Assembly (NCBI RefSeq): GCF_032854445.1
Contig: NC_088306.1
Span: 25,081,764 to 25,145,763, forward strand
Length of the DNA stretch: 64,000 nt
Source of the DNA: Liolophura sinensis
Taxonomy: Eukaryota; Mollusca; Polyplacophora; Chitonida; Chitonidae
Direction of reading: 5' to 3'
The position numbers and the translations under genes are program-made. The notes under the pieces are model-generated. The model worked only from the letters and a program-made list of their open reading frames with translations. It did not search any database and was not told the DNA's origin. Within the stretch, counting starts at the first letter, position 1, and each line of letters opens with the position of its first letter. Shown piece after piece: positions 1 through 64,000 of the stretch.

Positions 1-1680
1 AGGCCCATAAGGTCAAACAAGCTTGCCAGGTTATGATGAAAAACACATCTCCAAGCATAAGGTAGTTCTACATGGTCTTTGGTTTACTGACATCCCGCTT
101 TCCTGGAGTAATGTATGGGTCATTGCATTATAGAGATTCTGACATGCTGAAAACAAAAGCATTGAAAGAAAATTGTGGTAAATGTAATGCCTACATGAAA
201 ATTTGCGGTCCAACTTTGTTGGAACGTAACAGGTGGACAAATACCATTTGTTCTGTCCCCAGTGTCATAAGTCATGGTGAAGCAGACAATGTCATAGACT
301 GATGCCCCCCTAACAGGATGGGTTGTAGTATGTGAGGGGTAAACAAGTGGTGGGTCCTGGACCAGAGAGGAAAAGGATTTCCATAGTACTTATCTAAAGC
401 TCTTGGCATGCTGTTCAGGCTTAAAGACATTTAAAGACGCGTTATGCAACAAACATGTTCTTATTAGAGTAGATAATGCTTCTGCTGTTGCTTGCATTAA
501 TCATACTGTCCCCCGTCACTCAAGTGTCTGTAACCGAATTACGAAAGGACTTTATGACTGGTGTATAGCTCAAAACATTTGGCTTACTTCAGGATATATA
601 CCAAGCGTTTTAAATGTTGACAGACATTGCAGAATGTGCAGACGTGAAACAGAATGGATGATAAAAAATGTCTATAATTTTGTTACCGGTCAGCTTAACA
701 CAAAGCATGACGGGAACATTTTCAGCTCACACCTTATTCATACCTGACCTTGGAGCCATAGCAATTGATGCATTTAAAATATCTTGGAAAAGTTTTAAGT
801 TTTATGCTTTTTCTCCATTCAGTGTGATACCACAAGTTCAAGAGGAAAAGGTGACGGGGACAGTAGCGCCATACTGGCCAAAAGAGCTGGTTCCCCAAAC
901 TTGTGACGATGATGTGCCAGGAACCAATCTTGATCAGTCACAGGAAGGATTTGCTCGTACTTCCCAGCAATCCAGGAAAGTAACACCCATTGCACAGAAC
1001 ACTGAAACTTCTGGCATGCCGATTGTCTGCAGATACTTTTAAGGATCGAGGATTTTAAGAAAAAAGCTTCAGAAATCATGTTACGACCATTACGGTACTG
1101 GAGATCCAGTGCAAGAAAACAATATGCAGTTCACCTCAGGAAATGAGAAATTTATTGTAACACCCATGTGACTGATCCCACCTCGCCACTTACAGACAAG
1201 GCATAAACTTTCTGGCCGAATTGTCTGAAGCAGGCGTTGGTTACACTTGCATTAGCACAGCACGTGCTTTATCTTCCATTATTATTTTACCATGTAATAT
1301 GTCATTCGGTAACCACCCTCTTGGAACAAGATTTGTTAAGTGTATGTTTAATGTAAGACCGTATAGGGAAATCTGGGACATTTCAGTTGTGTTAAATTAC
1401 CTGGTTTCATTGTCCCTAATCACTGCCTATAGACGGTATTCCTTTGAATCGTTATAGTTTAAAATTTTGCTTCTTGTTGGCTTTATTAAGCGGACTGAGG
1501 TGTCAAACCTTGTATGTACTTGATCTGAAGAACATGTAGTTAAGTAGTTTTAAATGTTTCTTCACAATTATGGCTTTGTTGAAGACTTCCAGACCGAAAT
1601 GTCATTAAACACATGTTGAATTCAATGAATTTAGATCAAATGGACTGCAGAATCAATCATGTTATAGAGGAACGGCAGCA
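1..1680 (+). mobile_element. Decayed DIRS-like tyrosine-recombinase retrotransposon (pol fragment)
   Basis: Translated pieces in successive plus-strand frames follow the order expected of DIRS/Ngaro-type elements. The C-terminal part of a reverse transcriptase is at about 30-300 (FPGVMYGSLHYRDSDM). RNase H is at about 300-650 (DAPLTGW, then HVLIRVDNASAVACINH). The linker typical of these elements is at about 690-900 (PDLGAIAIDAFKISW, FYAFSPFSVI). The N-terminal tyrosine recombinase region is at about 1190-1680 (GYTCISTARALSS, FGNHPLGTRFVK, YREIWDISVVLNYL, then RPKCH). The frame changes at least three times and stops interrupt each piece, so it is a non-functional relic. The window edge cuts the left end, and I saw no terminal repeats. 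The family assignment rests on remembered conserved segments. The RT-RNaseH-recombinase order argues against LTR and LINE elements, which lack this linker. Confidence 0.72.
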
Positions 1681-1688
1681 TGAAATCG

Positions 1689-1817
1689 AAGTTCGGCCGA
1701 GCTGCTGTACAGGTAGCTAACTTACATCACACTGATGCTATACAGGCGTGTAGCAAATAATATCAATGTTTAAAATGATGTAAATCGGATAACGGCACAC
1801 CAGCTCGGCCGCAACTT
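1689..1817. repeat. Nested inverted repeat / MITE-like hairpin
   Basis: AAGTTCGGCCGAGCTG at 1689-1704 pairs with CAGCTCGGCCGCAACTT at 1801-1817 with one extra base. An inner pair, TTACATCA at 1722-1729 and TGATGTAA at 1776-1783, continues the fold. The whole ~129 bp could be a small foldback element. No clear target-site duplication is visible, and no coding sense is evident. Confidence 0.5.
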
Positions 1818-2027
1818 TACGTCTTTTGTATTCTAACTTCATCTTCTTATAAAAATGAAAAAAAAAACAAAACCTTACCCAACTTTTTCCAAACATTTTA
1901 TAGGGAAACGGTGCTCTTATTGAACTTTATAATCAACCAGTTATTTCTATATCCAATCGATGTTTAAATTCATGGTAGGTAATTTACGCCAGGTTTTAAG
2001 CCACATGGTGAAAGTACACCTATATAT

Positions 2028-2238
2028 ACATGCTTATATTACAGTACAATATAGCGAGTGTTTTAAACAACACAGCGAAAGTGTACATGCTTATATTACA
2101 GTACAATATAGCGAATGTTTTGAACAACACAGCGAATGAGTACAGGCTTATATTACAGTACAGTATAGCGAGTGTTTTAAACAACACAGCGAATGTGTAC
2201 ACGCTTATATTATAGTACAATATAGCGATTGTTTTAAA
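2028..2238. repeat. 57-bp satellite array, left part
   Basis: Units of about 57 bp are arranged head to tail. Each contains a segment like ACAGTACAATATAGCGAGTG followed by TTTTAAACAACACAGCGAA. About 3.6 units lie here before the array is broken by a SINE and resumes at 2502. Open frames exist on both strands only because the unit length is a multiple of three; they are not genes. Confidence 0.85.
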
Positions 2239-2501
2239 TTTTATTTATTTGATTGGTGTTTTACGACGTACCCAAGAATATTTCACTTATATGACGGCGG
2301 CCAGCATTATGGTGGGTGGAAACCGGGCAAAGCCCGGGGGAAACCCACGACCATCCGCAGGTTGCTGCCAGACCTTCCCACATACGGCCGGAGAGGAAGC
2401 CAGCATGAGCTGGACTTGAACTCACGGCGACCGCATTAGTGAGAGACTCCCGTGTCATTACGCTATGCTAGCGCGCTAACCAACTGAGCAACGGAGGCCC
2501 C
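2239..2501 (-). mobile_element. SINE-1, full length, inserted in the satellite
   Basis: This is the best-preserved copy of the main repeat. Read on the minus strand it begins with a tRNA-like head: GGGGCCTCCGTTGCTCAGTT (A-box-like), then GAGTTCAAGTCCAGCTC (B-box-like). The body follows with CACCATAATGCTGGCCGCCG and AATATTCTTGGGTACG, and the element ends in a simple AAATA tail. It is flanked by 14-bp duplications with one mismatch, at 2225-2238 and 2502-2515, as expected after LINE-assisted insertion. Confidence 0.88.
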
Positions 2502-2605
2502 GCGAGTGTTTTAAACAACACAGCGAATGTGCACAGGCTTGTATTATAGTACAATATAGCGAGTGTTTTAAACAACACTGCGAAAATGCACATGCTTGTA
2601 TTATA
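2502..2605. repeat. 57-bp satellite array, right part
   Basis: The same unit as at 2028-2238 resumes directly after the SINE for about 1.8 copies. Diverged bases are shared between neighbouring units. The array then runs into an ATATA microsatellite. Confidence 0.82.
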
Positions 2606-2632
2606 ATATAATATAATATAATATAATATATT
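2600..2632. repeat. (TATAA)n microsatellite
   Basis: Pure five-base TATAA steps sit directly against the last 57-bp satellite unit. From 2633 to 3206 nothing is recognisable. Confidence 0.8.
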
Positions 2633-3206
2633 CAACGTGGTAGACTGCACTCATTCTCTGTATGCAAACTCAGTACATTCGCCTCTCTCTCGATACACCT
2701 CTCTAAACACTAAGAGAGAGCCGTATGTTCAATGCGCAGAATACGTGTGCCGTTGTGTAATTGTATTGTAAGTTTTGTGGTCATATTACGATACAAACAT
2801 ACAGAGCTAAAACAAATAAATTGTTATCTTTTACGTCTTCCAACTTTGAATGTATTGATCCATTACAGGAACTGCATCTCAAACATGTTGTAGAGGGATG
2901 GTGATCGATGTTCTTGTTGAGCTATGTAGATTAATGTAGCCAATCTGTGACTTAGCCGTGAGTGTTTAGTAAGTGAAAGCTTGGGGTTTAATGTCATACT
3001 TAACAACTTTTCTGTCATATGACGATGAGCGAGTCCTTAGAATGCATGCAGGTGTTATATGCCTCCTTGTTGCAGGACAGATTTGCACCGCTCTTTTATC
3101 TAGTACTGCTTTACTGAGACGACTTACCGAAGGCAAGAAAGCTGCCCCACCCGAGCCATTATACTGATATTTTGAAGAGCGTGTATAACTTAGAAACCAG
3201 TTTGTA

Positions 3207-3368
3207 GTATTTATTTATTTCATTTATTTGATTGGTGTTTTTCGCCGTACTCAAGAACATTTCACTTATACGACGGCGGCCAGCATTATGGTGGGATGAA
3301 ACCGGGAAGAGCCCGGTGGGAAATCCATGACCATCCGCAGGTTGCTGACAGACCTTTCCCCCTCCGGG
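3207..3368 (-). mobile_element. SINE-1 fragment, 5' truncated
   Basis: It has an (ATTT)n-side tail followed by GATTGGTGTTTTTCGCCGTA and the body as far as the TTGCTGACAGACC segment. The tRNA-like head is missing, which is the normal 5' truncation. It reads on the minus strand. Confidence 0.85.
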
Positions 3369-3589
3369 TTTGTAGTAACTTGGGGTTCTTTCATTATGAC
3401 CCGCAACAAATTGTGCTCATTTCGACAAATTTTAGATCAGAGATTAACCTGCTATTCAACGAGCCACACTCCACCATACACTTCCCAAGACGACCAGTAG
3501 ACCAAAACTTTAGCGTGTACTTTGTCAAACTTTGTGGTAGTGTTTAATTTCTGAGTCAGGAGGAAACCACTGTAGTTTAACGATGTGTG

Positions 3590-3895
3590 GTCACGGGGGA
3601 AATCTCTGCTGCTGAGCCAAGGGGAAAATACCACTGTTGAGCCAAGGGGAAAACGAGAACTGCTGAGCCAGAGGGATACCACCCCATTTGAGCCAGGGAG
3701 ATACCGGCGCTGCTGAGGGCAAAACGCGCTTCTGGGCAAGGCAGAAACAATAGCTGGTGAGCCAGGGGGAAAACAACTCTGCTGAGCCAGGGGTAGATCA
3801 CCTCTGCTGAGTCATGAAGACACCCGCGCTGCTGAGCCAGGTGAAACCACTGCTGCTGAGTCACTGGAAACCACTACTACTGAGTCAGCAGGAGC
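3590..3895. repeat. Degenerate ~25-bp minisatellite
   Basis: About 11 imperfect units are built on TGCTGAGCCAGGGGGAAA plus a variable ACCAC-like spacer. Unit length varies from about 21 to 30 bp. The long minus-strand open frames here, with repeated PLAQQ-type peptides, are a by-product of the repeat. Confidence 0.8.
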
Positions 3896-5769
3896 TGCAG
3901 TCAAGTATGCGACACTGCAGGTTAAGATCTATTGGATTTGAAACCCAAACTCTTTGTCTATTTTGACCCCACATGGCCCAGTATGCGTAGAGCATAAAAC
4001 CTAAAACCAAAACGCGATGGGTTATGAACACAGAAGACTAACAGAGAACCATACCTTCACACATGGTTATCAATTTTATTCTAGTTTAACTCCACACACT
4101 GTAATCGTTGGTTGGTACAAATAATTACATACATTTACAAAATGATATCGGCGGAAGCAAACGGTACTTTTCAATATCTATATATCTACCGCGCTGCAGG
4201 GTGACATTCCACCCCGTACATTACATGACTGTGTAAGACACCAGGAAATGTTCTAACTTTACATCATCTTTTTCGCCTCCCTTATACTATGAGGCTTTAC
4301 GTCTAGCAAACAACACAGAAAAGATTCCTTCGAGAAACACACTCCTCCTCCTAAAATCCCTTTAGACTTCAGTGGAAAGGAGGCATAGTTATAGAAGCCC
4401 CATCGTGTACCTTACATGCAAATAATTTAATGATTTAATGAATTAAGACAGGCATATTCTTCCATTCAGTATTTTGTTTACATACGACTGTAGTAGCGAC
4501 TAAGTCAATCCCAATTATTGATTAAAAACTAACGCATCACACTCGAGGATGTTCAGAGATGTATTAAACAACTGGACTTTAGTTGTCCGGAGTTCAGACT
4601 ATCTGTCGTCAACATAAAGTCTTTGCAACCATCATTTAATATTAATATCAGCAGGACATATATCATCTGGCAAATATAGGATCTGCATCGACATGTATTT
4701 ACACATAGTTCTATGTTTCTGCGTTATATTCACCCCCAAAATGAGTCTTGGTTTATTAATTAAATCAAATTAAAGTTAATTAATGTAATTCAGTAATGCA
4801 AATTACGGCCTAAAGGAGAGTACAATGCGAAGTGGTTTTCCTACAAAATCAGGATAACCAACGAAGTGCGCAGGTAAACCTGTATGACAATTGTTTATCA
4901 CAACAACATAGAGAAAAGATCAACATGTACAAAATAATCACATAAAATTTCAAGAATTATTTACAATATGGCCAATATCTGCACCAAATAAAACATTTGT
5001 ATTGCGTGATATTGAAACTAAATGATGGTGTGGTAATTTTTATTCAACCATGTACATGTATCTCTCAGGAATTACAGGAACCAACGAGGGCTTGAGGACA
5101 GGAATGAAGGGAGGTAAGCCATGCATGGACACTGGCCAATATTACTAAGATCCGATCAAGTAGCTTACCTTACTGGCTTGAAGCCGACTAAAATCGGGAG
5201 AACATCAGCTCCCAGGACGTCCAACGAATTCTCATTGGTTGGAGAAGCAAACACCAGTACCAATCAGAATCGCTCTCTCTCATTACACACCAGTGAAAAT
5301 GCCAGAACACAGGAGCAGTATGGGTCCTTCATCAGTTCTAGTTACAAAGTCATTACAGGCAGTGGCAACTAGGTCTGGTTTTACAGAGAGTTTAGGATAA
5401 CGACACAAACACTAGGTATGAATGATACTCAGATAGATCTATAGGGCTACATTCGTGAATTTAACCAGGAATTTATTTCCGAACACATTAACTATGCTCA
5501 TGTGTAAACCATGATTTTCTATCTACACCACTGGCATTGTATTCAATACAAGGATTAGAGTCAAATCACTATTCTTGCCAATAAAGCATATTTAGTCCAA
5601 ACAACTTCATCAAGATGCAGCTGACTACACCTTTATTTTTAACTCAACCTCACCAACTCCAACTGTGTACACTTCTGTTTTCTTCATGCTATCGCAACAG
5701 TTTTTGTTCAGTAGCATTAAATTTGCATGTTATCGTGATCATTATGACACTGTATCGCATGTATATTTT
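3896..5769. other. Unannotated intergenic stretch
   Basis: AT-rich unique-looking DNA. An 83-codon plus-strand frame at 5121-5372 has no recognisable motif or splice context. The segment lies downstream of the ATP6AP2 3' end and could include UTR of another gene, but nothing supports that. Confidence 0.4.
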
Positions 5770-7027
5770 CAAGAATTTAGGTTTTGGATCATTTATTCCA
5801 GAAGCCCTTAGAGCATGGTGACAATTACACAAATGTTTTAAACAAATATTGGTCCAAAAATAGTACCGATAACAAGGGCTTCCAGTTAACAAAACACTTA
5901 ATTCATCCAGACATCTTCACAGCCATGGAATGTTTGACAACAAAAGTGCTAACAAATCGAGCTGAATCCAAAAGGAGATCAGTACAAGGACCCGGGGTAT
6001 TGGACAGGGGAGATAACTCAACAAAGCAGCACTGTGTCCGACTTTTTGCTTGCGAATTCATGACCAACAGCAAAAGTTTTGTATACATCAATTCAGAAAA
6101 GTTCTTGCACATGAAGCCTTTAGACCATAACCCTCATGTACTAAATTCATATTTACATCGTATAATTAATACTTCAAGTACTATGTAATCAATGAAAACG
6201 TAACCTGAGTACTGACATAAAACGAAATATCAACCATAAAATCATATTATAAACCAATTAACATAAATGAAACAATTAATACTCAGAAAAAAAGGTATAG
6301 TACATATACATCTAAAGTATCTAAGACACACATTTTTTTACCAATGCATCTATATGATTTACCCTTCGATTAATTATTACAATGCTTCATATATGAGAAA
6401 TGGAAATAAACTGAGAAAGAACACCACAAATCAGGAGAAGTTCTCCATGGTTTATCCAACATTCTGTAATAATCATCTCTGTTAGTAAAGAATTTATCTA
6501 TACAGGTCATTGCATAAATATACAACACTTTTCAATAATATGTTTGTATCCTTGACATACTGATTACAGAACTGTGAAACTGTTACCCTTTGTTCCCAAA
6601 TATTTGCAATATTTGCTGTGTGAAGACAAACAAAACCAAAGTCTACTGGCCATACTGTGGAAACCAGAAACATGACTCAGCATCAACTTTTTCTTCTGTT
6701 CACAAATTCCTTACTTCTTTACACTGGCTTATATGTACTATCCTGTCTGCATTAGGAAGTAATTTACAAAGGGAGATAACTCTGCAGTTGTATCATTCAT
6801 GTCTTAGGGAAACTCGCCCGAACAGCTTTATATCACATAATGTTAGGGGGAGGCAAAACAAACGTTATTTTTACTACAATGTAGTCGATTTCAGTGCTTA
6901 CTATCTCTCCTGATATATCTGTATATATACATACGTACAAAACATAAAGACTAGTTTAACTTAAACACACACACCGATCCATACCTACTACTTTTTTTCC
7001 CTTCTTATATTTTTATATTTTGAATTC

Positions 7028-10000
7028 CTAATTATCCTTTTTCATCCTCTGACTGGTCATCCTGTATATAATGCTGTCCCGGCCTGGGTCCATGTTCCAC
7101 ATGCAGTAAGCAATGATGAAGATAGCGATAGCAAGTCCTACCATAAGCCAGAGGATGATGTTGAAATAGACGGGGAAGTCAGGGTCATAGCTGTCAGCAA
7201 GGTTGATCTGATTAGGGCTTGGCACACCATTATCCTGTAGAATAACCAGCTACATGTATGAAAACATGTGAGAATAAATACACTTCACTACTGATTATTT
7301 ATCTACTTGTATGACTGGTGTTTACAACTGTACTCAAGGAATTTTCAATTACCGTATTTGACCTAAAGTTTGGCAAATTTCAAGTTTTTCCATTAAAGAT
7401 CAAGATTTTGGGGGTGAAGTTTGTTTAATTTCTGATCAAACTTAAATCAGGGCATTAGTATCATTTTAAGGCTTTTACATGCTTCTGAAAGACTATTTTT
7501 ACATACCAAACTTTAGGTGAAATTCAGTATATGACAGCAGTCATGTGATTATGGGTGGAGAAAATTATGGGTGTCCGAAATAAACTTAGCAATTTAAAGT
7601 TGTTGTCGAAGCAGCAAGAGGTAGATGCAACCTCACTGATCACAGCCCTGGCAGCCAGAGCCAGCCTGCAAATTTCGTTGCGAATTCAACTGAAGTCATG
7701 AAGTTTGAAAGTTTGTAAAAGCAAATTAAAGCATAAGCAAATATTTTGTTCACTCTCACAAATATGCACCTGAAGATTGGGGAAACTAGTGAGATCCTCT
7801 TATTAAATGCTGCAAAATGCCATATGTGATAATTTGAAACTTTACAACTACATGACATCTTTGAAAGGGAGTCATCAGGGATAAGTGAAACTATGACAGG
7901 ATTGAAAATTGTCAAATACCTGATATAAAACTCAATAGTATGCACATTTAATGCTCTAAACTGCATACATGTATAAAGTGTTTATGCAAAAATATCCTCA
8001 AAGCAAAATGCATGTTTACTATTAAAATTACCTGTTCTACTGCAGTCTGTTTCAAACTCCTCACATGTCTCATATGGGGTGAACTCTCCATGGAGGTCAA
8101 GGTGACAACTTCAACAACAACGTTCCCCTTGTAAAGCTCCTTGAAATCCTCAGACATCTGACACAGAAAAGAACAAGATATAAATGTTTTAAGTTTCTAA
8201 AAGAGACAAGATAAGATATTTTTAAATTTCTTCGCACAAGGCCATGTATATATGCACAGCCACAATATCCCCTTTAAATTTAGGATCAGATCACTCAATT
8301 TTTTCAATATACGGCCTAATGTTATCTATAAATCACTTTGCATCAGATGACAACACCAGCATTTTCATATTTCTTTAATTATAACTGTCTAGATGTTATT
8401 TTTATGCCTGTATTTGCACTCAGTTAAAAGTGGAATGGCCAAAATTTAATTGTGGTCTTACAACTGTCCATTTACACACAAGGTATATCATATATAATCA
8501 TCCAGGATCGTCAGTTTCTGTTCAGATGCTCAATTCAACAAAGACGAGGTTAAAAATGTACCCTCCAAAAAAAAAAACACAAAAAGCCGACAAAGCTGAT
8601 TTAAGCTCAACCCAGAAAAAACTGTCTTCAAACTGTATGTCGACATGAACAAAGTATATGAGAATAGCTATAAAACTTGATAACATGTTTCAAGCATACT
8701 TACCTTATGTAAGAACTGACCAAGCAGAACTTTTGCATCTTGCACCTGTTTAGATTTTACACTATATTCGTCTGTGAGTGCTTTAAGACCAGAGATAGTA
8801 AAAACATACACATCAGGGCTTGGGTTCTTGGTGGCTTTTTTATTATCTTGAACCTGCAAAAAATAACAAGGAATTATTGAAAATATTACAGATCTTTTAA
8901 TCCAAAGTACAATTTGTAAGCCACAGTAAAATGAATGTGAAAATATTGTCTTCAGTCCAAAATAAAATTTTCTCACATAAAATGTGATGGAAGGGAGATA
9001 ACTCCATAACCTCAAACACACATCAAATGCTGTAACATTCTTTATCAGGTGAAGGTTTCTTAAAAAGATGGACTGATAAACTTGTCAGTATAATTCACTG
9101 TATCTTAGAAGTGTTTTAATTTGTCACTAACAGTGAATCCAGGGTCTGATTTGGGGCATTTTTGAACCCATCAAAGGGGTTTGAGTGTGAGAAGTTTTGA
9201 ACATTTTCAGATTAGCTTTGTGAATATAAGTGTACCCAAATTATTCAGTTAGACAAAACCCAGGAGCTGTCTATGAATCTATACCCAGAATTGTTCACTT
9301 AAATGACCAACGCCCGTTTTATTGACGAAGATAACAGAAGTGCCCTGGTTAAACCATCAACCTTTGGCTAGTTACCGACAAACTTTCACAAATGTGTGGT
9401 GCAGATATGCACACCATCATTGGTGGAGGACAAGAGATCTATGAGGTAGCAGTCACCAAAGCCTCACAAATAATGGGCAGAAAAATCCACTCATTCCCTG
9501 TCTAAGACAAGAATTCAAAGAACAGCTTGCCAGCAACCTGTGGATGGTCATGGTTTTCCCCTGGGCTCTGCCCTGTTTTCTCCCACCATAATGCTGGCCA
9601 CTGTCGTAGAAGTGAAATATTCTTGAGTACGGCGTAAAACACCCATCAAATAAATAGATAAATAAATTAATAAATAATTAAATCAAACCACAGTTAAAGT
9701 CATACACCTCACTGACTGAGCTATATCCAGCTCCCCAACTTACTGTAGTCACAACCTCCTTGATAAGCTGAAGCTCTCCCAGTAAACTCAGGTCAGCATC
9801 CTTACTGACGTTCAGAGAACCAGCATTGAACATTCGCAGGATTGAGCTCTGGTCCAAAAGACGAGCCGCCATTTTCCTCAGGTTTGACGGCAGCTTATTG
9901 AACAGCTGTGGATTCTGGGATTTCAAGTCGAAAATCTGGATAAATCAAATAAACATTTTCACTTAGGGTAAAATTAGAATCAACAATTCAGGAAGAAACT

Positions 10001-11920
10001 GCTATTAAGACCACAAATAAGTCTTAATAGCAGTTTTGAACATTTGAATCCAACCTTTTTGAAAGTGTAAAGTTAGTTTTGCTTCAATTTATCAAAGTGA
10101 AAACAGTTTATGTATGTAGTCAATGACAGGCTCAATGTGACACATGTGCAAGCAGAGGTATCTTTTAGAGTCAAATACTCATAACACACAACCATTTTCG
10201 TCTTACCATATTCACAAGACTGATGCCTTCCAACTTGTCCAAACCTAACTAAATGTAGGCATTTCATTTATTCAAAGTTGGACAAGGGCCTGATTGATAT
10301 CAACTGAATCTGAATCATGTATGATTCAAGAATGATGACGTTTTATTTCTATCTTCTGATAGGTGTTAATCATCCTCTCCATAATCGATTTCACATTAAA
10401 GCAAAACTTTGATTTAAGGATGCAGGAAATGGCGCAGAGTTCACAGAAAATCATTTTACTTCATCAATGTTTCACATATGTACCCTGTTTATATACAGTC
10501 CGTATGAATGGTGATGTGCGTACGATGAGTTCAGGAGCAAAACAGACAAATGCATTTCAATTTTTCATTACGATTCAAATCAATTTTTTAAAATAAAAAT
10601 TTAAATTAATCTGCTTTTGCACCTGAACTCTTCATATGAAAAAAAAACAAGAATCTCACGTTTTTATCTAAAGACAAATCCACCAGCATGGGATTTGCCT
10701 CCAGAAAGTTGCTCTGGATAGTGTCCAGTAAGGGTTGGCTGTCAACATATGGAATGTCCTGAAGAATAAAAACAACAGATAACGATAAGTGTGAAAATTG
10801 CCAATTTTACCTCATTCATCAAGTGACAAAAAGAAGAATTCTGCTGAATTTTCTACTTCTCTGATCAACATGTACCGTTTCACTGCCAGGGCTGTAATTA
10901 GAGCAATTTAAGTTCCGGAAAACATTTGGTTGCCCAAATTGACGGCTTACTAATAAACATTAAATTCTTTCATTCGCAGACTGACATGCTTTCGTACAGC
11001 ATCATTTTGAGTCGCTTTTTACAGCATTTCACTTTTCATCTGGGATCAGAACCTTCAACTTCATTCCAGTATGCGTGCCCTGACTGTTAAATTGTGTGAG
11101 TGCAAGTTACATGGGACTACATTTAGGAATGTCGTTATACTGAGAAAAACAGCAGCAGGAAATCCCAATCAGAATTCCGTTCATACACTAACCAACCGGA
11201 AGTGTCTATACTCACATCACTGATGGGATATTTGGCCACTGGGTTGAGATTCAGGCTGCCCAGATCACTGTGGTATCCAGGGATGGTGACCAACACGTTA
11301 GCTTTAGGTCTGCTGAACAGAGAGCCCTGGAGTAACCCCCTTCCATGTCATCCCCTACAGAAAACAAACATGTTAACAACTGGTAACCACAGATTTACAT
11401 GTAGTTCAAAATGTTAGAAAAGACAAAAAACACGGACCATTCTTGCATTTGCTGTGTTATTCATGCCAATATACTTTACTCAAGACAGCCCAGCGATGAA
11501 AACATTGTCTAAACAACATGGCAGTTATCATTCAAAACTCTTTTTCAAAAAAAGTACAAAAACAGGCTTTGTTGACTTACATATGCTGTACAGATTGTTA
11601 CACTGTCTAAAAATTTCTGGCTATTATCAGCTGTAGTTCTCAGAATAAAATTCAGTGCCATTCATTTTACGTATCACCTTTCACCTTGTCGTCGGCTTAC
11701 CACTACCTTATGATAGTGACTTTCCTAGGTGTGCACGGTCTCAAATGTCAGATTGAAGATTCCAAACTCACCCTGCCTGAGTCCACTCCCAGGACGCTGG
11801 ATATGACCTTGTGGATCTCACTGACCTTCAGTACGTCGTCTGTGTGCGCAAACTTCACAGACTTTGGGGAGTGGAGGACATGTAACTGCTGGCTGCTCCC
11901 ATCTTCACCCAGGGATAAAC
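7028..11920 (-). CDS. ATP6AP2: ATP6AP2 exons 2-8, left copy: incomplete and frameshifted
   Basis: Second representation of the V-ATPase accessory protein 2 gene. By splice sites the coding exons are: exon 2 11772-11920, exon 3 11216-11354, exon 4 10660-10758, exon 5 9744-9935, exon 6 8704-8853, exon 7 8032-8157, exon 8 7028-7234 (TAG at 7028-7030). All introns are GT..AG on the minus strand. Exon 1 with the initiator is absent because the block ends at the N gap, inside intron 1. Exon 3 is 139 bp instead of 138: a run of five C at 11336-11340, against four in the other copy, shifts the frame after the MTWKG segment. Residue 96 is Gly here and Arg in the right copy. I read it as the other allele of a single gene carrying a sequencing or assembly error. 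A true non-functional duplicate is the alternative. Confidence 0.88.
9525..9681 (+). mobile_element. SINE-1 fragment in ATP6AP2 intron 5 (left copy)
   Basis: It starts near GCCAGCAACCTG, lacks the head, and ends in AAATAAATAGATAAATAAA. It is antisense to the host gene. The same insertion is at 17011-17168, so it predates the divergence of the two copies. Confidence 0.85.
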
Positions 11921-13056
11921 CTGCAAAAAACAAGAAGGTACATGTAGAACATTTAAAGGAAGTTTTGTTTTTTCTAGGCTAAAATATAATCCAAATACTG
12001 TTCTAGCAGTGAAACCTTCCAGGAATTTGTAAATATACTGATGAGGCAGATCATTCTTTCTCCAAGTTTGGTTTTGTTAGCTGATAGGGAAAAGATGAAC
12101 TTGAAGAACGAATACTGCCTTGTTTTACCTCTTTTATTGGACTGGCGTTCAGTATGATAACATAACAAAGCATCATAGCATTATTATGCTTGATAACAAT
12201 ATTAGTACCTATAACGAATCGTCGTTCACTGCATAAACAGACGTTGTGATCCATTTAGTTGTCATATTATCCAACTAAACTTCAAAAAGGAGAAAGAGAA
12301 ACATACACGACTGTCTCTAGGTCAGCCAGCTGGGACAGATATCATAATGGAGTGACCAGCGCCTGTCGCATAGACATCCACGTCGGCAATCTCACTAAAA
12401 AATAACAGCTCAAATCCTACCTTACATTTGCTATGCACTGATTACCCAAGTCGAACGAAGTGTAGTTAAGTCATAGACAGCTTTCAACTGGAAGCTGTTA
12501 AAACTTTTAAATCAAACCAACATCCACGTTTTGATCTGTAACTTCCACCAAGATACCTGCAGCCTGTTTGAAAATTCCTTCCAAATTTTCATTATGAATT
12601 TATTTGTGGGTTTTTTTTTTTGTTTTTGTTTTTTTTCTGTTTTTTTCATATTTCGTTGTCAACATTTTAGCTTACTAACAGCTAACAGGTGCCTTGCCAG
12701 GGGCTTGGCAGGAGTTCAAAACATTTCAACAGTTCGATTAATGTTATAAGATGATTTACTGATGCTGGCTGTGACATAACTACACCTTCGTCAACTCAAA
12801 GAATCAACAAATGCCACATCTAAGGTAGGGTTCGAGCTGTTTTTTTAGTGAAATTGTCCACATGGAAGTCTCTGTGACCGGCACTGGGCGCTGTCTTACC
12901 CTGGGTAGTGTCCCAGCTAGCTGAGCTTCATTTTCTCCCATTTACCAATCAATTCACTGTATAATTTTTGCAGTTAAAACTTCCAAGAGGATACCCTAGA
13001 ATTCTGTCATGTCACCTAGCTAAATGAGGGAAAGAATGTGATGGTAGGTGCCCGGG

Positions 13057-13256
13057 NNNNNNNNNNNNNNNNNNNNNNNNNNNNNNNNNNNNNNNNNNNN
13101 NNNNNNNNNNNNNNNNNNNNNNNNNNNNNNNNNNNNNNNNNNNNNNNNNNNNNNNNNNNNNNNNNNNNNNNNNNNNNNNNNNNNNNNNNNNNNNNNNNNN
13201 NNNNNNNNNNNNNNNNNNNNNNNNNNNNNNNNNNNNNNNNNNNNNNNNNNNNNNNN
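13057..13256. other. Assembly gap, 200 N
   Basis: Exactly 200 undetermined bases. A round number suggests a placeholder rather than a measured gap. The two ends of the duplicated block meet it precisely. Confidence 0.99.
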
Positions 13257-13278
13257 CAAGAATTTAGGTTTTGGATCA

Positions 13279-13284
13279 TTTATT
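13279..13284 (-). promoter_or_regulatory. Candidate ATP6AP2 polyadenylation hexamer
   Basis: AATAAA on the minus strand, about 1.2 kb after the stop codon. I saw no other AATAAA between it and the stop in this copy by eye. The equivalent in the left copy is at about 5792-5797. The 3' UTR length is therefore unproven. Confidence 0.3.
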
Positions 13285-14512
13285 CCAGAAGCCCTTAGAG
13301 CATGGTGACAATTACACAAATGTTTTAAACAAATATTGGTCCAAAAATAGTACCGATAACAAGGGCTTCCAGTTAACCAAACACTTAATTCATCCAGACA
13401 TCTTCACAGCCATGGAATGTTTTGACAACAAAAGTGCTAACAAATCGAGCTGAATCCAAAAGGAGGTCAGTACAAGGACCCGGGGTATTGGACAGAGGAG
13501 ATAACTCAACAAAGCAGCACTGTGTCCGACTTTTTGCTTGCGAATTCATGACCAACAGCAAAAGTTTTGTATACATCAATTCAGAAAAGTTCTTGCACAT
13601 GAAGCCTTTAGACCATAACCCTCATGTACTAAATTCATATTTACATCGTATAATTAATACTTCAAGTACTATGTAATCAATGAAAAGGTAACCTGAGTAC
13701 TGATATAAAACGAAATATCAACCATAAAATCATATTATAAACCAATTAACATAAATGAAACAATTAATACTCAGAAAAAAAGGTATAGTACATATACATC
13801 TAAAGTATCTAAGACATACATTTTTTTACAAATGTATCTATATGATTTACCCTTCGATTAATTATTACAATGCTTCATATATGAGAAATGGAAATAAACT
13901 GAGAAAGAACACCACAAATCAGGAGAAGTTCTCCATGGTTTATCCAACATTCTGTAATAATCACCTCTGTTAGTAAAGAATTTATCTATACAGGTCATTG
14001 CATAAATATACAACACTCAATAATATGTTTGTATCCTTGACCTACTGATTACAGAACTGTGAAACTGTTACCCTTTGTTCCCAAATATTTGCAATATTTG
14101 CTGTGTAAAGACAAACAAAACCAAAGTCTACTGGCTATACTGTGGAAACCAGAAACATGACTCAGCATCAACTTTTTCTTCTGTTCACAAATTCCTTACT
14201 TCTTTACACTGGCTTATATGTACTATCCTGTCTGCATTAGGAAGTAATTTACAAAGGGAGATAACTCTGCAGTTGTATCATTCATGTCTTAGGGAAACTC
14301 GCCCGAACAGCTTTATATCACATAATGTTGGGGGGAGGCAAAACAAACGTTATTTTTACTACAATGTAGTCGATTTCAGTGCTTACTATCTCTCCTGATA
14401 TATCTGTATATATACATACGCACAAAACATAAAGACTAGTTTAACTTAAACACACACACAGATCCATACCTACTACTTTTTTCCCCTTCTTATATTTTAA
14501 TATTTTGAATTC

Positions 14513-14719
14513 CTAATTATCCTTTTTCATCCTCTGACTGGTCATCCTGTATATAATGCTGTCCCGGCCTGGGTCCATGTTCCACATGCAGTAAGCAATG
14601 ATGAAAATAGCGATAGCAAGTCCTACCATAAGCCAGAGGATGATGTTGAAATAGACGGGGAAGTCAGGGTCATAGCTGTCAGCAAGGTTGATCTGATTAG
14701 GGCTTGGCACACCATTATC
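14513..14719 (-). CDS. ATP6AP2: ATP6AP2 exon 8: transmembrane segment and tail
   Basis: Begins after TTATTCTACAG with codons for DNGVPSPNQ and ends in TAG. It encodes residues 306-373: a juxtamembrane segment, the helix FNIILWLMVGLAIAIFIIAY and the conserved cytosolic NMDPG..SIIYRMT tail ending KKDN. Confidence 0.95.
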   Translation of the reverse strand, partial: DNGVPSPNQINLADSYDPDFPVYFNIILWLMVGLAIAIFIIAYCMWNMDPGRDSIIYRMTSQRMKKDN

Positions 14720-17700
14720 CTGTAGAATAACCAGCTACATGTATGAAAACAGGTGAGAATAAATACACTTCACTACTGATTATTTATCTACTTGTATGAC
14801 TGGTGTTTACAACTGTACTCAAGGAATTTTCAATTACTGTATTTGACCTAAAGTTTGGCAAATTTCAAGTTTTTCCATTAAAGATCAAGATTTTGGGGAT
14901 GAAGTTTACTTAATTTCTGATCAAACTTAATCAGGGCATTAGTATCATTTTAAGGCTTTTACATGCTTCTGAAAGAGTATTTTTACATACCAAACTTTAG
15001 GTGAAATTCAGTATATGACAGCAGTCATGTGATTATGGGTGGAGAAAATTATGGGTGTCCGAAATAAACTTAGCAATTTAAAGTTGTTGTCGAAGCAGCA
15101 AGAGGTAGATGCAACCTCACTGATCACAGCCCTGGCAGCCAGAGACAGCCTGCAAATTTCGTTGCGAATTCAACTGAAGTCATGAAGTTTGAAAGTTTGT
15201 AAAAGCAAATTAAAGCATAAGCAAATATTTTGTTCACTCTCACAAATATGCACCTGAAGATTGGGGAAACTAGTGAGATCCTCTTATTAAATGCTGCAAA
15301 ATGCCATAATATGTGATAATTTGAAACTTTACAACTACATGACATCTTTGAAAGGGAGTCATCAGGGATAAGTGAAACTATGACAGGATTGAAAATTGTC
15401 AAATACCTGATATAAAACTCAATAGTATGCACATTTAATGCTCTAAACTGCATACATGTATAAAGTGTTTATGCAAAAATATCCTCAAAGCAAAATGCAT
15501 GTTTACTATTAAAATTACCTGTTCTACTGCAGTCTGTTTCAAACTCCTCACATGTCTCATATGGGGTGAACTCTCCATGGAGGTCAAGGTGACGACTTCA
15601 ACAACAACATTCCCCTTGTAAAGCTCCTTGAAATCCTCAGACATCTGACACAGAAAAGAACAAGATATAAATGTTTTAAGTTTCTAAAAGAGACAAGATA
15701 AGATATTTTTAAATTTCTTCACATAAGGCCATGTATATATCCACAGCCACAATATCACCTTTAAATTTAGGATCAGATCACTCAATTTTTTCAATATACG
15801 GCCTAATGTTATCTATAAATCACTTTGCATCAGATGACAACACCAGCATTTTCATATTCCTTTAATTATAACTGTCTAGATGTTATTTTTATGCCTGTAT
15901 TAGCACTCAGTTAAAAGTGGAATGGCCAAAATTTAATTGTGGTCTTACAACTGTCCATTTACACACAAGGTATATCATATATAATCATCCCGGATCGTCA
16001 GTTTCTGTTCAGATGCTCAATTCAACAAAGACAAGGTTAAAAATGTACCCTCCAAAAAAAAAAAAAACACAAAAAGCCGACAAAGCTGATTTAAGCTCAA
16101 CCCAGAACAAACTGTCTTCAAACTGTATGTCGACATGAACAGAGTATATGAGAATAGCTATAAAACTTGATAACATGTTTCAAGCATACTTACCTTATGT
16201 AAGAACTGACCAAGCAGAACTTTTGCATCTTGCACCTGTTTAGATTTTACACTATATTCGTCTGTGAGTGCTTTAAGACCAGAGATAGTAAAAACATACA
16301 CATCGGGGCTTGGGTTCTTGGTGGCTTTTTTATTATCTTGAACCTGCAAAAAATAACAAGGAATTATTGAAAATATTACGGATCTTTTAATCCAAAGTAC
16401 AATTTGTAAGCCACAGTAAAATGAATGTGAAAATATTGTCTTCAGTCCAAAATAAAATTTTCTCACATAAAATGTGATGGAAGGGAGATAACTCCATAAC
16501 CTCAAACACACATCAACTGCTGTAACATTCTTCATCAGGTGAAGGTTTCTAAAAAAGATGGACTGATAAACTTGTCAGTTTAATTCACTGTATCTTAGAA
16601 GTGATTTAATTTGTTTGACAGTGAATCGAGGGTCTGATTTGGGGCATTTTTGAACCCATCACAGGGGTCTGAGTGTGAGAAGTTTTGAACATTTTCAGAT
16701 TTGCTTTGTGAATATAAGTGTACCCAAATTATTCAGTTAGACAAAACCCAGGAACTGTCTATGAATCTATACCCAGAATTGTTCACTTAAATGACCAAAA
16801 CCAGTTTTATTGACGAAGGTAACAGAAGTGCCCTAGTTAAACCATCAACCTTTGGCTAGTTACCGACAAACTTTCACAAATGTGTGGTACAGATACGCAC
16901 ACCATCATTGGTGGAGGACAAGAGATCTATGAGGCAGAAGTCACCAAACCCTCACAAATAATGGGCAGAAAAATCCACTCATTCCCTGTCCAAGACAAGA
17001 ATTCAAACTACAGCTTGCCAGCAACCTGCGGAGGGTCGTGGTTTTCCCCTGGGCTCTGCCCTGTTTCCTCCCACCATAATGCTGGCCAATGTCGTAGAAG
17101 TAAAATATTCTTGAGTACGGCGTAAAACACCCATCAAATAAATAGATAAATAAATTAATAAATAATTAAATCAAACCACAGTTAAAGTCCTACACCTCAC
17201 TGACTGAGCTATATCCAGCTCCCCAACTTACTGTAGTCACAACCTCCTTGATAAGCTGAAGCTCCCCCAGTAAACTCAGGTCAGCGTCCTTACTGACGTT
17301 CAGAGAACCAGCATTGAACATTCGCAGGATAGAACTCTGGTCCAAAAGACGAGCGGCCATTTTCCTCAGGTTTGACGGCAGCTTATTGAACAGCTGTGGA
17401 TTCTGGGATTTCAAGTCGAAAATCTGGATAAATCAAATAAACAAACATAAAATTAGAATCAACAATTCAGGAAGAAACTGCTTTTAAGACCACAAATAAG
17501 TCTAATCCTTTACATTTGAATCCAACCTTTTTGAAAGTGTAAAGTTAGTTTTGCTTCAATTTATCAAAGTGAAAACAGTTTACGTATGTAGTCAATGACA
17601 GACTCAATGTGACACATGTGCAAGCAGAGGTATCTTTTAGAGTCAAATACTCATAACTCATAACCATCTTCGTCTTACCATATTCACAAGACTGATGGCT

Positions 17701-20700
17701 TCCAACTTGTCCAAACCTAACTAAATGTAGGCATTTCATTTATTCAATGTTGGACAAGGGCCTGATTGATATCAACAGAATATGAATTATGTATGATTCA
17801 AGAATAATGACGTATTATTTCTATCTTCTGATAGGTGTTAATCATCCTCTCCATAATCGATTTCACATTAATACACAACTTTGATTTAGGGATGCAGGAA
17901 ATGGCGCAGAGTTCACAGAAAATCATTTTACTTCATCAATGTTTCACATATGTACCCTGTTTATATACAGTCCATATGAATGTGCGTACGATGAGTTCAG
18001 GAGCAAAACAGACAAATGCATTTCAATTTTTCATTACGATTCATATCAATTTTTTAAAATAAAAAATTTAAATTAATCTGCTTTTGCGCCTGAACTCTTC
18101 ATATGAAAAAAAACAAGAATCTCACGTTTTTATCTAAAGACAAATCCACCAGCATGGGATTTGCCTCCAGAAAGTTGCTCTGGATAGTGTCCAGTAAGGG
18201 TTGGCTGTCAACATATGGAATGTCCTGAAGAATAAAAACAACAGATAACGATAAGTGTGAAAATTGCCAATTTTACCTCATTCATCAAGTGACAAAAAGA
18301 AGAATTCTGCTGAATTTTCTAATTCTCTGATCAACATGTACCGTTTCACTGCCAGGGCCGTAATTAGAGCAATTTAAGTTCCGGAAAACATTTGGTTGCC
18401 CAAATTGACGGCTTACTAATAAACATTAAATTCTTTCATTCACAGACTGACATGCTTTCATACAGCATCATTTTGAGTAGCATTTTACAGCATTTCACTT
18501 TCATCTGGGATCAGAACCTTCAACTTCACTCCAGGTATGCGTGCCCTGACTGTTAAATTGTGTGAGTACAAGATACATGGGACTACATTTAGGAATGTCG
18601 TTATACTGAGAAAACAGCAGCAGGAAATCCCAATCAGAATTCCGTTCATACACTAACCAACCGGAAGTGTCTATACTCACATCACTGATGGGATATTTGG
18701 CCACTGGGTTGAGATTCAGGCTGCCCAGATCACTGTGGTATCTAGGGATGGTGACCAACACGTTAGCTTTAGGTCTGCTGAACAGAGAGCCCTGGAGTAA
18801 CCCCTTCCATGTCATCCCCTACAGAAAACAAACATGTTAACAACTGGTAACCACAGATTTACATGTAGTTCAAAATGTTAGAAAAGACAAAAAACACGGA
18901 CATTCTTGCATTTGCTGTGTTATTCATGCCAATATACTTTACTCGAGGCAGCCCAGCGATGAAAACATTGTCTAAACAACATGGCAGTTATTCATTCAAA
19001 ACTCTTTTTCAAAAAAAGTACAAAAACAGGCTTTGTTGACTTACATATGCTGTACAGATTGTTACACTGTCTAAAAATTTCTGGCTATTATCAGCTGTAG
19101 TTCTCAGAATAAAATTCAGTGCCATTCATTTTACATATCACCTTTCACCTTGTCGTCGGCTTACCACTACCTTATGATAGTGACTTTCCTAGGTGTGCAC
19201 GGTCTCAAATGTCAGATTGAAGATTCCAAACTCACCCTGCCTGAGTCCACTCCCAGGACACTGGATATGACCTTGTGGATCTCACTGACCTTCAGTACGT
19301 CGTCTGTGTGCGCAAACTTCACAGACTTTGGGGAGTGGAGGACATGTAACTGCTGGCTGCTCCCATCTTCACCCAGGGATAAACCTGCAAAAAACAAGAA
19401 GGTACATGTAGAACATTTAAAGGAAGTTTTGTTTTTTCTAGGCTAAAATATAATCCAAATACTGTTCTAGCAGTAAAACCTTCCAGGAATTTGTAAATAT
19501 ACTGATGAGGCAGATCATTCTTTCTCCAAGTTTGGTTTTGTTAGCTGATAGGGAAAAGATGAACTTGAAGAACGAATACTGCCTTGTTTTATCTCTTTTA
19601 TTGGACTGGCGTTCAGTATGATAACATAACAAAGCATCATAGCATTATTATGCTTGATAACAATATTAGTACCTATAACGAATCGTCGTTCACTGCATAA
19701 ACAGACGTTGTGATCCATTTAGTTGTCATATTATCCAACTAAACTTCAAAAAGGAGAAAGAGAAACATACACGACTGTCTCTAGGTCAGCCAGCTGGGAC
19801 AGATATCATAATGGAGTGACCAGCGCCTGTCGCATAGACATCCACGTCGGCAATCTCACTAAAAATAACAGCTCAAATCCTACCTTACATTTGCTATGCA
19901 CTGATTACCCAAGTCGAACGAAGTGTAGTTAAGTCATAGACAGCTTTCAACCGGAAGCTGTTAAAACTTTTAAATCAAACCAACATCCACGTTTTGATCT
20001 GTAACTTCCACCAAGATACCTGCAGCCTGTTTGAAAATTCCTTCCAAATTTTCATTATGAATTTATTTGTGGGTTTTTTTTTTGTTTTTGTTTTTTTTCT
20101 GTTTTTTCATATTTCGTTGTCAACATTTTAGCTTACTAACAGCTAACAGGTGCCTTGCCAGGGCTTGGCAGGAGTTCAAACATTTCAACAGTTCGATTAA
20201 TGTTATAAGATGATTTACTGATGCTGGCTGTGACATAACTACACCTTCGTCAACTCAAAGAATCAATAAATGCCACATGTAAGGTAGGGTTCGAGCTGTT
20301 TTTTTAGTGAAATTGTCCACATGGAAGTCTCTGTGACCAGCACTGGGCGCTGTCTTACCCTGGGTAGTGTCCCAGCTAGCTGAGCTTGATTTTCTCCCAT
20401 TTACCAATCAATTCACTGTATAATTTTTGCAGTTAAAACTTCCAAGAAGATACCCTAGAATTCTGTCATGTCACCTAGCTAAATGAGGAAAAGAATGTGA
20501 TGGTAGGTGCCCGGGAATTTGAAAGTTGAGGTTGCTATCACATGGTAAAGTCACGAAAATAAGCCAATTCGGCATTGTGAGTTCTCGCAGGTTGAGACAA
20601 AACAGGGTGGGGACTCTCGCGAACTAACGTGGCTAATGGGTGTGATTATGCAGCAGCTGCTAACGTCGCTGTTGCGGTGACAGACTCGGTTATGCGAGAT

Positions 20701-21576
20701 GTGTATTCAGTCCTGGAAGCACCATACAATTTTGCGTTTTAGCTGCGTTAGTTTGCGGCAGCCTCCACTCCATCTCCTCTATATCATCGTGAACTTGTGA
20801 GACTTGGTTTATTCATTGTAAAACCCACTTCTGGGAGGAGGCTCATCGACTAACAGAAGAACAAACACAGTCTTTACAACTGCCCGATTACTCATCATGC
20901 CGTGCTATACTAAATTAGTACATACATGTATTCTAGGCATAAGTACATGTAAGAGCCCTAGCTTTTCGACTTGCCTAAGACAATGGCAATGCAAGTCTCC
21001 TCCACCCCACCCCCCCCCACACCAATATTCATTTATTTATTTATTTATTTATTTATTTATTTGATGGGGGGTTTTACGCCATACTCAACAATATTTTACT
21101 TATATGACGGTGGCCAGCATTATGGTGGGAGGAAACCGGCCAGAGCCTGGGGGAAACCCAAGACAACACGCAGGTTGGTGGCAGGCCTTCCCACGTCCCC
21201 TTACATACTGAGCACGCGGGTAATAATTTGGAACGAAAATACTTTAAAAGAACTAAACCAAAAGGTCTGATACATTACCATTGGTTGTTTCTGCCTTTTT
21301 TATCAATGGAGAGATGAGGAAACAAATCGGGTTAGATTTCGCTTACTGTCCGACATGAGCATGTTGTTGTTGAAATCATGTGATACTGACAGGTCCCGGT
21401 AAGTTCAATCTCAAAAGGACTATTCAAAAACTAACCGCTGCAAACAAATATGACATGCGGCAATGACATATACCTGCAATTAGAAAAACATAATTTCACG
21501 AAAGGAGAGACTTACCAATGACAAAACACGAGATCAAAACTGAACAGATAGACATTTCGACAATCCTGTCCACCAT
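14513..21576 (-). CDS. ATP6AP2: ATP6AP2: V-ATPase accessory protein 2 / (pro)renin receptor, complete gene, 8 coding exons
   Basis: Type I membrane protein. In animals it assists V-ATPase assembly in the ER and has been linked to prorenin binding and Wnt signalling. I reconstruct 373 codons from exons 21516-21576, 19236-19384, 18681-18818, 18126-18224, 17232-17423, 16194-16343, 15519-15644 and 14513-14719, all with GT..AG minus-strand introns and matching phases. Domains: signal peptide about 1-21, large luminal ectodomain to about 327, transmembrane helix about 329-350, short cytosolic tail. The tail NMDPGRDSIIYRMTSQ is the family hallmark. A furin-type RHVR site is at residues 293-296, where the vertebrate processing site lies, and the protein ends in KKDN, a KKxx ER-retrieval signal. 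Human ATP6AP2 is 350 residues, so the length fits. The start is supported by an in-frame TAA a few codons upstream of the ATG. The 5' UTR and promoter were not identified. Confidence 0.94.
15519..15644 (-). CDS. ATP6AP2: ATP6AP2 exon 7: membrane-proximal ectodomain with furin-type site
   Basis: A 126-bp phase-0 exon (42 codons) between GTGTCAG and CAG/GTAATT. LYKGNVVVEVVTL matches the conserved LYGNNAVVELVTV region of the family. RHVR lies at codons 30-33 of the exon. Confidence 0.94.
16194..16343 (-). CDS. ATP6AP2: ATP6AP2 exon 6
   Basis: A 150-bp phase-0 exon (50 codons) between TTTTTTGCAG and AAG/GTAAGT. It contains SPDVYVFTISGLKALTDEY, which corresponds to the family's SPDLY..ELAGL segment. 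Confidence 0.93.
17011..17168 (+). mobile_element. SINE-1 fragment in ATP6AP2 intron 5 (right copy)
   Basis: Same insertion as at 9525-9681, with the same 5' truncation point and tail, and a handful of substitutions. Confidence 0.85.
17232..17423 (-). CDS. ATP6AP2: ATP6AP2 exon 5
   Basis: A 192-bp phase-0 exon (64 codons) between TTTATCCAG and ACA/GTAAGT, from IFDLKSQNPQ to LGELQLIKEVVTT. The leucine-rich segment aligns with the family's LPxxL..LSELQVL stretch. Confidence 0.92.
18126..18224 (-). CDS. ATP6AP2: ATP6AP2 exon 4
   Basis: A 99-bp phase-0 exon (33 codons) between TTCTTCAG and AAC/GTGAGA, encoding DIPYVDSQPLL through LSLDKN. It joins the two neighbouring exons in frame. It has no motif of its own and is identified by position, splice sites and phase. 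Confidence 0.88.
18681..18818 (-). CDS. ATP6AP2: ATP6AP2 exon 3, intact reading frame
   Basis: A 138-bp phase-0 exon (46 codons) between TTTCTGTAG and GAT/GTGAGT. GMTWKGLLQGSLFSRPKANV matches the family's LTW.G..VGNLFHRPRATV. This copy has four C at 18801-18804 where the left copy has five. Confidence 0.94.
19236..19384 (-). CDS. ATP6AP2: ATP6AP2 exon 2
   Basis: A 149-bp exon starting in phase 1 after TTTTTTGCAG and ending AGG/GTGAGT. It completes Gly21 with exon 1. LHVLHSPKSVKF corresponds to the mature N-terminal FSILKSPGSVVF of the family. Confidence 0.92.
21031..21198 (-). mobile_element. SINE-1 fragment in ATP6AP2 intron 1
   Basis: (ATTT)n tail at 21031-21063, then the body as far as GGCAGGCCTTCCCACG. 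Head missing. It has the same strand as the gene and lies just outside the duplicated block. Confidence 0.85.
21516..21576 (-). CDS. ATP6AP2: ATP6AP2 exon 1: start codon and signal peptide
   Basis: 61 coding bases: 20 codons plus one base, followed by GTAAGTCTCTCC. The peptide MVDRIVEMSICSVLISCFVI is a plausible signal sequence, with a hydrophobic core from residue 8. The leftover G plus the GT of exon 2 gives Gly21 and keeps the frame. Met8 is a possible alternative start. Without this exon neither copy has an initiator. Confidence 0.85.
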
Positions 21577-22689
21577 CTTGAATAACGTTTATCATGTGAC
21601 AGCTGTGGCATGTAAGGAGAATCTCAACCGGAAGTATACAATAATACCAAAATATCCCTATTATTTCACATTTATGTGCACAAACTTTAATACAAACAAC
21701 CCCAAATAATTTTATTTCTGTCTTCCATTTGCGCGAATCATTACAAAATTGCTGAACTGAAGAGATTTTAATAATTGTATTGATAGAAATCTCCTCCCGA
21801 AATCAGCGCCACCATACCACTTCACAAAGGGGGCGAAACTTTGCATTTCTAAGTTGTTAGGAGAAGAAGGAATCTTCAACTTGTGTAAACATCAAGTAGA
21901 TCCACTGGGCCAAAGCTTAGTGTCTGAAAGTCCTTACCCTTGGTGGCAAGGTCTAAATATCATAAAGAAGGCAAACCGACTTACTATACCGTTGTCCAAA
22001 GCAACGGGCTACCAACAAAATATATAATTACTTGTTGCAGACCCACACAGCTCTATAGACCGACACACGACACACAAACTTACAGCTATATGTATAGGCC
22101 TATGTATGCTATTAAATAGAATAATTATTAGCGGATATATATATGATCACTACCCAAAGCAGAAACAGTTCTGTTTAACGTAAGCTTGTAAACATTTACA
22201 CACACTTTTGCTCTGAAATATGAATTCTAAACATCTTAGTTAGGTGAGTGAATGCGCGGGGCTGATTCCTGCAGTGAAACATACATCTGGGAGATCGGCA
22301 CAATCCAGACTAAAGGCTACATGTGCATTGAGCTTATAATTCATGCAAGCAAAAGTCAATTCAGTTTCTTTTGGGTGATTTTCTTTTGGCTGCCCGGACT
22401 CGCCCTGCCACAAATAAGACACAGTATATATGTACACACACCTAACTATTAAGTGCGATTTTAAACCCTAAACATACATATATACTGTACATAGGCTACA
22501 AATAACTAACTAACTAAATAAATATCACAAGTTCAAATCCCGCTCCCGTTGATTTGTCTGGGGCGGCTTTGCCTGGGTGGAGGTTTGGGAGCTACTAGTA
22601 TACACATGGGACAGGTCGCTGATTTTCCCCGGGTTCAACGAGTGTATAAACATTTAATTAAGTGTGTAGTATACATGCACTGTACACCC
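21577..22689. other. 5' flank of ATP6AP2
   Basis: It should hold the 5' UTR and promoter, but I see no TATA box, CpG cluster or clear initiator. The frames here are short and unsupported. Confidence 0.4.
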
Positions 22690-22826
22690 GGGTGAAACCG
22701 GCGACCATCCACAGGTTTCTCGGGAGAGTAACCAGCACGAGCTGGACTTGAACTCACAGCAACAGCAGTGGTGAGAGCGTTATTGCAACGCGCTTACACG
22801 CTAACCACCTGGACCACGGAGGCCCC
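22690..22826 (-). mobile_element. SINE-1 head fragment
   Basis: It retains GAGTTCAAGTCCAGCTCGTG and the A-box-side end GGGGCCTCCGTGGTCCAGGT on the minus strand. The 3' body is missing, so it is broken rather than 5' truncated. Confidence 0.75.
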
Positions 22827-22895
22827 TAAAATATATGTAAGTGTATTGTTCTTGGAACAAAAATTCTAAATAACTAAGTCTTAGTTTTAGTAATG

Positions 22896-23243
22896 AGCCG
22901 GCCGTACGTGGGAATGTCTTCCAGCAACCTGCGGAAGTCCAATGATGTATTTTTAAGTGGAATGGCTATATACAAAAACAAAAATCCAGCAGAGGAAACT
23001 TCTGCTCCTATATTATCTTAAATAGCGATTGTAATTAACAATTTCAATAGTGCTCACCAAGTGATCAGTGACCAGTCTTTTATACAAATGGGTCTGCCAG
23101 CAACGTGTGGATGGTCGTAGGTTTCCCCCGGGCTCTGCCCAGTTTCCTCTCACCATAATGCTGGTCGCCGTCGTATAAGTGAAATATTCTTGAGTACGGC
23201 ATAAAACACCAATCAAATAAATAAAATAAATAAATAAATAGTA
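22896..23243 (+). mobile_element. Composite SINE-1 copy A with ~155-bp module
   Basis: A short SINE-1 piece (GCCGTACGTGGGAATGTCTT) is followed by a non-SINE module at 22937-23092, then the SINE-1 body from CCAGCAACGTGTGGATGG to the AAATAAAT tail. The same module-body junction appears inverted at 29058-29365. Both share GTGTGGATGGTCGTAGGTTT, so they form a distinct subfamily or a duplicated segment. Confidence 0.78.
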
Positions 23244-24207
23244 ATGAGTCATAAATGAGGCGTAACATTCCGAAACTTAGCATGTTATATACGGGTATTT
23301 CAGATTTCTTACTCAAGTGGATTAAAATAAATGAAAGCGTTAATTAAAGTTGCATGGTTAAAAAAAATTTTGTGAACAAAACCAACATACCTGGGAAAGG
23401 TTTAATTTGTTTTTGATGTATTTCTGACTTGCGCCCGAGATAATCGATCGGAATTTCTTGATTATTAATGTCTTTGAAAATAAATCAGTTTTAAATTAAA
23501 TGACAAACCTAAAAATACATTACTCACATGTATGATTGGACATGTTCCACTAGAGTTGCTTATTTAAAACAACTACCATATCGATCAACAAATCGCGAGA
23601 TGTAAAATTGGGTTGATTATCTCGAGAGCACCGGATTTTAAGGAAGTTCCCGTTAGCACAACCCACAAAGATTTGATTTTAAAGATCTCCGATATGTTTC
23701 TAAAACAAGAATAGTTTGGTGAAGCTTCTTCCATATCAAGAATGTCTTTTTTTAACAATGCCACTTTCACAGGTCGTGTCAATAGGATACAACCAACTGC
23801 ATTTAAAATAGAGGTTTGGCAGAGTTATCTCCCATTAGCCATCAAATAGTCAATATACGCTTGACCCGATTTTTTTTCTTCCACATCTTGCGTTTAAAGT
23901 CTGTGTGCACCACGTTTCAGAAACGCCCATATATGTAATGAATTAAGCAACAATCAGCCGACAAATCAGTCTTTTAATCAATTTAATCCATACGTATATA
24001 TCCAGTTACTGACAAAGTCATGCTTCATGCCAAAAAAATGACGGTTTCCTGCCGGATCTGTCGGATTTACTCCATCTATCTGTTGTTGCATAACGGAAGT
24101 AGTACTGAACATGACGCATGTGTCAATTAAACAGGTAAATAATCTTATACCTAAGCAAAAAATGTTAACTTCAAAGTATAGGAAGTTCTTAATGAATAAA
24201 GTCTAAA

Positions 24208-24300
24208 ATAAAGTCATAAGCACTCATAAATAAGGTCATAAATACTCATAAATAAGGTCATAAATACTCATAAATAAAGTCATACATAAATAATAAAATA
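24208..24300. repeat. ~24-bp tandem repeat, AT-rich
   Basis: Three to four units of AAGGTCATAAATACTCATAAAT with small changes. From 23244 to 24207 I see no gene. The 24301-25406 stretch has only short frames; the 80-codon one at 24665-24907 is unrecognised. Confidence 0.75.
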
Positions 24301-25406
24301 TATGAATACATAAAGTAAAGATTTTCATAATTAAAAAAAAAAACAATTGTTAACTTTATGTCCCATTATAATTTATGTACCGGTACTTGTTTTTATTTTC
24401 CGTAGCACAACAAAAACGAAAAAGAAAGGATAGTTAAAGGTCCAAATGTTATTCACTCGCTTTTAAGAGCTCAAAAGACAAATGATGACCTCAAATTGTA
24501 CCCTGATCATTATAAAGATGACTATGTATCATGCAAATATTTATTATTTTAGACTCATAAATGATTGATTGTTATATTTCATTCACTTCCATGCTGTTTT
24601 GCCTGGATGTAAATACAATCCAATGCATTTGACGCCTTTACGTCAAATTAGATGACTGCTCTTTTTGTTCAGGTCATCAATTTGTAGAGCTCAAAATGCG
24701 GAAGATTTTGATCCTAAAAATAGCTTCGTGATTCGCCATGGGCTCATTATAAACCCGATACCGGCACGCGTTAACCGTATAGGCGCTTCGATTTGTTTAC
24801 CTTCTACTGATCATTACCCTCCTAGAATGTGCTTCCACGGAGCGATTACAGCTGATAAATGTGACACAGTTTCAATTACACCGCCAGTAACCCTACTCCC
24901 ACAATAAGTAGCCGAAGTCGTCGTGGTTTTGAGGTGTAGGCCGATCAATTACAACAAGTGCACGCTTGACCGCACGAAATGAGTTCTACCATGAGTTGTC
25001 GCCATGTTGAACTATTTTTATCTCCGAGTTTGAGGTATTCCGATCCAGTAGTAATCATATTGCCTGATAAAATGTTTGGTGGCAGTGTGGTTGATAGTTA
25101 CAGTAGCTTACTGTGTGTATATAAGTGCATGACAAGTGTCAATCTGGGATCCATATAGGCCGTATTGTACAGTTGTCTAAAACTGAAACTGAAATTGCTA
25201 CATTAAGATCACTCTTATGTTTTTCTTCATTGGTAGCTAAAACTGCTTAGCTCCATACTGATCGCCAACTAAATTGTTCTTGACATATACAACATGTAGT
25301 TCCTTGGAAACACCAGTTACCACTGATCCAGTGCGCATGGTGTTCGTTTCCGAGATTGCGTTGAATGAAATCGCGTCGGAATTCGTCCAGCTCTACCGAA
25401 GGTGAA

Positions 25407-25420
25407 GTGCCATCTAGTGG
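25407..25420 (-). promoter_or_regulatory. CTCF-like core motif
   Basis: The minus strand reads CCACTAGATGGCAC, an exact fit to the degenerate CTCF core CCASYAGRKGGCRS. A weaker related sequence is near 25666. It lies 3.8 kb upstream of ATP6AP2 exon 1. Function is inferred from the motif only. Confidence 0.35.
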
Positions 25421-25956
25421 TCGGCAGTTTCCGGATCAATACTTTCTGTTGGCGTTAAGTTCAGTAGGATAGACAGGGTCACCGTGACCTTCGCGGAGAA
25501 GAAGACAGTAAACAAGCGCTAGTGGATATTAGGATAAACAAGTTCAGCTGGAAATCATTCAAGTACATAGATATATATATATTTAAATATAGTCATAGCT
25601 GAATCGAAATCACAGTAGTGTGCAGCCACAAAACGGGAAAGAAATACGAATATCTAGGTCGAATATGCCATCTAGGAGGTGACAAACTGCTAGATACGTG
25701 TAGGTGTACATGTATGTTGGCAATTGCTGGGTTTTAATTGTATCTTGGACAATCCAGACAGCCAGGCCGCGAGTGTTTGAATTCTAGGTCAGTGTCACGT
25801 GATTCACTGTAGGCCCTATTGCAAAATATTTCGAAACACGCTCATTTGTTTGTCATATACATATATACATGTATCAGTGAAGAGGACCGGACGGAGGCGT
25901 AATTTGCCGAAGAACGTGCATATACGGGACAGTATACGTCTGATTAATATGAAAAA

Positions 25957-26088
25957 AACCTGCGGATGGTCGTGGGTTTCCGCCGGGTTGTGCCCGGTTT
26001 CCACCCACCATAATGCTGGCCGCCGTCGTATAAGTGAAATATTCTTGAGTACGGCGTAAAACACCAATCAAATAAATAAATAAATAAT
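25957..26088 (+). mobile_element. SINE-1 fragment, 5' truncated
   Basis: Starts at ACCTGCGGATGGTCGTGG and is intact to ACACCAATCAAATAAATAAA. Well preserved, hence probably young. Confidence 0.87.
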
Positions 26089-27867
26089 ATGAAAAATGTG
26101 ATATACTTACATATAATGACCAATTGCCTTTGACCATAATTTAATTGTTGAAATCGAAAGCTGTTTATTATAGAAGTCGAATCAAACCTGATCATGAACG
26201 CTCGAGTATTTTTTTTTATGTTTTTAATGATAAACGGCCAATATATACCAATAAACATGCACTTACCAGGCTGATAAAAATAAAGCCCAGGAACCCAAGA
26301 TTAATTCTGTTGAGAATGATTTTCAGTCAGACATATCGGTATTAATAACCTACTGTAGGCACATTTTATGTATTTTGTGCATTTGCCATGCAATGAGAGT
26401 TTATTCTGATCATAAGCGCGCATGCGTAAATATTGTACACTTGACCGGTGAGTAATGAGCCAACAGTCCAGATTACGCACAACATTTGTCTGTCAGGCGT
26501 GGTTTTATAGCGACAAACTATAGACTAAACACAATGGATGGATCCGACACAACCGATATCCCACCACCACTTCTTGTGGCAATGCTGTTTTTTATTCATT
26601 CCCGGTCATGACGTCACAGAAACATTAAACATTGTAACCAGTGTGTGGGACACCCGGTTGACCTATTTGTAATGCTGCTTATGATTGGTCAATTTCGTGT
26701 TCTTGATCGACAGTTCGGAACGATCTATTTGACACCGTGAGACAAATGAGGACATTTGTATGTATGAGACATGATTGTACTCGTACATTGTTATAATACA
26801 TTATATATACGAACAGATTTCAGACCAAAAAACGATTTCTACCAAGGGGTTACCACATACAAAAACATCATCAATTACGCTTCTGTGCGATCACGTGAGA
26901 TCTTATTTTGTGTAAATTGAGGACATAGTGAAAAAAACACGTGTCACGACATTCAACCAGCTCGCTATACTAGCAAATAGCGAAGCTAAATGCGGACTGT
27001 ATATGTGTGTTGAGACGATAAGCTTGTTGATGGTGTTTCATATTTTGAATTGAAATATTTATTCAGTAAACTTCATTTGTGTTATGACAAGAGTCTGAGG
27101 CCATAAACTATAATCTATGTTTTATCTGAAGGTCAAACTTGGGAAAATGATTCTTAATACGCTGACGCTCTTAATCACTGCATTTTACAGGATTATATAA
27201 ATTATATAAGAATACTAGAAATCCACAAATCCATTGAAATCTAAAGTTCCGGGATACAATAATGTAAACATTGTTTACGCAGTGACCCGACTTAAAACAT
27301 TCGTTTTGTTGTAAAATGTCCAATACATTTAGCAAAGCGTCTCTTCAATTTGAAACGTTTTTCCGAAGGTTCATTTTTGGGTCACGTCAGTTAATACTCT
27401 GAACAATGTATAAGTTATGTATAAAACCAAATTATTATAGTTCAGCTCCCGGCGTCAAAAAAATAAAAATTATGTAATAACCGAAAGCAAAATGAAACAA
27501 TGAAGTAAAATGAAATGATATAAAATGAATAAAAGTGAATCTTGGATAGAGGATTGAAGAGATTACTCCACTAACGGATTTGCTAAATCAGTTCCAAATA
27601 TTATAGTCCTGTGGAGTCTGCGCAATAGGTTTTATGAGTCCGAGCATAACTCATTTCCGCTCGTGGACGTTATGCTCAGCACGCACGCTTGTAACTCTTT
27701 CAGTAGCTGATTAGGAATCGATAAATCTGTTTTATAGTTATTGATTAATCTGCATGTGGAATGGAGGCCTATGAAACACTGTAGGCCTAAAGCCGAAGTA
27801 TTGAACTTAGGCGTATCAAAATAAGAAATCATCTCTTTTCTGATGCGTCTACAGTTCTACAGTTCTA
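26089..27867. other. Unannotated intergenic stretch
   Basis: No gene recognised. One palindromic TGACGTCA (CRE-type) sits at 26609-26616. A direct triplication of TTCTACAG lies just before 27870. Confidence 0.4.
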
Positions 27868-28106
27868 CAGATCCAGGATCAATCCTTGGTAGGGTGAAAG
27901 CTAAGACCTTAAAAGAGGAAGTTGTAGCTTCCGCGCTTGGCGTTCAGTATTAAGGGGATAGTGTAACGACCGGTTTGACCCGTATGATTATATTACTGCT
28001 GGGGCGGGGTGGCTTACTTCCCTTCGGTAAGTCGTCTCAGTGAAGCAGCACTAGATTAAAGAACGGTGGAAATCCGTCCTGCAGCAAGGAGGCACATTAC
28101 AATAAA
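27868..28106 (+). mobile_element. SINE-2 copy (second tRNA-derived family), body
   Basis: Begins within a B-box-like GATCCAGGATCAATCCTTGG. It continues CTAAGACCTTAAAAGAGGAA, GGGCGGGGTGGCTTACTTCC, GAAGCAGCACTAGATTAAAG and ends GCAAGGAGGCACATTAC. It has no similarity to SINE-1. Related heads are at 36580-36672 and 57643-57757. Confidence 0.65.
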
Positions 28107-28154
28107 TTTAATTTATTTGATTGGTATTTTTAAGCCGTACTCAAGAATATTTCA
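28107..28154 (-). mobile_element. SINE-1 3' end fragment
   Basis: Only the tail and about 35 bp of body remain (TTGATTGGTATTTTTAAGCC, CTCAAGAATATTTCA). It directly abuts the SINE-2 end. Confidence 0.75.
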
Positions 28155-28708
28155 GGTACACTCTTATTTTTAATGGTGCTGACAGGCAGTACACTTACTA
28201 AAAACACCGTTTTTATCCACAAAACACCGTTTAAAGGTGTATTAATAGGGTGTTCACATGATATGGATATGAAATGCAGCGTGAATATGCTCTTTGTAAA
28301 TATTTTCGGGTGTGACTTTTTAAATGGGCGTTCGAAGAGTATGAATCAAGCTGTGGTTGCTCTTATATTATATCCCAAGTTATTTTTCTCATAGCTTGGC
28401 TACACGAATGCTTTCTTTTAGAACATAGGTTGGTGGAATATATTATTCTCTGTCATATCGATTTCATCATGTCTACATTAGTTTATGAATCACATCAGTC
28501 ATGTAATTAAATATATGATTTGTTAGTCCATGTGACACGTATACTGATACACTAAAATAGGGATACAGAATATAGATGATTTGCAATTGCAGCCATCTTT
28601 GAGGTAAGTTTGCGTATATGGCCCATCGTATGCCCTAACCAGCTAAGAGCCTCTAGCTTATAACACCTCTGACAATAGACATCCAAGGGGCACTGCTCAA
28701 TCTTACAT

Positions 28709-28738
28709 CAAGATATATGCATATAAACATATATCTTG
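28709..28738. repeat. Short perfect hairpin
   Basis: CAAGATATATG and CATATATCTTG form an 11-bp stem with an 8-base loop. No flanking T-run or gene suggests a role. Confidence 0.45.
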
Positions 28739-29057
28739 GTGTCACAACGGTGTTGACCTTTCAGTGAAATTATAAAGGTGTCTATCTATGAAGGCCATTA
28801 ACTGGGAGCAGACACCCTTTCGATACTTCAATAAATTTCGAGCACTGTATCTGCAGTGTTATAAAAGTGTCACCCTGGAGTTGAAGGGTATTGATACCCT
28901 TTTTACCCCTTAGAAAAGCCAGTGTGTAGCTGTTGCATTGTAAAAGAGGGCTACACCTAGGTGCTGAACGCTGAAATAAAATGTTCATAACTTAAATCCT
29001 TGATAAGGTGCAAACCTGATACATGTACCGAACATAGTGCGATACAGCATTTGTGTA

Positions 29058-29365
29058 AATTTATTTATTTTTTTGGTTGATGTTTTTCGCCGTACTCAAG
29101 AATATTTCACTTATACCATGGCGGCCAGTATTATGGTGGGAGGAAACCAGGCAGAGCCCGGAGGAAACCTACGACCATCCACACGTTGCTGACCCATTTG
29201 TATAAAAGACTGGTCACTGATCACTTGGTGAGCACTATTGAAATTGTTAATTAGAATCGCTATTTAAGATAATATAGGAGCAAAAGTTGTTTCCTCTGCT
29301 GGATTTTTGTTTTTGTATATAGCCATTCCACGTAAAAATACACCATTGGACTACTGGAATGACAT
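29058..29365 (-). mobile_element. Composite SINE-1 copy B with ~155-bp module, inverted
   Basis: SINE-1 body on the minus strand, joined near 29190 to the module at about 29191-29351. The module matches 22937-23092 with only a few differences, including TCCAGCAGAGGAAAC and AAGTGATCAGTGACCAGTCT. The two copies lie about 6 kb apart in opposite orientation. Confidence 0.78.
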
Positions 29366-31100
29366 TAATTCACTTCAAAGTAAAAAAAAAAAAACAGTTA
29401 GATTTAGCCATGGAGCGTTTTACCGGACCTGGTTGGATTAAGGGACAAACTAGCCCTTTAAAGTGAGAGCACGAATTTAAAAACCCATATAGACAATGTG
29501 CGCCTCGATTTATAGATCAATTCTTTAATTGTCCCCCTTGCAAAGAACTCTCCTGAAGATAAACCTTGGCAAGGTAAAACGAGAAGGCCCTACGTGTACA
29601 GAACGTCTGTCATGTGTCTGCCATAGGCGCGACATATATACTTTTTCTGATTTATGCATGTATTATTGTTTCTAAGAGATCGGGGGTTATTTTTGCCCAT
29701 TTATATCGACTAATTCATAACGATGCCTTGGCGGAAGTTTTGACCAAAACTAGCGGGGGTTTTGACTTGCACTCCAGTTGAATGGTGTATAAGTACAGTC
29801 GAGCCATAAAGACACACTGGGTTTAAACCCCTGATCAAACGATCTTTGATGAATCTCTGGATTTCAGTAAAATTAAACATATGTTAAAAGCATCGGTTCA
29901 CACAGTATACGATCACATGCAAAGTTTTCAGGGAGTTGTTCTTATCGGCATACTGTTTGGAACTGATCATGCAACCATATGCATGATCGTGCTATTTAAA
30001 TGGCTGCTGTTCGCTGTATGTTGAGCTACATGCTTTGTAGACGTGACACGAATATGACCATCTCCATCTAAAATATCTTGGTTACAGAAAAAAACACTGG
30101 TGCGTGTTTAGTGCAAGTTTGTATACGTGCACGTTTTCACGTGCGCCTGAAGCATTCGACTGCATGGTATCTGTCAGCGCGTCAGACTGACACGGAATAT
30201 TGAGATGTCTTTAAAAATGTCACGGTATGTTTCGTCTGTCTTGGTAAACTTATATGTTAACCTAGGTATATAATATAATGGAATAGTATATGGTCGTTTC
30301 TAGGTCACAGGCGGTTCTGTCGGCTTTGTAAATCAGTGTCCAACCATTCATACAAACTATGTCGCATTCTCAATCCCTGTTTTTTCACTCCCTATGCAGA
30401 AATGGTCAAACCGGCTTGTCTCACATTGGATGGTATAATATATGAGAGCAAAATAAAGCTTTACAATGAGTTGTTTCTTTACTTTCAGCTGCTGAATACA
30501 TTTTTCTGATTTAAAACTTCGCTTGAACGTAAACTCAAATCTGTCTAACTTCGTTTTCTCTGTACGCAAGAATGCGCTGGATTACCATATATACACAGTG
30601 CAATCCGAGACTCTAATCAGGCTAACAGTACGCCTGTGATAACTTGCTTCACCCATGTTGCGACATGCGGCCTTTAACAGCGATGTATACCCTGTATACG
30701 TATTCAAGCACACGTTTTACCTAACGCGCACCGGTACAGCATCCTTATATTGTTCAACGTACGTCCATGTGTTAACCAGGTGTCGGTTGACGCAAAGCAA
30801 AAAATACACGTATTACAAACACTTCTATAGCGTGTGTATACTGATATTCTAACCCAACCGCATTTTGTTAGCTTCCTATACTTCACGGAACGAGTGGGGA
30901 AACCCTATGGGTACAATTCCCCGTATTCACGTCTTGCGCGTTGCAAAGTAAATCACGTATAGGCTTCCCTGGCTAGCCCGGGTCAATCGTCTTTTTGTAC
31001 GTGCGTCAGTGGAAAGTCTACAATAAGCGAGAAGAATACAAACAATGTCTGGCTTATGGATAGCTCGCACTGGTTCTCACTGTGGGGCCATACTCCTGGG
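29366..31100. other. Unannotated intergenic stretch
   Basis: Nothing recognised. Only short frames on both strands, none with motifs or splice context. Confidence 0.4.
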
Positions 31101-31432
31101 TCATACTCCTTACAGCGAATGTGCCGCTCTTTGCCTTTCGCTTTACATCACTGCCACCACTGGTACATTTCGTACAGAAAGCTTCAACAACGTCGAGGTC
31201 ACTAGAGTCACTGGGATGAGGCAGGGAGTGATGTCAGAAAACAATAAAACAATCCGTATCAGCCTTTGTCTCTAACAATACTTCATACACATGCATTCTC
31301 TTTATTTAGAGTATGTACAACATGATTCTACGCAAAACCTAAAGCAATTTTATTGATGAAGGCTGCTTAAACAGTTTCGCGTGCGGACAGGCGTGATGAG
31401 GTTAAGCCTAAACAAACCTACCTGTAAAATCT
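31101..31432 (+). repeat. Dispersed repeat A, copy 1
   Basis: About 330 bp matching 33191-33490 in inverse orientation. Shared segments include GATGAGGCAGG..GTGATGTCAGAAAA, CAATTTTATTGATGAA and AAGCCTAAACAA. A 76-codon frame covers part of it, but the alignment has frameshifting indels. Confidence 0.7.
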
Positions 31433-31627
31433 TGTAGCTGAAATGATGTAAAAGTTATTGCATTGTCGGCAGCAATGGCTACTCGTTATGTAACACTATT
31501 ACATTACGAATAGGAAGTGTTCCCTAAAGTGTAACCATTTTCTGCTTTGCACCATGGGTATTGCTTACTCATTTTGCGCCTAATATGTAATATAATTCTG
31601 CACAAATATATTTGTGAAAAGAGAACC

Positions 31628-31705
31628 CGGTTCACGGATGAGCTGACTTATCTGTACACAACCGGTTCACGGATGAGCTGACGTATCTGTTCACAAACTG
31701 GCATT
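31628..31705. repeat. Direct duplication of ~39 bp
   Basis: CCGGTTCACGGATGAGCTGA occurs twice in tandem, followed by near-identical TATCTGTxCACAA. It is a local two-unit repeat. Confidence 0.75.
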
Positions 31706-32680
31706 TGCTGCTACATTGGTACGGATGCCGGGTTCTCGCTGGTTCCGTTGTCTACATGGCGACACACACACCACTATAATCCACAACGAATGTAATCCCA
31801 TGTATTTTTAGATATATTTTCTTTTCCTCCCTTGGGCTGCCTTTTTTTCTGCCTGGTAAGTAGCATCATTTTATAGCTAGAGACTTCAAGGTTTCATTCC
31901 GGTTATAAATTTGTCCATCTGCCGCTAACAGAAACCTGGCGAAGGGCGGGTCATGCTGCCCTCTGTCCTATGCGAAGTGTATCCATGTACGCGTATTTTA
32001 CGTACATATAATACTAGAGATCTTATCCGGCGATTATCCATGGTTCGGCACTAATACATGTGCATGTACTTTCGTGAATTTGCTCAAGCATAAACAGGAA
32101 GTCCAAACTGGTTGATTTTGTAGTAATCAATGTAACTAGCCCTTGTGTTGTCAAGACTTGTTGATGGTGGACATAAGACATGAATGAAGACGTGTTCATC
32201 ATTGATACCACGGTGCAGTGCTCAGAAGTATATACTAGTTAAGCATACCCATAGTGTAATACATTTTGCATATTACTACGGTATTACAACTATTATTATG
32301 CTATTTAAAATCGTTAAAGCTTGACATTTGCTGTTGAAGACACAAATAAAACGTGGTATATATAATACCCATTGATTTTAATGCGAGTAAAAAAAAACTT
32401 TCATATATTTGTGGTTAACAGGACATTTTAATGACAATAAAACGTGTGGCCATTCAACGTATCATCGACGGTGCCATCATTTATTTACCATCATTTGACA
32501 TTTTATGTCGGTGAAAATACTCCTGCCGTTAACAGAAACTTGATCTGGCGTCCATATGTTTGCAGTGATAAAAAAGAGCAACGAAAACACGTGTGTCACG
32601 TTGTTCTGCTTTCGGACTAAATAAACCTATTGTGCTATGTTACTCGTCAGATATTCTCTGCGTTTCACCTTTATTTCTTG

Positions 32681-32904
32681 GCCCAGGAGTCTCTCACCAA
32701 TGCGGTCGCTGTGAGTTCAAGTCCAGCTCATGCTGGCTTCCTCTCTGGCCGTACGTGGGAAGTTCTGTCAGCAACCTGCGGATGGTCGTGGGTTTCAACC
32801 GGGCTCTGCCCGGTTTTCACCCACCATAATGCTGGCCGCCGTCGTATAAGTGAAATATTCTTGAGTGCGGCGTAAAACACCAATCAAATAAATAAATAAA
32901 TTTA
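32681..32904 (+). mobile_element. SINE-1, nearly full length
   Basis: It keeps the B-box region GAGTTCAAGTCCAGCTCATG, the whole body and the AAATAAATAAAT tail. Only the A-box end is lost. Long frames on the plus strand here are SINE-derived. Confidence 0.88.
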
Positions 32905-33092
32905 TTTCTTGGTGTTTCTTTCTGTTTTTTTTTTTCAGTTCACTTACTTTTAGGTATTCATGTCGCGTGCAAGAGCGGCGTGTTACTTAGTCATGCTTAT
33001 GCTTTAGGCAGTAAAATCACGTCTAGTAACAATGAACAGGCTATACACACGTTTTCACGTAAACCTTCGTCCGGCATTCTGCAGGGGACAGT

Positions 33093-33158
33093 AAATGTTA
33101 TACTCCTGACAGCACATGCGTCGCTCTGTACCTTTCGCGTTACATCACTGCCAAAAGT
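33093..33158 (+). repeat. Dispersed repeat A, terminal fragment
   Basis: TCGCTCTGTACCTTTCGCGT and its surroundings match the start of repeat A copy 1. They also face the start of the inverted copy at 33191-33490, making a head-to-head foldback. Confidence 0.55.
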
Positions 33159-33190
33159 AGGTAGGTCTGGCCTTTGGAGACTGTGAGACA

Positions 33191-33490
33191 CAGGTAGTCT
33201 TGTTTAGGCTTAATCTCATCAAGCTTGTCCTCACACGGAGCAGCATTCATCAATAAAATTGTTTTAGATTTTGGTTAAAATCATATTTTGCATACCCTAG
33301 ACGAAGAAAGTATTGTTATAGACAAAGGTTGAGACGGATTATTTGTGTTTTCTGACATCACTTCCTGCCTCATCACCGTGACCCCAGTGACTTCGGCGTT
33401 GTTGAAGATTTCTGTACAAAATTTACTAGTAATGGCAGAGACGTAAAGAGAAATATACAGAGCGACGTATCGACTGTAAGGAGTGTGAAT
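33191..33490 (-). repeat. Dispersed repeat A, copy 2 (inverted)
   Basis: Reads on the minus strand from CACTCCTTACAGTCG through GATGAGGCAGGAAGTGATGT to AAGCCTAAACAAGACTACCT. Repeat A has no poly-A and no coding sense that survives comparison. Confidence 0.7.
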
Positions 33491-36345
33491 AAATGCACTA
33501 TTAGGGCTTGCGCAATAAATCATGTGTAAAAAAAACTGTTACTTCACAACGAACACGTATGTTCTGTGATTACTGCAGTCACTCTTACATCTGTGTACAC
33601 GGCTTCACGGGCACTGACTGGCTAAGCTGTATAAAGGGTTGGTTTTGCGTTGGTCTCTTCGAAGCTATGGACACTGACTAGCCCTATACAAGCCTCCACC
33701 TTCGGCGTATCCGTACGACATTTCATTGCTTGTCCTGGAGAAGTGGAAGTGTTCGCACCTTTAGGAGAAACTCATCGTGGTTCTGTTACAAAGGTACAGA
33801 GCTAAACATATATACAGGCGACAACTTTGGCGGTTTCACCGTCCTTCCCTAGCAGCCTGTTAGCCTCGAAGATCAGCGCGCCACGTCAAAACAAAACCAT
33901 TAAGCTATAATGGCTTAAATGGTAAATGGTACTAGTAACTGGCATGGCCACGCCGGAACGTGAACAAATATAGAGAGGTAGACTAAAATCGAACTATGGC
34001 TAGTTCGCCATCGACCATATGAATCGAGAGATGTATCGTTAAGTACCTAAGAAAAGTCAGCGGTTTTCTGGCGTTTAAATAAAGGGTATGATGTTAAAGA
34101 AGCAAACAAATGAATCAAAGAATCTGTCAACCAACCAATCAACTACTGAGTCAGTGAATGAAGCTATCATTCAATCCATTCGTCAATAGATGGATTAAAT
34201 GGGCAATATGACAATACTGTGCTGTTTCATCTCATTAACACTGCTATTTCCACAGCCTTTACTCAATCAATCAATCAATGCATCAATCGATAAAAGCCTT
34301 CAATGTAATAACAGAATGCAACGGCACTGTTTTATCTGATTAACAATGCTATATCTCAACAGCATTTGTGTATTGTGACATTAGGTCTGGCCTACACATG
34401 GTTTACAGAACACAGTAATGTCCATCTCCGCTAATTGCTCGCATCAGTGGAAGTGTTTAATGAACGCTTGAGCGCGTGCAGTGCTATCCTCGCGTTACAA
34501 TTCACTGACCTCAGGTTAGAATGTGACCGGCAACCCTAGGGTGATCAGCAAATTTGATTACCCCTCACGGTAGTAGCACCCATTAGGTATAGAACGTGTT
34601 GTATCGAGTGTGGTAAGTCACGTGAACCATCGTGCAAACGTCTTTCAGTTGTTTTATCTCTCTGAGTGCGAAACTAACGCGGTTTGAAGCCAACAACAGT
34701 AGGATTACAATACAATGTTTGTGCGTGGCGAGCTGATTGTTTCTGTGTCGTACGCGACGCCCGTCGGGACAAGAGAATCACCCACGGCGTTCCAACAAAG
34801 AGTTTCTTCAAAACCATAGTTCTTTTTACATGTACAATTTTCAGATCAATACTGCCATGTTTGAATTAGAACCTCGCTTATAGATGTACGTACAATAGTT
34901 GTACAGCGACGCCAATGATGCTTTACCTGGAGAAAACATTTTATTATAGCATTGCTGAAGTTTGAAGTAGCTGGAGTAGGAAGCCAACCGAAACAATCTG
35001 GTTGTACAAAACATCCTGTATTGTGCTAGAAACATAAAGGATCAACCATTATCAATGCATTCTATGTTGCTTTTCACTCTCTAGTACTATAGAGTTTTAC
35101 TGCATACACACTCTGGAGCACTGTCTCGCTGAGCCATCATGAAACATCCTGAGGGAAGGCTACACCATATTGTCCTTTGGACTGTCGTCAAGGTAATGTC
35201 CAAGGTTAAAAGACAGGCTGTCAGAAATTTGACTGACTGACACCTCGAATGACAGACCGATTTAATGAGCTGCATATCGCAGCTGTAAGTCTCCAGACGA
35301 GTGGGCGACTTACGTCGATTAACGACAACAGACTTACAGTGATTCCATTCTAAGTAAATGTGTGTCATAGCGATGGGCTGTACATATTTTGCGTCAGTCA
35401 TGGCCATCGCTCTATCATCCCTGACAAACAGCACTGAGGTGACCAAACGACATTTAAAACTTCCGAATGCGCAGCTACGATCCGCACAAGGTGTTCTCTA
35501 GCGATTGAGGCGAATTTCTGCCATGATCCAAAACTAATCTCAGCCTGCCTACTTTTGGAGACTGAACATTTTTGAAACATTTTGAAATATTGTTCGGCGG
35601 AAACGGAATCAAAGAGCTGGAAAGCCTATAAAAACCGTGAGGTTTTGCTGGCCTTTTGTAGATCTGCAAAGATACCTAGCAGACTGCATATTTAAATTCA
35701 TTACAAATATACGAGGACGAGGTTTCATGCTAAATGGTGAACCTGGTAAACCATTTGCCAAGAATATCACACTGTCGTCACCGCTCTGGTTTTACTCTCT
35801 ATGTTGTTGTCTTTTATACGGGATTATACTGGAAGACTAAGTCATCCCGAAATCATTTACCAGATTTTTCTCTTAGTATGTCAAAAAAAAGCTGAATGAA
35901 AAAATGCAGTCAACAAGACATCTGTGGACAGGTTGACAATAACTGAGTAAGTTCATGTCTCATGTCTTCAGTACACTCCCGTGTGCTATAATTAACTCAC
36001 AGTGGAATGTGCCATTTTGTGCTCTGCTATCCTTCTCACATGGAAATTCTACACGCCTTCACCGACTAATCGATGGAAAATCACATGACGGAGAGCATGA
36101 CATGTCACGGTTAAAAACAAGAACAGGACGGCAGTCGTCAACAACCGTTGTCCAGATGGTCACTGACGAAGGCTTGTCAAATGGGACATGCAGTCACCAT
36201 TACCCGATTTGCAGACGTCTTTAAATCAATGAACACGACATATGCCAGTTTTTTCCCCAGAATTGATTTCTTATAGATAATAATATGTATATTTCGTCAT
36301 GCCTCGCTGACCATTATATCTGAAGATCAGGTCATGATTTTAGTC
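33491..36345. other. Unannotated intergenic stretch
   Basis: No gene recognised in 2.9 kb. Minus-strand frames of 60-119 codons at 35087-35669 overlap one another in different frames and have no motif. Confidence 0.4.
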
Positions 36346-36385
36346 GAGGGCGCCTCCGTGGCTCAGTCGATTAGCATGCTAGCTT
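36346..36385 (+). mobile_element. SINE-1 tRNA-like head only
   Basis: GCGCCTCCGTGGCTCAGTCG then ATTAGCATGCTAGC is the A-box end of SINE-1. It breaks into AAACTTCCTCTTTTAAATAT, a minus-strand piece of SINE-2. Confidence 0.7.
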
Positions 36386-36579
36386 AAAACTTCCTCTTTT
36401 AAATATAAGCGTCATGTCCGACATTCATATACCATTCGTAGTCCGTAAAAGGCGTTCCAAGTCGATAATCGCAAGATCCATTTCCACAACAACGTTTAAC
36501 ACTAACTCCCAAAGACAGAGGTATGTAAGAAATTATACAAATAAGAAATAAAGCCGGTAACACACAAGAGAGAAGCGGT

Positions 36580-36672
36580 CATCAGTCTTAGGTGTGACTC
36601 GACCCAGGATTGACCCTGGATGTATCGCCCCCGAAGCGGATGCTCTACCAACTGTGTTATCGGGAGCGGTAG
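36580..36672 (-). mobile_element. SINE-2 tRNA-like head
   Basis: The minus strand reads CCCGATAACACAGTTGGTAG (A box), AGCATCCGCTTCGGGGGCGA, CCAGGGTCAATCCTGGGTCG (B box), then CACCTAAGACT. The acceptor ends do not pair, so it is not a functional tRNA gene. Confidence 0.68.
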
Positions 36673-36872
36673 AAGTCAGTTTCTTTTTCGAAAGGCTGAT
36701 CACACATCCATAATTGCAAGTTGCCTATTAAAGTGATGACAGAAGAATGTAGGCCTATGAGGTGCATATCACACAGTTAAAGTCCAAAGCGTCCGTGCTT
36801 AATAATTGCCATCAGATAAGAATATATCTCGGACAGGGAATTTTTCTGTAGTTCCCCAACTCTTTGGTCTTC

Positions 36873-37556
36873 GTGGCATCAACTGACTGACAACATTGGT
36901 GGCATCAACTGACTGACATCATTGGTGGCATCATTGGTGGCATCAACTGACTGACATCATTGGTGTCGTCAACTGACTGACATCATTGGTGGCATCAACT
37001 GACTGACATCATTGGTGGCATCAACTGACTGACATCATTGGTGGCATCAACTGACTGACATCATTGGTGGCATCAACTGACTGACATCACTGGTGGCATC
37101 AACTGACTGACATCACTGGTGGCATCAACTGACTGACATCATTGGTGGCATCAACTGACTCACATCATTGGTGGCATCAACTGACTCACATCATTGGTGA
37201 CATCAACTGACTGACATCATTGGTGGCATCAACTGACTGACATCACTGGTGGCATCAACTGACTGACATCATTGGTGGCATCAACTGACACATCATTGGT
37301 GGCATCAACTGACTGACATCACTGGTGGCATCAACTGACTCACATCATTGGTGTCGTCAACTGACTGACATCACTGGTGGCATCAACTGACTGACATCAC
37401 TGGTGACATCAACTGACTGACATCACTGGTGACATCAACTGACTGACATCACTGGTGGCATCAACTGACTGACATCATTGGTGTCGTCAACTGACTGACA
37501 TCACTGGTGACATCAACTGACTGACATCATTGGTGACATCAACTGACTGACATCAT
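36873..37556. repeat. 26-bp minisatellite, ~26 units
   Basis: Unit GGCATCAACTGACTGACATC + ATTGGT. Variants alternate (ATTGGT/ACTGGT; GGCATC/GACATC/GTCGTC), and one unit has a 4-base deletion near 37285. No coding frame runs through it. Confidence 0.95.
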
Positions 37557-37686
37557 ACAGTATACATACGCATCCTCTACCACTGTAGCGTACAAATCCG
37601 TACGTCATTCGTGAGAAAGTTCGTCTGTAACTTGTCTAAAACCGCTGGTTTAATCAATCACTCTGGTATCCTCCACGTGTAAAACT

Positions 37687-37716
37687 GACCGCCATCGTAT
37701 AAGTGAAAAATCCTAT
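37687..37716 (+). mobile_element. SINE-1 small fragment
   Basis: Only GACCGCCATCGTATAAGTGA and a few flanking bases match the body. Confidence 0.45.
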
Positions 37717-38017
37717 AGCATGTGATTAAACAACAATCTTAAAAAAGATTAAACCACAAAAAGATTGGAGCCGTATTCAGTCTTCAGTATTCAGAATATC
37801 TTATTTACACAAATGCGTTGAGAATTATTTACACAAGTGCGTTGGGAATGTTACTGGAGGAAAAGGCCACCGGGAAACCGTAACGAAACCACTGCCCTTC
37901 GCCAGAGGCACGAAAAAAACTCTTAATGTTAAGCTACAAGAAGGGAAAGTAAGACTCAATCACCCAAACTCTAATGGCCAAGGGCTAATATATGCAGTCT
38001 TCGTCGTCTGTCCATTA

Positions 38018-38095
38018 TTTATTAATTCATTTATTTTTTGTTGTTTAATGCCACTGTCAAGATTTCTAATTTATGCGATGGCGGTCCGTTCTCCG
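38018..38095 (-). mobile_element. SINE-1 old fragment
   Basis: Tail-like TTATTAATTCATTTATT, then a diverged body (TTTAATGCCACTGTCAAGAT, GATGGCGGTCC). Confidence 0.45.
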
Positions 38096-38354
38096 AGGAT
38101 AGAGGAACAGTGAGTGCCCAGGCTAAAAAAAAAAACACCGACTGTTGACAAGTTACTGTTGACCTGTTATACGTGTGACGTACAGATATGCTCCCCATAC
38201 TGATCGAAGATAAGTAGTCTTGTACGAACCTCACACTGTGCAAACGGCTATACAAGTGTCGACGGCCGCTTAGTAATTGTAACCATGCTGCAAAACCCCA
38301 ACGAACTGAGAGAGCGGGGGAATCTACAAATTCCTGTCTATAGCCTAAAGAGAA

Positions 38355-38481
38355 ATTTATTCATTTCTTTGATTGGTGTTTTACGCCGTACTTACGTACT
38401 CAGAATATTTCACGTATACGAGGGAGGCCAGCATTATGGTGGGAGTAAACCGGGCTCGAAACCTACGACAGTGCGAAGGTT
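38355..38481 (-). mobile_element. SINE-1 fragment
   Basis: GATTGGTGTTTTACGCCGTA, with a TTACGTAC insertion duplicating the end of CGTACT, then GCCAGCATTATGGTGGGAGT. Head and part of the middle are lost. Confidence 0.8.
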
Positions 38482-39379
38482 GGGAAATTTATTAGATCGC
38501 TCAGCGATTCCTACGGATTAGTTCTGTATGGAAATGTTTCGGCGACAGATATGAGGTCTTGGACAGAAGCTATCAACAGTAATCGATGCTTGGGAAAAGG
38601 ACAGTCTAAGAGTAACCAGCACGCTCAACAAAGCAACGGAATCGATCGAAGCTTCTTTATTTATAACGGAACATGTCTAAAAATAGTCAACATATAAATT
38701 AGGTTGTGTTAAGCCCGGTAAAATGAAACTTAGTGACGTCAGTTCGTCTGTCAAGTAAAGGTAACACGATGAAGACGATGGACGATTGGCTAAAAACATT
38801 TCCTTTGGGAGCCAATCGACGGCACGGAATGTCGACCCTAGCTATGGCTATGATAAATCAGGTTAAATGGCCCTGCGAAAACGTGGAGGAAGGGCAATAA
38901 AGAAGAGATTATTCTTGTCTTCTGTCTTCCTAGGCTGGTCGTGCCAGGTTGTTAAACAGCGGACGGTGAGCTCGCCAGAAGCAATCTTGTAGATGAAAAA
39001 GCTAAAGGGAAGCTAAGGGCTTTGGTGATCAAATGCGAAGTCAAAGTCAGTGGAAATGTTATGCTGTTGAACAACATGAACTACACACTACAATGATTTA
39101 ACTGTGAATTTCGGGATGCCGTTATATTAAGATCATCAAATAATATAAATAACCCCCCCAAAAAAGATGAAAGAGAACAAAAAAATACCATGCAGTGCAT
39201 TCTAAACCTCTCAGCTTTGAGCACTTGTACAATGTAATGAATAATTCAATTGAATGATTCAACTAAACGGTGGATTGTAGTAATGTGTACATCTCCTTTG
39301 AGTGGCATATAGAAAGTTGTGAAATATAAAGCAGGAGAGCATTAAGGATAACAACTTTTTTTTTCTTTATTTCAGACTG
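38482..39379. other. Unannotated intergenic stretch
   Basis: Nothing recognised beyond short homopolymer runs. Confidence 0.35.
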
Positions 39380-39770
39380 TCGTTGCAGCCTCTTATATAA
39401 AATTTAACTTAAATGACCTCTACATCCTTCAAGAAAAAGGTCAAGATCGCTGAAAATTATTAGGGTTCTTCCACGTCCCAAAGGGTAAGTGTGGTGTAAG
39501 TTTGAAGACATTGCCATAACCACTATGAGATATCACGTTTGCAAGCGTTTTATAAAATTTCAGCTAAATGACCCCAGTGGCCTTAGAGAAAAATGGCAAG
39601 GTCACAGAAAATCAAAAGGGTTCTTTCTCAAAACAAAGTGTAAGTGTGGATAAAGTGTTAGATGCACTTGGGCTAAACCTTTCCAGAGATAAGAGCGTTT
39701 ATAAGTCTTTTATATAATTTAAATTATATAACCCCAATGACCTTGAAGAAACAGGTCCTTTATCTTTAAA
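39380..39770. repeat. ~157-bp tandem repeat with AGGTCA motifs, 2.5 units
   Basis: Units start near 39380, 39538 and 39693. Each has TTATATAAAATTT, then AAATGACC, AAGGTCA and AGGGTTCTT, with a spacing of about 155-158 bp. The TGACC/AGGTCA plus AGGGTTCTT pattern resembles a dispersed repeat I remember from bivalve genomes. Units are strongly diverged. Confidence 0.65.
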
Positions 39771-40495
39771 CCCGCTGATATATAATGCATTTCAAGAAAA
39801 CGTTCATTTATTTTCAGGTGTTTTCGGAGAACACAGCTTTATGCGTCATTTTGGTTATGGAAATTTGGTCGCTTATACAGATTTTCTGACATTTCTCGTT
39901 CAAACTATTGCAGATATATAACCGCGATATTGGTCATGAGCACATTAAATATCAGCGAACTGAAATAGCCCGAAAAAAGAGTGATTTTAGATTATATAAT
40001 GTAAAGATTTGATTTGTCAAACTGGGGCATTGCTATATCAACCACGGCAATAAATTGGGAAGATGAAAGACTTCATCCTTTTCTTTCAAACATGTGACGA
40101 CAGTTAATGATTGAATAGAAATATTGGCATTCGAAACACGTGATACAGATTTAAATCATCACATAATTCGCACTGCCTAATGAAGGCAGTCCGTTGACAT
40201 ATGTACACGCCACATACCCATCCTCCTGACATGAAACTTTCGACCTCAGCAGACAAAATTCACCACGTTGAATTGATGTTCGTTGATTGAAAGCGGTACC
40301 AGCTTTATACATCGATTTCCGCTACTTCACAATCTGGCAACATTGCCTTCACAATCTGACAATTTAATCCGTCTTTCCCCAACCTAACTTCACATCAGAT
40401 ACTTTGTCAATTATCGGTGGTGGCAAACGAGGGAGACCTTCTATTACTTGTGGTACCGCTGGTTTACTTCGGGTACTCCACTTTCTTCCGCAAAT

Positions 40496-40664
40496 TCATT
40501 CATTTATTTATTTATTATGATTCATTCATTATTATGATGGGTGTTTTACGCCGTACTGAAGAATATTTTCCTTATACGTCGGCGGCCAGCATTATGGTGG
40601 GAGAAAGCTGGGCAGATCCTGGGAGCAACCCACGATCATCCGTCGGTTGCTGGCAGTCCACTTA
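40496..40664 (-). mobile_element. SINE-1 fragment
   Basis: Simple ATTT/ATTC tail, then GGTGTTTTACGCCGTACTGA and CGGCGGCCAGCATTATGGTG, ending near GCTGGCAGTCC. Head absent. Confidence 0.82.
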
Positions 40665-40855
40665 ACACTGACCACGGTTGTGCAAGAATGAATGAGAGAA
40701 TGAATGAGTGAATGAATGGCTATGACTTAACGCCTCTTCGGCGGCATTGCAGCCATATCATGTCGAGTATATGTGAACAGATGCAAATTCGCAACGTCAG
40801 ATAGCGGTCTAGAACTGGCACTTATACACATGCACAGATCAGGTCATACGGTTGA

Positions 40856-40908
40856 GAGGGTAGGGGGTGGGGGTTGGAGGGGGTGTTGGAGGTTGGGGGT
40901 GGGGTGCT
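40856..40908 (+). other. G-rich tract, quadruplex-prone
   Basis: At least six runs of three or more G separated by one to six bases (AGGGGGTGGGGGTTGGAGGG and onward). A strong G4 pattern on the plus strand with no gene beside it. Confidence 0.6.
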
Positions 40909-41425
40909 AAGAAAAGTCCACTAAAAACTGATATTTGGCTTATAGCTGCGAGAACTCACAAACGTCCACCGTGTAGGTTTTCGTGTCGCCATGCACTGTG
41001 GCCCTTCGATAAATAAGCGGACCAGTGTAAAGGTGGAGTGTGAACAGTATGCCCTCCGTCTTTGTGGCCGAACGACATAGAAACAGGGCGCAATAAATCT
41101 GGGCGTATCAGTCAAGTAAGGCGCAATCACGCTTTAGAGCGAGATTGGCAGGTTATCCGATAGACTCCTGTTCACGTGTCAGTCCTATCCTTTAGAATTA
41201 AATTCACATTGAGAAGCGGGGTTTTGCATTACATGAACTATATCCCTAAAACTGCTTGTTCCAGCTGAAATGGTTTTAATATGACCTCAAACACTAATCA
41301 AATAAATGATGTCGCTCACACGACATATAGAGAGTGCCAATGAGTTTATGGATGCTGGTAAAAGTTTCACAGTTAAAATCCGGCGGCCGGCTTTACATAA
41401 ACCCCATCACGTTAAAATCACCTAG

Positions 41426-41470
41426 ATTTCATGGTAACGAAATGCCTATAGAGCTGGTTTCCATGGTAAT
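41426..41470. promoter_or_regulatory. Two X-box (RFX)-like sites
   Basis: GATTTCATGGTAAC at 41426-41439 and GTTTCCATGGTAAT at 41457-41470 resemble the RFX palindrome GTTNCCATGGNAAC. No adjoining gene was found, so function is uncertain. Confidence 0.25.
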
Positions 41471-42152
41471 TACCCACGCGCAACGCTAGAGAGTACTTCG
41501 TAAATCTGGCCGCAAAAGTCTCACTCGTTGAGGACTATTTCCATGTTTTCAAGGTATCCTGATGTGGTATTTGAAGGAAAGCGTACATCTGTGTATTTGA
41601 CTAGCTTTGTCTCTATTTTACAACGGACAACAACCAACCCGTCAAAATAATCCTCAGTGATCAGGTATTCAAAAGTGTATTAAGACTTAAGCCCGGTATT
41701 AATGTTAGCGCGTGACGTTTTCGCATTGAGGATTCTCTTCTGGGTTTGACATATGTGACTGCCATATAGGCGTACGTGAACACGACAACTACGACAATTC
41801 CCACAAAATGTAATTGAGGCAGATGTTTCTTCTTCAGATAGCGAATAATTCTGAACACGAGAGATTTTCCGTATCACGACGGCTGGCCAATAGAGCGTGA
41901 TGTTATCCAAACACATCTTCAAACATTCCGCCCATTTAGTTTACATTCTTCGTTTCTTATTTTGTCAATGCACGACACATTTGTTTTAGTGTTAATGACA
42001 GATGTTAGGTCAAGGGTGTATGGTGACAGCTGTACGCTGTACGGCCGTTCTGCCACGTCAGTGACGGACTCCTCAAAGCCTTAATCCATAAATAGCTGAC
42101 TGGTTTGCGAAAACGAGGTTGTCATGATTTCAAGAGAGATTCGGAATCGGTA

Positions 42153-42552
42153 CCCCATTAGAACTTCCGTTACGAATGTAAATCTGTGTATTTTAGGGTG
42201 TAAATTCTTTTTGTATGAATGTATTGGTGCACGCTTGGTATCAAAATGATGGAAATTGTCTACGCTTTGGGCAGGTATGATTTTAATGATGAAAGTTTGA
42301 AATTCTGGGCGAAAGGACAAAAAGAGACAGGCTGGGAGTGACGTTCCCTTAGCGTAGCTAGGCACACCCCCTAGCTGCCGGCACAGAAAACTCCAGATTT
42401 TGACGTTCAACCCTCAAGATTTTTATGGCTGCTTTCTCACAGGCTCGGCCAGGTATGCACCAAAGCTTATTGGCCTCGGAATGTTTGGGACTGAGCTACA
42501 GCACTAAACGTTAACATTGTCGCTAATGGAAAATTAATGGGTGTCTGAGGCC
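42153..42552 (+). repeat. Dispersed repeat B, copy 1
   Basis: About 400 bp alignable to 52546-52990 in the same orientation. The most conserved part is the right end: GGTATGCACCAAAGCTTATT, GGAATGTTTGGGACTGAGCT, AACGTTAACATTGTCGC and GGAAAATTAATGG. Open minus-strand frames cover both copies but are not used consistently, so I treat it as non-coding. Confidence 0.8.
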
Positions 42553-44527
42553 ATTTGCCAACAGGCAAAGAGAAAGCTACCTCGGAAGCAATGGCGGCGG
42601 TGTGTACCTGACCCTGCATGTCAGTCGGGTCTATTGACTATACACTTATTAAATCCTTTCCAATTACATGATCTTGTAAGACAATGGCATGGACAAAAGC
42701 GTGCAGAACTTTCTAAATTTCAAACTTAGTGACGCAGATTATGGCCCAAAATAAGCCTTGAACATCCTCTATGGCAACCTACCCACATTTTTGGAAATTT
42801 ATGACAAACAACAGTGTCAGGTTAATTACATAAACTTTACGGTTTATGTTGGTTACATTTCTTTAGCCGTTTTTACACGTAGGGCAGATAAAATGATACA
42901 CAGGTACGAGCAAATGACAGTAGAGACTGTCAGTAGTTATTAATTCTGCCACAAAGACAGACACTCAAAAACATTAGCCTGTTAATTTTAACAGAACGTT
43001 TGTTGTTGGAGTGATGTTTAAATGGACATATATTATGTTAGGGCAGCAGCTAAGTAGAAAACACCTATTCTATTAGATTAACAGGATATTACGTTGAATA
43101 TGACAGAATATTTTGGTATTATAACAGAATACATTCTAGCATCAGTCAGACAACAGGTTTTTCGTTAAAATAAACAGATTAATTTTTGAGTGTATGTATG
43201 CTTTCTATCAATACAAAAGAGGAAAACTCTGCCGTTTGTATACGGGTGTCAGTCAAGGGATTTTCTCCACAAAATCGTTCATCCGATCAACATCACACCT
43301 GCACAGTGTGTTGCTCAGAACCCGTGAAAATGCAGTGTCGAGCGTTCGGAAAATTGCGTCTTGCGTATGCAGATTAGGAAACGATGAACTCATAGATCGT
43401 TTGGTTTCATATCCATGCTTTCCTTAACTTTGTAATAACTATTAAAGGAAATATAGGCATGTCATTTACACCGGGTGACAAATAGACTTAGATTTATTCT
43501 CAATGGGTACTGTATTAATATAGTCTACGTATAATGCATTGAATGTAGTCAAAGGCATACAGCACAGAGAGTAAAACAAGAGCAGCCACAAATGCGGCTG
43601 GAAATGTACAGAAGTAACCGGTGAAATACCGTCTCTTGTCAGTTTACCTCAGTTAGGGTTTTATTCTATCTGTTCAGGTAAATGCTTAACTAGCGGAAAT
43701 AACACGCCGTCTAGCACCATGGCTTAAGCAGAAATAGGTAAAAAATGCAGCGATGTTTATTCATCACATGGTGATACACATTAGGCTTCTGGATCACAAC
43801 GCAATTGGGCCAAACATTAAAATCTTTTCTTACGTAACAAGGTCAAAATGTTGCTTGACAACGTGAATTCTGGCTAGGTTGTTGTAAATCAAATTTCAGC
43901 TAAAATAATAGAAAGGAACACACCAAGTTCAATGACTGAAATTTTGACTTAAGTCGAAGATCGCTTCGTGACCGGGGCCAATTCCTTGGTGGATGCAACA
44001 ATCAAAATAAATATCTCAACACTACGAAAACTTACGATCATGCCATCATCCGATTTTCACCCGTATTAGACAGGTTCTGTTAAAAGTATTCCATTGTTTA
44101 CATACCAGTATTTTATAAAGCATACCGCCCTACTCGTCAACCAGGTTGGTCGCTTTGAGGGTAGCCTTAATAACTTTCGGAGAGGTCGAAAGCTTAAAAT
44201 ATTAACCCGTGCTTCTGGTCCCTTGTTGACCATAACGTTGAAATGAGACATCGTGGAGATCAAAGTAGTGTTGACAGCGTTAACCCTCAATAAAAAAAAA
44301 CAGCTTTTTATAAATGCCTCCAATAAATATACAGCCAATAACCAGTAGTTCTGCATATGGCGATAAGCCATATAATTGACCAATACTCTATATTCATCTT
44401 CATGGTTATGATAAATATATGTTAAAAAGAGAAAAAAGCATCTTCTTCCTAACAAAATCTATTCATAGTTCTATTCATAGTTTGATAACTTTTGTGAATA
44501 AAAAGCAGCCAATACTCAGCAATTTGA
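42553..44527. other. Unannotated intergenic stretch
   Basis: No gene recognised. AT-rich, with several TTAACAGAAT-like short recurrences around 43070-43135. Confidence 0.35.
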
Positions 44528-44757
44528 CCTTTATTTTTGACTGGTGTTTTAAGCAACACTCGAGAATATTTCACTTATACGTAGGTGGCCAACATTGTGG
44601 TGGGAAGAAAACGGGTAGAGACAGAGGGAAACCCACGATCATCGGCAAATTTTGGCCAAACCTTCCCACCTATGACTGGAGAGGCAGCCGGTGTGGAAAC
44701 TCACAGCGACCTCTTTGGTGAGAAGCTCCTGGGTCATTGCGCCGAGCTGGCAAACCA
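44528..44757 (-). mobile_element. SINE-1, nearly full length, diverged
   Basis: Tail side TTTTTGACTGGTGTTTTAAG through GAGAATATTTCACTTATACG to the head region GCGACCTCTTTGGTGAGAAG. An old copy. Confidence 0.8.
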
Positions 44758-46574
44758 AACTCAGCCACAAATTTGGCCTTTATGAGGCTGTTAGGACTGT
44801 TTTTTCCAACTTGACAGATTTGCTATTCCAACTTGTTCACAATATATGAAGATGGCCCGAAAACTATAATAAGCAATTTATTGTCCACAATGACCTCAGA
44901 ACGTTGGTCAGCTGACAAACACAAGAGTTGAATAGCTCGACCGAAAACATTCCCTAACGTGATAAATTGCTATTGGCCACTACATCTGACAAATATACAT
45001 GTTTTAAGTTCTCTACTTGACCTCAAGACATGGTTTGTTAAATGTCAGCATTTGTGTTTATTTTTGAGATTCAATGCTTCCTCCAGATCAAACGTACGTG
45101 TACTTAGAGGGATAACAATAGCGCACATGCATGGTTTACTTATGGACAAACTTTACATCTTTTATACTGGGGAACAAAGCAATGACAGAAACTGTCCGGG
45201 ACGTATGAATCTTTATAATGCTGACTGCACGGAGGTCGGAACGGCAGCGATTAACTTTAAAGCATGTTCATCGAAGTGAAGTGGTTAAATTCGAATATTA
45301 ATTTGCTAGCATGTAACTAAGGCCGTAATTAGAGACTATAAGTAACAATTTTCGGTCGACAATCCGGTGATCCGGCCGTAGGTTTCGAGTTGTCCAAGAA
45401 TCATGAGTATTATTGAAAATGGAACAATAACTAGAATTTTGAGATAAACAAATATTGATTCACACTACACAGATATAGAAAAAGCAGGAGAAATACATTT
45501 TCCTTTTCAAACATAATCATTTCGCTGTACAAATCACCACAATTCATAAGTAAGCTTTGGTACATTTAAGATGGGAAGTTAACTAAAAAGTTAATTTGAA
45601 TTCTATAGAGTTATGTTTACGCTCTATATACGGTTCGCTGCCCATCTCATAACCTAAATGTATTTGTCTAACATTTCTAAGTGTATCTGCTATAGGGGAC
45701 AAGCACCTCTATCCCACATTATTCTTAATGACACATAAATTTTGTATGTATTTAGGCTCTATATGGATAAGAAACAAAACCTATAGTCTATACTATATCG
45801 CACATTTAAAAAATCGTACACAGATTTCATTAATGCTGCAGGGAACAAACACAGATTCATGACAGTTTCGCGACATTTCTGAAGAAAAATAGTCGTAAAT
45901 GTGATATAAGAAATCAATATTTGGAGAGAAAAAATGTCTAAATTTCCTAACAGGAAAGTCAAAGCTTCGATAAAAAAACTCGAAATTTCCGCCTTTCCCA
46001 TCCAGGTCTATTTCTTAACGTAAACATACACTAACATGCTTCCGTACTTATATTAATGATGACGTTGCTGTGACGTAACCACATGCCTACGCTGTGCCGT
46101 GCATAGCAACGTGTAGCCCTGTGACACCTCCGGTGCGTAGCAACCGTCACACGACGAATTTAGCGAAAGTGCATTCAGCAGCTAGCTAGGATTTGTGTCG
46201 TAGTATTAAATAATCCCGTCAATAATCTATCTGAAGCAGATCTCGTATAGTCATGTGTCCAATAGCCACAAGCAGCGTAAGATAGCCTATTTATGGAACA
46301 AATCGATCCATCCAGAGCATTCCGACTATTCGTCGGTTAGCGGCTTTCGTTCATTGGAGAGTTCTGTCCGTCTTGCAGACGTACAAGAAAGATAATGCGG
46401 AACACTACTGGTACAGAAAAAGAAGCTGAAAAATTGTCAAGTCTTGTTTATATGACATCTGTATGATCTGTACGGCAATTTTTCGTCAAAAGACTGAAAT
46501 ATTTGTTCAGCACGAAGTTACACATACGTACATAAGATGATTTTTCGGCAGTAGTAAGATGGTATATTTTACCC
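44758..46574. other. Unannotated intergenic stretch
   Basis: Only unsupported short frames, such as 44959-45279 (+) and 45759-46001 (-). No domain or splice signals seen. Confidence 0.35.
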
Positions 46575-46822
46575 AGGGCCTCCGTGCTCGAGTGGTTATG
46601 GCGTGCTAGCGCTGAACAACAACTCCGAAGCCTCTCACCAGTGCAATCGCCTCAGTTTGAGTCTAGCTCATGCTGGCTTCCTCTCTCGTTTTACATAGTA
46701 GGGCTGCCAGCAACATGGAATGGTCGTGAGCGTTCTTCGGACTGTCTCGTTTCCCCCTATCATAATGATGACCGCCGTCGTAAGTAAACTATTCTTTGGT
46801 AGGGTGTTTAACAAAAATAAAA
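46575..46822 (+). mobile_element. SINE-1, full length but diverged
   Basis: Head GGGCCTCCGTGCTCGAGTGG, B-box region CAGTTTGAGTCTAGCTCATG, body CATAATGATGACCGCCGTCG and tail AAAAATAAAATATT. Confidence 0.82.
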
Positions 46823-47994
46823 TATTAGTAAAAACATTTCACTCAAACCATGTGTTTATTTGCGTTCAAACCATGTGGTTATAGTAATGTGTTCGATCCT
46901 ACATCTTGACACTCGTGTATTTTAACGTAAGCATCTCAATGTATACATGAAATAATGAAGAGCATTGTATCAAAACAAAATTGAAGTCAAAAAACCCTAA
47001 ATGAAGACATGCGCTTAGAGCAATAGCAAGTTGCAAGTGAGCCGTTTGCTTTGATGTCTACAAACAAGACGACGGATCCATCTCATCGCAGCATCGTGTC
47101 ATCGCTACCTTCCATTGCTCTGCGCTATCGTGTACTCACTTTATACTATCGTGCCATTGCATACTTCTGTCGTCTGATGATGGCCTAAACCGATTTCTTT
47201 GTGAATGCCTATCCTATTCCTTAGAGCAAGCTAAGATCGTGGTGACCAGTGAGGGCCAGGCAAGGAAGTATTGGGGGTCCACACTGCAGACTTGTCCAGA
47301 CACAACTGTTGAATCTATACGGCTTCACAGACATAACGTGATCTGATTTGAAAGAAGATAGTTTAAATAAACATTTACGGACAACAATTGGAATATATCT
47401 GATGCGAGAGTTAAATGTAAAAAGCAAACAAACGCCCGTTTGTGCAGGAAAAACATAGGCGCCATTTATTGTTACACTCATATACCTGGTAGCCGTTCAG
47501 TTATGAAAAATTCTTAAGTACAACACGAAATAAATAAATAATAAAAAAAACCCCACGCGTTGGTTAGGGCGTCGGTGGCAGCATTTATCTGGCATGTACC
47601 TATTTACTGGGCGATGGTTCCAGTTTCCTTCATCTAAAGGTGGAAAAATTGCGCGGTAAATCATCAATCAGACCACTGATAGATGCTTGTGTCTCTCATG
47701 CACACAGCCATTTTTTTCAAAGGGACACAACTCGACCCCACATAGGTAAATCAAGAAAGTTGCCATTTTTTAAAAAAGGATTATCAACAATACATGGCCG
47801 TTATCTGCAGCAGAGTTATAACTAGAAGGTCTGGGACCGTGGGGCACTGGAATGCACCTGTCGCGTCAGAGTAACCTCTCCCGCCCCCGGTTTCCGGTAT
47901 AACGAAAAACACCGGCACGTTCGCCCTGATCTATTCTTTACCGAGGTGTAAAGTCCGTACACATAGGCCACCACGACCTTAGCTTGATCATTTC

Positions 47995-48085
47995 GTAAGC
48001 GGGCCCAGCCCGAGTGCTTTTGGGTGCTTGACTTTCAATCACTATGACTCTCTGGGTAGGAGTTCAAATCCGCCCATGGGCAAGA
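47995..48085 (+). repeat. tRNA-like sequence, possible third SINE head
   Basis: Arm-like CCCGAGTGCTTTTGGGTGCT and a good B box, GGAGTTCAAATCCGCCC. No paired acceptor stem and no second copy located, so the call is weak. Confidence 0.3.
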
Positions 48086-48407
48086 AATTTCATCCCCTCT
48101 CACTGCTTTTGCGGTCTTGGTGACAATAATGGATCGCCGAGGCTCATATCGGTTTTTCGCAGTCTAACATTCATTGAAGGGCACTTTCTCTTCCAACAGT
48201 ATGGTATGGGAATCTGCACATGGGACAAAATGGGGCAGTGGGGGCCAAAGGTTGATGTTTAACGCTCAACCCAGCAACTCCACCAGCAAAATGCTCACCG
48301 TTGTATGAGCAAAAGATAGATAAACTTTTCAAATTCCCGGTTATCCGATATTTTACTACTGCAATAGTAAGTGGATTAGGTTTTACAATAAAAGCTAAAA
48401 AAATTAT

Positions 48408-48411
48408 GTAT

Positions 48412-48502
<91 letters not shown>

Positions 48503-48600
48503 ATTGATTGGTGTTTTACTCAAGAATATTTCACTTATACGACGGCGCCCAGCATTATGGTGGGAGGAAAGCGGACAGAGCTTTACATCCGCAGGTAAAG
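48408..48600 (-). mobile_element. SINE-1 fragment with expanded (TTTA)n/(TTAC)n tail
   Basis: About 65 bp of ATTT repeats change to about 30 bp of ACTT repeats. GATTGGTGTTTTACTCAAGA follows, with GCCGTA deleted, and the body runs to about 48595. The long tail shows slippage growth of the SINE 3' end. Confidence 0.85.
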
Positions 48601-49189
48601 CTAAAAATGATGGGGCATATTAAAAAAATAACTGAACATGGCAACATCAAGACGAATTCAGTCTAGGTGACTTCTTCAACAAAATATACGTATATTTCAC
48701 TCTGATAAAGCTGATTTTATGTGTGAATGTTTTACGATCTCCCGCTCTTATGAAATATATAGTGATCTATTTACGTTAACGTCGTACACAAGATCCTCGA
48801 TACATCGTTGAAGAATGAATGACGACAAAGAGTCATTAAGTGTGTGTACATACACTGTGTCTTCTTGTGGCAGGGCGAGTCCATGACAGCAAGGTGCTGC
48901 CATCACTAAAACATCATGCCGAAGACACCAGACATAACACACCAACCAGTCACATTATACTGATACCAGGCCAACCATCCCTGTTTCCTTGCTCTAACCC
49001 CTCAGTGCTGAGCGCCAAGCAAGCCAGTACCAAATACCATTTGTAAAGTTTTTGTTACGATCGGGCCAGGGTCTTCCGCTCTAACCAGAGGTCGATACGA
49101 TATCTCATTGGAAGCCGATCAATCCGTGCCTGTCTCTTGGTTGCAGAATCCCCATTGAGATCCTTGCCTTAAAATTTTCATGGAGGAAG

Positions 49190-49222
49190 TGGTTGGGCGG
49201 GTGTGGGGTTGGGGTGGGAGAT
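49190..49222 (+). other. G-rich tract
   Basis: GGGCGGGTGTGGGGTTGGGG satisfies a four-run G-quadruplex pattern. Confidence 0.5.
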
Positions 49223-49225
49223 ACT

Positions 49226-49515
49226 GAGTGATAGCGCAGTGCAATGACCCAGTTGCCACTTACCAATGCGATCGCTGTGAATTTGTCCAGCTCATGTTGG
49301 CCTCTTCTCCGGTCGCACCTGGAAGGTCAAGCAAATCTAACTCACCTCCTTTTTGAGCCATTATCTAAATGCCATGTACCTTACATGTACATGCAATACG
49401 CAGTATTGCCTTATAATATTATATGCGACACACGGTGTAAACTCCAGCTCATGCTGACTTCCCATTCGGCCGTACGTGAATATGTCTATCAGCAACCTTC
49501 GGATTGTTATGGGTT
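49226..49515 (+). mobile_element. SINE-1, split by ~100 bp of other sequence
   Basis: The head and B-box side at 49226-49325 (ACCAATGCGATCGCTGTGAA, GTCCAGCTCATGTTGG) and a second piece at 49440-49515 (CCAGCTCATGCTGACTTCCC, TCAGCAACCTTCGGATTGTT). Both carry the CCAGCTCATG segment, so these are two partial copies or a duplication. Confidence 0.6.
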
Positions 49516-51846
49516 ATAAAAGTTATATCAAAAGAAACGATAGCGGTTAAGTTAGTGGTTTAAACATGCGCACACCATGTTTGCGAACATATAAAACTTG
49601 TTTTTTAACAAAAACATGTGCACATAATATCCATACACGTGCATGCTTCGAAAAGTGGTTGAACACGTGCAGCTGTTTTATAGTGATGGATTTGATTATG
49701 TCGCTATAAAGGCACGAACGCATTGTTCTAATGTGATGAAAAAACACATGAAGGTAATTATTCCTCTAATTATTACATTTTACACTTTTGGTGATTAGAA
49801 TGAAAAAAAATACTCAACAAATCCTACACGTGTGGAACGTATAATTTCTTTCTGTGAAACTGATAATTTTATTACATTGCCTCCCATAAAAATGATTTCG
49901 TTGCATTTGTAGTTCTATATTTTATTGAACGCTCTGCTCTTAATGAATTTTTTGTAAGCACATGCAATACCTATATTTTACTCTAAACCTAATTTTACAG
50001 ATACAGAATGGGCTATCTATGTATCTCTCACAAAAATAGTTTCCCAAAATCTTTAAATTTCAAAGTTATCTGTCATCGCATTTCAAGAATTCCCTTCTAC
50101 GAATTGTCTGGCCGGATTGTGACGGTCCTGGTGATAAGGTCTGATGTATAGTTCACTGCCATCCGGCAAATATTCATTGAAGCTGCCTGTTGAAATTCTC
50201 ACTTAATCTCACGTTTCACAGTGTATTATCTCATGTGATCACGTTATTCACACGTGTAATAATACCCCCTGTATTTGTCTTTTTATATTTCCGCATAAGA
50301 AGGAAGAAAAAAGGTAAAACAGCGTGGCTGTCTATATGTGTATCTTACAATCACCGATGGAAGATATACAAAAAAAAAATAAAAATACAAAAAGTACTAA
50401 TAGAAGATCGCAGTATAATTGGATCCAGCGAGATACTGGTACACATGCGCAATCCGTGCAATTGGGTCTGAAAAACTAAAGAATGAACGAGCATTGATTG
50501 GATAATACTAGGCCACAGATATTTGAGATGTGGATACATTATATCTTTCTGCACTGCTATTTGCACCTAATTAATATACATCGGAATTCTGTATGTTTTG
50601 GTTAGACTTTTTGCCCAGTGTCACTACCCACCACTCTGGAGGTTACCAAGGTGACAAAATCGTATGACTTCACTTCCACCAACCACAGCTCAAAAATGGT
50701 GGTCAAAGCTAGATTATTTTTTGATATGTCATAGAGAAAAGTGCACGTTGTATGTGATGGTATGGCATAGTACAACGCGAAAGATAGGGGAAATATATTT
50801 TGAGGTTGAAGTTTGAAAATTTACTACATAAATAGTAAGAAAAATCAATGCACTCGTATAACCTATAGACACTTACATGTAGCCTATTCGGTAAATGTTT
50901 TACTTACTTTTGGCGAGATTGCTTAAGTCGTATATGACTGAGTATCCCCGACATACCTGACTAACCTAACGTTAACTCGTTTTGTCTTAGGAAGGTCGGT
51001 GTGGCGATGTAGCGAAAGATCCTCTACTGGCCCCTACTGGTTTCCATATATAGGAAACCCAAGACAGTAAGATTACCAGCTTATATAGGGATACTGTAAC
51101 AATGCTATTCCAACATTTTGGAAGAAGTGGTTGACTGGGTGTTGTTGTCTTGACTTTAAGTGAGCGCCTTAAAGCACAAAGACTTTCCACTATCATCCGG
51201 CACAGAGACAAACCTATCTTCTCAAAACTTTTTAGTTCACTAATGTTGAAATTTCTTTTTTTAACATTTTTCATAGTTCTGTTGTCCAGCTCACACGAAG
51301 AATCAATCATATTGTTACAGGTTTAAATTGGAAATTATAGGGTCCTTCGGCCATTTGATTGTTCTCTGACGCATTTCGTCCAAATATCTTGTCTCTAAAG
51401 CATTTCGGTCATTTGATTGACGAATTTCGAATGTCTCTCTGTTAAGTGGTTCACTAAGCTGTTTTAAGGGGAATGTGCTTATACTAGCGCTGTCAGCGGG
51501 TGAAATGGTTATAAACAAGGTTTCGTACAAGCCACCCGACGTAAAGCGGCAACGGGTCTTGTAACAGGGCACATGATCTAAAGGAATGCAATCTCGTGGC
51601 CAGTCCCGCTAGCTTCAGATGCAGCTTTACATGTGTAGACTTGTCAGGCACCTGGCGAATTAATGGGAGTGGCCTTAAAATTTGCAGGTGTTTTCAAACT
51701 TCCTTATGAATTCGGCGCAAATTGAAATTTATAATTTACAAGGACCTCGTTGGAGCAACACCAGTATAGCTGGATCTTGATACTGGCTTTTATTCCTTGC
51801 AAGCCATGAGCAGTACAACATATTTTTCTGCTTTTTTGCGTATGAT
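49516..51846. other. Unannotated intergenic stretch
   Basis: Nothing recognised. The frames at 50987-51310 and 51315-51572 (minus strand) have no motif. Confidence 0.35.
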
Positions 51847-51917
51847 TTGTATTAATTTGGCTGTTGTTTAACACCATACTCAATAATTTTTCGCTTATAC
51901 TGTAGCGGTCAGTTTTC
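51847..51917 (-). mobile_element. SINE-1 old 3' fragment
   Basis: GGCTGTTGTTTAACACCATA and CTCAATAATTTTTCGCTTAT are diverged forms of the body's 3' part. Confidence 0.55.
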
Positions 51918-52119
51918 AAAAATAAACACCGGTATTTGGTAGGTTACTGGCGACATTTGGTAAGTTACTTGTGCCATTTGGTAAGACTGAGGCTATTTCC
52001 CACGTGCGAAGTGTGATTTGTCAGAAGTGCCATATTTGTACACCACAACGGTCTTCAACGAACGTAAGAGTGCGCTAACAGATATATGACGTTTTCGACC
52101 GCATATTGTAAACAAGGAT

Positions 52120-52200
52120 AATACGAACACTGACAGCAGGGAATACAAATTTACTGCCCAAGATCGGATTTGAACCCGGATCTCATACGCCTCACGTTAA
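52120..52200 (-). repeat. tRNA-like B-box sequence
   Basis: The minus strand contains GATCCGGGTTCAAATCCGAT, an excellent B box, with no convincing A box or cloverleaf. Probably a SINE relic. Confidence 0.3.
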
Positions 52201-52247
52201 GGAGTCGAGCGACACGTTACACACATACCTGATGACGCTCTCCTTTC

Positions 52248-52417
52248 CTATTTTATTTATTTGTTCTACTGGTGTTTCAATATTTCACTTATATGACGGC
52301 GGCCATGTTTATGGTGGGAGGAAATCGGATAGAGCCCGTTGGAAACCCAAGGCTATACACCAGTTGGTGGCAGACCTTCCCACCTACGGTCGTGGAGGAA
52401 GCGACGCATGAGCTACT
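52248..52417 (-). mobile_element. SINE-1 fragment
   Basis: TTTATTTATTTGTTCTACTG then TTTCACTTATATGACGGCGG to GGCAGACCTTCCCACCTACG. The GTACTCAAGA segment is deleted. Confidence 0.82.
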
Positions 52418-52545
52418 CTTTCCCTTTTTAGCCTGGTGATCGTTTTTGATTACTACGGGAAAATTGGTATACTATCCTTTCCTTGTAAGTTAACGGTTGA
52501 TCCGCCATCTTTGTCATACGGCTTTGGCTGTTCGCTGGACACAGA

Positions 52546-52990
52546 CCCCCATTACAACTTCCGTTTTTCGGTAGGGACGATTGTAGTTCTGTGAATTTTA
52601 GGGTATAAAGTCTTTTTTTGCTCCCAGGCGTCCATTTTTGGTGCACAGGTGCATGCTTGGTATTAAAATGCTGGAAACTGTCTAAACTTTGAGGAGGTAT
52701 GAGCTTTATTGATGAAAGTTTGAAACTCTGGGCGAGAGGACACAAGGTGTGAGGTAGTGATGAGGCTGCGAGTGACGTCCCCTTGGCGTTGCTAGGCACG
52801 CCTCCCAGCTGCCGGCATGGAAAGGTCCAGATTTTGACGGTCAAACCTATGTCAAGATTTTTATGGCTTCTTTCTCACAGGCTGGGCCAGGTATGCACCA
52901 AAGCTTATTGGCCACGGAATGTTTGGGACTGAGCTACAGTGCTAGACGTTAACATTGTCGCTTATGGAAAATTAATGGGGGTCCGAGGCC
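52546..52990 (+). repeat. Dispersed repeat B, copy 2
   Basis: It aligns along its length with 42153-42552 and is longer by small insertions. The right end (GGAAAATTAATGGGGGTCCG) is best conserved. Confidence 0.8.
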
Positions 52991-55900
52991 CGCTGGCTCA
53001 CCTTAACAATGAAATGGGTGTATTACGCTCAGACGAATTCAGGCAGACGGGATAACTCTTCCGGTATCAGCGATAATGCGACAGCGGGAGAGGGCGACCT
53101 ACGTACGCAATACACCACCCCAAAATAGCATAATCTACAACCTCGGAGTTGCATGTAACCTAGTGCAAGAAAGGTGTGTCGAGGTAAATGGTGATCCTCG
53201 TAGTTTACGCGTAGCTCTCTCCAGTTATAGCAAAGTCCGCGGGCAAACTGATTATGCTGCATGTTCAGTCAAGAACTACATGTACTTTAGTCCGAGGAAT
53301 GACATGGTCCGTATTTTCTACCCGGAAGATTATACACAGGCGTTGAAGGCCTGCACGATCTGCTGACGCACGACGGCTGTCAATACAGAAAGGTGTCGTA
53401 AAACGTTTCTTGCTTAATTTAGAGGCATGCTGAAATTCAAGGTAAGGCGTGAAATATATGTGAGCGTGTGAGGGGAGGAGGGGGGGGGGGGTAGACATTT
53501 AATAGCCTGTACCCGTCGAAATTGGACGTTTTACGCCAACGACTGAACTTAATTAGTTTGAGATTTCCTCGAAAATAAATTTTGATTTGTCACTTAATTT
53601 TATTTTTAAAAATGTGTATTTACCAGGCTAGTTGATGTGTAAACTGTACGGATGCACAATACAAAATATGTGTAGTATATATACGAATAGCTGTTGTGTA
53701 GGGATCCGGGTTAAGGAAAGGATCACACATCTGTGCAAACACCAATTATATAACACAGTATATAAAATGCTCAGAGATAATAAACGAAAAGTGAAAACTT
53801 AAGCAATTAATGATCTACATTTCTTAAATAGAAATGCAATACAAATAGTGACAGGCTGACGACGCGTAATATAAGATTTCCTTCTTTTCAACGCGCAGTA
53901 AATCAGATTGGGGATTCTAACTACTCTATATATATACCCACGTGACATGGGTAATCAACCGTTGAAATAGACAGCCACGTGATGTTTGGGCTTATATATA
54001 GGTGGCTGTATATCTTGACACGCATCCAAAACGTAAGTACGATAGGCAGAATGTCTAATTATCTTTACGCTATAAATATTCACCACGACAGATTAGTATT
54101 TATCTATACGGCTTTGATTGATCTATGTGCGCAGTATATACATCAACTCGACTGTATCCGCATGATAGTTCGTGCACACCCATACTGTTGCGCTATGTCA
54201 TTCGTTGTGAAATGCAAACAGTGTTTGATCCGAAAGTTTAAGTTATCAGAGTAAATACATGATGGTTGCATGATATATTTCTGTTATCTTGCATATAAGC
54301 TCACGCATTTTGTGGCTTATATTTGGCCACAAATATAGCGAACAATTAAATCTGGAAAATCAATGATTTGGTTAAACGTGATGGTTTGTTCCCCTTGGGC
54401 AACTAGATTTTAAATACATATTTATCTATTTAATACATGTTTATTAAAATTTTTATATTTATGCCGTTATTTATTTCCTCGGTGTCATATATCGAATTTT
54501 AAAGCAGCACGGCCATAATGACAGTCTCGCGGAAAAACTATGTAGATGTTTGACCTGCTTACCGACGTAAAGGCGTAAATGGGTGAAGTCCCGCGAGTAA
54601 AAGCTGATTTCATACACGTGGCTGAAATGTTCAGCTATGAATGGCTGGTCACCGTTCTTCACTGATAAAATTCAGTCCGCTTATTATCATTGGATTGATT
54701 ATGCATGTGATGGAGAAAGTTGAAATACATGTATTCTGTATCAGGCCGGCCGATTTATAAGTGATTGTATCATTGTAGCCATAAATGTAGTCACATATAT
54801 TTCCCCCCGATTTTGGCATGAAACCTAATATTGGTATTTCTGTTTTTTAATTTTTCTGACGGCTTTCCAGTGACCCATATTAGTGTCGTGTGTTCACATC
54901 CCGCCAGATCCCGCCAGCTGTGTGCCTTAGCGAGGAGAGGGGGTGGGGGGGGGGAGAGACCGCATTGGTGAGAAGCTCCCGGTGGCCAGGAAGGCCAGGT
55001 GGCCTGGGAGAAAGCTACAAGGAACATTTACCGTCACCAAATCGACATTTTAAAAGAACACATTATCATAGCTGGCAACTCTACAAACCATTATACTGTA
55101 TTAGAATCTTCCTCGAAGGAACCATGAAGTTTGTTTTTTTTCGGCCCACCGGTGGAATTTTTCTTTATAAAGTCGGGCGTAAGCTGTGTATAGTCTATTT
55201 TTCATTCAGGTTGTCTATGTGATAATTATGTGTTACGTCTTACCCATGCGTTGCAAGTAAACAAAGTGGGACTCGAGTTGCCTTTGCTAGAAAAACAGAG
55301 ATATCTATGCATTGTCGTGACGAGGTACAGCTTAAGTACATGTATGAGTTGAATCAAGCAGACAGCAACGTTAGAATGGGGTTGTCGGACTGGTTTGATA
55401 AGCTGCTCACACCTTTACACTACGAAAACAACACTGCTAACGGACTGCTACTGTCGCTGGGCTTTGCAATCCGTAGTACGCCATGTAAAGGGATCTTCTC
55501 ACCTCTTCTATGATATTTCTCCAAAGCGGCCCAACTTCAGTGTAACCCACCTCCATGCGGACAATTTCACTAGAAATAACAGCTCAGAGTAGTTCTTTGA
55601 TTTTATATGCACCGATTCCAGCCATCCAAAATGTAGATATGACAAAGCCAGCATCAGTAAAGCATCCGACGGTTTAAACTTTTAAAACGAAAAAGTCGAA
55701 CGAGCGCCCACCATGTCCCGGAAAGGTGCTTGTTTATTGTTGGAAATTGGTTTTTCCTTTTTATTGCCGTTAAGGAGGAGTTGGTAAATTATCTGATATA
55801 TGCCGGAAAAATTCCCACAGTATATTGATATGTTCACCGTGACCTCCGTCGAGTCGCGTTGACCGTTTGTAGGAATGTAGGAAACACCGATATTTGACAA

Positions 55901-57642
55901 GCTACTGACGAACTTTTCGACGTTTGATGTGCAGGGTTGCCTTGCAAATGAGTGGAGGACACGTGGTCGCGAAATCGATTGAGATCCATGATCCTCATCA
56001 ATTGCATGTTGTCACGAAAGCACCACGAACAATAAGAACGGAGAAATCTAGAAATTCCGAGTCCTGTGCGGCTCCTCGCGAATCCGTTAATTCCTCCCCC
56101 CACAAACCTGACCGTGCTTGTAGGCGAAACAACCTTGATCATGAAAATAATCCCCAAAAGTAAATAAAATGAAAATGTCCATTTATGCAACGCTTCTGTT
56201 AAACTGCGGCAAATCAATAAATGTGAAATAATGGTCCGATGATTTCCTCTATAAGTCACAGCTCACGTAGTCGCCATCGCTCTCTGACAAAGAACAGTTT
56301 TTCCGCCTCCCTTGCGTGCTTAGTTGATCGCTTTCTCTAATGGTTACCGTTAAACTAAATAATTGTCTATCAACATTTCACTATATTTGCCCGCGCGTGT
56401 GTTGCACAATAAACTAAAACATCGTTACGGATCGTGCGAAGCCCGGCTGTTCGTCACACCATATAGACCTACGCTGCCGGGGATTCCACGAGTGATACAT
56501 TTTAGAAGTAATGGCGAGTGACCTATATAAGGGGATTGACTGACGTTGGAGGGTTTTAGATCGATTACACACGGCGTGCCTAGTGAGAGACGGGTTGAGC
56601 GTTATGCTAGACTGCTGCCTGTCCGGTGCGAGACGATGATTTGGGTAAGAAGTGTTGCGGTGGTCGAAGAGGTGGTCATAAAGCCCTTCTATAAATGCCA
56701 AAGCTTTAGGGAGTGACGGGCAGAGAGTTAACTCCGGATGATTCATACTGACGAAGTCACGTGGTATTGGCGGTGTCGCCTAACAGTCGCTTTACGCGTG
56801 GACTGCTTCGGAAGCGACTCGTTTGCCTTTCTTCGCTGACTGCATGCTTTTATATACGTAAGTATTGAAGGTATACATACACCTCGCTTACACCAAAGGA
56901 GACTACAGCCATATTTATATTGGCTTTCCTTGAGCGTTAAGTGGCTCCTTTCCTTTATATCCGTGTTATGTGTTTATGTGCATATATTAAGTAAAAAATG
57001 ACGGAACAGGTATATCGCGTATCGCATGTAGTCTGATATTGCATATATGATATTGCGCGTCGCATACAACATATGATAGGTCAATATTACGTATCGCATA
57101 TAATATATGGTATAATGAGTATCGCATATACATGTATAGTATATCTTATTTAGATGATGGACCTGAAACGGGGCGAATTAGATTTGCTTGCACCAATCGG
57201 CTGGTTGAAGCTTCAAAACAAAACAGAACGATAAAAAACAGTTTGCTGTCACTAATCAAAACTTGCACCCGCTATTTTGTAAATACCGCTATGTACGAAA
57301 ATCAAGACAAAACAGTCTCCCCACCTACATATAGGGACTGCATTGTCCCCACTGCACCGAACCACGCATGTATGCCGTACAGCAGAAGGCTTACGATTAC
57401 CTGTTCACTGTAGACAATTTGGCGAGTTCTGTATTTAAACGGGTGTTTAGGTCATCTATGATACTGACCTACTTTTTTGACCTACTAATTGATTTATGGG
57501 ATTGTTGTTTAAAATACACGCGTTTTCACTCACACGATGTGGGACAGGACAGTAACCCGTAAGTGACTGTATGTGGGTCGGTGTATTGATATTTTAAATG
57601 CCTGAAACCTATGGGACAAATCGGACATTCGTAGATACCCAG
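52991..57642. other. Unannotated intergenic stretch
   Basis: No gene recognised in 4.6 kb. G-rich runs occur at about 53470-53495 and 54935-54958. A short SINE-1 head scrap (GACCGCATTGGTGAGAAGCT) is at about 54959. Overlapping frames on both strands at 53029-53366 and 55834-56259 lack motifs. Confidence 0.35.
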
Positions 57643-57757
57643 TGACACCGCTTCGGTGGAATAATGGTTAGAGCGTCCTCATCAGAGTTCGTAGACCCGG
57701 GATGAAACCCGGGTCGGGTCATATCAAAGACTTCAAGAATAAAATAAAAAATAAATG
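57643..57757 (+). mobile_element. SINE-2 tRNA-like head with A-rich end
   Basis: CGGTGGAATAATGGTTAGAG (A box), ACCCGGGATGAAACCCGGGT (B box), CGGGTCATATCAAAGACTTC, then AATAAAATAAAAAATAAATG. The order of head, GGGTCA and AAGACT matches 36580-36672. Confidence 0.6.
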
Positions 57758-58175
57758 TTCACACAAAAAATGACTCCTCGTCGTCATTTGACTGACAAAT
57801 TTTAAAGTACGCCGTTAAAAAATAACAAAAAAAACAAACATTCATACGTTAGCCGAAAATGGAAGTCCAAAACCCGTTTCCATCACAGTCACTGACATCC
57901 GTTTGCATGCAGAACAAAAATATTCTATAAATGGATACTGCTTAAATGCCAGGTCATCAGTTTTCTTTGATGTCAGCTAGAAATTGTCAGTCATATTTCA
58001 GACTCCCTGTCTTAAAGGTCAGCCTGAGTCAGGGGAACTTTCAAACAATTGCATTGATGCAAAATAGTATGAATAATTGCATGTGCCCATTGCAGTTGTT
58101 TGTGCACTGCCTGTATAATTGTATATACGCCATGTGCAAAATTATGAACTGCATAACATGCCCCGCTTCACAGAG

Positions 58176-58418
58176 ACCTCCATGATATAGTGGTTAGCCT
58201 TTCACCAAGATGATCGCTGTTTGTTCACGTCCAATTCAAGTCCAGCTCATGCCGGCTTCGTTTACGGTCGTACGTGGGAAGATCGGCACCAACTTGCGGA
58301 TGCTCGTCGGTTTCCCACGTGCTGTAGCCGGTTTCCTCCCATCATAATGCTGGTCGCTATTGTCTAGGTGTAGTATTCTTGAGTATGGCGTACACCAATC
58401 CAATAAAAAAAGAAAGAA
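58176..58418 (+). mobile_element. SINE-1, full length but diverged
   Basis: Head GAGACCTCCATGATATAGTG, B-box region CCAATTCAAGTCCAGCTCAT, body CATAATGCTGGTCGCTATTG, tail ACCAATCCAATAAAAAAAGA. Confidence 0.84.
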
Positions 58419-59272
58419 ATTAAAGCCGATATCCGGTTGTCCACAACTATAACATTGGTTATCGACATACTTCTCGACATATCGCGACTCCGCATCGCGT
58501 CACAGCCCAAATAAAAGTTTTGCTCTACTGATTAAAAGTAGTCCATGAGGTCACATTCACAAAACTTCTTGTTTCTCGTAACTTTTATTTTTGTTGAAAT
58601 ACGTTATTTATGTTACAGTGCGATGTCACATTGAAGAAACGTTACAAAAGTTGATTTACGTTAAACGTTTGGTTAAAATGAGCTCGCGTGGTTGCCAGTT
58701 GTAATTGTGAAATATGATTCTTCCTACATTATGTAATGTGACCTGTAAAGGCATTTCCGTCTATTCACTGGGCTATTCCCGTATTGCATATGCCAATACC
58801 AGGTGACCTTTGTTCGTTAAATATAGAGGCACTTGTCCTGTGATATCGAAGTCCTTCACTGTACAGCACAAACGCGCTATGTGTATGTGTGGATATAGGG
58901 TTATGTATCTGTACACGACTTCATGGGCTGGATGAAATTGTATTTCAAGTATGTCCTGAATATTTTTTAATTGTTTACGACAAGAGGAATTAATATGGTT
59001 ATTTAACAATTATATCACTTTAATCTCTTTTGCCATCCGATGCGGTGCAATTACTGCGTCATAGCCTCGCCTTATTATGGCCTATCAGAAGGATGCAAAT
59101 AGACATAATTATGCCAGGTCATCTTTTATATGATTGGTTATTTAGACCACCTTATCTGATAAACAATGGTTTTTGGCAAATGCAATCACGGAAACAACGT
59201 TTTTGTTGCACGGTGCATTTTGGTAGGACAGGGGAATAGTTTTACACGAGAATACCTGAACAGTAATCAGGC

Positions 59273-59334
59273 ACTGAGTTTCAGCACTGAACGTTAACAT
59301 TGTCGCACATGGAAAATTGTTAGGGATCTGGGGT
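59273..59334 (+). repeat. Dispersed repeat B, right-end fragment
   Basis: CTGAGTTTCAGCACTGAACG, TTAACATTGTCGCACATGGA and AAATTGTTAGGGATCTGGGG correspond to only the last ~60 bp of repeat B. Confidence 0.7.
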
Positions 59335-59527
59335 CAATACGAGGATGTGTCGTCACGATAAAACTCAGTGTCCGTACGTAAATACTGATAAAACTGATCA
59401 AATCTACAACGTGTCATACCAAAGACTTTAAAATTGTACTTTTACACTTACAAAATTGATGTGTGAATTTTAACAGAGGGTTTGAGTTTTTTTTATTGAT
59501 GCTGGAATGTATTTTAGAGTGTAGCTG

Positions 59528-59698
59528 TTCCTCTCCTGCCGTGCGTGGGAAGATCTGGCAGCAACCTGTGGATGGTCGTGAGTTTCCCCCTGGCTCTGCC
59601 CGGTTTCCTGCCACCATAATGCTGGCCGCCGTCGTATAAGTGAAATATTCTTGAGTATGGCGTAAAACACCAATCAAATAAATAAATAAATGAATAAA
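59528..59698 (+). mobile_element. SINE-1 fragment, 5' truncated, well preserved
   Basis: Starts in the CCTCTCCTGCCGTGCGTGGG segment; body and AAATAAATAAATGAATAAA tail intact. Confidence 0.87.
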
Positions 59699-61962
59699 CA
59701 TATAGCTGCCCCGCTTAGCGCGCAGCACTGAAAGTTTCGAGCAAGGACACATGGCTGGTTGGTCCGGTGTCACTATAATATGACTGTGCGGGTGTCAGGT
59801 CTGGTGCATCCTGCATTATACTTCCGTTGCGGCATCGCTATATAATTCTCACCACCTATATACATATATTTATACATTTCCCGTCTTTTTCCACACGCCT
59901 TTTTTGAGTAAAACTGCTATAAAACCACGCTCCACTGAGTATTGTCAAGGTGATCTTACTTCTTTTCGTATATAGCCTCGGCATATATGTTAGCTGTATG
60001 TACCACTCACCGTGCTGAATCGTTTACGTGTTATGCTAAATAGGCCAGGCTACGCATTAATACACAGGATAGTAGATATACGCGGAAGAAGATTTAAACT
60101 TTGACTGTAAGCAAGGCGCCAGATTGTGCTATTATTGGGAACCGGGTAAAATATGACCTATGTCACATACGTTATGATATACCGCGAGGACTGACCTATT
60201 TACTACCAGAGACGTGACATCCGAGTGGATAAGTGTTCAACGCGTTAATGTTACACATTTATACGCAGTGCGTCCCTTAGCGAGAATTTAGAAAAAGACG
60301 GTTAGCAAAACGGTTGACGAAACATATATTCTTCAGGCGGTAGGCATATTTATGGAGGACTAGACGATATTGTATTATTTTTTCTAACAAAGCTATAAAG
60401 TAACGTTAGATTTATACCGTGGCTGGAAGACCCCGGGATTGTTAGATGTATGATATACTCGATATCAGCCTACATATGCAACTAGCGTGACGTAGGCCCA
60501 ATACGATGACACTCGGTTAAGAGAGTTTGTGAGTGCTGGTTGAATCAACCGGCCTTATGCTCCGCGATCACCACCCTTAATTATAGATCTACGCTGTCCG
60601 CTGTCCACATAAGATTTATTGTACCACGGTGACCGAGCAAGCGACCGACAAAACATCTTCACCTCGAGGTAAGCCAGTCCCTGTCACTCCATCTACCGAG
60701 GTAGTCAGCACTAAATAGCATCTAAATGGCAACCACGTGCTCTTGCAAATGATAGCTTCAGTGCGGAGGTGTTCTATAAGGGTGACCCGCTCGCCCTGCG
60801 GTGCGTTAGACCTCTAGTGGTCGAAACTCGCCGGAAACGCTTTAAGCATAGGGAGAGCTAAGGCAGTGACTCTGGACTAGTTTACTGGATTCCTTATAAG
60901 CTGGTTTTAGTTGTACAGGTACTGAAAATATGTTAAAACTTTAGATTACTGGCTATTACGTTGTGCTACGGTAGGCCAACATAGGTCAATTGTTTGAATT
61001 GTCGCATATCTTGAGTGCAAATTTTGCCGTTATGAGAGCAAAATATTAAAACGAAGACCCAAAATTATCAAGTCTACTGGCAATATCATGCAGCCTCTAA
61101 TTTCACAGATTAGATGGTTTTATCTTCGTTTCGGTTAACATTCCACTATTCCCTAACTTTTCGATTCCGTCTACAACGTTGTTCCGTAAAGCTGTGACGT
61201 AACTGTTATTGCCACGCGGTCATTACCATATAGTTAGTATTTATATAATTTATGATACTGAAATCCAAGGCTTTGTATGTCCATTGATCTATATACCGGT
61301 AGCACAAATACGCCCACATTTTACATTGTATATATACCGGCATATTATATATATCACATGTTAACTCGGCATGAAAATATGCACCGCGCTTTCTATATTT
61401 ATATTCATCTACCATTTCGTTGTCACGACCTGCGAATGTAGGACAACGGTTTTCTCGCGCCTGTTTGATAAATTTTTTTTGAAGATGTGAGTTTAATTTT
61501 AGATTTACACGGGATGCGTTGTTCCTACATACGCTGTACGTGGAGATGTAGGCCTATAGCCACGCCGGACAGACGTGACATAATTTCCCTTAAACTATCT
61601 CAAAAGCTCTTCCTCATCAGAACACACGCCTGTAGAAGGCTATACAGTTATATAGTCGTTAAATTGCCTGATATCAATTACAGGGAAGTTGTAGTAAAGC
61701 CGGTGCGTGAGTGTCTACTTTCATGTATACCTAGATTATATGTCCGTGTTATGCTAGTTGCTTAGCTGCTGAATTGTATTTGTATATTTGCTCATTGAAA
61801 GGCAAACAAAATTACCCACAAACGTGAAGGTATCTCAGATGAATAGCCATTTAAACGTGTCCACAAAATAGTCGGATTTGTTTTTTAGAATCTTTTTCAA
61901 CCAGTAAGATGCAATTGAAACTTTGGACTCAACGATGCCCATTTCTGACCAATATTGGGGCT
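59699..61962. other. Unannotated intergenic stretch
   Basis: No gene recognised. Frames up to 92 codons (61487-61765) have no motif or splice context. Confidence 0.35.
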
Positions 61963-62109
61963 AGTGACGTCACATCCGGATTTTGTGACATAGACTGCTA
62001 GGTTTTGTCATTCTGAATGCATATACTTATAGAACATCTATGAACACATTTGCGGAATGGGCCTTGAAACGATCTATTTCAAGCACAAAATAGGAATGTG
62101 ACGTCACTG
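61963..62109. mobile_element. MITE-like 147-bp element with CRE-containing termini
   Basis: The left end AGTGACGTCACAT....ATTTTGTG is repeated inverted at the right end with about 22 of 25 positions identical. Each end contains the palindrome GTGACGTCAC, with TGACGTCA at 61965-61972 and 62099-62106. I see no clear target-site duplication. Confidence 0.55.
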
Positions 62110-62216
62110 ATAGGGCCTTACGTTCTAGGCCACAACAGATCATTGTACAATTTGATGATTTAAAACCATTTTAATCCGGTTTGGAAAATTTGGTACATTA
62201 CTTTCTGTAGCATGGC

Positions 62217-62800
62217 ATTAAAGGAGAAGAAAATTTAAATGTCAATCAAATACCATTGAAAAGAGTATGTATTTGCTCTCAGGTGCATGTCATAAAAAAT
62301 TCTAATATGTACCTCAAGTGGATACATTATAACAGTCAGCGCCAAAATCCACTATGGGCAACTCCATTTGGCCTAAGAATTAGTCCTGAAGTCTTCTGTG
62401 TTAGGAGGAAAATTGCGGTCGGAGGTCGGAAACCGCCGAAGTGCAGTTCGTACATTTCCGGTAGAACTCTTCTTCCCATAAGGTAGCGAACAGTGCTGTT
62501 CGTTTTCCGCTTGACGATCGGGAAGCCGGAATGTTGGACGTAGGTTCCGAGTTCACACAAACAAGACGGCAGTTTTAACGACGAAAGGCTGAGAGGCAAC
62601 ACACGCCCAGCATAAATTACAGGGTGTTAAAAATGGAGGACGCGATGAACTCAGCGATTTATGCCAGCTTTGCCGTTTTCAGGCTTTACGTGTATGGCGA
62701 GGAAAAATCGCAAAATTATGCAGCAGGCACCACCAAATAGAAAAAAATGTGCTCTATTCAGCTTATAGTATCATATTTTAAAGTTTTTTTCTCCTTTAAG
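62217..62800. mobile_element. Inverted-repeat element flanked by TTAA
   Basis: Left TTAAAGGAGAAGAAAATTTA and, on the minus strand, right TTAAAGGAGAAAAAAACTTT are about 560 bp apart. TTAA lies at each outer edge, as a piggyBac-type target duplication would, although the termini do not match the usual piggyBac start. Two opposing frames inside (76 and 88 codons) are unrecognised. Confidence 0.45.
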
Positions 62801-63042
62801 CCTGTTCACTGACAGAGATTCCTCTGCATAGCTTCATTGCTCTCCGCTGCCTTGTTGGCAATGAGAGGTAGACAGTGTCCTCTTAGTGTGCATGAAGTCC
62901 TTTTGGGACCGCTTTTTCTCCACCAGTCTGACATATATGTGTCTCCTGTGGGAAAGTTAGCCAATAACTCGTCAAAGTGAACTTGTTTACCCCACTTCCT
63001 TATACCACTAAATATTTTAATATATTGCGAAGGAATTGGTAA

Positions 63043-63172
63043 CGCGGTCTTCCAGCAACCTGCGGATGGTCGTGGGGTTCCCGGAGGCCATGGCCGGTTT
63101 TATGTCACCATAATGCTGGCCGCCGTCGTATATTAGTATGAAATATTCTTGATAAGGCTGAAGTATATGAAA
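63043..63172 (+). mobile_element. SINE-1 fragment, degraded 3' end
   Basis: TCCAGCAACCTGCGGATGGT through CACCATAATGCTGGCCGCCG and GAAATATTCTTGATAAGGCT. The normal 3' end is lost. An isolated AAATAAATAAATAA run is at about 63220. Confidence 0.8.
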
Positions 63173-63239
63173 TGAATGTAAAGGTTCATGACGTAAGGCA
63201 TTTTGCAATAGAACGCAAAATAAATAAATAAATGATAGA

Positions 63240-64000
63240 TTAATTGTAAGACAAAACTGTTTCATCAAAGTCTTGTTGTCATGGATAGGGAACGCTGCTG
63301 CTGGTGAAAGTATTGAAAAACGTCTTCACGCGAATCCGTGGACAAATGAACCACAATCAACACGATTAAGTCCGCATATATACATGTCGTATCGGCATGC
63401 AGTTTGTAAATCGAGCTGTTTTTCTTCAAGTTAAAATCAAAGCCATGCTTTCCCGCAACTCCACACACACACACACACTTTTTCCCCTGAGAGATTTCAC
63501 CCGCTGGCGACTGCCTAGCCGAGTCACGCTTCTTCAATTGGGTCATTTCCGCTGCAGCCGTAGAATGTGTCCTTTCGCGCGGCCTTGTCACCCGAGCAGT
63601 TCGGAGCAATTTACGGCGAAACGGAAGTTAAGTCTCGCACAGAAAATAAACAAAATTTTTAGAGAAGCCACAGCCTCATTACGTGGAACACATCCGCAAT
63701 TTTATATTTACAGTTGAATTATCTCGCGTCGTTCAATATTCCCTAGCCTCTGCACAAACACGGTGTGTTCAGTAACGTATTGTTAAATTACATATAAGCC
63801 TACCCACAGTTTGTACCTCTTGAATTAGATACAAATCAAATTACAGTCAAGCTAATTGTTTACGCCAGTCAGCTTGCGATCAACGCTTTCATGCAGAATG
63901 TGTTGAACCTTAATTAGTGCAACGCCGGAAGTACGGTAGTAAAATTCGTTTTCAGCGGAAACCCCGGAGATGACCACGTGCTTGTCGTTTCTAGGCGACG
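63240..64000. other. Unannotated right edge
   Basis: Opposing frames at 63265-63609 (-) and 63397-63717 (+) overlap and neither has a recognisable domain. A short (AC)n run is at 63463-63478. No gene is called. Confidence 0.35.

Follow-up and report, generated by a model that had tools for sequence, protein, structure and literature searches.

An ATP6AP2 block repeated across a scaffold gap: a probable false duplication

The repeated block and its gene

The window analysed here, a stretch of 64,000 nucleotides, contains the same 7.3 kb twice, on the two sides of a run of 200 N that is the only N run within it (Table 1). In a self-BLAST of the window (E up to 1e-20), the two copies aligned on the same strand over 7297 columns with 97.6% identity and 124 mismatches; among the matches listed, this was the sole pair of such size. 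Global alignment with MAFFT yielded 7249 aligned bases with 127 SNPs (1.75%; 76 transitions and 51 transversions) and 22 indels over 48 gap columns, including indels of 6, 7 and 9 bases. Where the N run begins, the left copy terminates in GCCCGGG; immediately behind the run, the right copy opens with CAAGAATTTAGG. The repeat thus extends to the final base of the left contig and starts at the first base of the right contig, with no overhang on either side. A first-pass annotation of this DNA had described an ATP6AP2 block laid down twice across the gap, with edges that coincide with the N run and with a SINE insertion common to both copies; the alignments reproduce its coordinates to the base, and the shared SINE-like insert was recovered as well.

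The gene in the block is ATP6AP2 (renin receptor, V-ATPase accessory protein 2), encoded on the minus strand. Exons 2 to 8 of the right copy together with a candidate exon 1 translate into 373 aa, which matched the renin receptor in the PDB (E 6.9e-58, residues 30-372 of 373) and two Pfam families, the N-terminal RENR_N (2.8e-81; 273.4 bits, cut-off 39.4) and the transmembrane Renin_r (2.4e-30; 104.8 bits, cut-off 27.8). With its similarity to solved renin receptors and both domains, the right-copy protein displayed nothing unusual in comparison with the known gene.

Searching for the first exon, we scanned positions 19400-34000 for first exons with 31-118 coding bases, a donor score of at least 4 and a hydrophobic core of at least 1.8, with starts tried from about position 19600 onwards, some 200 bases away from exon 2. 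Three rows were returned, two of which share their end at 21516, whereas the third lies within a SINE-like element; at these thresholds, the scanned range held no candidate inside the repeated block. The best candidate, judged by its sequence, spans 21576-21516 and would encode the signal peptide. Because it sits on the right contig and beyond the repeat, the left copy probably comprises only seven of the eight coding exons and has no start codon; with this exon 1, the start would be present on the right contig only.

Table 1. Positions within the window of the repeated block, the ATP6AP2 exons and the features that distinguish the two copies
Feature	Position	Strand	Remarks
Left copy of repeated block	5770..13056		final 7287 bases of left contig; self-BLAST, global alignment
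Scaffold gap, 200 N	13057..13256		sole N run in window
Right copy of repeated block	13257..20515		initial 7259 bases of right contig; self-BLAST, global alignment
ATP6AP2 exons 2-8, left copy	7028..11920	-	exon 3 frameshifted relative to right copy
Individual exons 2-8, left copy	11920-11772, 11354-11216, 10758-10660, 9935-9744, 8853-8704, 8157-8032, 7234-7028	-	
ATP6AP2 exons 2-8, right copy	14513..19384	-	open frame; splice sites picked by eye, read by script
Individual exons 2-8, right copy	19384-19236, 18818-18681, 18224-18126, 17423-17232, 16343-16194, 15644-15519, 14719-14513	-	
Likely ATP6AP2 exon 1 (signal peptide)	21516..21576	-	outside repeat, right contig only; predicted from sequence
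SINE-like insert common to both copies	about 9525..9683 (left), about 17013-17171 (right)		self-BLAST, alignment
SNP-dense stretch	9000..10499		62 of 127 SNPs, 4.2%
One-base indel cluster (13 of 15)	10594..12718		near left contig's end
One extra base, 5-base homopolymer of left exon 3	11336	-	

Selection and error in the differences between the copies

Exons 2 to 8, which with the stop codon total 1061 bases in the right copy, contain 11 SNPs, of which 10 are synonymous and one is nonsynonymous. This bias is far stronger than expected from the site counts (binomial P 2e-6), and SNP density is lower in coding sequence (1.04%) than elsewhere in the block (1.87%). Because the coding SNPs run 10:1 synonymous, they are not sequencing noise: the SNPs are natural variation under selection, as between alleles of a working gene, and for the same reason neither copy resembles a long-decaying version. 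Pure sequencing error as the source of all differences is ruled out by this bias, the one-base indels described below being the exception to the allele-like pattern.

The differences had been characterized as scattered over introns and exons alike. Both are indeed affected, but the spread is uneven, with fewer SNPs in exons, one-base indels gathered near the end of the left contig, and almost half of the SNPs in a single stretch of 1.5 kb, on whose two sides the density is only 1.2% and 1.0%. As many as 63 SNPs fall in the densest 1500 aligned bases, compared with a maximum of 48 across 2000 shuffles. Such unevenness fits old haplotype blocks of an outbred species; patchy gene conversion between paralogues could be another source, and the clustering of SNPs favours neither a false nor a true duplication. 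As to the overall level, heterozygosity values of 3.2% for the outbred Pacific oyster and 2.4% for the quagga mussel are among those reported (PMC7992393), and next to such outbred bivalves the 1.75% between the copies appears ordinary and, if the DNA is molluscan, unremarkable.

Most of the one-base indels follow another pattern, which adds to the first-pass annotation: 13 of the 15 fall within the terminal 2.5 kb of the left contig, 10 of them in homopolymer runs of at least 4. SNPs are sparse in the same part of the block (26 of 127 in 10500-13056). As the boundary at 10500 used for the indel count was set post hoc, we rely on rank tests instead. Compared with SNPs, one-base indels lie closer to the left contig end (Mann-Whitney P 1e-4). 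The 11 one-base indels in runs of at least 4 are also shifted in that direction when set against all runs of this kind in the left copy (P 0.002). The extra base is in the left copy for 10 of the 13 clustered indels and in the right copy for three, which is a tendency only (P 0.09); among the 10 clustered indels in runs of at least 4, it is the left copy that has the extra base in nine. Taken by position and sequence context, the cluster looks like the product of a thin and insufficiently polished consensus close to where the contig ends.

One member of this cluster, the extra base at 11336, shifts the frame of exon 3 in the left copy if that copy is spliced like the right one. We considered whether the left copy is a pseudogene. 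Its single frameshift lies in a homopolymer and belongs to the error-like cluster, and on this evidence the label of pseudogene is not warranted; the 10:1 synonymous ratio of the coding SNPs also speaks against it. The frameshift itself would more plausibly be a consensus error.

Allelic contigs or a second gene

That the copies end exactly at the gap had been offered as a sign of allelic contigs. The edges are real, but they lose their decisive value, and we dropped them as proof of a false duplication, because any end-to-start overlap produces such edges, and a true tandem duplication would look identical if its junction fell in the gap. The two copies, on one scaffold, abut the only N run of the window, and the left contig end aligns to the right contig start, as in a heterozygous contig overlap; a junction between tandem units in contiguous sequence, as in a true tandem gene duplication, is absent from the window and, if it exists, lies inside the gap. 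Since this geometry fits both readings, the choice between them has to rest on other grounds.

The observations taken together support the proposal of the first-pass annotation that two overlapping haplotype contigs were scaffolded end to end: the identity of the gene, the overlap, the allele-like divergence, purifying selection, the one-sided exon 1 candidate and the contig-end indels all fit it. We infer that the copies are alleles and hold with high confidence that the ATP6AP2 repeat represents a retained overlap of two haplotypes, i.e., a heterotype false duplication; very probably, it is an assembly error and involves no real duplication of the gene. A single ATP6AP2 locus of a heterozygous diploid would then have yielded two contigs with a 7.3 kb overlap. 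The left contig would enter from the 3′ side of the gene and stop within intron 1, whereas the right contig, from the other haplotype, would begin 3′ of the stop codon and continue out past the promoter side. The overlap would have been left unpurged, and the scaffolder would have joined the end of the left contig to the start of the right one through a fixed gap of 200 N. The individual would accordingly possess one ATP6AP2 gene per haplotype at this locus, not two.

Such a course of events has precedents. According to the description of purge_dups (Guan et al. 2020, PMC7203741), heterozygous overlaps stay among the primary contigs at high heterozygosity, which most insects and marine animals have; long-range scaffolders do not, to those authors' knowledge, handle them. 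An overlap of two contigs that persists through scaffolding is what we find here too, judged in our case by alignment. Among the heterotype false duplications treated by Ko et al. (2022, PMC9516828) is ZBTB11 of the zebra finch, for which an earlier assembly had 9 of 11 coding exons falsely duplicated adjacent to the gene. The ATP6AP2 case resembles it in that most exons are doubled beside the gene, a gap intervenes, the differences are allele-like and an end exon is probably single. It differs from the cases described there in that a contig-end frameshift gives the truncated copy the look of a pseudogene. The criteria for such duplications include haploid read depth on each copy, one-copy heterozygous k-mers and discordant read pairs at the join; the ATP6AP2 case is judged from the assembled sequence. 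Among the papers searched, none joined ATP6AP2, duplication and mollusc.

The main rival is a real tandem duplication of most of ATP6AP2 whose unit junction was lost in the gap, making the left copy a second gene with its first exon missing or hidden there. The end-to-start overlap suits it equally well, contig breaks do happen at repeats, and both the 4.2% SNP density in one 1.5 kb stretch, as patchy gene conversion between paralogues could leave it, and the frameshift of the left copy, such as a decaying copy might have, could be accommodated. However, the 10:1 synonymous SNPs do not indicate decay, and the frameshift falls inside the error-like indel cluster. In general, moreover, accurate long reads, if such were used here, should resolve a repeat of 7.3 kb at 1.75% divergence. 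In the comparison that Ko et al. report (PMC9516828), true duplications did not show a gap between their copies. We therefore regard a real tandem duplication as improbable. To the version in which a recent duplication of exons 2 to 8 gave a second copy with no normal exon 1, or with one hidden in the gap, and both copies were under selection until very recently, we assign the same small chance.

Two further explanations appear more improbable still. A single haplotype might have been assembled twice, with sequencing errors blocking the merge (homotype false duplication), for which one could cite the one-base indels in homopolymers towards the end of the left contig, since they look like errors, but 127 SNPs with a 10:1 synonymous ratio in exons, together with indels of 6, 7 and 9 bases, are not random errors, and we give this hardly any credence. 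Equally far-fetched is a tandem duplication carried by one of the two homologues: it requires a real duplication and, in addition, an assembly break at the junction, and nothing that we observed calls for it.

If the duplication is false, gene counts and dosage taken from this assembly are wrong at the ATP6AP2 locus. Beside one ATP6AP2, an annotation could list an 'ATP6AP2-like' gene or pseudogene that is truncated and frameshifted, and errors in the consensus close to the end of a contig can lend a false duplicate the appearance of a decaying paralogue.

Other features of the window

A search of the window against Rfam at gathering thresholds gave no matches. The Pfam scan took in 10 of 32 listed ORFs, and the single match was a remnant below the cut-off: the ORF at 343-747 weakly resembles a reverse transcriptase RNase H-like domain (E 0.0029, 18.2 bits vs a cut-off of 24.8).

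CpG depletion is mosaic, the usual pattern among invertebrates whose gene bodies are methylated. Over 5001-22500, which covers the ATP6AP2 region, the observed/expected ratio in 500-base windows ranges from 0.18 to 0.82 and is mostly below 0.55, whereas it is near 1 in much of the remaining window, with low exceptions, e.g., at 1-1000, 3501, 28501, 37001 and 39001. A 26-base tandem array of about 26 copies, reported in two TRF rows, occupies 36873-37556, and the ratio in 37001-37500 is 0.07. Tandem repeats of 57 bases at 2027-2238 and 2502-2615 form two close arrays with common sequence, and self-BLAST also revealed a direct repeat between 42153-42552 and 52547-52990 (444 alignment columns, 79% identical).

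Dispersed SINE-like elements were found by self-BLAST on both strands in at least 12 copies, at 2240, 3213, 9528, 17016, 21027, 23093, 25957, 29059, 32773, 40520, 48485 and 59556. This family appears to resemble molluscan elements. SINE types of bivalves are among those that have been described (PMC10294476).
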